NCBI RefSeq assembly: GCF_030005555.1
Contig: NZ_JASCQG010000012.1
Coordinates: 62,001 to 126,000 of the forward strand
Direction: 5' to 3'
DNA: 64,000 nt
From: Empedobacter sedimenti
GTDB taxonomy: Bacteria; Bacteroidota; Bacteroidia; Flavobacteriales; Weeksellaceae
Shown here: in pieces, positions 1 through 64,000 of the stretch
Numbering within the stretch: position 1 is the stretch's first letter
Layout of the letters: the number at the start of each line of letters is the position of its first letter
The notes under the pieces: generated by a model
Told to the model about the DNA's origin: nothing
The model's input: the letters and a program-made list of their open reading frames with translations, nothing else
The model's database searches: none
Translations under genes and position numbers: made by a program

Positions 1-73
1 CTACAACAATGGTTTTTTCCATTTTGTTTGAAGTAACTAAACCAACTCTTTCTTTTCTTAATTTTCTTTCCAT
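1..73 (-). CDS. rpsQ: 30S ribosomal protein S17, N-terminal part (cut by window edge)
   Basis: Only the first 24 codons are inside the window, reading MERKLRKERVGLVTSNKMEK and then TIVV. This is the typical start of S17, a 16S rRNA-binding protein of the small subunit. It follows rpmC by 16 bases on the same strand, the normal S10-operon order. The call rests on the N-terminal motif and its position; the remainder lies before base 1. Confidence 0.9.
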   Translation of the reverse strand, partial: MERKLRKERVGLVTSNKMEKTIVV

Positions 74-89
74 CAGTTACAGATTGCTG

Positions 90-278
90 TTATGATTGTT
101 TTTCGTTTAAAACGGTATTCAAACGAGCAATTGTTCTGCGTAATTGTCTGATACCGATTGGATTTGCGATTGGCGAAACTGCGTTAGTCAATTTTAATTG
201 ATCGTAGTTTGCTTGTTCTTCAGCTATTTTAGCTTGCAATTCCTCTACACTTAGATTTCTAATATCTGCTGCTTTCAT
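90..278 (-). CDS. rpmC: 50S ribosomal protein L29
   Basis: A 62-residue protein of normal L29 length. It begins MKAADIRNLSVEEL and carries the family's basic helix with RQLRRTIARLNTVL near the C-terminus. L29 sits near the peptide exit tunnel, next to L23, and helps form the docking surface for SRP and trigger factor. It lies between rplP and rpsQ in the S10 operon, as in most bacteria. Nothing unusual is seen. Confidence 0.97.
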   Translation of the reverse strand: MKAADIRNLSVEELQAKIAEEQANYDQLKLTNAVSPIANPIGIRQLRRTIARLNTVLNEKQS

Positions 279-301
279 TTTTTCTTAATTTTTTGAAATA
301 A

Positions 302-721
302 TTAATTTTGGAAATCACGTGCAACGATAAACTTAGTCTTAACAGGTAATTTCTGAGCTGCTAAACGCAATGCTTCAGTTGCAACCTCTAATGGCACACC
401 TCCTACTTCGAATAAGATACGACCTGGTTGTACAGGAGCTACCCAATATTCTGGTGCACCTTTACCTTTACCCATACGTACCTCTGCTGGTTTCTTAGTA
501 ATTGGTTTATCTGGAAATATTTTAATCCATAATTGACCCTCTCTCTTCATGAAACGAGTTGCAGCAATACGAGCTGCCTCGATTTGACGAGCTGTAATAA
601 ACGCTTCGTCTAAAGATTTGATCCCGAAAGTCCCGTAAGCTAATTGAGTTCCTCTGTGAGAAACACCTTTCATCTTACCTTTTTGGGTTTTTCTAAATTT
701 TACTCTTCTCGGTGATAACAT
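302..721 (-). CDS. rplP: 50S ribosomal protein L16
   Basis: A 139-residue protein beginning [19 protein letters not shown], the classic L16 start. The conserved [14 protein letters not shown] segment, which approaches the peptidyl-transferase centre and A-site tRNA, is at about residues 82-96. The length is as expected. It is separated from rpsC by 36 bases and from rpmC by 23, consistent with one transcript. Ordinary core gene. Confidence 0.98.
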
Positions 722-757
722 ATCTACTTAATTCTTTATGTTAGTTGTTAAACTAAA

Positions 758-1486
758 TTATCGCTTTCTATTATTAGATCTTTCACCTCCTTTTCTGTTA
801 CTGTTGTTATCAGATTTTTTTTGTTTTTTCTGTAACCCAACTAACGGAGATAATTCTCTCTTACCATATACCTCACCTTTCATAACCCATACTTTGATCC
901 CTAAACGACCGTAAGTTGTGTGAGCTTCTGAAATGTGGTAATCAATGTCTGCACGGAATGTAGACAAAGGAATACGTCCATCTTTGTAAGTTTCTGAACG
1001 TGCCATCTCTGCACCGTTTAAACGACCCGAGATTTGAACTTTAATTCCTTCAGCGTTCATTCTCATTGCAGATTGAATAGCCATTTTGATTGCACGACGG
1101 TAAGAAATACGATTCTCAATTTGACGAGCGATACTATCACCTACTAAGATTGCATCTAATTCTGGTCTCTTAATTTCGAAGATGTTAATTTGAACCTCTT
1201 TACCAGTGATTTTCTTTAACTCTTCTTTTAATTTGTCAACTTCTTGTCCACCTTTACCAATAATGATACCTGGACGAGCAGTAGTTACAGTTACTGTAAC
1301 CAATTTTAAAGTACGATCGATGTAAATACGAGAAACTCCGGCTTTAGACAAACGCGCTCTTAAATAAGTACGAATTTTTGCATCTTCTGCGATCTTATCA
1401 CCGTAATCATTTCCACCGTACCAGTTAGAATCCCATCCTCTGATGATTCCTAAACGATTTCCGATTGGATTAGTTTTTTGTCCCAT
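758..1486 (-). CDS. rpsC: 30S ribosomal protein S3
   Basis: A 242-residue S3. It starts [20 protein letters not shown] and contains the KH-domain GxxG signature ([13 protein letters not shown], around residues 75-87) and the C-terminal domain motif [14 protein letters not shown]3 forms part of the mRNA entry channel. The last 25 or so residues are a lysine/asparagine/arginine-rich tail ([16 protein letters not shown]), a common low-complexity extension in Bacteroidota. It lies 4 bases downstream of rplV. Confidence 0.98.
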
Positions 1487-1490
1487 ATTC

Positions 1491-1907
1491 TTAATCTTGT
1501 ACTTTTTGTTTATCTTCTTTAGTTCCTAAAACCAAAGTTACATGGTTTGAACGTTTTCTGATTCTATGTGCTCTACCTTGAGGTGCAGTACGAATTCTTT
1601 TTAATTGACGTGCACTGTCAACAGAGATTTCTTTTACATATAATCCAGCTTCTTCAACATCAGCTCCTTCGTTTTTAACTTGCCAGTTAGCGATAGCGCT
1701 TAATAACAATTTTTCTAAACGGATTGAAGCGTGGTTTTTAGTATATTTTAAAATACCTAAAGCTTTTTGAATTTCAACTCCACGGATAATATCTACTACT
1801 AATCTCATCTTACGAGGAGAAGTAGGAACATTATTTAATTTCGCAAAAGCTACCTGCTTGTTAGCTTCTTTGATTTTTTCGTTACTTAATCTTTTTCTAG
1901 ATCCCAT
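1491..1907 (-). CDS. rplV: 50S ribosomal protein L22
   Basis: A 138-residue L22. The central part reads [20 protein letters not shown], and the tunnel-lining beta hairpin ends with [18 protein letters not shown]22 spans the large subunit and lines the exit tunnel constriction. The first 20 residues ([17 protein letters not shown]...) are a lineage-type extension compared with the approximately 110-residue E. coli protein. It sits in normal order between rpsS and rpsC. Confidence 0.97.
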
Positions 1908-1916
1908 GGCCTTCTA

Positions 1917-2195
1917 CTATTTTTTTCCTTTGTTTTTAGCTCCGGCATGACCTCTAAAAGTACGTGTTGGAGCGAACTCACCTAATTTATGACCTACCAT
2001 ATTCTCAGTAACATAAACTGGGATAAATTGTTTCCCATTGTGTACTGCGATAGTTTGACCAACAAAATCAGGAGAAATCATAGATGCTCTTGACCATGTT
2101 TTGATCACGTTTTTGCTACCCGCTTCTACGTTAGCTAAAACTTTCTTTTCTAATTTATAGTGGATGAATGGTCCTTTTTTTAATGAACGTGCCAT
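1917..2195 (-). CDS. rpsS: 30S ribosomal protein S19
   Basis: A 92-residue protein beginning [19 protein letters not shown], with the family signature [18 protein letters not shown] near the C-terminus. S19 sits in the head of the small subunit and contacts the large subunit through a bridge. It is 3 bases from rplB and 9 from rplV. Start, length and order are all standard. Confidence 0.98.
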
Positions 2196-2198
2196 AAA

Positions 2199-3023
2199 TT
2201 ATTTTTTTCTTCTTTCAACAATATATTTGTTAGACGCTTTCTTCTTGTCACGAGTTTTGTAACCTTTAGCTGGAATACCGTTACGAGAACGAGGAATACC
2301 TCCTGTCGCACGACCTTCACCACCACCCATTGGGTGATCAACTGGGTTCATAACCATTGGACGAGTTCTTGGACGACGACCTTGCCATCTAGAACGACCT
2401 GCTTTACCAGAAACTTCTAACTGATGATCTGTGTTAGAAACAACACCTACTGTTGCTTTACACTCCACTAAAATCATTCTTGATTCACCACTTGGTAACT
2501 TAACGATAGCATATTTACCATCACGCGCAACTAATTGAGCATAAGTACCTGCACTTCTTGCCATAACAGCTCCTTGCCCTGGACGTAACTCAATACAAGA
2601 GATTACAGTACCTAATGGCATACTTTTAAGCTTCATAGCATTACCTACTTCTGGTTCTACGTTATCTCCTGAAACAATTACTTGTCCAGCTTTCAAACCA
2701 TTTTGAGCAATAATGTAACGTTTTTCACCATCTTCGTAAGATAATAAAGCGATGAATGCAGTTCTGTTAGGATCGTATTGTACAGATTCTACAGTTGCAG
2801 CACCTTCTTTATCACGTTTGAAGTCGATGATACGATATTTTTGTTTGTGTCCACCACCGATATAACGCATTGTCATTTTACCAGTGTTGTTACGTCCACC
2901 CGATTTAGATTTTCCTTCAACTAATGTCTTTTCTGGCTTAGCATTTTTATCTACTGCCGCAAATTCATTAACCACTCTAAAACGTTGTCCCGGGGTGATA
3001 GGTTTTAATTTTCTTACTGACAT
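2199..3023 (-). CDS. rplB: 50S ribosomal protein L2
   Basis: A 274-residue L2. The C-terminal signature reads [18 protein letters not shown]; its histidine lies close to the peptidyl-transferase centre. The N-terminal half has the RNA-binding part with [18 protein letters not shown]2 is needed for subunit association and peptidyl-transferase activity. Normal length and context, between rplW and rpsS. Confidence 0.98.
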
Positions 3024-3038
3024 TTTTTAATTCTTAAA

Positions 3039-3323
3039 TTATCCGAACAACTCTATTTCTTGACCTTCAGCTAAGCTAACGATCGCTTTTTTCAACTTAT
3101 TTGTTTTTCCAGTTTGAAAACCTGTTTTTGTGTAACGAGTTTTCACTTTTGGCATAGAAACTAAAGTACTAACAGAAACAACAGAAACACCGTAAGTTTT
3201 TTCTACAGCTTCTTTGATTTGTAATTTGTTAGCTTTTGTATCTACATAAAACGAATATTGCCCTAATAACTCACTGTTACTAGTTGCTTTTTCTGAAATT
3301 ACTGGTTTAATTATGATTCCCAT
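3039..3323 (-). CDS. rplW: 50S ribosomal protein L23
   Basis: A 94-residue L23. It starts MGIIIKPVISEKATSNSE, matching the typical IKPxxSEKat pattern, and has KLQIKEAVEKTYGVSVVSV in the middle. L23 is the main docking site at the tunnel exit for trigger factor and SRP. It lies between rplD (7-base gap) and rplB (15-base gap). Ordinary gene. Confidence 0.97.
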   Translation of the reverse strand: MGIIIKPVISEKATSNSELLGQYSFYVDTKANKLQIKEAVEKTYGVSVVSVSTLVSMPKVKTRYTKTGFQTGKTNKLKKAIVSLAEGQEIELFG

Positions 3324-3330
3324 TTTCGTC

Positions 3331-3960
3331 TTATTTTGTTAAATTTTCTTGAACTGTTGCTAAAGAATCTTCTAAAAACACAATTTGAGAAGCATTGATT
3401 AAATCAAAAACATTTAATTCTGAAGTAGTTACTACTTTTACTTTTTTCAAATTACGAGAAGACAAATATACGTTATTATTTGACTCTCCTAAAACGAATA
3501 AAGATTTAGTATTATCTAATCCTAAATCAGTTAAAACTGTTTTGAATTCTTTTGTTTTTGGAGCTTCGAATGAAAAGTTTTCAACAACTTTAATTTCGTT
3601 TTCAGCTAATTTTTGTGATAACACAGATTTTTTAGCTAATCTCTTTTGTGCTTTGTTTAATTTGAAAGAGTAGTTTCTTGGACGTGGTCCGAAAACTCTA
3701 CCTCCTCCTCTAAACACAGGAGATTTAATAGAACCTGCACGAGCAGTACCTGTTCCTTTTTGTTTTTTGATTTTACGAGTTGATCCCGCAATCTCAGCTC
3801 TTTCTTTTGCTTTGTGAGTTCCTTGGCGTTGAGCTGCTAAATATTGTTTAACCTCTAAGTACACTGTGTGTGTAGAAGGCTCAATTCCAAAAACTGCCTC
3901 GTCTAAAGAAACTTTTCTTCCAGTCTCTTGACCTTTGATGTTTAATACTACTACTTCCAT
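3331..3960 (-). CDS. rplD: 50S ribosomal protein L4
   Basis: A 209-residue L4 with the tunnel-lining loop [20 protein letters not shown] at about residues 65-85, followed by [21 protein letters not shown]4 binds 23S rRNA early in assembly. In E. coli it also represses its own operon through the S10 leader; whether that happens here is unknown. The start codon overlaps the end of rplC by 10 bases, which suggests translational coupling. Confidence 0.98.
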
Positions 3961-4580
3961 CTTCTAACGATTACGTATGAATTTTTAGGACCTGGGATAG
4001 CTCCTTTTACTACTAAAAGGTTTTTCTCAGCATCAACTTTAAGTACTTTTAAGTTCTGAACAGTAACTTGTTTACCACCCATTCTTCCAGCCATACGCAT
4101 TCCTTTGAATACACGAGATGGATCTGAACCAGCACCGATAGAACCTGGAGCTCTTAAACGGTTATGTTGACCGTGTGTAGCTTGACCTACTCCACCAAAA
4201 CCGTGACGTTTTACAACACCTTGGAAACCTTTTCCTTTTGAAGTACCTGTAATACTTACAAATTCTCCCTCGTTGAATAATTCAACGTTCACTTCATCTC
4301 CTAAATTAATAGAGTTTACGAATTCTTCTCCGTAAAACTCAACTAATTTTCTTTTTGGAGTTGCACCTGCTTTTTTAAAGTGACCTTTTAAAGCATTAGT
4401 CGTGTTTTTTTCTTTTGCGTCATCGAAACCAAGTTGAGCAGCAACGTACCCATCTTTCTCTACGGTTCTGACTTGAGTAACCACACATGGCCCAGCCTCT
4501 ACGATAGTCACAGGAATATTTTTCCCGTTCTCATCAAATAAGCTAGTCATCGCGATTTTTTTACCAATGATACCTGACAT
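3951..4580 (-). CDS. rplC: 50S ribosomal protein L3
   Basis: A 209-residue L3 starting [20 protein letters not shown]. The family signature [12 protein letters not shown] and [20 protein letters not shown] follow in the second half. An in-frame upstream ATG at 4676 would add 32 unrelated residues, so I set the start at 4580, where L3 homology begins. That longer ORF also overlaps the promoter at 4666-4696. First gene of the S10 transcript here, because rpsJ is separated by a terminator and an unrelated gene. Confidence 0.96.
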
Positions 4581-4662
4581 TTGATTAAAATATGTTAATA
4601 ATTTGTTTAATATTTCAGAGAATGTGGGCTTTCGACCACTAGAGATCTTCTCTAAAATTAGC
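4581..4662 (-). promoter_or_regulatory. Possible structured 5' leader of the rplC (S10) transcript
   Basis: Between the predicted transcription start and the rplC start codon lie about 80 untranslated bases. Two adjacent inverted repeats are visible: a 6-bp stem (4640-4645 with 4649-4654, 3-base loop) and a weaker 4-bp stem (4624-4627 with 4636-4639). Ribosomal protein operons are often controlled by such leaders. No known leader class was recognised, so this is only a candidate. Confidence 0.3.
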
Positions 4663-4665
4663 ATG

Positions 4666-4696
4666 CAAATGTACAAAATATTTTATAAACTACAAA
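4666..4696 (-). promoter_or_regulatory. Promoter of the rplC/S10 operon
   Basis: On the minus strand the sequence has TTTG (4693-4696), a 19-base spacer, then TACATTTG (4666-4673). This matches the Bacteroidota housekeeping consensus of TTTG at -33 and TANNTTTG at -7. It is the best promoter match in the window. It predicts a transcription start near 4660. A perfect palindrome (two 8-base arms around one base) lies just upstream at 4714-4730. Confidence 0.75.
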
Positions 4697-4747
4697 TTTT
4701 CAATTAATTATTTATTTTGATTATCAAAATTGATCTAACCAAAATAA

Positions 4748-4778
4748 TTAGTAAATGAAGATTTCTATATTTTACTAA
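4748..4778 (-). terminator. Weak hairpin at the end of the WG-repeat-like gene
   Basis: An 8-bp inverted repeat (4748-4755 with 4771-4778, 14-base loop) spans the stop codon of the upstream minus-strand gene. On the minus strand it is followed by a short T-rich stretch. The stem is A/T-only except for one G-C pair, so termination here is only a possibility. Confidence 0.3.
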
Positions 4779-6328
4779 AGTTTTTTTCCTTGTAATGAAT
4801 AAATTGTTTCTTTATAGTCTTCTGTTTTTGCAACCCATTTACCATCCTTATAAACTACATTATAATAAATTAATGGCACAACAATTTCTCCCGTCAAACC
4901 ATTTACAACACCTTCTTTACCATTAATTCCTTTTTCTACAATACAATATTTTTCATCATACAACTCTAAACTATCTGGAATATAATCAACTAATTTCAAT
5001 GTTTTATTCTGATGATCAAACCAGTATACTCGATCATAACTCTTTTCATCTGATGTATCACCATAATCAATCTGATCTCGGTAGAAATATTTATTCATTT
5101 CTCTAACATACTCTGTTAAGAATGGCTTTACTACCCAATTACCTTTTACATCAAGAATTCCATAAAAATCTGAATTCAGATCTTTTGAAAGGATAAATTC
5201 TTTATCATCATTCCGTACAGTTGCTGAAATTTTAAACAACTCTGGTTGATCTTCTAAGTTAAGTACCTTAATTTTTAAATGATCGATTGGTCCTGCGAAA
5301 TCAAATTTGTAATTGTAATTAGTTGGTTCGAAATAATTACTGTCAGAAAATGGAGATTTTGTATTAATAAATTTCTTTAACTGATCAATATTTTGAATTG
5401 ATTTACGATTTACTTCAGTTTCTGCCAATTCATAAACGTGAAGTAGATCAGCAAAACCTTTCTTCTGCTCATCACTATAAACAGTATTTGAGTTTTGTGA
5501 CAATTGCTTCATTACTCTTCCGTCTTTATAAATTGCGTATATCTCAAATTTCTTTTTAAGTTGAGATGGAATCAGAAGACTTGCGGTTGCATTAATTATT
5601 TCAAGCAATTTGATTTCACCAAAGCTAGTTGAAGCAACTTTATTCGCTGTCGATAAAATATAAGTTTCAGATCGTGGAATTACAAATTCAATTTGATAAT
5701 CTAATGAAGCTACTGGCTTAGAAGAATTAATCGCAAAATGATATTTGAATGTATTACTTTCGTTCCATATCAACTTTTCTATATCAGATAATTTTTCTTC
5801 ATCAACATCTACAAAACCATCCTCATCTTCTATTCCATATTTTTTCTGAATCGTTTCAACTGATATTTTATACTTATCTGCATTTATAGATGTACCATCC
5901 AAAAAATTTATTTTAGTTGGAACAAACGAAGCTTCTAAATGAGGATTATTCATAAAATAAAAATTATCCATTCCTAAGAATTTAATCAAATCAAATTGAT
6001 CTTTATCTATATTAAAAACATTATAAGGATAAATAGAACTAACACCTACTCTTAGTTCTTTAAAAAAAGAATCCAACGCAACCTTAGAAACAGTGTGATC
6101 AAACTTGATTTTATCAAAGTTTGAATTATCTTTTGGATTAAAATCTTTACTTCCTGCTTTAAGTTTAAAACTTAAATTCTCAATATTAGCTAAGTAATTG
6201 ATTGTTTCTTTTTCACTTTTTAAAGCTTCAAGTAATTCCTCTTGCGTTTGACTTTTACAAATACCAACACACAAAAGGAGAATAAATGTAAAATAATAGC
6301 AAAATTTTGAGTTAGATAATTTTTTCAT
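4775..6328 (-). CDS. Secreted protein with WG-repeat-like C-terminus, unknown function
   Basis: A 517-residue protein with an N-terminal signal peptide (MKKLSNSKFCYYFTFILLLC, then a likely cleavage near CKSQ). I prefer the start at 6328 over the ORF start 18 codons upstream because the signal peptide begins there. The C-terminal 180 residues contain stretches such as YGILDVKGNWVVKPF and GKEGVVNGLTGEIVVPLIYY, which resemble WG repeats (glycine, tryptophan and a following proline-hydrophobic turn). The rest was not recognised. Its position between rpsJ and rplC is unusual. Its own promoter is not evident, and the terminator after rpsJ implies separate transcription. No function can be assigned. 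Confidence 0.8.
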   Translation of the reverse strand: MKKLSNSKFCYYFTFILLLCVGICKSQTQEELLEALKSEKETINYLANIENLSFKLKAGSKDFNPKDNSNFDKIKFDHTVSKVALDSFFKELRVGVSSIYPYNVFNIDKDQFDLIKFLGMDNFYFMNNPHLEASFVPTKINFLDGTSINADKYKISVETIQKKYGIEDEDGFVDVDEEKLSDIEKLIWNESNTFKYHFAINSSKPVASLDYQIEFVIPRSETYILSTANKVASTSFGEIKLLEIINATASLLIPSQLKKKFEIYAIYKDGRVMKQLSQNSNTVYSDEQKKGFADLLHVYELAETEVNRKSIQNIDQLKKFINTKSPFSDSNYFEPTNYNYKFDFAGPIDHLKIKVLNLEDQPELFKISATVRNDDKEFILSKDLNSDFYGILDVKGNWVVKPFLTEYVREMNKYFYRDQIDYGDTSDEKSYDRVYWFDHQNKTLKLVDYIPDSLELYDEKYCIVEKGINGKEGVVNGLTGEIVVPLIYYNVVYKDGKWVAKTEDYKETIYSLQGKKL

Positions 6329-6382
6329 AGAATAAAGGATTGAATAATTTAAAGTTAAAAAAAATAGCAAAATAAATTGCAC

Positions 6383-6413
6383 AAAAAAACCCTGAGATGT
6401 GCACTTCTCAGGG
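6383..6413 (-). terminator. Rho-independent terminator after rpsJ
   Basis: An 8-bp perfect, GC-containing stem (6390-6397 with 6406-6413, 8-base loop) is followed on the minus strand by a run of T (A at 6383-6389 on the plus strand). It ends the rpsL-rpsG-fusA-rpsJ transcript and splits what is usually a continuous str-S10 gene block. Confidence 0.85.
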
Positions 6414-6441
6414 GTTATATTTATTTAAAGTTAGCTGATAA

Positions 6442-6747
6442 CTATACTTTAATTTCTACTTCAACACCACTAGGTAATTCTAACTTCATTAAAGCATCAA
6501 CTGTTTTAGATGAAGAAGAATAAATGTCTAATAATCTTTTGTGAGCTGATAATTGAAATTGCTCACGAGATTTTTTGTTAACGTGTGGAGATCTTAAAAC
6601 TGTAAAGATTCTTTTGTGAGTTGGTAATGGAATTGGTCCATTAACAACAGCTCCTGTAGCTTTTACAGTTTTTACGATTTTTTCAGCTGATTTATCAACT
6701 AAAGAATAATCGTAAGATTTTAATTTTATTCTAATTTTTTGACTCAT
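6442..6747 (-). CDS. rpsJ: 30S ribosomal protein S10
   Basis: A 101-residue S10 starting [18 protein letters not shown], with the conserved [28 protein letters not shown] region. S10 (NusE) acts in the small-subunit head and also in transcription antitermination with NusB/NusG. It lies 10 bases after fusA and is the last gene before a strong terminator. In most bacteria it directly precedes rplC. Confidence 0.98.
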
Positions 6748-6757
6748 TTTTCTTGAA

Positions 6758-8881
6758 TTAAGCGTTACCTTTTGCTTTAGCGATTACAGCTTCAGACACG
6801 TTTGTTGGTGCTGGAGCGTAGTGATCAAATTCCATTGTAGATGTAGCACGACCAGAAGATAATGTACGTAATGATGTTACGTATCCGAACATTTCTGCTA
6901 ATGGAACTAAAGCTTTAATAACTTTTGCGTTATTTCTATCGTCCATACCAGAAACTTGTCCACGTCTTCTGTTTAAGTCACCTACAACATCTCCCATGTT
7001 TTCCTCTGGAGTTAATACTTCTAACTTCATAATAGGCTCTAAGATTTGAGCACCAGCAGCTTTAGCAGCAGCTTTGTACCCCATTTGAGCAGCTAATTCG
7101 AAAGATAAAGCATCAGAATCCACAGGGTGGAAAGATCCATCTTTTAAAGTAACTTTTAACGAATCCATTTCGAATCCTGCTAAAGGTCCATTCTTCATTG
7201 CAGCTTTGAAACCTTTCTCGATTGAAGGGATATATTCTTTTGGAACGTTACCACCTTTAATTTCAGAAACGAATTCTAAACCTGTTTTACCTTCATCTGC
7301 TGGTCCCATTTCGAAAACGATATCAGCAAATTTACCACGACCACCTGATTGTTTTTTGTAAACCTCACGGTGATTAGCTGGTTTTGAGAATGATTCTTTG
7401 TACTCTACTTGAGGCTCACCTTGGTTAACCTCTACTTTGAACTCTCTTCTTAAACGATCAACAATGATATCTAAGTGTAACTCACCCATACCAGAGATAA
7501 TTGTTTGTCCAGAAGCTTCGTCTGTTTTAACAACAAATGTAGGATCCTCTTCAGCTAATTTAGCTAAAGCCATACCTAATTTATCAACGTCAGCTTTTGT
7601 TTTAGGCTCAACTGCGATACCAATTACTGGATCTGGGAAGTCCATAGACTCTAATACGATAGGTGCTTTTTCTTCACATAAAGTATCTCCTGTTTTGATA
7701 TCTTTGAAACCTACTGCAGCTCCAATATCACCTGCTTCGATTCTCTCGATAGGCTCTTGTTTGTTAGCGTGCATTTGGAAGATACGAGAAATACGCTCTT
7801 TGTTACCAGAACGAGTATTCAATACATAAGAACCTGCGTCTAAAGCTCCAGAATAAGCACGGAAGAAAGCTAAACGACCTACGAATGGGTCAGTAGCAAT
7901 TTTGAATGCTAATGCTGAGAATGGCTCATCAACTGAAGGTTTTCTTGAGATAGGCTCATCAGTTTTTGGGTCAGTACCGTGAATCGCTTCTTTATCCATC
8001 GGAGATGGTAAGTAACGACATACAGCATCTAACATGAATTGTACACCTTTGTTTTTGAACGAAGATCCACAAGTCATTGGGATGATAGACATATCTAATG
8101 TTGCAGCACGTAATGCAGCGTGAACTTCTTCTTCAGTAATAGAGTTTTCGTCCTCCATGTACTTCTCTAATAAGTTCTCGTCGTACGCAGCTACTTCTTC
8201 AATTAATTGACCACGGAATTGTCTTACATCGTCAACCATATCAGCTGGGATTTCAACAACATCAAATGTAGAACCATGATTCTCATCATGCCATACAATT
8301 GCACGGTTTTTAATTAAATCTACAACTCCTTTAAAATCTGCTTCGTCACCGATTGGTAATACGATAGGAACAGCGTTTGATCCTAACATTTCACGTACTT
8401 GACGACATACATTTAAGAAGTCAGCTCCTTGACGGTCCATTTTGTTAACGAAACCTAAACGAGGAACTTTATAGTTATCTGCTAAACGCCAGTTTGTTTC
8501 AGACTGAGGTTCAACTCCATCTACTGCTGAGAATAAGAAAACTAAACCATCTAAAACACGTAAAGAACGGTTTACCTCTACTGTAAAGTCAACGTGACCA
8601 GGAGTGTCGATAATATTAAAGTGGTATCCTTTAGCGTCTGGTAATGGTTTACCTTGTTCTGTTGGGAATGTCCAATCTACTGTTACAGCTGCAGAAGTAA
8701 TTGTAATACCTCTTTCAGCCTCTTGCTCCATCCAGTCAGTTGTAGCTGATCCTTCGTGAGTTTCTCCAATTTTGTGATTCTTACCTGAATAGAATAAGAT
8801 ACGCTCTGTCGTTGTAGTTTTTCCTGCATCGATGTGAGCAGCAATACCAATGTTTCTTGTGTATTTTAAATCTCTTGCCAT
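6758..8881 (-). CDS. fusA: Elongation factor G
   Basis: A 707-residue translational GTPase that drives translocation on the ribosome. The G1 motif [15 protein letters not shown] is at about residues 16-30, G3 is [11 protein letters not shown] and G4 is [10 protein letters not shown]. The C-terminal domains IV and V include [10 protein letters not shown]. The length is that of bacterial EF-G. It lies between rpsG and rpsJ in the usual str-operon order with 6- and 10-base gaps. Confidence 0.98.
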
Positions 8882-8887
8882 CGTGTA

Positions 8888-9364
8888 TTAGAATCTAAAG
8901 TGTGAAAACGCTTTGTTAGCTTCTGCCATTTTGTGAGTATCTTGACGTTTTTTAACGGCAGATCCTTCTTCTTTAGCAGCTGCAATAATTTCTCCAGCTA
9001 ATTTTTGTGCCATAGATTTCTCATTACGCTTACGTGAATAAGAAATTAACCATTTCATTGCTGTTGAAATTTTACGGTCTGGACGAATTTCCATTGGAAT
9101 TTGGAATGTAGCTCCACCTACACGGCGAGAACGTACTTCTACGTGAGGCATTACATTAGATAATGCTTCTTTCCAAATGTCTAATGAAGTTTTTTCTGCA
9201 TCTTCTTTACGAGAATCTACGATTTCTAACGCATCATAGAAAATTTTGAATGCTACAGATTTTTTTCCGTCATACATTAAGTTGTTTACGAAACGAGTTA
9301 CTAACTGATCATTAAATTTAGGATCTGGAAGTAAAGGTCTTTTTTTAGCTCTTGTCTTTCTCAT
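8888..9364 (-). CDS. rpsG: 30S ribosomal protein S7
   Basis: A 158-residue S7 with [19 protein letters not shown] at the start and the rRNA-binding signature [18 protein letters not shown] near residues 80-97. S7 initiates assembly of the 30S head and contacts E-site tRNA. It sits 12 bases downstream of rpsL. Ordinary core gene. Confidence 0.98.
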
Positions 9365-9376
9365 CTTACCTTAAAT

Positions 9377-9760
9377 TTATTTTTTAGCATCTTTAGGACG
9401 TTTCGCTCCATACTTACTTCTACGTTGAGTACGTCCGTTTACTCCCGCAGTATCTAACGCACCACGAACAATGTGGTAACGTACACCTGGTAAATCTTTA
9501 ACTCTACCACCTCTAACCAATACTATCGAGTGCTCTTGAAGATTGTGACCTTCACCACCGATGTACGCGTTAACTTCTTTTCCATTTGTTAATCTAACAC
9601 GCGCTACTTTACGCATTGCTGAGTTAGGTTTTTTTGGAGTTGTAGTGTAAACACGTGTACAAACACCGCGGCGTTGTGGACATGATTCCAATGCAGCCGA
9701 TTTACTCTTCTTGGTTAGTTTTTTTCTACCTTTTCTAACTAATTGTTGAATTGTTGGCAT
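9377..9760 (-). CDS. rpsL: 30S ribosomal protein S12
   Basis: A 127-residue S12 with the decoding-centre loops [17 protein letters not shown] and [15 protein letters not shown]. The lysines at the classical streptomycin-resistance positions (about K43 and K88) are the wild-type residues. First gene of the str operon here, with a predicted promoter about 50 bases upstream. Confidence 0.98.
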
Positions 9761-9810
9761 ACTAATTAAATTTCCTTTTAAATTTGGATTAAACCCATTT
9801 TTTGGGCATG

Positions 9811-9818
9811 CAAAACTA
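9811..9818 (-). promoter_or_regulatory. -7 promoter element of the str operon
   Basis: The minus strand reads TAGTTTTG, a full match to the Bacteroidota TANNTTTG element, 51 bases before the rpsL start codon. At the expected -33 distance there is only a T-run instead of TTTG, so the match is partial. Confidence 0.5.
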
Positions 9819-10098
9819 CAAATTAATTTGTGAAATAAAAATATTTATCCATTTATTTTACACTGATTTATAATTTTTTATAAATAAATAAGTAATTCTT
9901 TATAATTTATTTACAATAAGATAACATCTTAAAAAATTCACAACAACGTATTGTTTATAGCTTTCATTTATACTTTTACTACTACAACCGTCATCATCAA
10001 CTAAATTAAAGGACTCTATATGATATTTATTTTATTATTTCTTTATGGTTTATTGTTACGAAAACATTTATTTAATGTTAACTTTACATTAGAAAAAT

Positions 10099-10106
10099 TA
10101 ATTTTG
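10099..10106 (+). promoter_or_regulatory. -7 promoter element of the phosphate-uptake genes
   Basis: TAATTTTG matches TANNTTTG and ends 19 bases before the DUF47 start codon. No clear TTTG is seen at the -33 distance. It could serve the DUF47 and first PiT genes as an operon. Confidence 0.45.
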
Positions 10107-10125
10107 CACCACAAAACATTATTAA

Positions 10126-10770
10126 ATGTCAGTAAACTCATTTTTTAAATTATTTACTCCAAAGGATAAGGTATTCTATCCTTTGTTCGAGGAAGCTTCA
10201 AAAAGTTTAATCAAATTAGCTGAATTATTACACGAATGTGTAAATGCTCCTATTGAAGAACGTGAAGATTACATTGCACAAATCTCTAAAATTGAAAGTA
10301 AAATTGAGTACTTAACTCAAAAAACAAATTTAGAGTTAAGTAAAAACTTCATTACTCCTTTTGATAGAGAAGATATTTACTCATTAGTAAAATCTATCGA
10401 TTATGTTGCAGATAACTTAAATGGTGCTGCTAACAGAATCAACATCTATCAAGTAGAAAAAATCACAAAATCTATTCGTAAAATTACAGCTGTTAACTTA
10501 GAAGCTTGTCAATTAATCGGAGAAGGTATTGAACAATTAAAAGATTTAAGAAATGTAGAACGCATTTACGAAATCTGTGAGCGTATCAATAAATTAGAAA
10601 ACAAATCGGATCGTATTTTTGATAAAGCAGTTCAAGAAATTTTCGAGAACGAGACTGATGCAAAAAATATCATCAAATACAAAGAGGTTTTATCATCTCT
10701 TGAATCTGCAACAGACAAATGTAAAAGTGTTGCAAATGTGTTAGAAGCAGTAGCCGTAAAACATTCGTAA
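10126..10770 (+). CDS. DUF47 / PhoU-like phosphate transport regulator
   Basis: A 214-residue all-helical protein of the DUF47 (PhoU_div) family, which resembles PhoU and is typically encoded next to PiT transporters. Visible features are the N-terminal FFKLFTPKDKVFYPLFEEAS and charged helices through to LESATDKCKSVANVLEAVAV. It is thought to modulate activity of the partner transporter; the exact mechanism is not known. The PiT gene starts 24 bases later on the same strand, supporting a functional pair. Confidence 0.9.
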   Translation: MSVNSFFKLFTPKDKVFYPLFEEASKSLIKLAELLHECVNAPIEEREDYIAQISKIESKIEYLTQKTNLELSKNFITPFDREDIYSLVKSIDYVADNLNGAANRINIYQVEKITKSIRKITAVNLEACQLIGEGIEQLKDLRNVERIYEICERINKLENKSDRIFDKAVQEIFENETDAKNIIKYKEVLSSLESATDKCKSVANVLEAVAVKHS

Positions 10771-10794
10771 AAATTTAATCTTAAACATTAAGAT

Positions 10795-11901
10795 ATGACA
10801 GAATTTTTCAATGCGTTTTCGAGTATGCTCACGTCAACGCCAGGGATTTTATTGATAACAATTATCGTTTTATCATTCGTTTTTGATTACATCAATGGAT
10901 TTCATGACGCAGCAAATTCAATTGCAACAATTGTTGCTACAAAAGTATTAACTCCATTTCAGGCTGTACTTTGGGCTGCATTATTCAACTTTGCAGCATA
11001 CTTTATCTCGGTTTATTGGATTGGAGAATTTAAAATTGGTAATACAATTGCAAAATCGGTTAACGAGAACTTCATTACATTAGAAGTTATTTTAGCCGGA
11101 ATTATCGCTGCCATTTCTTGGAATTTACTTACTTGGAAATTTGGTATTCCTTCTTCTTCATCTCACACATTAATTGGTGGATTTATTGGAGCTGCATTAG
11201 CTCACGCTGGCGGTTTTTCTGCTGGTGGTGAAGATGTAATTGTTTACAAAAAAGTTGTTCCTATTGTATGCTTCATTGTTTTAGCACCATTAATTGGTAT
11301 GACAATCGCTTCCATATTAACCATTATTACACTTCATATTTGTAAAAAAGCCAAACCAGCTAGAGCTGAATGGTGGTTTAAGAAATTACAATTAGTTTCT
11401 TCTGCCTTATTCTCTTTAGGACATGGTATGAATGACGCGCAAAAAGTAATGGGTATTATTGGAGCAGCAGTTATTTTTTACCATATGAATGTTGATTTTG
11501 ATCCTGCTTATGTACAAGCAGAAGATAAATTTCAGTATTTTGTATCTCACTGGATGTGGGTTCCTATTACATCATTTATTGTTATCGCATTAGGTACAAT
11601 GGGTGGTGGGTGGAAAATCATCAAAACAATGGGATCTAAAATTACAAAAGTAACACCATTAGAAGGTGTAGTTGCAGAAACATCTGGAGCCATGACGCTT
11701 TATATTTCTGAACATTTCGGAATTCCAGTATCTACAACACACACAATTACAGGTTCTATTATCGGTGTTGGATTAACGAAACGTGTTTCAGCAGTACGTT
11801 GGGGAGTAACAATTAGTTTACTTTGGGCATGGGTACTTACCATTCCTGTCTCAGCTTTATTAGCAGCTCTAATTTATTATATTATAACATTATTTGTTTA
11901 A
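10795..11901 (+). CDS. Inorganic phosphate transporter, PiT family
   Basis: A 368-residue membrane protein with two copies of the PiT signature: DYINGFHDAANSIATIVAT near residues 27-45, and SLGHGMNDAQKVMGIIG in the second half. About ten membrane segments are apparent. PiT proteins import phosphate (usually as a neutral metal-phosphate complex) using the proton or sodium gradient. It follows the DUF47 gene directly and ends before a clear terminator. Confidence 0.95.
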   Translation: MTEFFNAFSSMLTSTPGILLITIIVLSFVFDYINGFHDAANSIATIVATKVLTPFQAVLWAALFNFAAYFISVYWIGEFKIGNTIAKSVNENFITLEVILAGIIAAISWNLLTWKFGIPSSSSHTLIGGFIGAALAHAGGFSAGGEDVIVYKKVVPIVCFIVLAPLIGMTIASILTIITLHICKKAKPARAEWWFKKLQLVSSALFSLGHGMNDAQKVMGIIGAAVIFYHMNVDFDPAYVQAEDKFQYFVSHWMWVPITSFIVIALGTMGGGWKIIKTMGSKITKVTPLEGVVAETSGAMTLYISEHFGIPVSTTHTITGSIIGVGLTKRVSAVRWGVTISLLWAWVLTIPVSALLAALIYYIITLFV

Positions 11902-11915
11902 TACATAACGATTTA

Positions 11916-11945
11916 AAAGGAACTCATTAAGAGTTCCTTTTTTTA
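11916..11945 (+). terminator. Terminator after the first PiT gene
   Basis: A 10-bp perfect stem (11916-11925 with 11931-11940) with a 5-base loop is followed by a T-run. It separates the two PiT genes into different transcription units. Confidence 0.85.
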
Positions 11946-11991
11946 TTAAAATATTTTCTACTAATCCATTATAATAATTTTCAGAAAGTTT

Positions 11992-11999
11992 TAAATTTG
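11992..11999 (+). promoter_or_regulatory. -7 promoter element of the second PiT gene
   Basis: TAAATTTG matches TANNTTTG and ends only 4 bases before the start codon at 12004. If used, transcription would begin at or next to the ATG, giving a leaderless or nearly leaderless mRNA. No convincing -33 TTTG is seen. Confidence 0.4.
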
Positions 12000-12003
12000 C
12001 GCA

Positions 12004-13101
12004 ATGCAATTAACTGTATTATTTATTATAATCGGACTAGCTATCTTATTCGATTTCTTAAACGGTTTTCACGATGCTGCAAACTCTATCGCAACCGTTG
12101 TCACAACAAAAGTTTTAACACCAGTTCAAGCAGTTATATGGGCTGCTTTTTTCAATTTTGTTGCTTTTTTTATCGCTAAATTCGTCATTGGAGAATTTGG
12201 AGTCGCAGACACAATCGCTAAAATCATCAAAGAAGATGTTGTCGTCGCATTGGGCTCTAATCCTTCTATAGTTGTTATGGCTGCACTTTCTGCAGCAATC
12301 ACTTGGAATATTTTAACTTGGAAATTAGGAATCCCTTCTTCCTCATCTCACACATTGATTGGGGGATTAGCTGGAGGCGCATTAGCCGCAACAGGTTATG
12401 ATTTTTCTGCGATTAACAGTACAATTATCTTAACAATTATCGCGTTTATCTTGGTTGCACCAATTATTGGTTTAGTTGCGGGTAATGTTATTTACATCAT
12501 CACACTAAATCTTTGTCGAAATGCAAAACCGCATAAAGCAGATGCTTGGTTCAAAAAATTGCAATTGGTTTCTTCTGCAATGTTAAGTATTGGTCATGGT
12601 TTGAATGATTCACAGAAAGTAATGGGAGTAATCACGTTTGCTTTACTTGCCAATCAAACTGCGATTATTAATACTGATATGAATGGTTGGATTTTGAATG
12701 ACGTTTTCGATTGGAAACATTGGTTCATTACTTCGAGTAGCACTGATATTCACGATTGGGTTCCGATTATGTGTTTCTCGGCAATTGCTTTAGGAACTTT
12801 AGGTGGCGGAATGAAAATCTTAAAAACGATGGGAAATAAAATTACAAAAATTACTCCTATCGAAGGTTTTACAGCGCAAACAGCTTCTGCTATTACCTTA
12901 TTTTTTACAGAACATATCAAAATGCCAGTTTCTACAACGCACGTTATCACAGGATCAATTATTGGTGTTGGAATGGTAAAAAGAGTTTCTGCAGTTCGTT
13001 GGGGAGTTACAATTAGTTTATTATGGGCTTGGATTTTGACAATTCCAGTTTCTGCACTTATTGCAACAGGATTTTATTATCTATTTTCGATGTTTTTCTA
13101 A
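12004..13101 (+). CDS. Inorganic phosphate transporter, PiT family (second copy)
   Basis: A 365-residue paralogue of the preceding transporter. It carries the same signatures, DFLNGFHDAANSIATVVTT near residue 17 and SIGHGLNDSQKVMGVITF in the second half. It lacks the N-terminal 15 or so residues of the first copy and has a longer hydrophilic insert (about residues 225-245). The start fits the family. It has no DUF47 gene of its own and is separated by a terminator, so it may be controlled independently. Substrate is inferred from the family. Confidence 0.94.
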   Translation: MQLTVLFIIIGLAILFDFLNGFHDAANSIATVVTTKVLTPVQAVIWAAFFNFVAFFIAKFVIGEFGVADTIAKIIKEDVVVALGSNPSIVVMAALSAAITWNILTWKLGIPSSSSHTLIGGLAGGALAATGYDFSAINSTIILTIIAFILVAPIIGLVAGNVIYIITLNLCRNAKPHKADAWFKKLQLVSSAMLSIGHGLNDSQKVMGVITFALLANQTAIINTDMNGWILNDVFDWKHWFITSSSTDIHDWVPIMCFSAIALGTLGGGMKILKTMGNKITKITPIEGFTAQTASAITLFFTEHIKMPVSTTHVITGSIIGVGMVKRVSAVRWGVTISLLWAWILTIPVSALIATGFYYLFSMFF

Positions 13102-13117
13102 CATTAAAATTTAATCA

Positions 13118-13145
13118 TAAAAAAATAGCTGTCAAAATTGACAGC
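13118..13145. terminator. Bidirectional terminator between PiT and phosphohexomutase
   Basis: An inverted repeat GCTGTCAA/TTGACAGC (13128-13135 with 13138-13145) lies between two convergent genes. It is flanked by an A-run on the left (a T-run on the minus strand) and a T-rich stretch on the right. Confidence 0.75.
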
Positions 13146-13169
13146 CATTTTCTATTTATTCTTGAATGA

Positions 13170-14885
13170 TTATTTGCTAAAATCTTCTTTCAACAAATCG
13201 ATTTTCGCTAACAATTCTTTTTGAACAGCTAGATAATCTTCTTTGTTAGAAAGTGGAGCATTTACAGAGAAATAATATTTAATCTTTGGTTCTGTTCCAG
13301 AAGGTCGACAAGCTACTTTACTTCCATCTTCTGTATAGAAAATCAATACATTTGACTTTGGAATTTCTATCGCTTTTTCATCACCTGAGATTAAATCTTT
13401 ATCGATAGAAGATTGAAAATCTTTTACACGAACAACTTTAGAACCTGCTAATTCTTTTGGAGGATTTGATCTACATTCCACCATCATTTTAGCAATTAAT
13501 TCTGCACCTTCTTTTCCTGGTTTTACAATACTAATTAAATCTTCTTGATACGCTTTTCCGATTTCAAGATAGATTTCCATTAACTTATTATACAATGAAC
13601 TTCCTTTTGCTTTTTGTACAGCAGCAATCTCAGAAACCAATAAAGCTGATGTTACAGAATCTTTGTCACGAATAAAATCGCCAACCATAAATCCAAATGA
13701 CTCTTCTCCTCCTCCAACAAAACTTTCTTTGCCTTCGAATTTACGAATCATATCAGCAATCCATTTGAAACCTGTTAATCCAACTTTACAATCAACATTG
13801 AATTTTGCAGCAATATCATAAAAAATATCAGACGTAACAATTGTCGATCCGATAAATTCTTTTCCAACTAATTTACCAGCTTCTTGCCATTTTTCTAATA
13901 AATAATAAGTCAAAACAGTGTTCATTTGGTTACCATTTAATAAAACAATTTCGCCCTCATTATTACGCGTTGCAACACCTACACGATCCGCATCAGGATC
14001 TGTTCCAATTACAACATCAGCACCAATTTCATTTGCTAAAGCAACTGCCATAGTCAACGCTTCTGGTTCTTCTGGATTTGGCGATTTTACTGTTGGGAAA
14101 TCTCCACTTGGAATTGCTTGCTCAGCAACTTGATGTACTTGTGTAAAACCAGCTTCCTCAAAAGCTTTTGGCGTAATTGCAACTGCAGTTCCGTGAATAG
14201 AAGTGAAAACAATTTTTATATCTTCTTTACCTTCTTTCGTAAAACTTCCGTTTGCTACACAAGCATCAATAAAAGCTTCATCAATTTCTTTTCCGATATA
14301 TGTCAACAATGTATCGTTCCCTTGAAATTTGATTTCTTCTACTTTTACATTATTAACTTCGTTGATAATTTCTCCATCTTGTGGCGGAACAATTTGCGCA
14401 CCATCATTCCAATAAACCTTGTAACCATTGTAAATTGGAGGATTATGAGAAGCTGTTAAAACAATTCCAGCATCACAACCTAAATGACGAACTGTAAATG
14501 ACAATTCTGGCGTTGGACGGAAAGATTCGAACAAATAAACATTAATTCCATTCGCAGTCAAAACATCTGCAACCATTTTTGCAAACGTATCCGAATTATG
14601 ACGAACATCGTATGCAATCGCAACTTTTTTCTCCTTATTCGGAAATTGTTGATTGATATAATTTGCTAAACCTTGTGTTGCTGCACCAAGTGTATATTTG
14701 TTTAAACGATTTGTTCCTACTCCCATTATACCACGCATTCCTCCTGTTCCAAACTCTAAGTTTTTATAAAAAGAATCGTCTAATTCGGTTGGATTATTAT
14801 CAATTAAATCTTGAACAGCTTTTCTTGTTTCCGCATCATAAGCGTCAGAAAGCCATAATTTAGCATTATCTAAACTTGAAGTCAT
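13170..14885 (-). CDS. Phosphoglucomutase/phosphomannomutase (alpha-phosphohexomutase)
   Basis: A 571-residue phosphohexomutase. The phosphoserine loop is TASHNPPIYNGYKVYW (around residue 145), the metal-binding loop is GTDPDADRVGVATR, the sugar-binding loop is GGGEESFGFMVGD, and the C-terminal phosphate-binding loop is CRPSGTEPKIKYYF. It interconverts sugar 1- and 6-phosphates in the cytoplasm, feeding glycogen or surface-sugar synthesis. The long form is the PgcA/Pgm2-type rather than the GlmM type. It is last in a four-gene minus-strand cluster. Confidence 0.93.
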   Translation of the reverse strand: MTSSLDNAKLWLSDAYDAETRKAVQDLIDNNPTELDDSFYKNLEFGTGGMRGIMGVGTNRLNKYTLGAATQGLANYINQQFPNKEKKVAIAYDVRHNSDTFAKMVADVLTANGINVYLFESFRPTPELSFTVRHLGCDAGIVLTASHNPPIYNGYKVYWNDGAQIVPPQDGEIINEVNNVKVEEIKFQGNDTLLTYIGKEIDEAFIDACVANGSFTKEGKEDIKIVFTSIHGTAVAITPKAFEEAGFTQVHQVAEQAIPSGDFPTVKSPNPEEPEALTMAVALANEIGADVVIGTDPDADRVGVATRNNEGEIVLLNGNQMNTVLTYYLLEKWQEAGKLVGKEFIGSTIVTSDIFYDIAAKFNVDCKVGLTGFKWIADMIRKFEGKESFVGGGEESFGFMVGDFIRDKDSVTSALLVSEIAAVQKAKGSSLYNKLMEIYLEIGKAYQEDLISIVKPGKEGAELIAKMMVECRSNPPKELAGSKVVRVKDFQSSIDKDLISGDEKAIEIPKSNVLIFYTEDGSKVACRPSGTEPKIKYYFSVNAPLSNKEDYLAVQKELLAKIDLLKEDFSK

Positions 14886-14895
14886 TCTTATTTTT

Positions 14896-15600
14896 TTATT
14901 TTTTTAGTACTTGGGCGCGGTCAGCAATTTTTGTATCCTTATTTGGATCGCCCATAAAGTTTACGATTGAGTTTCCTTTTGCAGAGCCATACAATGTATT
15001 GCGTGCATTAATATTTAATATAACATTATCATCAGTTGTTATATCAGCTTCATTTACTTCGTATTTGAACAAACTTAATTTTGCATCTCCATAAGCTTTT
15101 ACTTTCATTGCATCAGCAGTTCCTTCAAGGGTAACATTTGATTGATTATCAGCTTTTAAATCAAGATTATTTGTAATCAAGAATGTTTTACTAATAAGAG
15201 ATTGTCCTGCAACAGATAAACTTAATTCATCTACATTTAATGTTCCTGAAGTTGTCAAAGAAGTTTGCTTTTCTATCGATAAATTCTTCAAATCACGAGT
15301 TACATACACATATACATCATAAGCACTGTACTGATTTACATTACTTTTTTCTTTGATTTTTAATGAATTATTTTTTGCTTCGACTTCCAGATTATCAATG
15401 ATATTTTGGTGCGATTCTACTTTTACACCAGTTTTATCTCCTGGCACTAAAATTACATCACAGTTACACGAAACATTCAACTCTTTGATGTTATCTGCTG
15501 TATATTCTTTTTGAGCCGTCGCTGCACCTTCTCCTTTAATTGGAGATGAACACGAAGTGACAAGCGCAACTAATAATCCGAATAATAAAGTTTTTTTCAT
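14896..15600 (-). CDS. Head GIN domain (DUF2807) lipoprotein
   Basis: A 234-residue protein with a lipoprotein signal (MKKTLLFGLLVALVTSCSSP, lipobox Cys17). The following repetitive beta-strand pattern (IKELNVSCNCDVILVPGD, NLSIEKQTSLTTSGTLNV, LDLKADNQSNVTLEG) is typical of the Bacteroidota DUF2807 parallel beta-helix family. It is probably anchored in the outer membrane facing outward or the periplasm. Function in this family is unknown; a scaffold or adhesion role is only a guess. It lies 10 bases before the mutase gene. Confidence 0.88.
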   Translation of the reverse strand: MKKTLLFGLLVALVTSCSSPIKGEGAATAQKEYTADNIKELNVSCNCDVILVPGDKTGVKVESHQNIIDNLEVEAKNNSLKIKEKSNVNQYSAYDVYVYVTRDLKNLSIEKQTSLTTSGTLNVDELSLSVAGQSLISKTFLITNNLDLKADNQSNVTLEGTADAMKVKAYGDAKLSLFKYEVNEADITTDDNVILNINARNTLYGSAKGNSIVNFMGDPNKDTKIADRAQVLKK

Positions 15601-15619
15601 AGTTGGTTGATTTTTATTA

Positions 15620-16582
15620 TTAATTAAGATTTACTTCTTTCTGAACTAAATACAATTGTTTATCGCGATTATTACGAACAATTAATTCGCCCAAAAATCC
15701 CGCCAAAAATAATTGTGTTCCCAAAATCATAAAAACTAACGAGATATAAAAAGAAGGACTATCTGTAATTAATCTTGCAGGCGAATGCGAAATGTAAACT
15801 TTAAACAATTTTTCGGCTCCTAAATAAAATGAAGCGAAAAATCCTAAAATGAACATCAACGTTCCCAATAAACCGAAAATATGCATTGGTTTGTTCCCGA
15901 ATTTTGAAGCAAAGAAAAGTGTAATCAAATCTAAGAAACCATTTACAAAACGATTTGCTCCAAATTTTGAAACGCCATACTTACGCGCTTGATGCTTTAC
16001 TTTTTTCTCGATAATTCTCGAATATCCAGCATTTTTAGCTAAAACAGGAATGTAACGGTGCATATCACCATACAATTCGATATTTTGAGTTACTTCCCAA
16101 CGATAAGCTTTCAAACCACAGTTAAAATCATGCAATTTTACACCCGAAGTTTTACGTGCAACACCGTTAAATAATTTTGAAGGAAGATTTTTTGTCAATT
16201 TATTATCTTGACGATTTTCTTTCCACCCCGAAACAATATCAGCTTTTTGATTTTTTAGCATATTGTATAAAGCAGGAATTTCCTCCGGAAAATCTTGTAA
16301 ATCTGCATCCATTGTAATGACAACATCACCTTTCACTTCTTTGAAAGCTGCGCTAAGTGCTGGAGATTTACCATAATTTTTACGGAATTTGATTCCTTTC
16401 ACTTCTGGATTGAAGTTAGCAATATATTCGATAATTTGCCACGAATCGTCTGTACTTCCGTCATCTACGAAAATAACTTCGAATGAGTAATCATTTTGCT
16501 CACACACTTTTTTGATTCGGTAGAATAATTCTTCTAAGGAATCTTGTTCGTTCAATAAAGGAACAACAACTGAAATATCCAT
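15620..16582 (-). CDS. Membrane-anchored GT2 glycosyltransferase (DPM1/GtrB-like)
   Basis: A 320-residue GT-A enzyme. The N-terminal catalytic domain has FEVIFVDDGSTDDSWQII and the metal-binding DADLQDFPEE. The acceptor-side motif HQARKYGVSKFG follows, and two membrane segments lie at about residues 230-255 and 275-300. This architecture belongs to polyprenyl-phosphate glycosyltransferases that load a sugar onto undecaprenyl phosphate. The sugar is not predictable from sequence. It is 3 bases from the DUF4199 gene and in the same cluster as the mutase. Confidence 0.9.
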   Translation of the reverse strand: MDISVVVPLLNEQDSLEELFYRIKKVCEQNDYSFEVIFVDDGSTDDSWQIIEYIANFNPEVKGIKFRKNYGKSPALSAAFKEVKGDVVITMDADLQDFPEEIPALYNMLKNQKADIVSGWKENRQDNKLTKNLPSKLFNGVARKTSGVKLHDFNCGLKAYRWEVTQNIELYGDMHRYIPVLAKNAGYSRIIEKKVKHQARKYGVSKFGANRFVNGFLDLITLFFASKFGNKPMHIFGLLGTLMFILGFFASFYLGAEKLFKVYISHSPARLITDSPSFYISLVFMILGTQLFLAGFLGELIVRNNRDKQLYLVQKEVNLN

Positions 16583-16585
16583 ATG

Positions 16586-17155
16586 TTAAAAAACACGTTT
16601 TTTTAAGAATTGCGAAAACAATGCCGAAATAGCAATGTAGAAAGATAAGAAAATTGAGAATAATCCGAAAAAGTTTTTCACTGTAAATAAATTAAGTGTT
16701 TTATAATCGTCCGAATTTCTGAATGTTTCGATATCTTTTGAAGTTTTAGGATCTGACATATTTGCTGTAAAAGTATCTAACAATCCTTGTTTCAAACTAT
16801 CCTGCGCCCATTCGCCATATGTATTAAAAAATACAAAAATGACAATAAGACTAATAACTCCTGCAAAGAAAATAGTGTAAAATCCTACTTTGAAACCTTC
16901 TTTAAATGTCATCAAATCTTCGATAGATTGATAATTAATTGCTTTTGCTTTAGCCAAATTAAGTACTGTAAAAAAACAGTACGTTGCATACAATGGCAAA
17001 ACGATAAAACAGCAAATAAAGAAACTATAGATGTAGTAATCTTGTACAGAAACAGTTCCGTTGAACGAAAAATAGAAGTATAGTGCAAAAAACAATACTA
17101 AGGTAATTCCCGTCAGCACTAATGAATTTTTGAAAATTTTGTTGAAACTAATCAT
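16586..17155 (-). CDS. DUF4199-type membrane protein
   Basis: A 189-residue protein with four hydrophobic segments (about residues 15-33, 42-65, 95-115 and 160-182) and a longer polar stretch before the last one. The topology, length and position just before a DPM1-like glycosyltransferase match DUF4199 proteins of Bacteroidota, which are almost always found in that pairing. Function is unknown. It is first in the minus-strand cluster. Confidence 0.8.
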   Translation of the reverse strand: MISFNKIFKNSLVLTGITLVLFFALYFYFSFNGTVSVQDYYIYSFFICCFIVLPLYATYCFFTVLNLAKAKAINYQSIEDLMTFKEGFKVGFYTIFFAGVISLIVIFVFFNTYGEWAQDSLKQGLLDTFTANMSDPKTSKDIETFRNSDDYKTLNLFTVKNFFGLFSIFLSFYIAISALFSQFLKKRVF

Positions 17156-17330
17156 TTTGCAAAGATAATTATATCCTTTATTCTATAATACTTTATTTTA
17201 TATGATTTATAGGAGTGATTATTCAAATTTTATACAATTATAAACATTTCAGAATGAAGAAGAAATCAATACAAATTGGATAAAAAGTAAAAAGTTTTTT
17301 CAAAACACTTTTATTTTTACAAAACTTTCT

Positions 17331-17338
17331 TACCTTTG
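17331..17338 (+). promoter_or_regulatory. -7 promoter element of the SRP RNA gene
   Basis: TACCTTTG matches TANNTTTG and ends 4 bases before the first base of the predicted RNA stem, exactly where transcription should start. A T-rich stretch lies at the -33 distance. Confidence 0.6.
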
Positions 17339-17342
17339 CATC

Positions 17343-17438
17343 AGGCAAGTCCTACACAACCAGCTCCTGTTGAATCCTCCAGGACGGGAACGTAGCAAAG
17401 GTATACGGTCGTAGCGGTGTGATGTAGATCGCTTGCCT
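17343..17438 (+). ncRNA. ffs: Signal recognition particle RNA, small bacterial type (4.5S)
   Basis: The ends pair as AGGCAAG (17343-17349) with CTTGCCT (17432-17438). The apical domain reads CAGG-ACG-GGAA-CGT-AGCA, which is the conserved Ffh-binding symmetric loop and GGAA tetraloop closed by three base pairs. The RNA is about 96 bases long and works with Ffh and FtsY in delivering membrane proteins. A T-rich stretch follows the 3' end. It lies upstream of pyrG-yidC; YidC is itself a membrane protein insertase. Confidence 0.92.
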
Positions 17439-17492
17439 ATTTTTATTTCTCGAAAATTCACTTTCACTTTTTTTTACCCCATAAATTATTCG

Positions 17493-17500
17493 TAAATTTG
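17493..17500 (+). promoter_or_regulatory. -7 promoter element of pyrG
   Basis: TAAATTTG matches TANNTTTG, 22 bases before the pyrG start codon, with a T-run (TTTT) at the -33 position. Confidence 0.5.
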
Positions 17501-17510
17501 CAACCATTGA

Positions 17511-20997
<3,487 letters not shown>

Positions 20998-21019
20998 TTA
21001 AATCATATTTCAAATCTTA

Positions 21020-21053
21020 AAAATCCGTTAATAATAATTAACGGATTTTTTAT
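21020..21053 (+). terminator. Terminator after yidC
   Basis: A stem of about 12 bp, AAATCCGTTAAT paired with ATTAACGGATTT, with a short loop, is followed by TTTT. It ends the pyrG-yidC transcript. Confidence 0.8.
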
Positions 21054-21210
21054 TTATTTAAGACGACAAAGCTAAGTAGACTTAAACCTAATGATTACCA
21101 AAACTTTATTCAACAAAATTAACTTATTAGTGTATGTTGTACACTTTTTATTAATAAAATTTTTGATATTTATTATTTTCAGATTATTATTGTCTCAAAA
21201 TAATAAATAT

Positions 21211-21777
21211 ATGGATAATATTCACTCTATCAAAGATCAAGCAGCCAATCCAGGACCATTAGGACTATATGGCTTCGCCATGACAACTATTTTACTAAAC
21301 ATACATAATGCAGGTTTTTTTCCTGTAAATAGTATGATAATGGGAATGGGCATTTTTTTTGGTGGCGCAGCACAATTTATAGCTGGTGTTATGGAATGGA
21401 AAAAAGGGAATAACTTTGGTAGTATTGCATTTATGTCTTACGGATCATTCTGGCTAACATTGGTTTTTACGTGGCTAGCGCCAATGTTTGGAGTAGAAAA
21501 ACCTGGCGGGAATGCTATGGGATGTTATTTAGGAATGTGGGGATTATTTACATTAGTTAATTTTCTACAAACGTTGAACGGAAACTTAATTGGTAAACTA
21601 TTATTTGCTTCATTAACAATATTATTCTTTCTACTTGCAGCAGCTAATTTTACAGCAAGTGAAAGTATTTTACACTTTGCAGGATGGGTAGGAATCGTCT
21701 GTGGTTTTATTGCTTTTTACGAAGCTTCTGCAATTATGATTAATCAGAAATACGAAAAAACAATTCTTCCTTTATAA
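21211..21777 (+). CDS. Acetate uptake transporter, GPR1/FUN34/YaaH (SatP) family
   Basis: A 188-residue protein with six hydrophobic segments. The family signature is NPGPLGLYGFAMTTILLNIHNAG at its N-terminus. The longer ORF from 21091 adds 40 residues with no family match, so I chose the start at 21211. SatP-type proteins move acetate or succinate with protons across the inner membrane. The substrate is inferred from the family. It is a single-gene unit between two terminators. Confidence 0.9.
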   Translation: MDNIHSIKDQAANPGPLGLYGFAMTTILLNIHNAGFFPVNSMIMGMGIFFGGAAQFIAGVMEWKKGNNFGSIAFMSYGSFWLTLVFTWLAPMFGVEKPGGNAMGCYLGMWGLFTLVNFLQTLNGNLIGKLLFASLTILFFLLAAANFTASESILHFAGWVGIVCGFIAFYEASAIMINQKYEKTILPL

Positions 21778-21790
21778 ATTATATTAAACA

Positions 21791-21826
21791 AAAAACCTTT
21801 ATCAGAAACTGATAAAGGTTTTTTTA
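21791..21826. terminator. Bidirectional terminator
   Basis: A 12-bp perfect stem (21794-21805 with 21809-21820) with a 3-base loop is flanked by A-runs and T-runs. It lies between the convergent acetate-transporter and GlsB-type genes. Confidence 0.88.
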
Positions 21827-21842
21827 TACATGATATAAATAT

Positions 21843-22157
21843 TTATTTATTAAACATCGGAGCTAATAACTTCTTCCAAATAAATAATAAAATTAATGAT
21901 CCAATAATCGAGAATAACCAATCTAATGGACTAAAAAAACTTACTTCTCCATCATGAGAAATTCCTAAAAGCGTACGCATATATGCTCCCAAATAAGCCC
22001 CAACAATACCAATTAATGCTGTAACCCAAAATCCTCCAGGATCTTGCCCTGGCATAATAGCTTTCGCAATTCCAGCACAAATCAAACCAAATACTAGGTA
22101 TACCAAAAAGCTCCAAACTCCTGTGATACCTAACATAATAAATGCAGTTGTCATCAT
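21843..22157 (-). CDS. GlsB/YeaQ/YmgE family small membrane protein
   Basis: A 104-residue protein with three hydrophobic segments and the family core GLICAGIAKAIMPGQDPGGFWVTALIGIVGAYLGAY. These proteins are annotated as transglycosylase-associated and are often stress-induced. Their biochemical role is not known. The C-terminus has an extra membrane segment ending in a short basic tail. Single gene, divergent from glmM. Confidence 0.88.
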   Translation of the reverse strand: MMTTAFIMLGITGVWSFLVYLVFGLICAGIAKAIMPGQDPGGFWVTALIGIVGAYLGAYMRTLLGISHDGEVSFFSPLDWLFSIIGSLILLFIWKKLLAPMFNK

Positions 22158-22249
22158 AATAATTATTATTTTTAAAGTTGTTTGTAAATAGTTAAATATA
22201 TCTTAACTAAAATCGTTCCAAAAAGATAAGAAAAAAATTTTGTATTTTG

Positions 22250-22257
22250 TAGATTTG
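22250..22257 (+). promoter_or_regulatory. -7 promoter element of glmM
   Basis: TAGATTTG matches TANNTTTG and lies 23 bases before the glmM start codon. No TTTG is present at the expected -33 distance. Confidence 0.4.
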
Positions 22258-22280
22258 TATCACTATAAAAAATAAAATTT

Positions 22281-23663
22281 ATGTCTCTAATTAAATCAAT
22301 TTCAGGTTTTCGAGGAACAATCGGAGGAAAACCAGGAGATAATTTAACTCCAATTGATGCTGTAAAATTTGCAGCAGCTTACGGAACTTGGTTAAAAAAT
22401 CAATCAAATCAATCAGAATATAAAGTAATTGTAGGTCGCGACGCTCGTATTTCTGGACAAATGGTTTCACAATTAGTTTGTTCTACTTTACAAGGATTAG
22501 GAATTAATGTTATTGATTTAGGTTTATCTACAACGCCTACAGTTGAAGTTATGGTTACACATTTGCATGCAGATGGAGGTATTATCTTAACAGCTTCTCA
22601 CAATCCAAAAGAATGGAATGCATTAAAATTATTAAACGCAAAAGGAGAGTTTGTTTCTGCAGCAGACGGAGCTCAAATTTTAGCTTTCGCAGATAAAGAT
22701 GATTATACTTTTGCAGAAGTTGATGATTTAGGATCTTATGAAACTTTTGACGATGCAATTGATTTACACATCGAGAAAATTTTAGCTTTACCATTAGTTA
22801 ATGCAAAAGCAATTCAAGAAAAGAATTTCAAAGTTGCAATTGATGCGGTAAATTCAACTGGAGGAATTGCAATTCCGAAGTTATTACAACGTTTAGGAGT
22901 GATTCATTACGATATGTATTGCGAGCCAAACGGACAATTTCCTCACAATCCAGAACCTTTGAAAGAGCATTTAGGTGATATTTGTAAAAAAGTAATTGAC
23001 GAACAAGCTGATTTCGGAATTGTTGTTGATCCAGATGTTGACCGTTTAGCGATTATTGACGAAAAAGGTGAAATGTTTGGTGAAGAATATACATTGGTTG
23101 CTGTGGCAGATTATGTTTTATCAAAAACACCTTCGGCAACAGTTTCTAACTTATCATCTTCTCGTGCTTTACGCGATATTTCGGAGAAATATGGTCAAAA
23201 ATATTCGCCATCAGCAGTTGGAGAAGTTAATGTTGTAGTTGAGATGAAAAACGTTGACGCTAAAATTGGTGGAGAAGGAAACGGAGGAATTATTTATCCA
23301 GAATTGCACTACGGACGCGATTCTTTAGTAGGAATTGCTTTATTCTTGACGTATTTAGCAGAACAAGATAAATCGGTTTCTGAAATTAAAGCTTCTTATC
23401 CTGCTTATTTTATGGCGAAAAAGAAAATTGAATTAACACCAGAAATTAACGTTGACGAATTATTAGTTAAAATTCAAGAAGTTTACAAAAACGAAGAAAT
23501 CAATACAGTTGATGGAGTTAAAATTGATTTCCCTACAGAATGGGTTCATTTAAGAAAATCAAATACAGAGCCTATTATTCGTATTTATACTGAAAGTACT
23601 TCAGAAGAAAATGCCAATAAATTAGCTAACAAAATGATCGAAAGCATCAAAAATATCATCTAA
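22281..23663 (+). CDS. glmM: Phosphoglucosamine mutase
   Basis: A 460-residue phosphohexomutase of GlmM type. The catalytic phosphoserine loop is TASHNPKEWNALKLL (about residue 100), the metal loop is VVDPDVDRLAIIDE, the sugar loop is GGEGNGG, and the phosphate loop is RKSNTEPIIRIYTE. It converts glucosamine-6-phosphate to glucosamine-1-phosphate for UDP-GlcNAc, the precursor of peptidoglycan and LPS. A second, PgcA/Pgm2-like mutase is encoded at 13170-14885. Confidence 0.93.
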   Translation: MSLIKSISGFRGTIGGKPGDNLTPIDAVKFAAAYGTWLKNQSNQSEYKVIVGRDARISGQMVSQLVCSTLQGLGINVIDLGLSTTPTVEVMVTHLHADGGIILTASHNPKEWNALKLLNAKGEFVSAADGAQILAFADKDDYTFAEVDDLGSYETFDDAIDLHIEKILALPLVNAKAIQEKNFKVAIDAVNSTGGIAIPKLLQRLGVIHYDMYCEPNGQFPHNPEPLKEHLGDICKKVIDEQADFGIVVDPDVDRLAIIDEKGEMFGEEYTLVAVADYVLSKTPSATVSNLSSSRALRDISEKYGQKYSPSAVGEVNVVVEMKNVDAKIGGEGNGGIIYPELHYGRDSLVGIALFLTYLAEQDKSVSEIKASYPAYFMAKKKIELTPEINVDELLVKIQEVYKNEEINTVDGVKIDFPTEWVHLRKSNTEPIIRIYTESTSEENANKLANKMIESIKNII

Positions 23664-23754
23664 AACAATCTGTTTTAAGTGTTTAACAAATGTGCAAAAC
23701 TCTAACAATTCGTTATGATTTTTGCACATTTTATTTTGTAAATTAGTCTATTAT

Positions 23755-25128
23755 ATGGACGAAGATTTTTTTAATAACGAACTGATTGAAGGTTTTGAGC
23801 AAATGCTTGATAATCGTGAATATAAATATTACGACTCAGAGGATTTGGTTGAAATTATTGAATTTTATCTAGAGGTAAATGATAGCGAATATGCAAAACG
23901 AGCATTGGATTTCGCGGAAAAAATGCATCCTGAAAATTTAGAAATCAAGATCAAAAAAATAGAATATCTTCTTACTATAAATGAATTAAAAAAATCTGCA
24001 AAACTAATTCTAGAGTTAAAAGATTTAGCGAATAATGAACTTGATTATCTGCTTGTACAAGCTCGCTTTTGGGGATTAAAAAATATGCCAAGAAAAGCAA
24101 TTGGCTTTTACGAAGATGCGTTGTTAATTGATGATGAAGAAACTGATTTTATTTGCAATTGTATCGGGAATGAATATTTGAATTTAGATGAAGTTCATTC
24201 TGCTTTGATTGCTTTTAAAAAAGCACTAAAATACAATCCTGAAAACGATTATTCCTTCTACTCTATTATTCAATGTTACGAAGAAATTCATAATCCTGAT
24301 GACTGTATTGATTTTCTAAAAGATTTTATAGACGATAATCCATATTCGGAAGTTGCTTGGTTACAACTTGGCTTATTGTATAATCATAAAAAAATGTACG
24401 CCGAAGCTATAAATGCATTAGATTATGTAATTGCTATCAATCCTAATTCTATTGCAGGACACTCTAATAAAGCTGCTTCATTAGAAGAGTTAGGCGATTA
24501 CAATCAAGCGATTGAAACTTTAGAAGAAACATTAGAATATGACGATTCACCAGCTGTAACACATCTTAAAATTGGTGAATTATACGAAAAGTTAGAAAAA
24601 CCTCAAAAAGCTTTAAAATCATATCATATAGCTATCAAAGAGGATCCGCAATTAGATAAAGTTTGGGCAAAATCTGCATCTTTGTATGATAAATTAGGAA
24701 ATTTAGATGAGGCTGAATATTACATTCAGCGTGCAATAGAATTAGACGATAATAATCCTGAATATTATACCAATCAAACTTATTATTTTTTAAAATTAAT
24801 GAAGTTTGAGGAAGCTATAAAAAGTTTGGTAAAATTAGTTGAATTAAAACCGTTGGTTTTTAACTCTTGGTACGCTTATATTGAAACTTTGATTGCAATA
24901 GGCGAATATGAACAAGCTGTAGCAGTTATAACAGGCGGAGCATTAAAACACTTTAATCGTGCTGAATTTTTTTATCAATTAAGTAATGTTTATTACCTAT
25001 TAGATCAAAACAAATTGGGTAAAGAAGCACTAGCAAATGCATTAAGTTTGGACCGAAATATTAAAGACGCGATGATTGAACATTATCCTATTTTAATTGA
25101 TAAAATTGAAAATCTAAACCAAGAATAA
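23755..25128 (+). CDS. Tetratricopeptide repeat protein
   Basis: A 457-residue cytoplasmic protein starting MDEDFFNNELIEGFEQML. I set the start at 23755 rather than 23722 because this is where the acidic family-like N-terminus begins. It consists of about ten TPR units; clear examples are AWLQLGLLYNHKKMYAEAINALDYVIAINP and VWAKSASLYDKLGNLDEAEYYIQRAIELDD. No signal peptide or enzymatic domain is seen. Proteins of this type usually scaffold protein complexes; partners are unknown. Confidence 0.88.
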   Translation: MDEDFFNNELIEGFEQMLDNREYKYYDSEDLVEIIEFYLEVNDSEYAKRALDFAEKMHPENLEIKIKKIEYLLTINELKKSAKLILELKDLANNELDYLLVQARFWGLKNMPRKAIGFYEDALLIDDEETDFICNCIGNEYLNLDEVHSALIAFKKALKYNPENDYSFYSIIQCYEEIHNPDDCIDFLKDFIDDNPYSEVAWLQLGLLYNHKKMYAEAINALDYVIAINPNSIAGHSNKAASLEELGDYNQAIETLEETLEYDDSPAVTHLKIGELYEKLEKPQKALKSYHIAIKEDPQLDKVWAKSASLYDKLGNLDEAEYYIQRAIELDDNNPEYYTNQTYYFLKLMKFEEAIKSLVKLVELKPLVFNSWYAYIETLIAIGEYEQAVAVITGGALKHFNRAEFFYQLSNVYYLLDQNKLGKEALANALSLDRNIKDAMIEHYPILIDKIENLNQE

Positions 25129-25202
25129 CAGTCATTTTGTTGATGTTAACGTTACTTCATATTTGATTAAATAAATGTATCTTTAAATATCAACTATTCT
25201 AT

Positions 25203-25796
25203 ATGAACTTTGTCGCACATCAATATCTATCATTCGGAAATCAATCTCTTCAAATAGGGAATTTACTTGGAGAAACTGTAAAAGGAAAACAATATTTAGA
25301 TTTTTCAGAGGAAATACAGAAAGGAATTTTATTGCACCGTTCAATTGATACATTTACAGATTCTCACGAAATTGTCAAGCAAAGTTCAAGCTATTTTCAC
25401 GATACACAACATAAATTTGCTCCCATTATTATAGATGTTATTTATGATTACTTCTTGATTAAATATTGGAATGATTTTTCTGACACACCTTTCGAAAAAT
25501 TCAAACTTGATTGTTATCAATTATTTAAAAATGAATACAATTCATTCCCAAAAAAATTACAAGAAACCATTTTTTATTTATTGAAATATGATTGGTTCAA
25601 GAATTATTCTACCATAGAAGGTGTTCAAAAAACATTGAAAGGAATAGGAAGTCGAGCAAAATTTGAAAATAATTTGCATCAAATCATTCCTGAATTTGAA
25701 GAACATTATTCTAAGCTTGAACAAGATTTTCTAACTTTTTTTCCTCAATTACAATTGCATTGCAAAAACTTTGTATTCAATAACTCTCAAGTCTAA
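25203..25796 (+). CDS. Acyl carrier protein phosphodiesterase-like protein (DUF479/AcpH)
   Basis: A 197-residue helical protein. The N-terminal region reads MNFVAHQYLSFGN, then IGNLLGETVKGK and GILLHRSIDTFTDSH, matching the DUF479 family, in which E. coli AcpH removes phosphopantetheine from acyl carrier protein. The conserved histidine and aspartates (HRSIDTFTD; DVIYDYFL) are present. The reaction is inferred from the family. Confidence 0.88.
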   Translation: MNFVAHQYLSFGNQSLQIGNLLGETVKGKQYLDFSEEIQKGILLHRSIDTFTDSHEIVKQSSSYFHDTQHKFAPIIIDVIYDYFLIKYWNDFSDTPFEKFKLDCYQLFKNEYNSFPKKLQETIFYLLKYDWFKNYSTIEGVQKTLKGIGSRAKFENNLHQIIPEFEEHYSKLEQDFLTFFPQLQLHCKNFVFNNSQV

Positions 25797-25859
25797 ATTT
25801 CATTTTAAGAATTCGATAAAATTCATTAGTTTAGGGCTGTAAACAAACAGAAAACCACA

Positions 25860-27488
25860 ATGGATTTAACTTTCAATAAAAGAGAGGATCATAACAAATT
25901 ATTACTTTCTAAACTTCGTCAAAAACTAAATCAAGTTTACCTTGGCGGAGGTCAAAAAAGAATTGATGCGTTGCATAGCAAAGGTAAAATGTCTGCAAGA
26001 GAACGTATTGATTATCTTTTGGACGAAAAAAAACCGAACATAGAAATTGGAGCTTTAACAGGTGATGAAATGTACAAAGAACATGGCGGATGTCCTTCGG
26101 GAGGCGTTGTTGTGAAAATTGGTTACATTTCTGGCAAACAGTGTATTGTTGTTGCTAATGATGCGACCGTAAAAGCTGGTGCTTGGTTCCCAATTACAGG
26201 TAAAAAGAATTTGCGTGCTCAAGAAATTGCGATGGAAAATAAATTACCAATTATTTATTTGGTGGATAGTGCAGGTGTTTATTTGCCAATGCAAGATGAG
26301 ATTTTCCCAGATAAAGAAATGTTTGGTCGTATTTTCCGTAATAATGCAATTATGTCATCAATGGGAATTACTCAAATTTCTGCTGTGATGGGAAGTTGTG
26401 TTGCTGGTGGAGCGTATTTACCAATCATGAGTGACGAAGCTATGATTGTAGACAAAACAGGTTCTATTTTCTTGGCAGGAAGTTATTTGGTAAAAGCAGC
26501 TATTGGAGAAGATATTGACAATGAAACTTTAGGTGGAGCAACAACACATTGCGAAATCTCTGGGGTGACTGATTATAAAGCCAAAGATGATAAAGATGCT
26601 TTGGATAGAATAAAATCTATCGTTGGTAAAATTGGTGATTATGAAAAAGCTGGATTTAATCGAATTGAAGCTGCAAAACCTGCTTTAGACGAAAAAGAAA
26701 TTTATGGTATTTTACCAGAATCTCGTGCGGAGCAATATGATATGTACGAAATTATTAACAGACTTGTTGATAACTCTGAATTAGATGAATATAAACCTGA
26801 TTACGGAAAATCAATTATCTGTACCTATGCGCGTATTGATGGTTGGGCAGTTGGAATTGTGGCGAATCAACGTAAAATTGTGAAGTCTAAAAAAGACGGA
26901 ATGCAGTTTGGTGGCGTAATTTATTCGGATTCTGCTGATAAAGCAACTCGTTTTATTGCGAATTGTAACCAAAAGAAAATTCCGTTAGTTTTCTTACAAG
27001 ATGTGACTGGTTTTATGGTTGGCTCTAAATCTGAACATGGGGGAATCATTAAAGATGGAGCGAAAATGGTGAACGCAGTTTCTAACTCTGTTGTTCCAAA
27101 ATTCACAATTATTGTTGGTAATTCTTACGGAGCTGGAAACTATGCTATGTGCGGAAAAGCCTATGATCCTAGATTAATTGCTGCTTGGCCTTCGGCTCAA
27201 TTAGCAGTTATGGGAGGTGAACAAGCGGCAAAAGTTTTATTACAAATCAAAGAAGCTACATTGAAAGCGCAAGGTATAGAAGTTGATGAAGTAAAAAAGC
27301 AAGAACTTTTAGACGAAATTACAGCAAAATACAATGATGAAACAAGTCCTTATTATGCGGCAGCACGTTTGTGGACAGATGGTATCATTGATCCTTTAGA
27401 TACGCGTAAATGGATTTCGATGGGTATTGAAGCTGCGAATCATGCTCCGATTGAGAAACAATTTAATTTAGGTGTTATTCAAGTTTAG
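25860..27488 (+). CDS. Acyl-CoA carboxylase, carboxyltransferase (beta) subunit
   Basis: A 542-residue carboxyltransferase with two crotonase-like halves. Landmark motifs are YLGGGQKRIDALHSKGKMSARERIDYLLD, IANDATVK-type VVANDATVKAGAW, VMGSCVAGGAYLPIMSDE, and in the second half DVTGFMVG and GNSYGAGNYAMCGKAYDPR. The pattern resembles methylcrotonyl-CoA carboxylase beta more than propionyl-CoA carboxylase, so a role in leucine breakdown is possible. No biotin carboxylase gene lies next to it in this window. Confidence 0.92.
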   Translation: MDLTFNKREDHNKLLLSKLRQKLNQVYLGGGQKRIDALHSKGKMSARERIDYLLDEKKPNIEIGALTGDEMYKEHGGCPSGGVVVKIGYISGKQCIVVANDATVKAGAWFPITGKKNLRAQEIAMENKLPIIYLVDSAGVYLPMQDEIFPDKEMFGRIFRNNAIMSSMGITQISAVMGSCVAGGAYLPIMSDEAMIVDKTGSIFLAGSYLVKAAIGEDIDNETLGGATTHCEISGVTDYKAKDDKDALDRIKSIVGKIGDYEKAGFNRIEAAKPALDEKEIYGILPESRAEQYDMYEIINRLVDNSELDEYKPDYGKSIICTYARIDGWAVGIVANQRKIVKSKKDGMQFGGVIYSDSADKATRFIANCNQKKIPLVFLQDVTGFMVGSKSEHGGIIKDGAKMVNAVSNSVVPKFTIIVGNSYGAGNYAMCGKAYDPRLIAAWPSAQLAVMGGEQAAKVLLQIKEATLKAQGIEVDEVKKQELLDEITAKYNDETSPYYAAARLWTDGIIDPLDTRKWISMGIEAANHAPIEKQFNLGVIQV

Positions 27489-27512
27489 AAAAACGAAAAT
27501 ATTTTTAAAAAT

Positions 27513-27545
27513 AAAAGAGAATCCAATTTAGGATTCTCTTTTTTA
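27513..27545. terminator. Bidirectional terminator ending the polysaccharide operon
   Basis: A 12-bp perfect stem (27513-27524 with 27531-27542) with a 6-base loop and flanking A- and T-runs lies between the convergent carboxylase and sugar-transferase genes. Confidence 0.88.
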
Positions 27546-28118
27546 TTTTTTGAATATTGTTTGAAACATATAAATCAAGTCTTGTTTAAAACTCCAATTC
27601 TTTACATATTCTACATTAATCTTGACTTTATCTGGCCAAAGAATTTCATCATTGTACTTAATCGGATCATCAACTTCTGAAAGTAATTCGTCTTCTTTTC
27701 TGTACTTTAACTGAGCTGGACCTGTAATACCAGGTTTAACTTTGAGCATTATTCTATCCTCTCCAATCAATTTATCTGCATAACCAGCAACATCAGGACG
27801 AGGTCCTACAAAGCTCATTTCTCCTTTTAGGATGTTAAATAATTGCGGTAACTCATCTAGCTTATAATCACGAAGAAATTTTCCAAATTTTGTAATCTGA
27901 TGCTCATCTGTTATGATTGAAGATTGTGAAAAGCCTTTCATGGATCTAATTTTATACATCTTGAAAGTTTTACCTTCACGTCCAATCCTATTTTGAACAA
28001 AAACACCAAACTGGTTGGTATCTAAAGAACTTACGATTACTAACAAAACAATTAATCCCACTAAAAAAATTAGTAGGATTAATGCAAGTATATAATCAAA
28101 TATGTTCTTTAAGATCAT
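27543..28118 (-). CDS. Undecaprenyl-phosphate sugar phosphotransferase (PglC/WcaJ-type)
   Basis: A 191-residue monotopic phosphoglycosyltransferase. It has one N-terminal hydrophobic re-entrant segment (YILALILLIFLVGLIVLL), the QNRIGREGKTFKMYKIRSM motif, the catalytic Asp-Glu in KLDELPQLFNIL and the signature MSFVGPRPD. It transfers a sugar-1-phosphate to undecaprenyl phosphate at the inner membrane, starting a repeat unit. It is the last gene of the long minus-strand polysaccharide cluster. A different class of initiating enzyme lies at 31402-32496. Confidence 0.93.
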   Translation of the reverse strand: MILKNIFDYILALILLIFLVGLIVLLVIVSSLDTNQFGVFVQNRIGREGKTFKMYKIRSMKGFSQSSIITDEHQITKFGKFLRDYKLDELPQLFNILKGEMSFVGPRPDVAGYADKLIGEDRIMLKVKPGITGPAQLKYRKEDELLSEVDDPIKYNDEILWPDKVKINVEYVKNWSFKQDLIYMFQTIFKK

Positions 28119-28123
28119 TTCAA

Positions 28124-30607
28124 TTAAAAGAATTTACTTTTAATTCGAGAAGCTAGCCTTTTAACTTTACCAAATGATGAATTATCAAAATCCTCATCAC
28201 CTGAAAAATATCCATAGCCATATCCGTAACCGTATCCATAACCATATCCGTAACCGTATCCATAACCATAACCGTAACCAGTTTTAATTTGGAAATCATT
28301 AAATATAATTCCGACATTAGACACTTCACCTTCATCGTATTTATTAGAGATAGCCGTAATAAAGTTTTTCTCTGAATAATTGTAACGAATAACGTATAAT
28401 GTACAATCAGCATGACGCATCAAATCGTAAGAATCCGTAACCAATCCAATTGGAGGTGAATCAATTATTATGAATTCATACTTTTCTTTCAACTCAGCAA
28501 ATAACTGATCCATTTTGTTACTCAAAATTAATTCAGATGGATTTGGAGGAATTGGACCTGCCGTAATAATATCCAAATTAGGTAGAATTGTACGTTGAGT
28601 AATATGATTTAAATCTAACTCTCCTGCTACAAAGTCAGAAACTCCAGTTTTATTATTAATATTAAAATCGTCAAAAATCTTTGGTTTACGTAAATCTAAT
28701 CCAATTAAAACAGTCTTTTTATCCATTGACCCAATTGAACTTGCAATATTCATTGCATTGAAAGTTTTTCCTTCTCCACCAATAAAGGAAGTAACCAAAA
28801 TTGTTTTGTTCTTATCATCTAAACCAGGGCTCTTGTATAAAAACTTAAGGTTAGAACGTATCGATCTAAATGACTCTGAAATTCCTGACTTCGGATTATT
28901 AATTACGACTAAAGGTGAATTATCTCCTAATGGACCAACTAAACCAACAATAGGAATATGCGTACGAGAAGTAATGTCTTTTAGTACACGTACTTTAAAA
29001 TCTAATAACTCTTTAATAATCACATAAATTAAAGGAATTAAGAATCCGATTGCTAAGGCAATTAAATAATTACGTTTTGGGTCTGGGTAAATAGATCCTT
29101 GGCTTTGATTTTTAGCAGGATCAATTACAGAAATATCTGATACAATTGATGCTAAAGATAAATCTGTCGTATTTAATTGATTAATTAAATTTGAATACAA
29201 TGTACTATTCAATTCAAAACCTCTATTTGCCTCAACGAATTCTATTTCTTCATAAGGTAAATCTTTCGCTTTAAACTCATTTTCAGACAATTTACCATTA
29301 ACTTGAGCTAAATCTGTATTTAATTTTTGTAAATGAGCGTTAACTACATTTGTAATATTATTTCTTGCTTTAGCTATTTGTCTATCAATCTCTCTGATTT
29401 CATCAGTGTTAGATTTATAAACTTTTAACATTTGCTGTCTTTGATTCTCTAGATCATCGATTTGATTAACATTTGTCATATAATAAGACACGTCAAGTCC
29501 TGCAATATTAAGCGCAATTAAATTATCAACACTACTTGATTTCTTAGGCATCAAACGATGTAAAGCGGCAATTTTTTCTTCAACTTCAATACGTTCTTTG
29601 TCTAACTCTGTTAATTTACCTAAAATATCCCCCTTTTTTGTATCAAAGTTATAAACACCTGTTTTATTCTGTAACTGCTGTAAATTATTAGTTGCACTAT
29701 CTAACTTAATTTTAACATCAGCAATCCTTTCTTTCAAATACTTTCTTGTCTGAAAAGCAGATAAATTTCTTTCAGCTAACTCATTTTCGATTAAAACTTG
29801 AACCGAATTATTTAATAAATCAACTGCTTCGTTTAAACTTTCCGCATTTTTTGATACTGAAATAATACTTGCAATTTTAGACGCATTTGTTACATTAAAG
29901 TTTTGTGTTGCTCTTCCAGTAGCTTCTTTAAGTTGAACTAATCTAAAACTAAATTTACTTTCAGAATAAGGAATCTGGGTTTTTGTAACCATTAATTTAT
30001 AGTCTTTCCCCTCAATCCATTGATTATAACGAGCAACTTTTGGCAAGTTAAGATCAGCATTTCTAATGATACTATCTTTAGAAAAATTATAAAGCGAACC
30101 TCCTCTATTTTCTATTTTAAAGTAAAAAGAATGATTATCTTTTGGTTCAACCAATACTTCTACGTTCGCTATTTGAGCGTGAGTAGTATCAATATGAACA
30201 TTATAAGGAGCATCTAACTTGTAAACATTCGATTTTTTAAGTTTTCCTTCTTCTGTATAATAAATATATGATTCTGTTCTTTTTACAACTTTTTCATTGT
30301 GAACACGCGAAGATAAAGTATAGGATAATCCATCTACTTTATTTGCACTACCTCCCCAAATAAAGTTAATTGAGTTTGACGCTAAAGCATTATTAGCAGA
30401 ACTATTGTCTTTAATCTTAAAAGTAGTACTCGCACTATAAATTTTATTGAACTTATAGTTATTTAAGTAATAAGCAATTCCAAGTGCAATTAAAATACAA
30501 ATAATGTATAAATACCAAGCATTTAATATCCTTGGTATAAGCCTTTCTACATCGATAAAGTCAGAGGTTTTCTTTCCTTTCGATTTATTATTATTTAATT
30601 CTGTCAT
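28124..30607 (-). CDS. Wzc-like polysaccharide co-polymerase/tyrosine kinase with Gly-Tyr repeat tail
   Basis: An 827-residue inner-membrane protein. It has an N-terminal Wzz domain with a first membrane segment (about residues 30-50), a long periplasmic coiled region, a second membrane segment near residue 520, then a cytoplasmic BY-kinase domain. That domain has Walker A (FIGGEGKTFN, about 605-614), Walker A' (GLDLRKPKIFDD) and Walker B (FIIIDSPPIG). Such proteins control chain length and export with Wza. The usual C-terminal tyrosine cluster is replaced by 12 consecutive Gly-Tyr pairs at residues 777-800, followed by 27 basic-ending residues. It lies 6 bases before the sugar transferase gene. 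Confidence 0.92.
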   Translation of the reverse strand: MTELNNNKSKGKKTSDFIDVERLIPRILNAWYLYIICILIALGIAYYLNNYKFNKIYSASTTFKIKDNSSANNALASNSINFIWGGSANKVDGLSYTLSSRVHNEKVVKRTESYIYYTEEGKLKKSNVYKLDAPYNVHIDTTHAQIANVEVLVEPKDNHSFYFKIENRGGSLYNFSKDSIIRNADLNLPKVARYNQWIEGKDYKLMVTKTQIPYSESKFSFRLVQLKEATGRATQNFNVTNASKIASIISVSKNAESLNEAVDLLNNSVQVLIENELAERNLSAFQTRKYLKERIADVKIKLDSATNNLQQLQNKTGVYNFDTKKGDILGKLTELDKERIEVEEKIAALHRLMPKKSSSVDNLIALNIAGLDVSYYMTNVNQIDDLENQRQQMLKVYKSNTDEIREIDRQIAKARNNITNVVNAHLQKLNTDLAQVNGKLSENEFKAKDLPYEEIEFVEANRGFELNSTLYSNLINQLNTTDLSLASIVSDISVIDPAKNQSQGSIYPDPKRNYLIALAIGFLIPLIYVIIKELLDFKVRVLKDITSRTHIPIVGLVGPLGDNSPLVVINNPKSGISESFRSIRSNLKFLYKSPGLDDKNKTILVTSFIGGEGKTFNAMNIASSIGSMDKKTVLIGLDLRKPKIFDDFNINNKTGVSDFVAGELDLNHITQRTILPNLDIITAGPIPPNPSELILSNKMDQLFAELKEKYEFIIIDSPPIGLVTDSYDLMRHADCTLYVIRYNYSEKNFITAISNKYDEGEVSNVGIIFNDFQIKTGYGYGYGYGYGYGYGYGYGYGYGYFSGDEDFDNSSFGKVKRLASRIKSKFF
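28208..28279 (-). repeat. 72-bp Gly-Tyr codon repeat in the Wzc-like gene
   Basis: Twelve 6-base units encode Gly-Tyr pairs using mixed GGA/GGT/GGC and TAT/TAC codons. Inside it, an identical 24-base unit occurs twice in tandem (28220-28243 and 28244-28267). This is direct evidence of slippage or duplication and predicts length variation between strains without frameshift. Confidence 0.95.
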
Positions 30608-31392
30608 TATATTTTATCAAAGAATAAATAAACACCTAAAATTGTAGCTATTGCTCCCATTACAGTAGTCACAACAGTTAAAGGATTTAGTCCAATTCCC
30701 CATACTTTTTCTTTACGAGGATTAACTACGATGATATCGTTATTCTGAACCCAGTAATACTCTGAATTCATAATTGATTCTTTTGTTAAGTCTACGTAGA
30801 CTTGTTTAGTACCATCTAAATCTGTTCTAATTATACGTACATTCTTAAGATCTGCATATATATTTCCTGATCCAGATTGCGCAAAAGCATCTAATAAAGT
30901 AACATTTTTCTTTGGAGCTCTAAATATACCTTGACTTGCTTCCCCTACAATCGTATATTCTATTCCAGCAAGATTAACATCTATGAAAGTTCCTTTTTCT
31001 TCATAAATCTTGTAAAATTCAGTCTGAATTTTCTTTCTCGCTTCTTCTATCGTAAGACCTTCTAATTTTATTTTACCAATGCGTGGTAATTCAATAGCTC
31101 CGTCTTCACGAACATACACACCATTTCCTCCTTCTACACTATTTCCTCCACTAACAAAATCACTCATGATTCCCATAGAAGCACCCGAAGCAGATGAAAC
31201 ATTGATCAAAATTTGATCATCTTTTTGTATGTGATAAACAGGTTTAGTAAATGCTATTTTACCTTTTTGATCTAATTTTAAATTAGAGTCTGGTTGTATT
31301 AACTGTACATCTTTCAACGAGATACAAGAAAACAAGTTAAAAATAACAATTAGAATAAATGATTTGGATAAGGTTGATTTTAAGTTAAGCAT
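30607..31392 (-). CDS. Wza-like polysaccharide export lipoprotein
   Basis: A 261-residue outer-membrane export protein. A lipoprotein signal ends at Cys23 (FNLFSCISL). The polysaccharide export domain follows (VYHIQKDDQILINVSS), then an SLBB-type domain (YTIVGEASQGIFRAP ... LLDAFAQSGSG). The C-terminal hydrophobic segment (VVTTVMGAIATILGVYLFF) is typical of Bacteroidota Wza proteins. It forms the exit channel together with the Wzc-like protein, whose start overlaps its stop by one base. Confidence 0.93.
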   Translation of the reverse strand: MLNLKSTLSKSFILIVIFNLFSCISLKDVQLIQPDSNLKLDQKGKIAFTKPVYHIQKDDQILINVSSASGASMGIMSDFVSGGNSVEGGNGVYVREDGAIELPRIGKIKLEGLTIEEARKKIQTEFYKIYEEKGTFIDVNLAGIEYTIVGEASQGIFRAPKKNVTLLDAFAQSGSGNIYADLKNVRIIRTDLDGTKQVYVDLTKESIMNSEYYWVQNNDIIVVNPRKEKVWGIGLNPLTVVTTVMGAIATILGVYLFFDKI

Positions 31393-31401
31393 ATTATATG
31401 A

Positions 31402-32496
31402 TTATTTTACTTTCTTTTTATTACTCACAATAACTCTTAATGAGACTACAAAACTAACTGATAATAGAATAAATATCAAAAATAGTTTATTAATTTCAAT
31501 ATTTCTAAAATAATATCCTATCAGGATAAAAATAATATTGATAACAACTAGAATTATAGAGGTTTGTATATGATAGAAGTTAAGTTTTAAAAACTGATGA
31601 TGTAAGTGATTTTTATCTGCAGTGAACGGACTTATTCCTTTCAAAATTCTGATAGAAAATACCGTTATTGTATCCAAAATTGGAATAACAAAAATAAATA
31701 ACAACAATACTGGTGCTGTTTTTAAGCCAAGATTTGATGCCTCACTAACATACAAAAATCTGATTGCCATAAAAGTTAGAATAAACCCAATGACCATAGA
31801 TCCTGTATCTCCCATAAAAATCTTTAACTCTTTTGACAAATTATAACGTCCAAATCCTAGTAAAACTGCAATTGTACTTACCGCCAAAATTCCAATTCCA
31901 TAATCAAAAATTCGATAAAAAATAAATACAAAGCATAAGCTAATTACGATACCAACGCCTGTTGCTAAACCATCAATACCATCAATTAAATTAAAAGCAT
32001 TAATCAAAACAACAAAGACAAAAAGTGTCAACAAAACTCCAATAAAATAAGGAATTTCATAAATACCAAATAATCCTGAAAAGGAATTAATCATAATTCC
32101 TGAACCAAAGATGATTAAAACTGTACTAATCAGCTGTCCATATAATTTTTTATCAGGCGCAACAACAAGTAAATCATCCATTAAACCAATAAAAAACAAA
32201 ATGGTAATTGCTGATAAAAAGAATGAATAATTAACACCTAAATCGGTTGCAAAAATTGAAGTAGAGACTACAATACCGAAAAACAAAGCAACTCCCCCTA
32301 ATGTCGGAATTTTTATGCTATGAGAACTTCTTTCACCAGGAACATCCATCAATTGTTTTTTATACGATATTCTAATAATTTTAGGGATAGAAATTAACGT
32401 AATAATTAACCCGACGAAGAATGCACCAATAATATTAATAAAAATTGGTGAAAGATTAAGATTGTATAGATAATCTAAAATTTTAAAGTTTTCCAT
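31402..32496 (-). CDS. WecA/TagO-type polyprenyl-phosphate N-acetylhexosamine-1-phosphate transferase
   Basis: A 364-residue polytopic membrane enzyme of the MraY/WecA superfamily with about ten membrane segments. Diagnostic motifs are PTLGGVALFFG, the GLMDDLLV aspartate pair, NAFNLIDGIDGLATG, FMGDTGSMVIGF and the HLHHQFL histidine motif. It transfers GlcNAc-1-phosphate or a related sugar to undecaprenyl phosphate. It overlaps the upstream GT2 gene by 14 bases. Confidence 0.94.
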   Translation of the reverse strand: MENFKILDYLYNLNLSPIFINIIGAFFVGLIITLISIPKIIRISYKKQLMDVPGERSSHSIKIPTLGGVALFFGIVVSTSIFATDLGVNYSFFLSAITILFFIGLMDDLLVVAPDKKLYGQLISTVLIIFGSGIMINSFSGLFGIYEIPYFIGVLLTLFVFVVLINAFNLIDGIDGLATGVGIVISLCFVFIFYRIFDYGIGILAVSTIAVLLGFGRYNLSKELKIFMGDTGSMVIGFILTFMAIRFLYVSEASNLGLKTAPVLLLFIFVIPILDTITVFSIRILKGISPFTADKNHLHHQFLKLNFYHIQTSIILVVINIIFILIGYYFRNIEINKLFLIFILLSVSFVVSLRVIVSNKKKVK

Positions 32497-33247
32497 ACTT
32501 TTTCATTCCATTTAACGCCCAAAAAAAAGTGTAATAAGATGATTTAAAAAAGTTCATTTTTAAATACTTTCTATAAACTTCAAATTGTTTAACAGCTATT
32601 TTTAACTTATTTCTTGATACTGAATTATTTCTAATTCTGTAAATTGCTAAAGGTTCAGCTATTGCTCTTGCATATTTTATCTTTTCCAATAAATCGATCC
32701 ACATCGCATGATCTTCTCTTAATTCTGCTTCAGGAAAAGGTATTTTACCTATTCTTTTAGAATCATATACAGAAGTTAGCATTGGTATTGGACAATTATA
32801 TAAAATTCTATTTCTATCTATATTGTCAATAGCTACAAAATCTACTAGCAAAGGATTTAGCTCTTCATCTACTCTTTTATAGCTAGAATAAACCAATTCC
32901 TCTTGATTATTTATTAGAAAACCTATTGATTTATTCAAAAAATCTGGTAGCCATAAATCATCACTATCTATAAAAGTAATAAACCTTCCTTTCGCTAATT
33001 CTAATCCTTTGTTTCTTGCTTCTGATGCTCCTTTATTATTTGATTGTTGAAATAATTTAACTTTATTATCATCAAATGATTTTATGATCTCTACCGAATT
33101 ATCTGTCGAACAATCATCAACTATTATCCACTCCCAATTACTATATCCTTGATTCTTTATTGAGTTATACGTTTCTGTAATGTACTTCTCTGAATTATAA
33201 CAAGGAGTTATAATTGATACTAATTCTAACTCTACTCCCATTTCCAT
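32483..33247 (-). CDS. GT2 family glycosyltransferase
   Basis: A 254-residue GT-A fold enzyme. The nucleotide-binding part is VSIITPCYNSEKYITETYNSI and WIIVDDCSTDNSVEII; the metal-binding motif is TFIDSDDLWLPDFL. A catalytic-base region follows with REDHAMWIDLLEKI. It adds a sugar to a lipid-linked repeat unit on the cytoplasmic face. Donor and linkage cannot be read from sequence. It overlaps both neighbours, so it is co-translated within the cluster. Confidence 0.92.
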   Translation of the reverse strand: MEMGVELELVSIITPCYNSEKYITETYNSIKNQGYSNWEWIIVDDCSTDNSVEIIKSFDDNKVKLFQQSNNKGASEARNKGLELAKGRFITFIDSDDLWLPDFLNKSIGFLINNQEELVYSSYKRVDEELNPLLVDFVAIDNIDRNRILYNCPIPMLTSVYDSKRIGKIPFPEAELREDHAMWIDLLEKIKYARAIAEPLAIYRIRNNSVSRNKLKIAVKQFEVYRKYLKMNFFKSSYYTFFWALNGMKKYGKL

Positions 33248-34350
33248 AATCCGTAAATAGCTTCTTTACTTAAAAAAGTAGTATAGTTACTAAAATTTGA
33301 TTTATGAGCTTGTTTAACCTGAAACCAAAAGAGTAAAAACACTGTATATGAAACGAAACTTAAATAAACAAAGTTTCTCTTAAACTTATCTCCTTTAAAT
33401 GAATAAATTAATCGACCAATTGTTAAACCTAAAAAAACCAAATAAAATCCTGGCAAACGAACCCCGAATATTCCTTTTCCTAAAAAGAAATAAAGCAATA
33501 CTCCAAAAACAAATAAATTTCTGAAATAACAATATAGTTTATCTTCAACAGCGTATTTATTATAAAGGATAATTGAAATAATTGAAATAATCTTAACAAA
33601 ATCACCTACAGCTACACCATCCCCTTGATCATACAATTGACTTTGATAACTCTCAAATTTATCTGCTCCGATAGGCATATATTGCATGATAACTTCTATA
33701 ATAGAATTTAAACCAGTATAAAATCCTATAATAGCAAAAACAACAAGCCATCCAATAAATTTTTCATCAAACTTCATTGGCGCAATCCAATAAGCAACTA
33801 TAAAAATGATAATAGATTCATGAAATTGATATCCAATAGCAAGACAGATCAAAAATTTAATCAAACTACGATCTATAACATATCGAATAGAGTATATTGC
33901 AATTGCATTAGCTAATCCTTGACGAATATGGACATGTTCTTCAAACAAAAAATTAGGCATAGCATAAATAAAAAGGACTAAAAAAGGTAATCCTCCATAT
34001 TTATAAAAAGTAGTTGATTTAAGAATTAAAGAAGTTGAAGCTATTATCAAGGTTAACATTCCGAAATCAAAACCGTAATCTCCTAGAATTTTATTCAATC
34101 CAAGAAATCCTTTTTCCATAATAGCCATTTCAGCAAAACGACTAAATTCTCCCCAACTAACATCAGGAAGCATTCTGAACGTCTTAAAATAAGCTAACCA
34201 GTCTGGACTTAATGCATAACCCAAACCAGCTGTTAAAGCCATAATAAGTACGATCAATATATACAGCTGTTTGCTAACTTCCTTCTTAGAGAACTCTAAA
34301 ATAGAGGCTACTAATAAAAATCCATAGATGAAAAGGTAAATAAAACTCAC
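33232..34350 (-). CDS. EpsG-like membrane protein, probable polysaccharide polymerase (Wzy)
   Basis: A 372-residue protein with about ten membrane segments and no soluble domain. The segment GLGYALSPDWLAYFKTFRMLP and the periplasmic-type loop with EEHVHIRQGLANAIAIYSI match the EpsG pattern (conserved Asp-Trp/Tyr near the first loop, HxRQ...A motif). EpsG proteins polymerise repeat units on the outer face of the inner membrane. It is the only polymerase candidate in the cluster. Confidence 0.82.
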   Translation of the reverse strand: MSFIYLFIYGFLLVASILEFSKKEVSKQLYILIVLIMALTAGLGYALSPDWLAYFKTFRMLPDVSWGEFSRFAEMAIMEKGFLGLNKILGDYGFDFGMLTLIIASTSLILKSTTFYKYGGLPFLVLFIYAMPNFLFEEHVHIRQGLANAIAIYSIRYVIDRSLIKFLICLAIGYQFHESIIIFIVAYWIAPMKFDEKFIGWLVVFAIIGFYTGLNSIIEVIMQYMPIGADKFESYQSQLYDQGDGVAVGDFVKIISIISIILYNKYAVEDKLYCYFRNLFVFGVLLYFFLGKGIFGVRLPGFYLVFLGLTIGRLIYSFKGDKFKRNFVYLSFVSYTVFLLFWFQVKQAHKSNFSNYTTFLSKEAIYGLWKWE

Positions 34351-34355
34351 TTAAA

Positions 34356-35345
34356 TTATAGTTTATATAGTAGGTTAAGGTTAAATAAAGTCATTTTGTA
34401 AAATACTTTTTTCTTAAATGGTAATGATTTTAAATAATTATACTCAAATCGTTTATAGTTTTTAATTTCTTTCTTTGAAATATCGTATTCTTTCAGAAAG
34501 TTTTTCAACTCAATAGTCATTTCATATTTTAACTTTTTATCCTTCACATACGCAACATACGCTAAGTAAGAATAATACCCTTGAACAATTTGAAATCTTT
34601 TCAATTCTTTCACAAATGTATTGTAATTACTTAACTTAAAATAATCTGTCACTTCATTTATCGCAAAAAACATATCCAAACCTTTCTTTGTATGTGACTT
34701 TGTAATAGAATCTTGTCGTTCAAAATATTTATAAAAAGGTTCATTGATCTTTGAAATAATCATAGAATCTAAAACTAATTTCGGAATCAATTCTATATCC
34801 TCGAAATGTATTCCTTTTCTAAATCGATGATTCTCGAACAACGATTTTTTAAAGATTTTATTACATGCAAAGCAACTCATTTCACCAAAAATCGTAAAAT
34901 CTTCTGCCAAAACAATTTTCTCAGATAATTGTGGCGACTGTGGTAAATCACGAAACTCAGTTCCGTTTTCATCCACTTTCACCAAATCACACAAAACAAT
35001 TTCAGATTGATGTTTTTGACTCAAATCATACATCTTTTCTAACATTATAGCATCAATGTAATCATCAGAATCTATAAATGCGATAAATTCTCCTTGTGCT
35101 TTATCAATTCCAACATTTCTCGCATCACTTAATCCTCCATTTTCTTTCTGGATAGAAAGTACACGAGAATCTTTTTCAACGAAATCAGCAATAATTTCTT
35201 GCGAATTATCCTTAGAACCATCATTTACAACAATCACTTCAATTTCTTTCAATGTTTGATTCAAAATCGAATCTAAACATTTCGAAAGATACTTTTCTGT
35301 GTTATAAACAGGTACAATGACTGATATTTTAGGCTGAATTGACAT
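34356..35345 (-). CDS. GT2 family glycosyltransferase
   Basis: A 329-residue enzyme with VIVPVYNTEKYLSKCLDSILNQT, IVVNDGSKDNSQEII and the metal motif FIDSDDYIDAIM. The acceptor region has HFEDIELIPKLV. The C-terminal third is lysine-rich and may contact the membrane or a partner. It adds one sugar of the repeat unit; specificity is unknown. The start overlaps the preceding gene's stop by one base. Confidence 0.92.
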   Translation of the reverse strand: MSIQPKISVIVPVYNTEKYLSKCLDSILNQTLKEIEVIVVNDGSKDNSQEIIADFVEKDSRVLSIQKENGGLSDARNVGIDKAQGEFIAFIDSDDYIDAIMLEKMYDLSQKHQSEIVLCDLVKVDENGTEFRDLPQSPQLSEKIVLAEDFTIFGEMSCFACNKIFKKSLFENHRFRKGIHFEDIELIPKLVLDSMIISKINEPFYKYFERQDSITKSHTKKGLDMFFAINEVTDYFKLSNYNTFVKELKRFQIVQGYYSYLAYVAYVKDKKLKYEMTIELKNFLKEYDISKKEIKNYKRFEYNYLKSLPFKKKVFYKMTLFNLNLLYKL

Positions 35346-36409
35346 TATATTTTATCAAAAATTGATTCGTATTGATGAATAATTTTTTCTTTACTAAATC
35401 TTGAATGAATACTCTTAATTATTTGTTCTTCTGTATGTTTTTCCTGTAAAACTTCTTTCATTTTCACAGCAAAACCTTTCGAATCCTCTATCGGAAAAAT
35501 CTCAGCATTAATCCCTTCCTGAACAATTTCATTAATTCCTCCCGGACAATTATTTGCCAAACTATAAGTTCCACAAGCTCCAGCTTCTAACAAAACGTTC
35601 GGAAAGCCCTCATAACGAGAAGAAAGTACAAACAAATCTGCATTTTTTAGGTAAACAAATGGATTTGAAACTTTTCCTTTAAGCGTTACATTATTCAAAC
35701 TCAATTCATCTTTCTGTTGAGCTAGTTCATCTTTAAAAGCTCCATCTCCAAGAATCGTTAAATGTATTTTTTGATCTTGTAATTCATTCATTACATTCAA
35801 TAAAAGATCAAAACCTTTTCGTGGTGAAAGATTTCCTATTGCAACAATATTTTTATAGCTCGTGTCAAAATCGATATTTATATTTTCTATTTTTAATCGA
35901 TTAATTAAATCAAAATCAACTGGATTATTAATTTTTAAAATTTTATTTTCCGAAATTCTAAAATTCTCAATCAAATCATTTTTCATATCGTCACTTTGAG
36001 CAATAATTTGATGAAAGTTGTTATAAAACCGATAAAAGAATAGAATCTCTTTTCGTTTTACATGTTCAGAAACCACATTTGTTTCTCTTGTAATAAACTT
36101 CGTTTTCGGAAAAAATGAAATGATTGGTGATAAAAAAGCTGAAATTTCTCCCCATCCTGTAAAAACGATTTCTGGTTTCAACTTTTTAATCAATGGTATA
36201 ATCTTAAAAATCGAATAACGAATACGAGAAACGTTTAATTCAATAATTTCAATATCATCTTTCAAATGATTTAAATAATAACCTTCTTTTTTGAACAACA
36301 CCAATTTTGGACAGAATTTCGTTCGATCCAATTCATTACAAAGCGTTGTAATTACTCGCTCCGCTCCACCTTGGTTAAGATCTGGTAATATGAAAAGTAT
36401 AGCTTTCAA
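35345..36409 (-). CDS. GT4 family glycosyltransferase
   Basis: A 354-residue GT-B enzyme. The N-terminal glycine-rich loop is LPDLNQGGAERVITTL, and the C-terminal nucleotide-sugar site is SSRYEGFPNVLLEAGACGT with the EX7E pattern, followed by PGGINEIV. GT4 enzymes retain anomeric configuration. Substrate unknown. It lies 6 bases after the acetyltransferase gene. Confidence 0.93.
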   Translation of the reverse strand: MKAILFILPDLNQGGAERVITTLCNELDRTKFCPKLVLFKKEGYYLNHLKDDIEIIELNVSRIRYSIFKIIPLIKKLKPEIVFTGWGEISAFLSPIISFFPKTKFITRETNVVSEHVKRKEILFFYRFYNNFHQIIAQSDDMKNDLIENFRISENKILKINNPVDFDLINRLKIENINIDFDTSYKNIVAIGNLSPRKGFDLLLNVMNELQDQKIHLTILGDGAFKDELAQQKDELSLNNVTLKGKVSNPFVYLKNADLFVLSSRYEGFPNVLLEAGACGTYSLANNCPGGINEIVQEGINAEIFPIEDSKGFAVKMKEVLQEKHTEEQIIKSIHSRFSKEKIIHQYESIFDKI

Positions 36410-36415
36410 AAAATT

Positions 36416-36964
36416 TTATTCAATTCTATTATTAATATATCCTTCTGTTGCGTTATCGTTTGGAATAATCTGCATCGGATTTCCTGTCACAACCGAATTA
36501 TCCGGTACATCTTGCGTTACATAACTGTTTGGCGCAATCAACACATTATTTCCAATTGTAATTCCACCAACAATTACAGCATTTGTACCTACCCAAACAT
36601 CGTCTTTCAAAATTGGAAACCCTTTCGATTTTCCTCTATTTGTCTGACCTAACGTAACGCCATGCGCAATGTTACAATTTTTTCCAATTTTACATTTTGG
36701 ATTAACAACAACAGTTCCCCAATGCCCTAAATTTAACCCTGCTCCAATTTCTGTTTTTGCAGAAATTTGATAACCGTATTTAATCGAATAACGACGCAAC
36801 AATAAACGATAAACTAAACCTAAAGGATGTTTAACAGAATATTGTTGAGCTTTTCTTAAACAATAAATAAAACGAAAACCCGGACTCATAAAACCTTTCA
36901 ATAAAGGAGAATTTGTCCAATATCCAAAGTTTCGATAAAAATCTTTCTGAATAATTGTTTTCAT
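36416..36964 (-). CDS. CysE-like hexapeptide-repeat acetyltransferase
   Basis: A 182-residue left-handed beta-helix protein. Hexapeptide repeats such as IGAGLNLGHWGTVVVNPKCKIGKNCNIAHGVTLG and VWVGTNAVIVGGITIGNNVLIAPNSYV are clear, with the catalytic-type histidines in GHWGT and AHGVT. It resembles serine acetyltransferase, but shortened, cluster-encoded forms usually O-acetylate sugars. That role is inferred from context. Confidence 0.88.
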   Translation of the reverse strand: MKTIIQKDFYRNFGYWTNSPLLKGFMSPGFRFIYCLRKAQQYSVKHPLGLVYRLLLRRYSIKYGYQISAKTEIGAGLNLGHWGTVVVNPKCKIGKNCNIAHGVTLGQTNRGKSKGFPILKDDVWVGTNAVIVGGITIGNNVLIAPNSYVTQDVPDNSVVTGNPMQIIPNDNATEGYINNRIE

Positions 36965-36967
36965 AAT

Positions 36968-38110
36968 TTAGTTTAAATATTTTTCGATTGAATTTACTGC
37001 ATTACCCAACTCAAAAGGTAATGTTTTTCCTTCAATGATTTGTTGATATTTTTGAGCAATTTCAGGATTTTGAATAAAATACTTCATTCCAGCATAAATT
37101 GCTTCTTCTTCATTATCGATAATATATCCTAATTCGCCATCATTCAACATTTCTCTAACTCCCGAAACATCTGTTGCTATAATTGGCTTTTCTAAAACCA
37201 TCGCTTCAAACAAAACTGTTGGATAACCTTCGTAACGAGAGGATAAAATATAATAATCTGCCTGAACAAAATAGGGATAAGGATTCTCTTTGAAACCTAT
37301 TAAATGAGCAGTTTCTTCAACTTTTAATTCATCAATCAATTTTTTGATATTCGGAAAATCATAACCGTCGCCAACAATCCAAACTTGATGTTGAAAACCT
37401 TCGTCTAACAATCTGCGATGCGCTCTCAATAGACGATCAAATCCTTTTTGCGGGAAAACTGTTCCAATTGAAACAAATGTTGGTTGATCCGTCTTTTTCT
37501 GAATCTCACAATGTTCTAGTGCTGACTTTTTAATTTCATTGACATCAATTGGATTATAAATCCTAACAACTTTTTGTTTTTTTTCCTCTGAACTTGCTAA
37601 ACCTAAAAATAATTGATTAATCTTTTCTGAAATCACTAGAATTTGATCAAACTTGAAAAAGTTTTTCAATTGCACTGTTGTATATTCAGGAATATTCGAC
37701 AAATCATTGTGAATCCAAACTATTTTTTTAGAAGATTTAATCGGAGAATTCAAGATTTCATCTGCCATTCCATGAATTGCCGCAAACTCTATATCGTATT
37801 TTTTATTTGGTAAAATAAATTTATAAAGCAATTTTGGAAACGATGACAAAATCTTTTGATAAATCACTCGAAAAGCTTTTTGCGGAATATCCTGCGGACG
37901 ATTTGTCGTAATCATTTCACCTTTATTCAAATAATAAATATTTATCCAAGATGGAACATCTTTGAGATATTTACCCGAATAAAGATTTAACAACAAATCA
38001 ACTTCGTATTTATCTGGTGAAAGATTTTTGAGAAAAGTGACCAATACTTTTTCTGCACCTCCATGACGAAGTGATCCAATACGTATTAGTATTTTCTTTT
38101 TAGTTGCCAT
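36968..38110 (-). CDS. GT4 family glycosyltransferase
   Basis: A 380-residue GT-B enzyme. It opens with KILIRIGSLRHGGAEKVLVTFLKNL; the C-terminal site is SSRYEGYPTVLFEAMVLEKPIIATDVSG with the EX7E motif. It is closely similar in layout to the enzyme at 48424-49608 (shared pattern of IRxGSLxxGGAxxVL and LNLYxGxxxKDxP), so the two are probably related paralogues. Substrate unknown. Confidence 0.93.
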   Translation of the reverse strand: MATKKKILIRIGSLRHGGAEKVLVTFLKNLSPDKYEVDLLLNLYSGKYLKDVPSWINIYYLNKGEMITTNRPQDIPQKAFRVIYQKILSSFPKLLYKFILPNKKYDIEFAAIHGMADEILNSPIKSSKKIVWIHNDLSNIPEYTTVQLKNFFKFDQILVISEKINQLFLGLASSEEKKQKVVRIYNPIDVNEIKKSALEHCEIQKKTDQPTFVSIGTVFPQKGFDRLLRAHRRLLDEGFQHQVWIVGDGYDFPNIKKLIDELKVEETAHLIGFKENPYPYFVQADYYILSSRYEGYPTVLFEAMVLEKPIIATDVSGVREMLNDGELGYIIDNEEEAIYAGMKYFIQNPEIAQKYQQIIEGKTLPFELGNAVNSIEKYLN

Positions 38111-39618
38111 TATTTCGCCGTCGATTTTCGTTTGTATAAATAAAAATCTCGACCAGAAGGTTTGAATTTATATATCTTATCTAAAATAGGATTATCAGAT
38201 TTTGCAACATCAGCTATTTTAAATTCCTTGATTAACTCGTAGTCATTATAAATCGACTTATCAGCCAATTCACCTTTAAACATTGGTTTAAAATCTTCTA
38301 ATATATATTTTGGTTTTGCTTTATTGATTAGATTAGAAAAACCAACTTCCTTACCATTTTTTACGATATTTTCTTCCGTTAATCGTTTATCAACTAAACC
38401 GACATAATCAATCACTTTTAACTTAGAAAAATAAGGGATATAACCTGCTGGTTCCAAGAAAATATAATTATTTTTATCTGGCTCTATAGAATCTAAATAC
38501 AAACCTATTTTACGTGCATGATTCCACTCTCCGTGACCTGTAGCAATAGAATGTACTGCTTGATAAGCAGTAAAAGGTATAAAAAAGACAATGAAATAAG
38601 CGATTGATAATATTTTGTATTTTTCTGAATCTAAAACAACTAATATAATTGGTAAAAAAAGACAAATTTGCGGAATCCAATAATACCAATCGAACCACGA
38701 GTTTGCAGCACCAAAAATTATTGTTTTTGTAGTACCAAATAAAAATAAAAACGAAACAACTTTTCGTTTATCAACATTCCATTTTTTGTTTAATAGAACT
38801 AAACAAACCAACGAAATTATAAATAATAAAATGGTTGAAAAATTATAAATAGATGTTGGAAATTTAATCATTCCAAAATAATTTGGACCAAAGAATTTGA
38901 ATTCCGTCCAGCGTTCAAATAATGTTGGATTTACATAATTATTTTTTTTAGAAGTAATGGTATTATTTACAATTTCTCCAAAGTAAAACCAATTAAATGC
39001 TACTGTTGATAAAACAGCTAAAATACCACCAAACATCAATGCAATATTCCATTTACGTTGTTGAATTACATCATAAATAAATAATAATCCTAAGAAAATA
39101 CAAGTGTCAATACGTGTCCAAAGAATTAGAACTGGCAATAAAATAAATGCCCAACTTTTTCTCTCTACAAAACCATATTTGATTAATGCCATGTAAAAAA
39201 AGAAAAGCATACCGAATTCCATTCCTAAAATGGACATTTTTATAGCTGGAGGCAAAAAACTAACAAATAATATGAATAGAATTATACGACTAGTTGAACT
39301 TAAAAATAGTTTTCCAAGCCAATAAATACCAATTGTTAGTAGAATTGTATTAAAAATAAGTAAAGGATAAATAAAATTTCCTTCTCCGAAAATAGATTGA
39401 AAAATTACCCCTACAAAAACATATAAATGAGTTGTTGATGCCGAAATTTTTTCAGCCCCATTGTATCCGTACACCCCATATTCGATAATATTTCGTGCTA
39501 CTCTCCAAGATATCAACGCATCCTCTTGAATATGTCTTGTAAAGAAAAAAACTGATTTTAATAAAATAATCAGAATTGAGGCAATAAAGATCTGACTTTT
39601 ATTCAAAGTATCTTTCAT
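38110..39618 (-). CDS. GT-C membrane glycosyltransferase resembling mycobacterial AftB
   Basis: A 502-residue protein with about ten membrane segments and a C-terminal periplasmic-type domain. The first loop reads EDALISWRVARNIIEYG then a YN..E...ASTTHLY pattern, close to the AftB pattern DDGLI.LRTVRN.L....FN.GE.V.A.TST. Asp33 (with Glu32) is at the catalytic acidic position. The C-terminal domain has KVIDYVGLVDK, matching AftB's VID.IGLV. AftB is a polyprenyl-phospho-arabinose-dependent arabinofuranosyltransferase. I started it at 39618; a longer ORF to 39738 overlaps the HAD gene. The adjacent donor-synthesis genes support the call. Alignment is from memory. Confidence 0.7.
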   Translation of the reverse strand: MKDTLNKSQIFIASILIILLKSVFFFTRHIQEDALISWRVARNIIEYGVYGYNGAEKISASTTHLYVFVGVIFQSIFGEGNFIYPLLIFNTILLTIGIYWLGKLFLSSTSRIILFILFVSFLPPAIKMSILGMEFGMLFFFYMALIKYGFVERKSWAFILLPVLILWTRIDTCIFLGLLFIYDVIQQRKWNIALMFGGILAVLSTVAFNWFYFGEIVNNTITSKKNNYVNPTLFERWTEFKFFGPNYFGMIKFPTSIYNFSTILLFIISLVCLVLLNKKWNVDKRKVVSFLFLFGTTKTIIFGAANSWFDWYYWIPQICLFLPIILVVLDSEKYKILSIAYFIVFFIPFTAYQAVHSIATGHGEWNHARKIGLYLDSIEPDKNNYIFLEPAGYIPYFSKLKVIDYVGLVDKRLTEENIVKNGKEVGFSNLINKAKPKYILEDFKPMFKGELADKSIYNDYELIKEFKIADVAKSDNPILDKIYKFKPSGRDFYLYKRKSTAK

Positions 39619-39636
39619 AGTATTGGTTTGGTCGTG

Positions 39637-39644
39637 CAAATATA
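39637..39644 (-). promoter_or_regulatory. Possible internal -7 promoter element
   Basis: On the minus strand TATATTTG matches TANNTTTG in the 31-base gap between the HAD and GT-C genes, one of the few gaps in the cluster. TTTA lies at the -33 distance. It may give extra transcription of the downstream half. Confidence 0.4.
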
Positions 39645-39649
39645 GCCCT

Positions 39650-40240
39650 TTAATTAAAATATCTAAAATTAGATTGTGTTGAAATAGAGAACATCGCTTC
39701 ATCTCCTTTTGTATCACCAAAAGAGATAATTTCATCATAAAAAGTTAAATCAATTTCATTTTCGATTCTATTCTTTTTTTCATGATAATTACAATTTGGC
39801 GAAGCAAATTTACCTGTAAAAAAACCATTATCATCAAACTTTGCTTTTGTACAAATTAGTCCCATTCCATAATAATCAGCAAAGGGTTTTACCCAAAAAT
39901 CGATAGAAGCTGAAACGATAAACTTGTCATTATAATTACTTAATGATTTTATATATTCATCAGCTTTTGAATAAATTAATTCTTGATGATTTTTTTCGAA
40001 ATAATTTTGAGCTAATCGATTAATTTCAACATAAGATTTTCCTTTAAAAAATTTCGAAATGAACATTTCTTTTACAAAACCAGCATCAATTATCTTCAAT
40101 TTCGAAACGATAAATAATGGAATAAATATCAGATAATTAATGAAGTAAACTTTAGGAAAAGAGAATTTCAAAAAATCGAATAAGGTATCTTTACAAGTTA
40201 ATGTACCATCAAAATCAAAAAGGTATAAATTGCGATTCAT
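39650..40240 (-). CDS. HAD-superfamily phosphatase (subfamily IB)
   Basis: A 196-residue phosphoserine-phosphatase-like enzyme. The nucleophile motif is LFDFDGTLTCKDTL (Asp9/Asp11), motif II is FIVSASIDFW, and motif IV is ISFGDTKGDEAMF. Because it sits beside UbiA-, DprE1- and DprE2-like genes, it probably removes the 5'-phosphate from polyprenyl-phosphoryl-5-phosphoribose before epimerisation. That step is inferred. Its start overlaps the SDR stop by one base. Confidence 0.85.
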   Translation of the reverse strand: MNRNLYLFDFDGTLTCKDTLFDFLKFSFPKVYFINYLIFIPLFIVSKLKIIDAGFVKEMFISKFFKGKSYVEINRLAQNYFEKNHQELIYSKADEYIKSLSNYNDKFIVSASIDFWVKPFADYYGMGLICTKAKFDDNGFFTGKFASPNCNYHEKKNRIENEIDLTFYDEIISFGDTKGDEAMFSISTQSNFRYFN

Positions 40241-40965
40241 TACATTTTCAATTTTTTGAAAATAAATTCAGGAACATTACGAATTATCATCATAATTCCC
40301 CACCACAAAAATGTTACATAAACAACATTTTTCTTTTTGACATAAGCCTTATAAATAATATTCGCAGCTTGATCTGGTTGAGCAGTTAATGGTTTTGGTG
40401 TTTCGATATCAGCTGTCATTTGTGTATCCATAAAACCAGGAATAACAGTCATTACATGAACTTTTTTATGAAATAAATAATTTCTCAAACCTGCTAAATA
40501 GGCTGTAAAACCAGCTTTAGCAGATCCATAAATAAAATTACTTTGACGACCACGTTCCCCCGCAACAGATGATAAACCAATGATAGTTCCCGAACCTTTA
40601 GCCTCAAATTTCTTCGCAAAATAATTCATCAAAACAATTAATTTTGAGTAATTAATTTCTACAATTTGCTTTGTATTCCAATCATCGTACAAACCTTCTT
40701 CCGAATTTTTGCCTAAATAACCAGCAGCACAAAAAAGTAATTCAGAATCAATATGGTCTAGCTTAGAAAAGTCATTCTCTTTTGTTAAATCAAAATGTAC
40801 AATTTCACATTTTTGCTCATACTTAGCAAAAAAGTGTTGTGCCAACTTTTTTGTTTTTTCAATATTTGACGTAAACAAATAAACCATCGGAAAACGTTTC
40901 CCTTCATGTAAAACCTTTTCTACGAAAGCTACTGCAACATCTGAATTAGATCCTATTATTATCAT
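40240..40965 (-). CDS. dprE2: Decaprenylphosphoryl-2-keto-ribose reductase-like SDR (DprE2)
   Basis: A 241-residue short-chain dehydrogenase. The active-site region reads LSSVAGERGRQSNFIYGSAKAG, with catalytic Ser, Tyr and Lys (YxxxK), nearly identical in pattern to mycobacterial DprE2. The N-terminal cofactor loop is IIIGSNSDVAVAF. DprE2 reduces the 2-keto intermediate made by DprE1, giving polyprenyl-phosphoryl-arabinofuranose. Four bases overlap with the dprE1-like gene (ATGA), indicating coupled translation. Confidence 0.87.
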   Translation of the reverse strand: MIIIGSNSDVAVAFVEKVLHEGKRFPMVYLFTSNIEKTKKLAQHFFAKYEQKCEIVHFDLTKENDFSKLDHIDSELLFCAAGYLGKNSEEGLYDDWNTKQIVEINYSKLIVLMNYFAKKFEAKGSGTIIGLSSVAGERGRQSNFIYGSAKAGFTAYLAGLRNYLFHKKVHVMTVIPGFMDTQMTADIETPKPLTAQPDQAANIIYKAYVKKKNVVYVTFLWWGIMMIIRNVPEFIFKKLKM

Positions 40966-42284
40966 TTCTGTTTAAATCTATTGATACGTTCGTTCTGCAT
41001 TGATTCAAATTTCGGTGAATCAACATGTTGTAAATAATCTGTAAGCGCAGGATTAGACATTGCATCTTTCGTACGATAAATGTGCCCTCCGAAATCCATT
41101 ACAATTTTATCTAAATTATTTATTAACTTTTCCAATTTATCATTCACTTTAAAATCCAATGCCAAAGTATATCCTTTCATAGGAAAAGAATTATAAGCTT
41201 GTTTATTATTATCTCCGAACAATTTTAGTACAACTAAAAAAGAACCATTTCCACTAGCAGCAATTGTTTCCAAAATCTGACGCATTCCTTCTTTTCCTCT
41301 TTCTTTTGGAATAACAAATTGATATTGAATAAATCCATTTTTCCCATAAATACGATTCCAATTATGCACCGCATCTAACGGATAAAAAAATGTTTCGTAA
41401 TCCACATAGTTTTTTAAATGTTTTTTACCTTGTTTATTAAAATATAACCAATTGAAAATCTTGATTGATAAAGGATTCAACGCGAAATTTGGAAAGAAAA
41501 ATGGAATATTTAAGTTTAATTTTTTCTTAATTTTTAAAGGATTCTTTTTGAATTTTTGAGGTAATTCGTCTAAGGTTGCATGTTCGCCACGCAACATAAT
41601 CGATTTTCCTAAAGAAGTGCCTTTTTGTAAGCAATCTAACCACGCAACATTATACGTCCAAGATTCAGAAGATTCAAACAACTCGAAAATTTCATCTAAA
41701 TTCTTTGCCTGTATTGCTTCGTTCCGAATATAAGCTGTCTCAATTGGTTTCAACATAAAACGTGCAGACAAAATAATACCCGTCAATCCCATTCCTCCTA
41801 TCGTTGACCAAAATATGTCAGAATGTTCATTACGCGAACAGTGTAAAATTTCTCCGTTATCAATCATTAAATCGAAATGAATTAAATGATCAGAAAAACA
41901 TCCATCAATATGATGATTTTTACCATGAACATCTGATGCAATTGCTCCACCAACCGTAATAAATTTGGTACCTGGAGTGACTGAAATAAAATATCCAGCT
42001 GGAATAGAAACTTCTAAAATATCTGATAATAAAACACCTGATTCGACCTCTATAATTCCATGCTCACGATCAAAATCGATAAATTTATTCCATTTTGAAG
42101 TTGAGATAATTGTATTTTGTAATGATGCATCTCCATAACAACGACCATTTCCTCTAGCAATTAATTCTTCATTAGATAAAACAGCTTCCTGAAACTCAAG
42201 AATTGTTGTTGGTGACACAACATTCGCTTTTATAGATGGATAAAGTCCCCAATTGGCTACTGGAGTTAATTTTTTATTTTCCAT
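40962..42284 (-). CDS. dprE1: Decaprenylphosphoryl-ribose 2'-oxidase-like FAD enzyme (DprE1)
   Basis: A 440-residue FAD-linked oxidase of the VAO family. The FAD-binding part has ARGNGRCYGDAS and the DprE1-specific TVGGAIASDVHGKNHH. The C-terminal substrate domain has SFLVVLKLFGDNNK and the conserved lysine in YRTKDAM (about Lys406). DprE1 oxidises C2 of polyprenyl-phosphoryl-ribose. By remembered alignment, the position of mycobacterial Cys387 is Ala375 here (YTLALDF). It overlaps the UbiA-type gene by 11 bases. Confidence 0.88.
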   Translation of the reverse strand: MENKKLTPVANWGLYPSIKANVVSPTTILEFQEAVLSNEELIARGNGRCYGDASLQNTIISTSKWNKFIDFDREHGIIEVESGVLLSDILEVSIPAGYFISVTPGTKFITVGGAIASDVHGKNHHIDGCFSDHLIHFDLMIDNGEILHCSRNEHSDIFWSTIGGMGLTGIILSARFMLKPIETAYIRNEAIQAKNLDEIFELFESSESWTYNVAWLDCLQKGTSLGKSIMLRGEHATLDELPQKFKKNPLKIKKKLNLNIPFFFPNFALNPLSIKIFNWLYFNKQGKKHLKNYVDYETFFYPLDAVHNWNRIYGKNGFIQYQFVIPKERGKEGMRQILETIAASGNGSFLVVLKLFGDNNKQAYNSFPMKGYTLALDFKVNDKLEKLINNLDKIVMDFGGHIYRTKDAMSNPALTDYLQHVDSPKFESMQNERINRFKQK

Positions 42285-43149
42285 TGTTAAAATAAATCAA
42301 TAATACATAACAAATTCCCCACAAAACAATCAAGATTTGCAGAAAATGATCTTTAAAAATCAATTTAGTAGGGGATTCTGTTTTTGCGAATACAAATGTC
42401 TGTTGCAAATAGCGCAAAACAGCTGCAAAAACAAAGACAAAGGTATAAATAATATAATGATGAAACTTGGATTGTGTTTCTGGCGAAAGGATAAACATCA
42501 TATAACAAATCACAGCGACAGTACAGGTTATAGCTAAGGCCGAATTAAGAAAATTGAGATTATAACCATCTAATGATTTTCTTGTAACACCCTCTAATTC
42601 TGCATTAATTAATTCTCCTCTACGTTTTCCTAAAGCTAAAATCAAAGCCAAATCAAAAACCAATAAAATGGTCCAATCTGTTACGACTAATCCTGTCATA
42701 TAACCACCTACAAAGACTCTTAACAGAAATCCAAAAGCAATAATCATAACATCTAAAATTGCTATTTGCTTTAATTTGAATGAATAAGCTAAATTCATAA
42801 AAAAATAAACAGCTACAAGTATTGCGACTTGTTTGTTCGCAAAAAAGAAAACTAAGGCACTTGTTATTGCAACTAAAAAAAAGAATAGGATTAATGCATT
42901 ATTCTTTGAAATTTTTCCGCTTGCAAGTGGACGATTTTTCTTCTCTGGATGTTTCTTATCTTTCTCTATATCAACATAATCATTGATAATGTAAATACTA
43001 CTCGCTACAAATGAGAAGATCAAAAATCCATAGAATGATTCAACAAAAAGGCTAGCATTCAGCAAATTACCTGAAAAAAATATCGGTAAAAAAACAAATA
43101 AGTTCTTTACCCATTGATTAACACGTATAAGTTTTAAATAGTTCAGCAT
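42274..43149 (-). CDS. UbiA-family prenyltransferase, probable polyprenyl-phosphate phosphoribosyltransferase (DPPR synthase)
   Basis: A 291-residue membrane enzyme with about nine helices. Motif 1 is IINDYVDIEKDKKHPEKKNRP (NDxxDxxxDxxHPxKxxRP) and motif 2 is YSFKLKQIAILDVMIIAFGF. These follow Rv3806c-type DPPR synthases, which transfer phosphoribose from PRPP to polyprenyl phosphate, rather than quinone-pathway UbiA. Also seen are GKRRGEL and LRVFVGGY. It is the first committed step of the arabinose cassette with the three genes downstream. Confidence 0.85.
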   Translation of the reverse strand: MLNYLKLIRVNQWVKNLFVFLPIFFSGNLLNASLFVESFYGFLIFSFVASSIYIINDYVDIEKDKKHPEKKNRPLASGKISKNNALILFFFLVAITSALVFFFANKQVAILVAVYFFMNLAYSFKLKQIAILDVMIIAFGFLLRVFVGGYMTGLVVTDWTILLVFDLALILALGKRRGELINAELEGVTRKSLDGYNLNFLNSALAITCTVAVICYMMFILSPETQSKFHHYIIYTFVFVFAAVLRYLQQTFVFAKTESPTKLIFKDHFLQILIVLWGICYVLLIYFNNGK

Positions 43150-43985
43150 TATTTATTTAATTTCCAGTCCAGATAAACCTGATTAGACTTTTCTCTTATC
43201 AAAACCAAATCATCAATATAATTGATTAATGGCTTTATTTTAGTTGAATAATTTTCTTCTACAAATTTTAACAAATCTGTCCATTCTTCATAAGATAACT
43301 CAGCATAGTTTTCGCAAGCGTAAATCTCTTTCTCTTTAGCATTAAGTCTTGCTTGATAGTTTAAACGACTAATTGGTGTATTGTATTGTGACTTATATAC
43401 TTTCGAAAAAATATCCTGTTTGTACAATAGTTCTTTTTGAGTTAACGTAATAAAACTTCCTTTTATATTTGATGGAAATGGAACTGAAATATGATAAAAA
43501 TACAATTTGATATTATTCTCAAATTGAGATAAAATTGATTGAAAAATCGTATTTACTTTAATATGCTCTAAATGCCAATCTATTGGAAATGGAATATAAA
43601 CTTCTGTAAATTCATTAGTTGATACTAGTTTTTCTAAATCCGAGTATTCATCATAACTTGAAGAAACAATCAAATCAAAACTTACTTCTTTTTGCAAATT
43701 CTTCAATTCTGAAAGTCGAACTTGTTTATTCGTTTCATTATAATTATTCCCTAAAAATTGAAAATAATAAACTGTTGCGTTCTTTTTAAGTAAAATTTGA
43801 CTATTCCCAATCCATTCATCATCTGCATGAGGCACCAAAATAAGAGGTTTAGAATCTGAATTAATCTTCATTTCTTCCATATTTTGATAAGATTGTATTT
43901 TATTCATTTTAAATTGAATAAACCACTTTATCAAATAACGTAAACGTCTAAATTTCAGTTTTACTATTCTTAATTTTTGATTCAT
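43149..43985 (-). CDS. PIG-L/LmbE family deacetylase
   Basis: A 278-residue protein with the zinc-binding motif VPHADDEWIG (His, Asp, Asp) typical of LmbE/PIG-L N-acetylglucosaminyl deacetylases. A second histidine motif is PIDWHLEHIKVN. The first 45 residues are basic and not part of the core domain. In this setting it may remove an acetyl group from an amino sugar of the repeat unit. Substrate inferred only from context. It overlaps both neighbours (1 and 4 bases). Confidence 0.85.
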   Translation of the reverse strand: MNQKLRIVKLKFRRLRYLIKWFIQFKMNKIQSYQNMEEMKINSDSKPLILVPHADDEWIGNSQILLKKNATVYYFQFLGNNYNETNKQVRLSELKNLQKEVSFDLIVSSSYDEYSDLEKLVSTNEFTEVYIPFPIDWHLEHIKVNTIFQSILSQFENNIKLYFYHISVPFPSNIKGSFITLTQKELLYKQDIFSKVYKSQYNTPISRLNYQARLNAKEKEIYACENYAELSYEEWTDLLKFVEENYSTKIKPLINYIDDLVLIREKSNQVYLDWKLNK

Positions 43986-45139
43986 TTCGTGCTAAAAATT
44001 AAATCCCATTGTTCTAAAATCTCCTTTTTACGCCACTTATACGAATTACGACTACATGTATGTAAAATTGTATTTAATTCTTCAGGCTGATTAATCAAGA
44101 ACTGAAGTTTTTCTATAAATTGTTTCTGATCTGATTTCGGAATTAGAAATCCATTTGATTCATCAACAATATCTGAAGGTCCATAGTTACAATTATAAGA
44201 AATTAACGCATTTGACATCAAATTTGCTTCAATCAAAACCGTTGGTAAACATTCTGTTTTACTTGTGAAAAGAAATATTTTACTTTTGGTAAGTTCTTTA
44301 TATATCTCTGTGATAGATTGACTCCCTAAAAATTGAACTTTATTTTTCAAATTTTCGTTCGAATTTAATTTATTCTCTAAGTCATTTCTCGAAGGTCCAT
44401 CACCTATAATTTTTAACTGAAAATCGTTTAAATCAACTTGATTAACGATATCTAAGATCTCTCCAACATTTTTGTCTTGGTCTAAACGCCCTACATAAAT
44501 CAAGGTATTTTCTTTTTGAGAAATCAAATTCTGATCAAAAGATTCAAAAGGTTCTCCAATTAAATTAGGAATTAAAAATGAATTTTTATTAATGCTTTTG
44601 TAATGTTGTAAAGAATTTGAATTAATACAAACTACCGCTTTCAAATTCTTATAATATTTTCGCAAAATATCAAACCACAACTTACCTCCAACCTCAAAAT
44701 TGGCGTGTTCCCAAGCAATAGTCTTGTGTCTTACTTTTTTATTTAGCGCTAATTGTGCTGACAATTTATACCAAGAAGAAACGATAAGGTCGTAATCCTG
44801 ATGATTTTTATTCATCCATTTATGCAACATTTCCCATTGACCAAAATCGTACACATAATTCTTGATGTTATTCTTGTAGGGTAATTTTGGCAAATACTTA
44901 TTCAGATTAACATTTATTTTCTGAAATCCCCAATGCGAAAAAGTATCAATCACGATGAGATTAACACGCTTATCTAATTCAAAAAAACTTGCTGTATCGT
45001 TAATCATAATTGCAATAGAAACTTCATGTCCTTTTGCAACTAACTCATTAGCTAAAGAAACTAATACACGCGCTACTCCTCCTGCTTTGAAGAGTTTATA
45101 ATAGACAAATAATATTTTTTTAGGTGGTTGGTTGGTCAT
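43982..45139 (-). CDS. GT4 family glycosyltransferase
   Basis: A 385-residue GT-B enzyme beginning KKILFVYYKLFKAGGVARVLVSLANEL. The donor-site region is FLFTSKTECLPTVLIEANLMSNALISYN with an EX7E motif. It lies directly before the deacetylase gene with 4-base overlap, so the sugar it adds could be the deacetylase's substrate. That link is speculative. Confidence 0.92.
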   Translation of the reverse strand: MTNQPPKKILFVYYKLFKAGGVARVLVSLANELVAKGHEVSIAIMINDTASFFELDKRVNLIVIDTFSHWGFQKINVNLNKYLPKLPYKNNIKNYVYDFGQWEMLHKWMNKNHQDYDLIVSSWYKLSAQLALNKKVRHKTIAWEHANFEVGGKLWFDILRKYYKNLKAVVCINSNSLQHYKSINKNSFLIPNLIGEPFESFDQNLISQKENTLIYVGRLDQDKNVGEILDIVNQVDLNDFQLKIIGDGPSRNDLENKLNSNENLKNKVQFLGSQSITEIYKELTKSKIFLFTSKTECLPTVLIEANLMSNALISYNCNYGPSDIVDESNGFLIPKSDQKQFIEKLQFLINQPEELNTILHTCSRNSYKWRKKEILEQWDLIFSTK

Positions 45140-45140
45140 T

Positions 45141-46076
45141 TTACTTTTTCCTTAAAATATTTTTCAAATCCTTACTCAAAATTACATTGAATTTCTCAAC
45201 ACCAATTTGATTCAAGTGATTGTTATCAAAAAAATCTGTCGAATCTTTTAATTCAACTAAATTTTGATAATTCTTATAATTACCTAATTTACCTAAAAAT
45301 TGATCTACTTCTTCATTATTATTAATCGAATTATAAAGTGTTTTTGTTATTGGTGCTTGAATAATGTATACATCAATTCCTTTACTTTTTATAAAAGCAA
45401 TATTATTCACAAACTCCTCTTTCTGATTTTCTCTTAAATCCCATTTTGAGATTTTCTCATCATTAAAAATATTTTTTCTGAATTTAGTTTCTACATATCC
45501 AGTTGGCGAAATGTATGTATCTTCTCCTTGTTGTGTCACTTCACTAAATGTTTTATTCAAGCCAAAAATTTGTCGAAATCCAGAAAAAATTAGAGTATTG
45601 TAAGCTAATAAATTATGAATTTCGTTCGCCATTTTGATCGAATTAATATCAATTTTATTGTTACTCAAAATATCCAGAGAAGACTCAACTCCATCTATAT
45701 TCATCGTTCCTGCATAAGCCTCATATACAACTAGTTTTGGATTAATTTGTTCCAAATATTGATGCAAAAGTACTTTTGTATTAATTGGTGTTTGTGCGCT
45801 TGAACCTAAATTGAAGGCAGAAATTCCATCTTTTTTCAAAATTCTTGGATCAACTCCACGATAAGCATGCGAAGAACCAACAATTAAAACATCTACATTT
45901 TTGGTCTTTTGAGCATCTTGCATACGTGTAAATGTATGTCCGTAACACCCCATACAGCTTCTTACATTTTTAGACATATATGATGGAAGAAAAGAACTCC
46001 AAAGTGGCATTATTACAAGATAGAAGATAACTGCAAATAACCCAAATAAACCTATATTAATTAAAAATTTTTTCAT
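45141..46076 (-). CDS. SGNH-type O-acyltransferase partner protein (DltD/AlgX-like)
   Basis: A 311-residue protein with one N-terminal membrane anchor (INIGLFGLFAVIFYLVIMPLW) and an extracytoplasmic SGNH hydrolase fold. The nucleophile block is LIVGSSHAYRGVDP and the catalytic Asp/His block is FFDNNHLNQIG. In this position, next to an MBOAT protein, such proteins complete transfer of an acyl group onto an exported polysaccharide. A CxxC motif (RSCMGCYG) near residues 41-44 is unexplained. Confidence 0.82.
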   Translation of the reverse strand: MKKFLINIGLFGLFAVIFYLVIMPLWSSFLPSYMSKNVRSCMGCYGHTFTRMQDAQKTKNVDVLIVGSSHAYRGVDPRILKKDGISAFNLGSSAQTPINTKVLLHQYLEQINPKLVVYEAYAGTMNIDGVESSLDILSNNKIDINSIKMANEIHNLLAYNTLIFSGFRQIFGLNKTFSEVTQQGEDTYISPTGYVETKFRKNIFNDEKISKWDLRENQKEEFVNNIAFIKSKGIDVYIIQAPITKTLYNSINNNEEVDQFLGKLGNYKNYQNLVELKDSTDFFDNNHLNQIGVEKFNVILSKDLKNILRKK

Positions 46077-46079
46077 GAT

Positions 46080-47522
46080 TTAAAATTGAAAATAAATAAA
46101 TGGACTTTCCTCTGTTTGCAAAAACAAAGCGATTATCATCACAACAAATGCATAAAAACACCATCTAACCCATCTTGGTTTAGAGATTAAAAATTTCTCA
46201 ATACCATAATTATTTCTTCTACCAATCCATTCAATCACCAATAAAAATGCGATTAATACTAATGTTGCTAATGCACTTTTACGTAAAGTAGGGAGAGTGA
46301 AAAGTGATTGATTAAAAATTCCTCCTATATATTCAAACGCATGAGTAACTGAATTTGCACGGAAAAATATCCAAGCTAAAACTGTTAAACTAAACGTCAA
46401 AACCATATTAAATAACTCTCTGACATTTGGTAAAACTCTGTCTTGCGCTACAATTTCTAAATTATTACGATTCGTTTTCAGTAATATTGAAGGCATTATA
46501 AACAAAGCATTCAAAAATCCCCAAAAGATAAAAGTCCAATTGGCTCCGTGCCAAAAACCACTTACAATAAAAATAATGAATGTATTGCGAACACGCATCC
46601 AATTTCCTCCTTTACTTCCTCCTAACGGAATGTATAAGTAATCGCGAAACCATGTTGATAACGAGATATGCCAACGACGCCAAAACTCGGCAATATCACG
46701 AGAAAAATAAGGATAGTTGAAGTTTTTCAATAAATTAATTCCAAACAAACGTGCTACACCAAGTGCAATATCCGAATATCCAGAAAAGTCTCCATAAATC
46801 TGAAATGTGAAAAAAATAGCTCCTAAAACTAAATTAGATCCTGACTGTGATTCTGGATTAGAAAAAATCTCGTTTGCATAAATTGCACAATTATCCGCAA
46901 TTACCATTTTCTTGAATAATCCCCAAAGAATTTGACGCATTCCGTCAACTGCTTGCGAATAATCAAAAACTCTTTTCTTCTTGATTTGAGGCAAAAGATG
47001 CGTCGCTCTTTCTATAGGTCCTGCAACTAACAACGGAAAGAAACTAACAAAAACTGAATAATCGACAATATTTCTTTCTGCTTTAAGCCTTCCGTAATAG
47101 ATATCAATGATATAAGATAAGCCATGAAAAGTATAAAACGAAATACCAACTGGTAATATAATTTGCAATGTCCAAGGGTGAACTTCTAAGCCAAATCCAT
47201 TCAGCATTTCAGCAAAAGAATCTGCAAAGAAATTATAATATTTAAAGAAACCTAAAAAACCAAGATTAATCCCAATACTAATTGTTAACCATATTTTTTT
47301 GAGACTTTGAGAAGTTGCTTCTTCTATTTTGATTCCAGAATAATAATCTAAAAAAGTTGAAAAGCCTAACAAAAACATGAAACGCCAATCCCAACATCCA
47401 TAGAAATAGTAACTCGCTACTAAAAGTAAGATATTTTGAAATTTCAAATTCTTTCTTAATAACCAGTAAAGTGCAAAAACGATTGGTAAAAAAATCGCAA
47501 AAGAAATAGAATTAAATAACAT
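46080..47522 (-). CDS. MBOAT family O-acyltransferase (AlgI/DltB-like)
   Basis: A 480-residue membrane protein with about ten helices. The MBOAT core includes YDFSGYSDIALG-type IYGDFSGYSDIALGVARL, EFWRRWHISLSTWFRDYLYIPLGG, and the active-site histidine in SGFWHGANWTFIFWG. It carries acyl groups (usually acetyl) across the inner membrane for modification of polysaccharide. It lies 3 bases from its likely partner, the SGNH protein. Confidence 0.95.
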   Translation of the reverse strand: MLFNSISFAIFLPIVFALYWLLRKNLKFQNILLLVASYYFYGCWDWRFMFLLGFSTFLDYYSGIKIEEATSQSLKKIWLTISIGINLGFLGFFKYYNFFADSFAEMLNGFGLEVHPWTLQIILPVGISFYTFHGLSYIIDIYYGRLKAERNIVDYSVFVSFFPLLVAGPIERATHLLPQIKKKRVFDYSQAVDGMRQILWGLFKKMVIADNCAIYANEIFSNPESQSGSNLVLGAIFFTFQIYGDFSGYSDIALGVARLFGINLLKNFNYPYFSRDIAEFWRRWHISLSTWFRDYLYIPLGGSKGGNWMRVRNTFIIFIVSGFWHGANWTFIFWGFLNALFIMPSILLKTNRNNLEIVAQDRVLPNVRELFNMVLTFSLTVLAWIFFRANSVTHAFEYIGGIFNQSLFTLPTLRKSALATLVLIAFLLVIEWIGRRNNYGIEKFLISKPRWVRWCFYAFVVMIIALFLQTEESPFIYFQF

Positions 47523-47525
47523 ATT

Positions 47526-48437
47526 TTATTTCTGTTTATAGTATATATACGACAACGGATAAACCAATGTTGACAATAATTTAAAATACTTCAATCCTTT
47601 ATTTATTTCAAATAAACCACGTTTATTAATAATCGAATAGACTTGATATCCAACTAAATTACGAATTAAAGCTTTTGGATATCCAAAAAGTTTTGTTCCA
47701 TAAGAATTCAGAAAAGAACGATAACCTTCCATCAAGCCAAATGTATTTTTTCCAGTCCATCGTGTATTCGAAACTGAATTTTCATCTTCATCATCCAAAT
47801 GATAGTTACGAACAACTTTGTTAACAAACTTAGTTTGCACACCATCAGCATCATAGGTGTTAAAAAATACTGATTGAGGTATGTATCCTTTGTTTTTGTA
47901 AGGTGAGTAATCAAAGTTTTTCAACAATTGTTGATAAGTCTTTGTTATAAAAATTCCGAACTTATCTCCACGTACTTTGTACTTATAACGCATATCGAAA
48001 ATTGAACCATCAAAACCATTATTTGGATATTGATTTCCTACGATTTTTCCATCTGTATATTGCGATAATCCCATTACGGAAATATATTTATCTTGATTTG
48101 AGATTTTCTCAACCTCATCAAATAATATTTGTAAAGAATCTGAGGGGTATGAATCATCCGAATCTACAATCATAAAATACTTTGAAGTCACTTTCTTAAT
48201 TCCTTCAAAAACGGTGATGAATTTATGTTGATTTTGGTTCCAAAAATATTCAATTTCAATTAAATTTTCTGATTTGAAATTTTCAACAATTTCTTTGGTA
48301 TTATCCGTAGAACCATCGTCCATAATAATCCATTTAAAATCTCTGAAAGTCTGATTTTTTAACGAATCATACACACGCGTCAACGTATGCGCACGATTAT
48401 ACGAAGGTGTTACAACAGTAATTTTAACCTCGCTCAT
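47526..48437 (-). CDS. GT2 family glycosyltransferase
   Basis: A 303-residue GT-A enzyme. VVTPSYNRAHTLTRVYDSL, WIIMDDGSTDNTKEIV and the metal motif MIVDSDDSYPSDS are clear. The C-terminal half contains the aromatic stretch typical of cluster GT2 enzymes of Bacteroidota (NKVVRNYHLDDEDENSVS). Sugar specificity unknown. Overlaps the next upstream gene by 14 bases. Confidence 0.92.
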   Translation of the reverse strand: MSEVKITVVTPSYNRAHTLTRVYDSLKNQTFRDFKWIIMDDGSTDNTKEIVENFKSENLIEIEYFWNQNQHKFITVFEGIKKVTSKYFMIVDSDDSYPSDSLQILFDEVEKISNQDKYISVMGLSQYTDGKIVGNQYPNNGFDGSIFDMRYKYKVRGDKFGIFITKTYQQLLKNFDYSPYKNKGYIPQSVFFNTYDADGVQTKFVNKVVRNYHLDDEDENSVSNTRWTGKNTFGLMEGYRSFLNSYGTKLFGYPKALIRNLVGYQVYSIINKRGLFEINKGLKYFKLLSTLVYPLSYIYYKQK

Positions 48438-49608
48438 TTTCTAATTTTAATTGATATTGTTGTTCAAAAACTTCAGAAACCTGACGATAGATCTCTTTTT
48501 CATCAAATTTGTTGTACGCATTTTCAGTCCCTCCAATAATTTTCTGAACCAATTCTGTATTCGTCATAAATGATTTCATTGATTCATACATTTCGTCTTC
48601 ATCATATTTGATTAAAACTCCGTCTACTCCATCATCTATCATCTCAGCAATTCCTCCAACATTTGTCGAAATAATTGGCTTACGCATACACATTATTTCA
48701 CCAATTACAAGCGGATACGACTCTGATTGTGTTGGTAAAATAAAATAATCGGATGCTTTGATATATGGATACGGATTGGTTTGAGAATCTAATAATAAAA
48801 AAGAATCTTTGACATTTAGTTCCTTACGTTGATTGATTAAATTTTCCATTTCATTTCCTCCTCCAATCACGGCAATTTTATGAACAAAACCATCATCTAA
48901 TAATCGTTTATGAACTTTCATCAACGTGTGATAACCTTTGCGATGATGTAATCGTCCCATTGACGAAAAAACAGGAACGTCTGTTTCATAAGAATATTCA
49001 AAAAGTTCAGCTTTTTTCAAAACCTCATCAACTTTTATCACATTGTAAATAACTGTAGATTTTGGATAAGTCACTTGATACAAATCCTCGATTACTTGAC
49101 GTGTTTGTTTTGAACCAAAAATCATAAAATCGAAACGCTTCATTTTTTCAATTCTACTCAAAACACGTTGTTGATCTTTATCATAACCAACATCAGTATG
49201 AAACCATCCCAATTTTCTCGATTTTTTATCTGGAGAATTTAGCACCATATCAAATTCTGCATAACCTGGAGAAACTTCGATATCGTATTTTTCTGGAACT
49301 TTTATTTTGTATAAAATTGAAGGAAATTTATCATAAACTTCTAATTTCATTCTGCGCCAAATTAATTGTAATTTCTGAATCATTGGATTAGAACTCATTT
49401 GTTCTTTTCCTTTTTCAACAACAATTAATTTTATATCAGTCGGAATATCTTTAATCAATTCGCCTTGATACAAATTTAGCATCAATGTAAAATCGAATTT
49501 ATCTTTTGGCAAGTTTCGCAATAAATCTAAAACCACTCTCGGAACTCCACCCATTTCTAATGAGCGAAGCCTAAAAAGTACTTTTATTTTTTTAGGTTGA
49601 TTTGACAT
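48424..49608 (-). CDS. GT4 family glycosyltransferase, first gene of the polysaccharide operon
   Basis: A 394-residue GT-B enzyme starting MSNQPKKIKVLFRLRSLEMGG. I rejected the upstream ATG at 49677, because the extra 23 residues are unrelated and the -7 promoter element (49627-49634) lies within them. The donor-site block is LPTQSESYPLVIGEIMCMRKPIISTNVGG with EX7E. It is paralogous in layout to the GT4 at 36968-38110. Substrate unknown. Confidence 0.92.
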   Translation of the reverse strand: MSNQPKKIKVLFRLRSLEMGGVPRVVLDLLRNLPKDKFDFTLMLNLYQGELIKDIPTDIKLIVVEKGKEQMSSNPMIQKLQLIWRRMKLEVYDKFPSILYKIKVPEKYDIEVSPGYAEFDMVLNSPDKKSRKLGWFHTDVGYDKDQQRVLSRIEKMKRFDFMIFGSKQTRQVIEDLYQVTYPKSTVIYNVIKVDEVLKKAELFEYSYETDVPVFSSMGRLHHRKGYHTLMKVHKRLLDDGFVHKIAVIGGGNEMENLINQRKELNVKDSFLLLDSQTNPYPYIKASDYFILPTQSESYPLVIGEIMCMRKPIISTNVGGIAEMIDDGVDGVLIKYDEDEMYESMKSFMTNTELVQKIIGGTENAYNKFDEKEIYRQVSEVFEQQYQLKLENERG

Positions 49609-49626
49609 TTGGTTGGTTTGATGCCA

Positions 49627-49634
49627 CAAAAGTA
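49627..49634 (-). promoter_or_regulatory. -7 promoter element of the polysaccharide operon
   Basis: The minus strand reads TACTTTTG, a match to TANNTTTG, 18 bases before the first gene of the 22-kb cluster. No TTTG is visible at the -33 distance, so strength is uncertain. Confidence 0.45.
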
Positions 49635-49690
49635 CAATATTGATTCTGAATTGAATAATACAATAATCTAAAAACACATAAAATTATTCT

Positions 49691-49698
49691 TAATTTTG
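49691..49698 (+). promoter_or_regulatory. -7 promoter element of the Smr-domain gene
   Basis: TAATTTTG matches TANNTTTG, 16 bases before the start codon. It is divergent from the polysaccharide operon promoter, about 60 bases away. No -33 match. Confidence 0.4.
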
Positions 49699-49714
49699 TA
49701 AAAAATATGAAGAA

Positions 49715-50230
49715 ATGTTCAAAATTGGAACAAAAGTTAAAGTGATAGATGATAATATTTCTGGGACAATCACCAAATTAAAAGGAGATTGTGTTTATTT
49801 TAACGACGAATTCGGTTTTGAATATGAATATCATCAAGACGAAATCATCAAAGATATTGAGATTGATTATGATGAATATCGTGATGAAGAAAAGAAAATT
49901 TTTACAAAACCAAAGTTTAAAACTTTCAGAAAATCTCATCGTCATCCGTATTTAACGCGAGAAATTGATTTACATATTGAAAATTTGGTGGATAATTGGC
50001 GCGATATGGATAACGCAGAAATTATCACAACTCAGCTTGATGTTGCAAGAAACGAGATAGAACGAGCAATGTTTGAAAGCCAAGTTCGGTTAATTTTAAT
50101 ACACGGCTACGGAAAAGGTATTCTAAAAAAAGAGTTAACCGAGCTATTATATCGTTACACTAATTTAGAATTCTATGACGCCTCACTAAAAGAATATCAC
50201 GGAGACGCCATAGAAGTTAAATTTATATAA
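49715..50230 (+). CDS. Smr-domain protein
   Basis: A 171-residue protein. The N-terminal 50 residues (FKIGTKVKVIDDNISGTITKL) look like a small beta-barrel KOW/SH3 module. The C-terminal Smr domain has TREIDLHIENL and LILIHGYGKGILKKELTELL. Smr domains, also found at the end of MutS2, act as nucleases or RNA-cleaving modules. Substrate here is unknown. Confidence 0.88.
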   Translation: MFKIGTKVKVIDDNISGTITKLKGDCVYFNDEFGFEYEYHQDEIIKDIEIDYDEYRDEEKKIFTKPKFKTFRKSHRHPYLTREIDLHIENLVDNWRDMDNAEIITTQLDVARNEIERAMFESQVRLILIHGYGKGILKKELTELLYRYTNLEFYDASLKEYHGDAIEVKFI

Positions 50231-50246
50231 ATCTTTATATGATGAT

Positions 50247-50267
50247 AAGCTGAACTGAATTCAGCTT
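50247..50267. terminator. Hairpin between convergent genes
   Basis: An 8-bp perfect stem, AAGCTGAA (50247-50254) with TTCAGCTT (50260-50267) and a 5-base loop, lies between the convergent Smr and esterase genes. There is no clean T-run, so its role as terminator is moderate. Confidence 0.5.
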
Positions 50268-50277
50268 CACTTTGATG

Positions 50278-50928
50278 TTAAAATCTCTTGATCCAATCCA
50301 TCAGATCATAATAATTTTGAGGAACAATTCCATGTCCACTTCTGTATTCATGGTATTCGAAATTGATGTTCAACGATTTTAAGAACTCTTCTCCCATTCT
50401 ACCTAATTCTATTGGCAACACAACATCCTCTGTTCCGTGTGAAACAAAGAAATTTAAGTTAGAAAAATCTTTTGATAGATCAAAATCTCCAATAATTTTA
50501 TCTTCTGGATAACCACTAAGAATAGCTACATTTTTAATCTTTTCTGGATAATTTAGAGAAATTGCATAACTCAAAATTGCCCCTTGACTAAAGCCCATCA
50601 ATGTTACATTTGCTTCATCTAAATTCTCTTGCAGAACAATTGCATCAATAAACTCTACCAATTTATTACGAGACTCAACCGCTTGTTCTTCATCCATCCA
50701 TTTTTCATTGTTAACAAAGTTGATATCGTACCATGCAAAACCTCCATAAGGAATATCGTAACGAGCGCGAACACTTACGATATGAGCATTTTGCGGCAAA
50801 TCTTGCGCAAACGAAAACAAATCTTCTTCGTTACTACCATAGCCATGTATCAATACAAAAAGTGGCGTTTTATCTGTTTTAACAACTGGTAAACGTTCTA
50901 TATATTTTATTTCATTCAATTCTTTCAT
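50278..50928 (-). CDS. Alpha/beta-hydrolase esterase (phospholipase/carboxylesterase family)
   Basis: A 216-residue serine hydrolase. The oxyanion region is VLIHGYGSNEEDL-type FVLIHGYGSNEEDL, the nucleophile elbow is LMGFSQGAILS, the acidic residue lies in GTEDVVLP, and the catalytic histidine is in SGHGIVPQ. No signal peptide, so it is cytoplasmic. It belongs to the carboxylesterase family that cleaves short acyl esters or deacylates proteins; the real substrate is unknown. Confidence 0.92.
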   Translation of the reverse strand: MKELNEIKYIERLPVVKTDKTPLFVLIHGYGSNEEDLFSFAQDLPQNAHIVSVRARYDIPYGGFAWYDINFVNNEKWMDEEQAVESRNKLVEFIDAIVLQENLDEANVTLMGFSQGAILSYAISLNYPEKIKNVAILSGYPEDKIIGDFDLSKDFSNLNFFVSHGTEDVVLPIELGRMGEEFLKSLNINFEYHEYRSGHGIVPQNYYDLMDWIKRF

Positions 50929-50967
50929 ACTAAATATTTTTAGCGAATTTAATTCTAATTTATAAAT

Positions 50968-51002
50968 AAAAAAACGGCATTCAATTGAACTGAATACCGT
51001 TT
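50968..51002 (-). terminator. Terminator after the NUMOD4/HNH gene
   Basis: A 12-bp stem with one wobble pair (50972-50983 with 50991-51002), with a 7-base loop, is followed on the minus strand by a T-run. It fits the end of the minus-strand gene at 51043. Confidence 0.75.
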
Positions 51003-51042
51003 CTCTATTACAAACGTTGCAAATTTATCTGTAAATTATATT

Positions 51043-51627
51043 TTAAATCTCGACATGCCCCCAGTTTTCACCAGATTTTATACGATATAATTGCATTTCA
51101 CTAATCCCGAATTGTTTTGCAATCAATCTCAATCGTGTTTTACGATTTGGATTGGCTAACATTTTCTTGATTCGAATAACATCAGTTGTTGTTAATTTAT
51201 TACCATCCATTTTCTGACGTGTTTTTTTCGATTTTTCAATTCCATCTTCATATAAAGGACTATTCATAAAATGATCTCGGAACTCTTCTTTCGTTCCCCA
51301 TTTTAGATTCGTCACATTATCATTATCTTTTACAAAATCAATATGCAATAAATAGGTTTGATCTTCTGTTGGTGGCGGTAAAAATTTTTCAGCAACAAGA
51401 TGATAAATCAAATTTTGAGTATACTTTTTACGACCAACTTCATCCTTATAACTGTAACGCAAAATTCTATATCCGTTTACATAACTGCCTTTTAAAAGTC
51501 TACCATCTTCTTCCAAATCGTATTGATAACTAACCAAACGTCCGAAATTGGAAATTGCATAATTATTTCTTAAAGTACCTTTTAGTTCTACTTCTTTAAA
51601 CTCTTCTCCAACAAGTATCTTTACCAT
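51043..51627 (-). CDS. NUMOD4/HNH-type endonuclease-like protein
   Basis: A 194-residue protein. The N-terminal part has the NUMOD4-like pattern YAISNFGRLVSYQYD and the HNH-like part has LLHIDFVKDNDNVTNLKWGT. A C-terminal helix-turn-helix (TRLRLIAKQFGISEMQLYRIKSG) follows. Such proteins resemble free-standing homing endonucleases, and many lineages keep them without evident homing. The first catalytic His is present (HID) but the second is not obvious, so activity is uncertain. It lies next to the interrupted DUF2400 gene but outside the island. Confidence 0.78.
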   Translation of the reverse strand: MVKILVGEEFKEVELKGTLRNNYAISNFGRLVSYQYDLEEDGRLLKGSYVNGYRILRYSYKDEVGRKKYTQNLIYHLVAEKFLPPPTEDQTYLLHIDFVKDNDNVTNLKWGTKEEFRDHFMNSPLYEDGIEKSKKTRQKMDGNKLTTTDVIRIKKMLANPNRKTRLRLIAKQFGISEMQLYRIKSGENWGHVEI

Positions 51628-51761
51628 TTGTTATTATTTATTGTACAAAATCTACGAGGTAATTAGTAAGATGAAATCGAATTTAGTTTTTTTCAACTAG
51701 TTTATGCGTTAAAAAACACTTAAGTTAATCTTAAAAAACACAATTTTATATAATGCTTTAC

Positions 51762-52022
51762 TCAAAATCCTTCAAAAACACCCAATCCAAATAACGCAAA
51801 ATCATATTTCACTGGATCATTTATATCCATTTCACGCAATTTTGTATCCAATTCTTTTAACGCTTTTGCATCGTTTTGTTTTCGAATCAAAATATTAAGT
51901 TTTCGGGCAACATTACCTGAATGAACATCCAAAGGACAAGAAAGAATAGAAGTTGGTATGGATTTCCAAATTCCTAAATCAACACCTTGTTTGTCATCCC
52001 GAATCATCCAGCGCAAATACAT
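51762..52022 (-). pseudogene. TIGR02757/DUF2400 family protein, C-terminal fragment cut by island insertion
   Basis: The fragment reads MYLRWMIRDDKQGVDLGIWK, followed by ILSCPLDVHSGNVARKL and DPVKYDFALFGLGVFEGF, the conserved C-terminus of the TIGR02757 (DUF2400) family, whose full-length members are about 250 residues. Only 86 residues remain from the first ATG. In frame upstream, R-A-N continues the family pattern and then the homology stops at about 52030. The N-terminal two thirds is missing and should lie beyond the other end of the island. Confidence 0.85.
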
Positions 52023-52048
52023 GTTTGCACGTATAAATAAGGTAGCAA
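52023..52048. other. Probable attachment-site junction of the BREX island
   Basis: This is the 26-base gap between the DUF2400 fragment and the stop codon of the serine recombinase. Homology to DUF2400 ends at the codons for Arg-Ala-Asn just inside it (about 52023-52031). The crossover of the large serine recombinase should therefore lie near CGTGCAAAC. The exact core needs the other junction, outside the window. Confidence 0.55.
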
Positions 52049-53794
52049 TTAATTAATATAGTCAATTAACTGTAACTCTTTCAAATTTATGGTATAATCA
52101 TTAACATCAAAAGGAGTATCCTTTATCACTTCATATTCTAACGCTATGTCATCAACGTAGTCACTATTAGAAAAATAATCATCTTGGTTCATCTTTAAAT
52201 CAAGAAATTTTTTATTTTCTAATAAGGGAGTAATAAATTTTTGTGTGTGATTTTCTTCCAGTTTGTTTAACAAATCATTCTTTTGAATTTTATTTTTTGG
52301 TAATAACAGATTAAACTGTTCCATAATTTTTGTAGAATGAAACATTAGTGGTGTTGGGAATCCGGAAAACAAAATTTCAACAATAAATTCATTCGTAGAA
52401 AATTGTGAATGAATCTTAATATAATTTATGGTTTTATTAACGATGTCTTTTAGTTGTTGTTTACTAATATTTTTATAATTTAATTGTTGAATCTCCTTGA
52501 TTTCATCTACAGGATTGTTTGTATTTATTGTCAACAACTCATTTTTATACAAACTTATATCATGTTCTAATTGAGCGATTTCTTTAACAATATTATTGAA
52601 TCTTTCATGTAAATCTTCATCCTGAGAATCATCTATAGTATCAATAAAATTAAGTAGTTTCGTTTTACGTGTTTTTAGATTTTTCAAATCTCCTTTAGAC
52701 TTTTTGATTTGATTTCCTAATTCCTTCTTCCTTTGATCTTGTGAATAAGTTTTAGATAAAACATCATCAAAAATTGTCGATAAAAAGATTAAGTTAACAA
52801 TAAATGTATCAAACTTTTTAATGGTTAAATTAATTGAATCACGACATTCAATTTGTACTTGATGGTTCCTATTACTACAACGATATACAGAAGTTCTACT
52901 CGACGGTTTGTGCATTCCGACATATTTATGAACTCCTCCACATTGACCGCAAATCATTTTATCACTTAAAAGATAAGAATACTTATTCTTAACACCAGAT
53001 TTGATCATTTTATTAGATCGAAAATCTTGAACTTTATCAAAAATTAATGGATCAATTATATGAAAATCTAAGTCATAACGAACCCTATTTTCTATATCAC
53101 CTCTACTAAACCAAAATTCACCTTTATAAATTTTATTTTTAAGTATTCCATCTATTGTTGAACCAGACCATTTTTTATTCCCACTTTTGGTAATATAACC
53201 CCTAGCGGTCATTTTATTTGCTATTTCATAAACTCCAACTCCATTTATAGATAAATCAAATATTTCTCTTACAATTTTTGACTCATGTGGAATCTCTCTA
53301 AAATTATTATTTTCATCACGACCAATTCCAAGAGCTTTTACTCCATGTGTTTTACCTTTGCTAACTTTTAATCTATTAGCCGATTTTACTTTTTGAGAGG
53401 TTACTTCGGCGTAAAAACTATTAATTAACGACATAATGTTGGCATTGAACATACTTTGTGGATCTGTGAGTTCAATTTTTTGGTTTCCTAAATAAAATTC
53501 AACTTTATGATTTATACATTCACCAGAAAACAAAACCCAAACTCCTAATTTACGTTCAACTCTTGCTTGGTCTATAGCATAGAAATGTGTGATTTTTTTC
53601 TTTTTGATATCCTTCAGGAGGCGCAATAAACTTGGACGGTTTTCATCGGTACCAGTTATACCTTTGTCTTCATAAATTTCATAAGGTATGTTAAGACTTT
53701 TAGCTAATTTTATTCCCGAAACTGTTTGATCTTCGATGGAAAAATCGTTCTTGTTTGTTTTGGCGTTTGATGTTCTTACGTAGATTCCGAGCAT
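52049..53794 (-). CDS. Large serine recombinase (site-specific integrase)
   Basis: A 581-residue recombinase. The N-terminal resolvase domain has the catalytic serine in YVRTSNAKTN (Ser9), the conserved arginine in QARVERKL and RPSLLRLLKDI. The middle recombinase domain (about residues 160-260) has KNKIYKGEFWFS. Four cysteines at about 280-317 (MICGQCGG ... YRCSNRN ... ECRD) form the zinc ribbon, followed by a coiled coil. It lies against a disrupted gene, so it is the likely integrase of the island. Only 26 bases separate its stop from the host-gene fragment. Confidence 0.95.
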   Translation of the reverse strand: MLGIYVRTSNAKTNKNDFSIEDQTVSGIKLAKSLNIPYEIYEDKGITGTDENRPSLLRLLKDIKKKKITHFYAIDQARVERKLGVWVLFSGECINHKVEFYLGNQKIELTDPQSMFNANIMSLINSFYAEVTSQKVKSANRLKVSKGKTHGVKALGIGRDENNNFREIPHESKIVREIFDLSINGVGVYEIANKMTARGYITKSGNKKWSGSTIDGILKNKIYKGEFWFSRGDIENRVRYDLDFHIIDPLIFDKVQDFRSNKMIKSGVKNKYSYLLSDKMICGQCGGVHKYVGMHKPSSRTSVYRCSNRNHQVQIECRDSINLTIKKFDTFIVNLIFLSTIFDDVLSKTYSQDQRKKELGNQIKKSKGDLKNLKTRKTKLLNFIDTIDDSQDEDLHERFNNIVKEIAQLEHDISLYKNELLTINTNNPVDEIKEIQQLNYKNISKQQLKDIVNKTINYIKIHSQFSTNEFIVEILFSGFPTPLMFHSTKIMEQFNLLLPKNKIQKNDLLNKLEENHTQKFITPLLENKKFLDLKMNQDDYFSNSDYVDDIALEYEVIKDTPFDVNDYTINLKELQLIDYIN

Positions 53795-53810
53795 AATTAG
53801 GATTTATACT

Positions 53811-53818
53811 CAAAATTA
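53811..53818 (-). promoter_or_regulatory. -7 promoter element of the recombinase gene
   Basis: The minus strand reads TAATTTTG, matching TANNTTTG, 16 bases before the recombinase start codon. A T-run lies at the -33 distance. Confidence 0.45.
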
Positions 53819-53897
53819 CGAATTTTCAAAAAGTGGAAAAAAAAATTATTATCTCATATAATTCACTATTTTTACCTCATTCGATTAAAATTTCTAA

Positions 53898-54110
53898 ATG
53901 AATAGGATCAAGGAGGTTATAGAAAAGAAAGGAATAAAACAAACCTGGTTGGCTGATCAATTAGGCAAAAGTTATAATATGGTAAACGGTTATGTACACA
54001 ACAGGCACCAACCATCATTAGAAACTTTGTACAAAATTGCAACCGTTCTTTCTGTGGAGGTAGAGGAGTTATTAATGAGCGTTAATGATTATAAAAACAA
54101 CAATGGGTAA
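53898..54110 (+). CDS. Small XRE-family helix-turn-helix regulator
   Basis: A 70-residue Cro/C1-type DNA-binding protein. The HTH reads IKQTWLADQLGKSYNMVNGYV, followed by PSLETLYKIATVLSVEVEELL. There is no other domain. It is divergent from the recombinase and its stop overlaps the brxA start by 8 bases, so it is probably the regulator of the BREX operon. It differs from the WYL-domain BrxR regulators described for some other BREX loci. Confidence 0.9.
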   Translation: MNRIKEVIEKKGIKQTWLADQLGKSYNMVNGYVHNRHQPSLETLYKIATVLSVEVEELLMSVNDYKNNNG

Positions 54111-54678
54111 ATATATTAATGAGTATAAATTTTCGTTAACAGGTGGATCCTTATTGTTGGATGAGATGATCTTAGTGAATCAGTGGCTAATTGATAACGA
54201 TGCAACCATCGATCAATTTCAATTAGAGAATTTGGGTAAAGATCGAATAAAAACTAGTAAACGCGAATTTGCTGAGATCAAGCTTCGTATAGGACAACTA
54301 TCATCTGAAGAACGTAAACTTTTAAGTGGTGGAACGTATGATATTCAGAAGTTAATTGCTTATATTTCTTGTGTAAGATCGTACCGTATTCTACGTGAAT
54401 TCATAGATGAAGTGATTTTAGATAAACTTTCAATTTTTGATCATAACTTAACAGACTATGACTATCAAAAATTCTTTAATAACAAAGCAGATCAGAATCC
54501 AAGAATTGAAAAGTTAGCAGATTCCACTAAAGACAAGGTGAAACAAGTTTCGTTTAGAATACTTGTTCAATCTGGATTATTAGACGATATCAAAACTAAA
54601 ACAATAATAAAACCTATATTAGATTTCCCTTTACAAAGTATTCTAAGTGAAGATGATTTAAAATACTTATTACAGTAG
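54103..54678 (+). CDS. brxA: BrxA, BREX type 1 protein (DUF1819)
   Basis: A 191-residue protein starting MGKYINEYKFSLTGGSLLLDE, the typical DUF1819 opening. I prefer this start at 54103 to the ATG at 54085, which adds six residues unlike the family. BrxA is a small DNA-binding-like protein required for BREX-based phage defence. It is followed by brxB after two bases, in standard type 1 order. Confidence 0.92.
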   Translation: MGKYINEYKFSLTGGSLLLDEMILVNQWLIDNDATIDQFQLENLGKDRIKTSKREFAEIKLRIGQLSSEERKLLSGGTYDIQKLIAYISCVRSYRILREFIDEVILDKLSIFDHNLTDYDYQKFFNNKADQNPRIEKLADSTKDKVKQVSFRILVQSGLLDDIKTKTIIKPILDFPLQSILSEDDLKYLLQ

Positions 54679-54680
54679 CT

Positions 54681-55280
54681 ATGAGTGATGAACTACAAAT
54701 TAAACGAGATTTTGATACCATTTTTAATATTACTTCCTCTGCTGGATTTCTAAAAATGGAATCATTGAATGGTGAGATTCCGTTTTGGATTGCACCATAT
54801 GAGGTGAAGTTACATAATGAGTATGAGAAACAAATTGAGAACCTAAGGAAGAAATTAAAAACTAATTCAATCCAAGCATTAGTAATCGATTTATTTGAAT
54901 TATCATCGGAGATAATATTCGAGGATTTCTCGATTGACCAAATCGAAAAATTGGAACAAAGGAAGAATAAGGATCAATTTAAACGTGCATTACAAGCGAC
55001 TTTAAATATTCATGAAATATTCATACCTAAAATTAAAGAAAGACTTGGATCAGAATATTATGATCTTTTGATTTTAAAGAACGTAGGAAGTCTATATCCA
55101 TTTATGCGTTCGCATACTATATTAAACAACTTACAAAGTGCCATTAAAACAAAACCTGTATTAATGTTTTATCCGGGTACTTACACCGGACAGTCACTAA
55201 ACCTTTTTGGGGAGTTGATGGACGATAATTACTATAGAGCAAACAACATACTAAAACATAAAAAATTCATCCATGAGTAA
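54681..55280 (+). CDS. brxB: BrxB, BREX type 1 protein (DUF1788)
   Basis: A 199-residue DUF1788 protein. The C-terminal half has the family block SLYPFMRSHTILNNLQSAI, then VLMFYPGTYTGQSLNLFGEL and DDNYYRANN. BrxB is essential for the BREX system; its biochemical role is unsettled. Its 3' end overlaps brxC by 8 bases (ATGAGTAA), consistent with a single transcript. Confidence 0.93.
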   Translation: MSDELQIKRDFDTIFNITSSAGFLKMESLNGEIPFWIAPYEVKLHNEYEKQIENLRKKLKTNSIQALVIDLFELSSEIIFEDFSIDQIEKLEQRKNKDQFKRALQATLNIHEIFIPKIKERLGSEYYDLLILKNVGSLYPFMRSHTILNNLQSAIKTKPVLMFYPGTYTGQSLNLFGELMDDNYYRANNILKHKKFIHE

Positions 55281-58200
55281 ATTTAAACAGCTTTTTCTTA
55301 ACGATTACAGCAGACCTATTGAAACGGTTGTAAAAGCTGATGACAAGGAACATATTTATACTGAAGTTAAAGAATACGTTGTAACGAATGAGATCCAAAA
55401 ACGTATTACAAATTTCTTTGAAGCATATAATGATCAAGCCACAACTAATGGGGTTTGGATTAGTGGTTTCTTCGGTTCAGGTAAGTCTCACCTGTTAAAG
55501 ATTCTTAGCTATGTACTTGAAAATAAAATTGAAAATGGTGAAGCTTTAGGACAAATTTTTGCAAACAAAATCCAGGATGATCCGAAGTTAAAAGCAGATA
55601 TTGAAACTTCATTATCTAAATACCAATCGGAAAGTATTTTGTTTAATATTGATCAACATGCTCAGATTACTTCTAAGAAAGATAATGATGCTATCTTACA
55701 GGTTTTCTACAAAGTGTTTTACGATCATCAAGGTTTCTTTGGATTTGCTCCCCATGTTGCAGAGTTAGAATCATATTTAACAGAAGAAGGTGTTTACGAT
55801 CAATTTAAAGTTGAATTTGAAAATGAGTTTGCTAAACCGTGGATTGAGGCACGTAATAAATATTCACACCCTTTAGTAGAAGAAGCAATTACAATTGCGT
55901 GTGCTAAGGTGTTTAATAAGCCTGAAGAACAATTCGAAGGGTATTTAGACAAATTAGAAAATCAACTGAAGTTTTCAATCGAAGATTTTGCAAATCGAGT
56001 ACAAAAGTATATCAATAGCAAAGGGAAGAAATTTAGACTTAATTTCTTTGTCGATGAAATTGGTCAATATATTGCCGATAACGGAAGCCTAATGTTGAAT
56101 CTTCAAACTATCGCAGAATCTTTAGATACCAAATGTAATGGTAGATCGTGGGTTATTGTAACATCACAACAAGATTTAGAGGCGGTAATTGGTGATGAAA
56201 CAATCAAACAGAACCAAGATTTTTCTAAGATCCAAGGTCGTTTTGCAATCAAGATTCCATTAACCTCATCAAATGTAGATGAAGTAATTGAAAAACGTTT
56301 ATTAGAGAAAAATGATACTGGTAAAAGTGAGTTAGGATCATTTTATACGAAAGAAAATCAGAACCTGAAGACACTTTTGAGTTTCTCTGAACATGGTGTA
56401 CAATTCCTTGGGTACAATGACACGAATGATTTTGTAAATAAATATCCATTTGTTCCATATCAATTCGATTTGTTCCAACAGTGTATTAAGTCATTGTCTA
56501 AACATAATGTATTCCAAGGACAAAATGCATCTGTAGGGGAACGTTCAATGTTGGGAGTGTTTCAAGAGGTTTTAAAATATATTCCAGAAGACAGCTCAAT
56601 CGAACATTTGGTATCATTTGATCAACTGTTCAATGGTTTAGAAACAGCATTAATCTCTAATGCCTACAATTCAATTTTATTAGCAAATAATCAATTAAAG
56701 CATAATCCACTTGCTATCCGTATTCTGAAAGCATTATTCTTAGTGAAATACTACGATAGTTTTAAAGCGACACAACGTGATGTAATGGTGTTACTTTTAG
56801 ATGATGCTACGGTTGATTTAACGAAATATACAGAACAGGTTGAGCAAGCACTTACTTTATTAGAAGAACAGTCTTATATTCAACGAAAAGGGGATTTCTA
56901 CGAGTATTTAACGGATGAAGAGAAAGATGTTGAGGAAGAAATTAAATCAACTGAAATTGATTCATTAGCAATTGAGAAAAGTATCAACGAATATGTTTTT
57001 GATGGAATAATCAAAGAAACTAAATTAAAATATTTTTTTAACAAACAAGATTTTGAATATTCTCGATACGTTGATGGTACACTAATGAACAACCGTGATC
57101 GTGAGATTAAAATTCATATAGTTACACCAGTATTTACTCAATATTCTAATGACAATTATTTTACTGGTAATACAGTAGCAGAAAATGGATTGTTGTTTAT
57201 TAAATTGCCAGAAGACAAACGATTACTTTCTGAAATCCGTATGATCAATAAAACGGAATCTTACATTCGTAAAGCAAATTCGAATGCAGCAAGTGATTCG
57301 GTGCGTAGAATTTTAATGGAGAAAGGGAATCAATTAACGGAGCGTAAAGCAGCAGTGATACGTTTACTTGAACAATTGATTCCAAAAGCTACCTTCTATT
57401 TAAATGGACAAGCTTATTTTGGTTCTACATCAAATGATGCTAAAACAAAGGTCTTAGATGCATTCCAAAACTTAGTTGAAGTTGCTTATTCAGATTTAAA
57501 GTTAATTGGTACAGCTAATTATGATGAAGGGCAATTAAACGTGATTATGAATCGTTCATCAGCTGAATTATTTGGTGATGATGAAACATCATTAAATGAT
57601 GCAGAGAAGCGTGTATTATCATTTTTAGAGCGTCGTAAACAAGGACAAGAATTAACAACATTATCAGCGATTAAAGATATGTTCCAAACGAAACCTTATG
57701 GTTGGAAACCGTTGGCAACATTTTGTATCGTAGCATCATTATATAAACGTGGTAAAATTGAAGCTAAAAAAGATTTCACAATCTTAGATGATAAAGCCTT
57801 CCTAAGAAGTTTAGATAACAATACAACTTGGAATGCAACAACGATAGAGGTTCAAGTAGAAATTGATCCACGCAAACTGAATCAATTAAAAAGCTTACAC
57901 AACGATTTATTCAACGAGTCAAATGTTGGGATAGATCCTCGTAGTATTGCTCAAAATTTCAAACAAAAAGTTAACGAAGAATCAATTAAGGTTAAAGGAT
58001 ATTTAAACCAAGCTTCAAATTACCCATTTTTAAGTATTCTGAGTACGTTTAAAGATAGTTTGGATATAGTATATCAATTAGATCAGAATAAGTTATATGA
58101 AGAGCTTAATAGCTTTGAAGATGAGTTGTTAGACTTTAAGGAAGATGTGTACGAAGCGATCCAGGAATTCATGTCTGGAGAGCAAAAAAATATCTTTGAT

Positions 58201-58845
58201 AGCGTTCGTTTATTCTTAACAGGTAATACGTCTAATTTCAATTTTGTCGAGAAACAAAAGATCGAAAAATTAGAAGGAATATATAATGATGCTAAACCAT
58301 ACGCACAAAATAAAATGCGTGATGCTAAAGCGTTAATGGATGAAATTAAGAAAGAGGTTTTAGAGATCATTAAACAAGAACGTACACAAACTATTGATGC
58401 TTTCGAGAAGACAATTCAAAAGTTGATGGATGATGAGCTATTCAATGAATTAAAAGAAAACCAAAAGGATATTATTTTAATTCCATATCGTGAGAAGATT
58501 GAATCTTCAAAGGATGAACGTTTCATCGAATCATTACAATTGGCACGTAAAACATTAGAAGAAATGTATACGAACTCTATGAATAAGATCGTCGAATTCA
58601 TTGAGAAAAACAATCCTCAGCCATATCCTGATGAACCACAAGTTGGTACTGGTGATAATACAACTCCAGTAGTAAAAGAGCCTGTTGTTAAACCAAAAAG
58701 CTTTATCAATAAAACAGAAGTTTTAAAGCTCGTAAAGTTTACGAAAGCTCGTTTGGAAAGTGCAGATGATGTGGAAGCTTACATTACTGAATTAAAAAAC
58801 AAAATGATCGAACAAATTAACCAAGACAAAAATATTACGCTATAA
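55273..58845 (+). CDS. brxC: BrxC, BREX P-loop ATPase
   Basis: A 1190-residue ATPase, typical of BrxC. Walker A is GFFGSGKSHLLKIL (residues 65-78) and Walker B is LNFFVDEIGQ (around Asp261-Glu262). Long helical segments follow, with a coiled-coil-rich region from about residue 890. BrxC is required for BREX exclusion of phage DNA and cooperates with PglX and PglZ. It ends 2 bases before pglX. Its codon use looks like the surrounding BREX genes. Confidence 0.95.
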   Translation: MSKFKQLFLNDYSRPIETVVKADDKEHIYTEVKEYVVTNEIQKRITNFFEAYNDQATTNGVWISGFFGSGKSHLLKILSYVLENKIENGEALGQIFANKIQDDPKLKADIETSLSKYQSESILFNIDQHAQITSKKDNDAILQVFYKVFYDHQGFFGFAPHVAELESYLTEEGVYDQFKVEFENEFAKPWIEARNKYSHPLVEEAITIACAKVFNKPEEQFEGYLDKLENQLKFSIEDFANRVQKYINSKGKKFRLNFFVDEIGQYIADNGSLMLNLQTIAESLDTKCNGRSWVIVTSQQDLEAVIGDETIKQNQDFSKIQGRFAIKIPLTSSNVDEVIEKRLLEKNDTGKSELGSFYTKENQNLKTLLSFSEHGVQFLGYNDTNDFVNKYPFVPYQFDLFQQCIKSLSKHNVFQGQNASVGERSMLGVFQEVLKYIPEDSSIEHLVSFDQLFNGLETALISNAYNSILLANNQLKHNPLAIRILKALFLVKYYDSFKATQRDVMVLLLDDATVDLTKYTEQVEQALTLLEEQSYIQRKGDFYEYLTDEEKDVEEEIKSTEIDSLAIEKSINEYVFDGIIKETKLKYFFNKQDFEYSRYVDGTLMNNRDREIKIHIVTPVFTQYSNDNYFTGNTVAENGLLFIKLPEDKRLLSEIRMINKTESYIRKANSNAASDSVRRILMEKGNQLTERKAAVIRLLEQLIPKATFYLNGQAYFGSTSNDAKTKVLDAFQNLVEVAYSDLKLIGTANYDEGQLNVIMNRSSAELFGDDETSLNDAEKRVLSFLERRKQGQELTTLSAIKDMFQTKPYGWKPLATFCIVASLYKRGKIEAKKDFTILDDKAFLRSLDNNTTWNATTIEVQVEIDPRKLNQLKSLHNDLFNESNVGIDPRSIAQNFKQKVNEESIKVKGYLNQASNYPFLSILSTFKDSLDIVYQLDQNKLYEELNSFEDELLDFKEDVYEAIQEFMSGEQKNIFDSVRLFLTGNTSNFNFVEKQKIEKLEGIYNDAKPYAQNKMRDAKALMDEIKKEVLEIIKQERTQTIDAFEKTIQKLMDDELFNELKENQKDIILIPYREKIESSKDERFIESLQLARKTLEEMYTNSMNKIVEFIEKNNPQPYPDEPQVGTGDNTTPVVKEPVVKPKSFINKTEVLKLVKFTKARLESADDVEAYITELKNKMIEQINQDKNITL

Positions 58846-58847
58846 CC

Positions 58848-61800
58848 ATGAATACCTCTCAACTAAAATCTTTTGCACAACAAGCTCGTTTAAAGTTAAT
58901 GGAGCAAGTTGGTGCTAAACTACATTATGTATTAAATGTAGATTCAGCAGCAATTCGTGGGAAAGAGCAAGAATTAATTAAATTAAAAGCAGAGCTGAAC
59001 GAAATCGGTGAACAAGCTTTAGTAGAAAAAGTTGCTTATACTTGGTTCAATCGTTTAGTCGCTATTCGTTTCATGGATGCGAATGGTTTCCAACCATTCA
59101 ATGTGTCGATTATTTCTCCAGTAGAAGGTTCTCAATCTTCATTAGCTGAAGTCATCGAATTGATACAAGGTGGAAACATTCCAGAAGAATTAAACTTAGA
59201 TCGTGGTTTAATTAATGATCTGTTAGATGGTAAAGCCGTTTCTAACAACCCCAACAACGAAATTATGCGTATGGTGTTGGTGGAAGCGTGTAATTACTAC
59301 CACAGTTTATTTCCGTTCTTATTTGAGAAAATTAATGATTATACCGAATTACTTTTACCAGACGATTTAGTTTCTCCGATTTCTATCCTTGCCGATGTTG
59401 TAAAAGGGATGTTGAAAGAAGATTGTGCCGAAGTGGAGATTATCGGTTGGTTGTATCAGTTTTATATTTCTGAGAAGAAAGATGAAGTTTTTGCAGGTAC
59501 AGGTAGAGTTAAAAAAGAAGATATACCAGCAGCTACCCAATTGTTTACACCACGTTGGATTGTAGAGTATATGGTGCAAAATACGGTTGGGAAACTATGG
59601 TTGTTAAATAAACCAAATTCTTCGTTGAAGGATTTTATGCCCTATTATATTGAGACTGAAAATACTGATGATTACTTACACATTAATTCAGTTGAAGAAA
59701 TTAAATTGTTGGATCAAGCGTGTGGTAGTGGACACATTTTGGTATATGGTTTTGAGTTATTAGCCAAAATATATGAGGAAGAAGGGTATTCTTCTTCAGA
59801 GATTCCTGCTAAGATCATTGAGAATAACTTGCATGGTTTTGAAATTGATGAACGTGCATCACAATTGGCATCATTTGCAATTGTAATGAAAGCACGTCAG
59901 TATTACCGTCGTTTTTTCCGTAAGGTAGCTGAACCTAAAATCGTGTGTTACATTGATACTCGTTTTACAGAAGACGAGATTGCAACGATTATAGACAAAT
60001 ACAACGTAAACGATCAGAATGTACTAAGCTATGATCTTAAGTTATTAGACCAAGCAACGAATTTAGGATCGTTAATGCAACCTTATTCTACGTTACAGGT
60101 TTTAGAAGCTATTTTAGCCCAACTACAAGCTGAAGGAGAGACTTCAGACTTATTTTGGTATCCAACCCAAGAGAAGTTAAAACTTGCTTTGAAACAATTA
60201 ATTCCTTTAGCGCATAAATACCATTGTGTGGTAGATAACCCCCCGTATATGGGTGGTGGAAATATGAATAATGAGCTAAGTAATTACGTAAAAAAGAACT
60301 ACCCAAAGTCGAAAGCCGATTTAATGGCGTGCTTTATGGAAGCTGGATTAGCTGCTTTAGTTGATAAAGGTTATTTAGGAATGATTAACCAACATTCATG
60401 GATGTTTTTATCTTCTTATGAACAGTTAAGAAAACATTTAATCGAAACTATTCATATTGATACATTATTACATCTTGGTCCACGTACTTTCCCAGAAATT
60501 GGTGGTGAAGTGGTACAAAATGCAGCTTTTACATTTGTTAATCATATTTCATATTCAAAAGGTAAATACCTACGCTTATTGAATTATGGTTCATCAGAAT
60601 TAAAAAGAAATAAATTAATAAATATATTAGAACAAGATAATTCTGATAGTATAATTATTTCTGATCAAAATAATTTTAATAAAATACCATGTTCTAGATT
60701 AGGATATTGGGTTAATGAAAATAATTTCCATTTATTTAGTAATAAAAAAGTAAGGACAATCAGTGTGCCTCAAACAGGTTTACAAACAAGTGATAATACA
60801 AGATTTTTAAGGGAATGGTTTGAAATTAAAATTCAAAATTTAAATTTTAGTTGTAAATCTGTTTTTGATACTACACATAGACAATATAAATGGTATCCTT
60901 ATAATAAAGGTGGGAATTATAAATGGGCAGGAGATAGATATGCAGTAATCAATTGGGGAAACAATGGATTCGAGATAAAACAATTTAATGCTTATTTAAA
61001 TTCAATAAGAAGTTCTTCTATAGGAATAGGAAGTATTGAATATTTTTTTAAATCTGGAATTACAACAAAAAAAATAGGTGGGAATTTTTCAGCAAGATTT
61101 GTGCCTGAAGGGTTTATTTTTGACTCTGGAGGACCTTTATTTTTTTCAGATAATGATAAATATTTACTTGGATTTTTTAATAGCACTGTAATCAAGTTCT
61201 TTCTAAGTATATACAATCCCACTTTAAATTTTCAAGTTGGTGATATTTCTGATGTACCAATAATAATTTCTAATGAAGATGTTATCAATAAAATTGTTCA
61301 AAATTTAATTAATATATCATTAGTTGAATGGAATTCTCGTGAAACTTCATGGGATTTTACTAAAAATGAATTAGTCCGTTTATCGAGTGAAAAATTATCA
61401 TCTTCAATAGAGAGTTATAAAGCATACTGGAAAGAACAATTTTATAAATTGCATCAAAATGAAGAAGAATTAAATAGCCAGTTTATCGAAATTTATGGTT
61501 TACAAGATGAGCTTACAACAGATGTTCCTTTAGAAGATATTACGATCCTAAAAGACGAAACGGAGATTGTTAATGGAGAATTGGTGTTTAAGGAGAAAGA
61601 ACTTATTGTTCAGTTTATTTCCTATGCTGTGGGTTGTGTTTTTGGTCGCTATTTTTTAGATAAAGAAGGTTTAATTTTAGCTAACCAAGGAGAAACGTTC
61701 CAAGACTTTTTAGCAAAAGTGGGTAAATCCAAAGAGCAATTACAATTTGTACCAGACGAAGATAACATTGTACCCTTACTAGAAGAAGAATGGTTTTATG

Positions 61801-62381
61801 ATGATATTGTAACACGTGTAAAAGATTTTGTAAAAGCTGTTTGGGGTAAAGCTTCGTACAGTGAAAACATTGCTTACATAGAAAATACTTTAGGTAAAGA
61901 TTTACGCAAATATTTGGTGAAAGATTTTTATAAAGATCACATCAAACGATACAAAAAACGTCCAATCTACTGGCAATTCAGTTCACCAAAAGGTGCGTTT
62001 AATGTGTTAATTTACATGCACCGTTACACTAAAGATACGTTAAGCGAAATCTTAAATGGTTATTTACGTGAGTTTATTGGTAAACTAGAAAACCATATCA
62101 AGCATTTAGAAACAGTTGTGGTTACAGGTTCAGCAGCAGAACAAGCCAAAGCACGTAAAGAAATCGACAAACTTAAAAACCAAATCGATGAGTGTCGTGC
62201 CTACGAAGTAGAATTATACAAATTAGCAGCAGATCGTATAGAAATCGATTTGGACGAAGGGGTATTGGTCAATTACAACAAATTTGGAAATGTAATTGCT
62301 CCAGTAGCTGGGTTAAACGATAAGAAAGCAAAAGATAAAGTGAAAAAATTCGATTGGATCGATACAACACAAATCCGATGA
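58848..62381 (+). CDS. pglX: PglX (BrxX), BREX adenine-specific DNA methyltransferase
   Basis: A 1177-residue N6-adenine methyltransferase. The SAM-binding motif is LDQACGSGHIL (residues 288-298) and the catalytic motif IV is VDNPPY (462-467). It methylates non-palindromic sites to mark self DNA in BREX. The N-terminal 230 residues and the C-terminal helical region are as in other PglX proteins. A central block from about 60560 to 61430 is much poorer in G+C than its flanks and probably holds the target recognition region. The stop overlaps the pglZ start (ATGA). Confidence 0.95.
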   Translation: MNTSQLKSFAQQARLKLMEQVGAKLHYVLNVDSAAIRGKEQELIKLKAELNEIGEQALVEKVAYTWFNRLVAIRFMDANGFQPFNVSIISPVEGSQSSLAEVIELIQGGNIPEELNLDRGLINDLLDGKAVSNNPNNEIMRMVLVEACNYYHSLFPFLFEKINDYTELLLPDDLVSPISILADVVKGMLKEDCAEVEIIGWLYQFYISEKKDEVFAGTGRVKKEDIPAATQLFTPRWIVEYMVQNTVGKLWLLNKPNSSLKDFMPYYIETENTDDYLHINSVEEIKLLDQACGSGHILVYGFELLAKIYEEEGYSSSEIPAKIIENNLHGFEIDERASQLASFAIVMKARQYYRRFFRKVAEPKIVCYIDTRFTEDEIATIIDKYNVNDQNVLSYDLKLLDQATNLGSLMQPYSTLQVLEAILAQLQAEGETSDLFWYPTQEKLKLALKQLIPLAHKYHCVVDNPPYMGGGNMNNELSNYVKKNYPKSKADLMACFMEAGLAALVDKGYLGMINQHSWMFLSSYEQLRKHLIETIHIDTLLHLGPRTFPEIGGEVVQNAAFTFVNHISYSKGKYLRLLNYGSSELKRNKLINILEQDNSDSIIISDQNNFNKIPCSRLGYWVNENNFHLFSNKKVRTISVPQTGLQTSDNTRFLREWFEIKIQNLNFSCKSVFDTTHRQYKWYPYNKGGNYKWAGDRYAVINWGNNGFEIKQFNAYLNSIRSSSIGIGSIEYFFKSGITTKKIGGNFSARFVPEGFIFDSGGPLFFSDNDKYLLGFFNSTVIKFFLSIYNPTLNFQVGDISDVPIIISNEDVINKIVQNLINISLVEWNSRETSWDFTKNELVRLSSEKLSSSIESYKAYWKEQFYKLHQNEEELNSQFIEIYGLQDELTTDVPLEDITILKDETEIVNGELVFKEKELIVQFISYAVGCVFGRYFLDKEGLILANQGETFQDFLAKVGKSKEQLQFVPDEDNIVPLLEEEWFYDDIVTRVKDFVKAVWGKASYSENIAYIENTLGKDLRKYLVKDFYKDHIKRYKKRPIYWQFSSPKGAFNVLIYMHRYTKDTLSEILNGYLREFIGKLENHIKHLETVVVTGSAAEQAKARKEIDKLKNQIDECRAYEVELYKLAADRIEIDLDEGVLVNYNKFGNVIAPVAGLNDKKAKDKVKKFDWIDTTQIR

Positions 62382-64000
62382 ATAAATTAGAAGAAGCATT
62401 ACTTCAGTTGTTTCAGAAGCATCGTATCATTGTTTGGTACGATGCTGAGAAACAATATGAAGATGAAATAAAACAAACTAATCTTCCATCGGTGGAGATC
62501 ATCCACGTGAATGGAAATGAGTTTACAGTAAAACACCAGGTGTTACAAGTAAAACCTCAACAACAATTTTTATTGTACATTCCTTATCCAAGGCCAGAAA
62601 ACGAAGACAACTGGTTGTTGGATATCGAGCTGTCGCACCAATTGTTTCATACCGATCAAGAGTCGATGTTGTTACAAGAATTGGATTTACCTATTCAGTA
62701 CAAAGAATGGGCTAAAACGCGTACAGCTTATTTTAAGAATAAAGAACGTAAAAAGAAATTCTTAGAATTAGCCGAGAAATCAGATCTACCAGAGGTTTTA
62801 GATCAGAAGCTATTACAAGTGATTTTAGGCACGTTAACAACTTCAACAGATGATTTTATCCAAAGTTATGTAAAAGCATTTGTAGAAGAGAAAGAAGAGC
62901 AAATTACAAAAGATTTGGCTCGTTATAATTTAAAACCTGTCTTTTGGGAGTTGGTGGAAAAACAATACCATTACCAACACGAAGATCCTACGATTTACGA
63001 TTTTGTTTTAGAAGTTTTTTATGCCAATTCAAGTTTCACAGAAAATCGAAATAAAATCAGTCGCGATGCCATTGTGTTGTACCAAAAATGGAAAGACATT
63101 AACTCCTTTAAGGTGGTTTTGGACACGTTATCAGATAAGATAGCTTTGGATATCAATGTAGAACAGAAGATTGATTTAACGTCATCAGAATCCTTGTTGT
63201 TTGATGACACTTTCAGAGAAGTAGATCAACGAATCATCAGAGATTTACGTGATGTGATTTTAAATCAAAACATCACCGCGGAATCGTTGGATAAAATCTG
63301 TAAAGATCGAGAATCGAGTAGATGGTACAAAGAATATCAAGATTTTTACGATACATTACGTTATGCATCAAAATTGCAAGATTACTTAACAACGGTTGCA
63401 ATTCCATCATTCCAAAGTTTCGAAGAAGGTTTCGCGTTTTATACTAACGAAGGTTACAAAGCAGACCAATTCTACCGCAAATTTATGTACCATTATCGCT
63501 TAACCAATAATAATGGGTTTAGAGTATTATATGATGAAGTGCATAAATGGTACACGAATACTTGGATGTTTAAACTTTCAGAAAATTGGCAAACTTTACT
63601 GAATCAGAAACAAGAATGGTATGTTGGTGATCAATCCATTAAAGATTTCTTTAAACGAAATGTAAAGCGTAGATACATCGATCGCAATACAAAAGTTGCG
63701 GTGATTATTTCGGATGCATTCCGTTACGAAATTGGTCAAGAATTAATGGATCGTATCAACAAAGAAAACCGTTTTGATGCAACATTAGATTATCAAATAG
63801 CAAATTTACCTTCTTATACACAATTGGGTATGGCAAGTTTATTACCACACCAGGTTATTGAAATCAGAGAGGATGGATCTGCATTCATTGATGGCTTATC
63901 TACCTTAGGTTTAGAACCTCGTAAAAAGGTTTTAAATCAAATTGGTCGTGTTAAAGCGGAAACAATCTCAGCTGAAGATGTTAGTACCTATAAAACGAAA
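62378..64000 (+). CDS. pglZ: PglZ (BrxZ), BREX alkaline-phosphatase-superfamily protein, 5' part
   Basis: 541 codons are in the window and the frame is still open at base 64000. The start overlaps pglX by 4 bases. It begins MNKLEEALLQLFQKHRIIVW followed by YD, matching PglZ. The PglZ/alkaline-phosphatase metal-site motif VAVIISDAFRYEIG lies at about residues 440-453, with Asp446 as probable metal ligand, followed by PSYTQLGMASLLPH. PglZ is required for BREX; it is expected to be about 830-880 residues long. Confidence 0.94.
   Translation, partial: MNKLEEALLQLFQKHRIIVWYDAEKQYEDEIKQTNLPSVEIIHVNGNEFTVKHQVLQVKPQQQFLLYIPYPRPENEDNWLLDIELSHQLFHTDQESMLLQELDLPIQYKEWAKTRTAYFKNKERKKKFLELAEKSDLPEVLDQKLLQVILGTLTTSTDDFIQSYVKAFVEEKEEQITKDLARYNLKPVFWELVEKQYHYQHEDPTIYDFVLEVFYANSSFTENRNKISRDAIVLYQKWKDINSFKVVLDTLSDKIALDINVEQKIDLTSSESLLFDDTFREVDQRIIRDLRDVILNQNITAESLDKICKDRESSRWYKEYQDFYDTLRYASKLQDYLTTVAIPSFQSFEEGFAFYTNEGYKADQFYRKFMYHYRLTNNNGFRVLYDEVHKWYTNTWMFKLSENWQTLLNQKQEWYVGDQSIKDFFKRNVKRRYIDRNTKVAVIISDAFRYEIGQELMDRINKENRFDATLDYQIANLPSYTQLGMASLLPHQVIEIREDGSAFIDGLSTLGLEPRKKVLNQIGRVKAETISAEDVSTYKTK

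Follow-up and report, generated by a model that had tools for sequence, protein, structure and literature searches.

The window analysed here, a 64,000-nucleotide stretch of the Empedobacter sedimenti genome, contains five consecutive ORFs at positions 38110-43149, all on the minus strand in the window's ORF list (Table 1). Read along that strand, these co-oriented genes encode a UbiA-family protein, a DprE1-like oxidase, a DprE2-like reductase, a HAD phosphatase and a GT-C membrane protein. An earlier note had described this region as an arabinose-type block, and the consecutive ORFs and the profile identities agree that the block is real. The note had also proposed a complete decaprenyl-phosphoryl-arabinose-type donor pathway, which is borne out by gene content, as the profiles identified UbiA, DprE1, DprE2 and HAD proteins. 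Profile checks confirmed homology to DPPRS, DprE1, DprE2 and, remotely, AftB, but the curated NCBIfam equivalog cut-offs were all missed. This means that the UbiA, DprE1 and DprE2 proteins are divergent members of their families. Together, the five genes look like a block for loading arabinose onto a lipid and passing it, outside the cell, to a glycan of the surface.

Table 1. Genes of the arabinose-type block and of the surrounding polysaccharide cluster in the window.
Feature	Position	Strand	Basis or remark
UbiA-family polyprenyl-phosphate phosphoribosyltransferase (DPPRS/PPPRS-like)	42274..43149	-	profiles, PDB match, motifs
DprE1-like FAD oxidase	40962..42284	-	profile, PDB 4aut, conserved blocks
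DprE2-like SDR reductase	40240..40965	-	profile; YGSAK motif
HAD-IB phosphatase	39650..40240	-	HAD-IB profile; DFDGT motif
AftB-related GT-C membrane glycosyltransferase, 502 aa	38110..39618	-	remote AftB homology by profiles
GT2, presumed acceptor assembly	34356..35345	-	homologues 49-54% identical near the transferase in other genera
EpsG-family protein, probable polymerase	33232..34350	-	PF14897 8e-45
WecA/TagO-like initiating transferase	31402..32496	-	Glycos_transf_4
Wza-like polysaccharide export protein	30607..31392	-	profile scan
Wzc-like chain-length/tyrosine-kinase-type protein	28124..30607	-	profile scan

The UbiA-family protein matched the NCBIfam models for decaprenyl-phosphate phosphoribosyltransferase with 223 and 203 bits, whereas rival models reached 61 bits (an unnamed prenyltransferase), 45 (heme O synthase) and 45 (proteobacterial UbiA). 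These profile scores, 223 bits for DPPRS against 45-61 for the others, rule out the quinone-pathway enzyme that the earlier note had named as an alternative. The protein also matched the DPPR synthase 8j8j in the PDB (6e-37) and carries the catalytic-type motifs NDYVDIEKD (56) and KRRGEL (175), which fit NDxxDxxxD and KRxxEL; it lies under all DPPRS equivalog cut-offs of NCBIfam (223/234, 203/207 and 158/474 bits). The DprE1-like protein matched the DprE1 model at 1.7e-124 and the solved DprE1 4aut at 5e-86, and it scored 416.5 bits where the equivalog NF053785 has a cut-off of 500. Aligned to the solved DprE1, it keeps the HGKN, QYQFV, KLFG and TKD blocks; the Cys387 position is occupied by alanine. 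The DprE2-like protein contains the SDR YxxxK motif and matched the DprE2 model at 1.4e-44, its best model being an unnamed SDR (2.8e-70), and missed the 250-bit cut-off of the equivalog NF053786 with 152.6 bits. In the HAD protein, DFDGT corresponds to the DxDGT nucleophile motif. This protein passed the cut-off of TIGR01488 (74.1 vs 45) and missed that of the narrower TIGR01490 (95.0 vs 98.3). HAD was fused to UbiA in 3 of 16 DprE1 loci from other Bacteroidota families.

DprE1 was present in 269 of the 296 sampled genomes of the family Weeksellaceae, and in 79 of 392 genomes of the phylum. Each positive family genome contained one match, which rules out a strain-specific import from actinobacteria; the DprE1 of the window was 64-94% identical to those of other family genomes among the matches listed. 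Arabinose addition had been called unusual for such a bacterium, a view that does not hold given this frequency and the extracytoplasmic addition of pentofuranose in Gram-negatives that is already published (PMC11127046). The top literature matches listed for arabinofuranose or DprE1 in Weeksellaceae included nothing pertinent.

The genomic setting of the transferase varied between genera. The donor genes and GT-C form one block in the window genus, and the adjacency that the earlier note had pointed out held for the Empedobacter and Vaginella loci examined (4 of the first 20 GT-C loci), but the 16 loci of other genera were unlinked. A TMEM260-like gene lay beside GT-C in 12 of these 20 loci, directly in 11 and one ORF away in L030, and in several of them DUF1697 and a KdsA-like gene came next. 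In Chryseobacterium and several other genera, GT-C adjoins TMEM260-like and KdsA-like genes outside a polysaccharide cluster. A polysaccharide cluster surrounds GT-C or its replacement (see below) in the window genus and in genus g28; six more genera (g2, g5, g9, g14, g25 and g26) have loci in which one of the two lies in a cluster of Wzc/Wza/WecA/GT2 type. The names KdsA, NifS, Kbl, LepB, thioredoxin and cysteine synthase given to neighbours are our putative readings of their sequences; Pfam confirmed the wider families for two only, DAHP_synth_1 and Aminotran_5. No Wzx/MATE flippase was matched among the scanned cluster proteins at the locus, and the six places in the genome with a Polysacc_synt (MATE/Wzx-type) match were all on other contigs. 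A search of the whole genome found no GtrA-type gene.

The longest ORF of the GT-C gene spans 39738-38110. The likely start is the ATG at 39618, since the initial 40 codons of this ORF run over the HAD gene and the alignments of most homologues begin only at residue 25-50. The protein is a real but remote homologue of AftB. The direct phmmer match between AftB and GT-C, the sole hit, had an E-value of 0.35, and the AftB profile matched only the GT-C gene in the whole genome (E 0.0035, 16 bits). An AftB equivalog is ruled out by the 1050-bit cut-off of NF041481, a model that we take to represent GT89; this cut-off was exceeded in none of 100 family genomes. In these genomes, 30 of the 33 places matched by the AftB profile were this GT-C, which the profile missed in 19 of the 49 genomes that contained it. 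Below its cut-off, the profile also rang in 2 of 14 controls, Lactococcus lactis and Corynebacterium glutamicum, and the match in L. lactis means that single weak matches are not specific. Searched against the PDB, the GT-C profile alone did not single out AftB, which at E 1.1 ranked no better than two interleukin-3 chains, and Pfam returned just DUF6044, a match under the cut-off that 5 of 21 GT-Cs gave.

A second profile bridged this distance. Profile A1 contained 21 GT-Cs and profile A2 six other AftB-like Bacteroidota proteins, each row of A2 having been chosen for a match to A1, to the AftB profile or to another A2 row. The two aligned in hhalign over 404 columns (probability 99.6, pairwise E 7e-25), and A2 matched AftB 9dlf at 2.9e-18. 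Five of the six donor-site residues of AftB were matched: D62, T91, E172, R221 and T274 correspond to D33, T62, E134, R169 and T220 of GT-C, which are invariant in all 21 GT-Cs of A1. The sixth is R372, the second phosphate-binding arginine; there the bridging homologues carry an arginine and GT-C reads FDWYYW, a comparison made via these homologues rather than the letters of AftB. Both features by which the earlier note had likened GT-C to AftB are present. The acidic first loop contains E32-D33, with D33 at the position of the catalytic D62, and the VID..GLV block near the C-terminus reads VIDYVGLVD. The AftB chain has RVIDQIGLANP at about 536-557, in an alignment segment that is too weak to count alone.

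In some genomes GT-C is replaced by a 451-aa membrane protein, referred to here as alt, which takes over its slot in two different genomic settings. This same-slot swap of GT-C for an unrelated membrane protein is new here. Between the HAD and GT4 genes of g1 and g28, the slot is filled by either GT-C or alt. In Chryseobacterium, alt directly follows the TMEM260-like gene in all nine alt-bearing genomes, and DUF1697 and KdsA-like genes stand on its other side in all six of these that were examined. Aligned in hhalign, GT-C and alt showed no homology (probability 0.5, E 0.11). In the PDB, alt had no match up to E 10, and 3 of its 13 members gave weak PMT_2 signals, the best at 9.5e-5. We infer that alt is a glycosyltransferase, probably another GT-C.

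Among the 269 DprE1-positive genomes, 210 contained GT-C only, 40 alt only, one both and 18 neither, at a cut of 1e-30 for strong GT-C matches that excludes four weak ones (G053, G064, G087 and G137) counted in an earlier total of 217. GT-C or alt was thus present in 251 of 269 DprE1-positive genomes vs 2 of 27 DprE1-negative genomes (25 had neither); these counts by genome are not independent, and their Fisher values are uncorrected for kinship. The two exceptions are G005, which is 79% complete, and G013, which is 80% complete with 7% contamination. Damage was visible in both genomes that contained the two types: in G007, alt is interrupted by a stop and matches from residue 87 onwards, and in G013 about 165 residues of GT-C are followed by unrelated sequence. 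In eight DprE1-positive genomes with neither type (G172, G251, G075, G100, G128, G148, G004 and G024), no ORF of at least 90 aa that could be a third transferase lay between TMEM260 and the next gene of the slot. The tree of donor genes requires at least three to four exchanges between GT-C and alt. This repeated replacement of the last gene by an unrelated one hints at switching from one decoration of the surface to another.

With moderate confidence, we propose that a lipid-linked D-arabinofuranose donor serves AftB-like GT-C or alt, exchangeable extracytoplasmic transferases that decorate the surface polysaccharide of the surrounding cluster. The individual reaction steps are predicted, as are the sugar, its acceptor and linkage, and the flippase. 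UbiA would join PRPP and polyprenyl-P to form polyprenyl-P-ribose-5-P, from which the HAD-IB protein would presumably remove the 5'-phosphate. The DprE1-like protein would then oxidise polyprenyl-P-ribose at the 2' position, and the DprE2-like protein would convert the 2'-keto intermediate to arabinose. Outside the cytoplasm, GT-C would transfer arabinofuranose to the surface polysaccharide that the Wzc/Wza/WecA/EpsG/GT2 cluster produces. The position of the transferase would act as a switch, as in relatives alt fills the same slot and may draw on the same donor.

The acceptor could instead be an envelope molecule conserved across the family, LPS core or a glycoprotein, that receives arabinose from the same donor through GT-C. 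The near universality of the cassette in the family and the TMEM260-like gene adjoining GT-C in 12 of 20 loci point that way. However, GT-C or alt lies within a polysaccharide cluster in the window genus, g28 and six further genera, and frequent transferase exchange among close relatives fits an antigenic surface glycan better; we hold this acceptor to be unlikely. It is quite improbable that GT-C uses another polyprenyl-P-sugar, with the arabinose donor serving something else and the association inherited by kinship. This would agree with the separation of cassette and GT-C in 16 of 20 loci, the remote AftB homology (E 0.35), the lack of an evident counterpart to R372 and the other GT-Cs that the AftB profile finds. 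Against it stand the five invariant AftB donor-contact residues, the single block in the window genus and the rarity of a transferase without DprE1, a combination confined to 2 of the 296 genomes, each some 80% complete. We give still less weight to ribofuranose or another pentofuranose as the delivered sugar, a very improbable variant given that DprE1 and DprE2 are both there, adjacent and co-oriented, and that DprE1 keeps its four conserved blocks. In its favour, both proteins score under the NCBIfam equivalog cut-offs, and PMC11127046 describes a GT-C of this type, already characterised, that takes both Ribf and Xylf.

Compared with the mycobacterial decaprenyl-phosphoryl-arabinose pathway (Rv3806c, DprE1 and DprE2) and AftB, the proposed arabinofuranose pathway would follow the same order of chemistry, judging by gene content. 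UbiA, DprE1 and DprE2 are homologous, and GT-C is a distant homologue of AftB in which five of the six donor-site residues can be matched. The HAD-IB phosphatase takes the place of Rv3807c of M. tuberculosis, which PMC11127046 describes as unrelated to HAD phosphatases. Further differences are the alanine at the Cys387 position of DprE1, the lack of a detected GtrA-type gene in the genome and a GT-C far under the AftB equivalog cut-off. Another comparator is the arabinosylation of the Pseudomonas type IV pilin (TfpW). This pathway, mentioned in PMC11127046, likewise uses a polyprenyl-P-arabinose donor in a Gram-negative, but its acceptor is pilin. Parallels may also be drawn with the three-component pentofuranose side-chain systems such as those of Citrobacter youngae O1/O2 (GT136; Kelly et al. 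2024, PMC11127046), which share a Gram-negative host, PPPRS with a HAD phosphatase and, where an arabinose version is predicted, DprE1/E2; their extracytoplasmic GT-C acts on finished polysaccharide, as proposed here. Unlike in those systems, HAD is separate from UbiA here, no MATE-family flippase was found in the locus, and the transferase is exchangeable with an unrelated protein and in 16 of 20 loci is not a neighbour of the donor genes. The transferase here resembles AftB, and theirs is assigned to GT136.

For the family as a whole, the evidence tips slightly towards a lipid-linked arabinofuranose pathway common to Weeksellaceae, in which AftB-like GT-C and the unclassified alt, which would found a new arabinosyltransferase family, exchange at one slot in at least two unrelated settings and so alter the decoration that a single donor gives to a single surface glycan. 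By genetics alone, the mutually exclusive swap of unrelated proteins at one slot already makes alt a candidate for such a family. If the pathway is as proposed, common environmental and opportunistic bacteria would put D-arabinofuranose in their envelope with homologues of antituberculosis drug targets, and AftB relatives of about 500 residues would be available for comparison with the 669-residue AftB. It would also extend periplasmic serotype switching to non-homologous transferases that act on a constant donor.

The host of the window is an Empedobacter-like member of the Weeksellaceae. Profile searches bore out the family that the earlier note had proposed for each of the four donor genes (UbiA, DprE1, DprE2 and HAD), with UbiA, DprE1 and DprE2 missing the NCBIfam equivalog cut-offs. 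By profile score, the UbiA protein does not group with quinone-pathway enzymes, an outcome that would have counted against the note's reading: the decaprenyl-phosphate phosphoribosyltransferase profile gives 223 bits, and the quinone and heme enzyme profiles about 45. Catalytic motifs were found in UbiA (NDYVDIEKD, KRRGEL), DprE1 (HGKN, QYQFV, KLFG, TKD), DprE2 (YGSAK) and HAD (DFDGT), and the pathway identity predicted from these genes is very likely correct. At the position of Mtb Cys387, the residue attacked by benzothiazinones, DprE1 has Ala (TLALDF), as do 21 of 21 family DprE1 sequences checked; from this, natural insensitivity of the family enzyme to these compounds would be expected.

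Features of the window and of two fetched loci
Feature	Location	Strand
Five consecutive ORFs: UbiA-type phosphoribosyltransferase, DprE1-like, DprE2-like, HAD-IB phosphatase, GT-C	38110-43149	minus
DprE1, Ala at Cys387 position	40962-42284	minus
GT-C, likely start (ATG)	39618	minus
Bac_transf (PF02397) and WecA-like (PF00953) genes	27543-32496	
ORF with PHADDEW motif	43149-43985	
SGNH-like (weak Pfam match) and MBOAT (DltB-like) pair	45141-47522	
GT-C frame and intact alt gene (G013)	L247:10533-14378	
Polysaccharide cluster with alt and two AftB-like GT-Cs (genus g9)	L191:6346-13655	

The fifth gene encodes GT-C, a membrane glycosyltransferase related to the mycobacterial arabinofuranosyltransferase AftB; its longest ORF overlaps the HAD gene. 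Ranked by GT-C, Empedobacter falsenii (92%), E. tilapiae (87%) and E. stercoris (86%) come first among named relatives, ahead of Chishuiella, Vaginella and Faecalibacter (81-83%). A direct PDB search with GT-C matched AftB only (E 0.35), and a 21-row GT-C profile matched it at E 1.1, on a par with two unrelated chains. In the whole 3.2-Mb genome, the GT-C gene was the sole match of the NCBIfam AftB profile (E 0.0035). Across 100 family genomes this profile matched 33 places (E up to 1), 30 of them GT-C (22 assigned by coordinates, 8 by fetched loci) and 3 elsewhere, and among the 49 of these genomes that bear GT-C it overlooked the gene in 19. As two of the 14 controls, Corynebacterium glutamicum and Lactococcus lactis, also gave weak signals, weak matches by themselves are not specific. 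A bridge through other homologues is stronger than these direct matches. The profile of 21 family GT-Cs matched one of six other AftB-like Bacteroidota proteins, picked for matching the GT-C profile, the AftB profile or one another, with probability 99.6 and a pairwise E of 7e-25 across 404 columns; the latter profile, which holds none of these GT-Cs, matched the solved AftB (9dlf) at 2.9e-18.

In PMC12041299, the catalytic residue of AftB is D62, and T91, E172, R221, R372 and T274 contact the donor. Five of these six align onto GT-C D33, T62, E134, R169 and T220, which are invariant in 21/21 GT-Cs, and the same motifs occur in a more divergent GT-C (L240, 38% identical). R372 has no direct alignment to GT-C; the bridging homologues carry Arg where GT-C reads FDWYYW, which is probably a real difference. 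AftB reads RVIDQIGLANP within 536-557, which resembles the C-terminal VID..GLV block named in the earlier note; the alignment segment there is by itself below significance. At the donor site GT-C thus probably functions as AftB does, yet it falls outside the AftB equivalog.

DprE1 was found in 269 of 296 family genomes (24 of 33 genera) and GT-C in 217 (E up to 0.001), against 79 and, by profile, 12 (7 in the family, 5 distant) of 392 phylum genomes. The adjacency of donor genes and transferase is local: the cassette adjoins GT-C in 4 of the first 20 GT-C loci fetched, all from g1 and g28, the genera that include Empedobacter and Vaginella, but is absent from the fetched stretch in 16. Where cassette loci of Chryseobacterium and several further genera were fetched, the cassette is flanked by OmpA-family and NifS-like genes. 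GT-C neighbours a TMEM260-like gene (Pfam 1.8e-67) in 12 of these 20 GT-C loci, and in several of them DUF1697 and a KdsA-like gene come next. Of 16 DprE1 loci fetched in other families of Bacteroidota, 13 have a DprE2-like gene next to DprE1 and 9 have a UbiA-like gene somewhere in the stretch; in 3 (L197, L204, L205) UbiA carries a fused HAD domain, a fusion that links the phosphatase to the pathway. In L193, L194, L195 and L200, also from other families, another conserved membrane family (526-557 aa, 37-48% mutual identity, no BLAST match to GT-C) is encoded next to the cassette or one gene away, possibly a third transferase class.

In three genomes of the same genus (G121, G125, G109) and in G049 (g28), the place that GT-C takes between HAD and GT4 is instead filled, on the opposite strand, by the gene of an unrelated 451-aa membrane protein (alt), a putative second transferase; the cluster and donor genes are otherwise the same. 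The slot is empty in G064. Profile comparison found no homology between GT-C and alt. In 9/9 alt-bearing Chryseobacterium genomes alt directly follows the TMEM260-like gene, with DUF1697 and KdsA-like genes next in 6/6 examined, which is the slot held by GT-C in other Chryseobacterium. Under a stricter GT-C cut that dropped four weak matches, the 269 DprE1-bearing genomes of the 296 comprised 210 with GT-C only, 40 with alt only, 1 with both and 18 with neither; of the 27 without DprE1, 25 had neither, 1 had GT-C (G005) and 1 both (G013). Each genome with both transferases has one damaged copy. Fisher values, which ignore kinship, were 1.9e-32 for exclusion and 1.4e-22 for dependence on DprE1. 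With weak GT-C matches in g5 and g9 scored absent, 19 genera had GT-C and DprE1, 2 GT-C only, 5 DprE1 only and 7 neither (p 0.005); removing five genera having only <90% complete genomes gave 16/0/5/7 (p 0.0007). In G013 (7% contaminated), the GT-C frame continues for about 165 residues and then gives way to unrelated sequence, through gene damage or a join in the assembly; an intact alt gene adjoins.

Both transferase types occur within each of four genera (g1, g2, g21, g28). The DprE1 tree covered every DprE1-bearing genome in g1 (12), all 3 from g28 and 3 outgroup rows. It requires the alt label to change 4 times, and well-supported branches force 3 of these changes; the sister pair G121/G104 carries different transferases, and alt clusters no more than shuffled labels. 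Such is the pattern of a transferase replaced repeatedly while the donor stays constant, although DprE1 itself may recombine. A link from the transferase to the cassette's donor is likely. The g9 cluster of L191 holds alt and two more AftB-like GT-Cs (555 and 525 aa), a hint that one locus can carry several pentofuranose transferases.

The slot in the window lies among Wzc-, Wza- and WecA-like, EpsG, GT2, GT4, hexapeptide acetyltransferase-like, SGNH-like and MBOAT genes. GT-C or alt likewise sits in a cluster containing Wzc-, Wza-, WecA- and GT2-like genes in loci of g2 (L248), g5 (L244), g9 (L191, L242), g14 (L247), g25 (L245) and g26 (L240, L250, L252, L253; L252 reaches its contig end after the WecA-like gene), with an EpsG-like gene recognised in all but L245. 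The g2 loci L243, L249 and L256 lie outside such polysaccharide clusters. The cluster settings favour a surface polysaccharide as acceptor, which is more likely than not. The TMEM260/KdsA setting of the transferase may also fit a protein or LPS acceptor. No gene could be named as the flippase: GtrA had no match in the genome, Polysacc_synt had six places, all on contigs other than the window's, and no Wzx match was found among the cluster proteins scanned. The window's cluster has two initiating-type transferases. Its PHADDEW ORF, read as resembling PIG-L/LmbE deacetylases, has no Pfam match; homologues (60-61% identical) are present in three same-genus clusters (L021, L061, L063), with none detected in L022, L040 and L062. 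The SGNH-like/MBOAT pair, suggesting O-acylation of the polysaccharide, is present in L023, L040 and L061 and not in L022, L062 and L063.

Among the literature matches listed, none described family-wide occurrence of the pathway in Weeksellaceae or two unrelated transferases exchanging. In Kelly et al. 2024 (PMC11127046), extracytoplasmic pentofuranose addition is established in Gram-negatives (PPPRS, HAD phosphatase, MATE flippase and GT-C), DprE1/E2 versions are predicted for arabinofuranose, and systems with several GT-Cs or epimerases are reported; the strings Chryseobacterium, Bacteroid and Flavobacter are absent from its main text. Set beside this work, the system in the window is a further variant of these extracytoplasmic pentofuranose systems.
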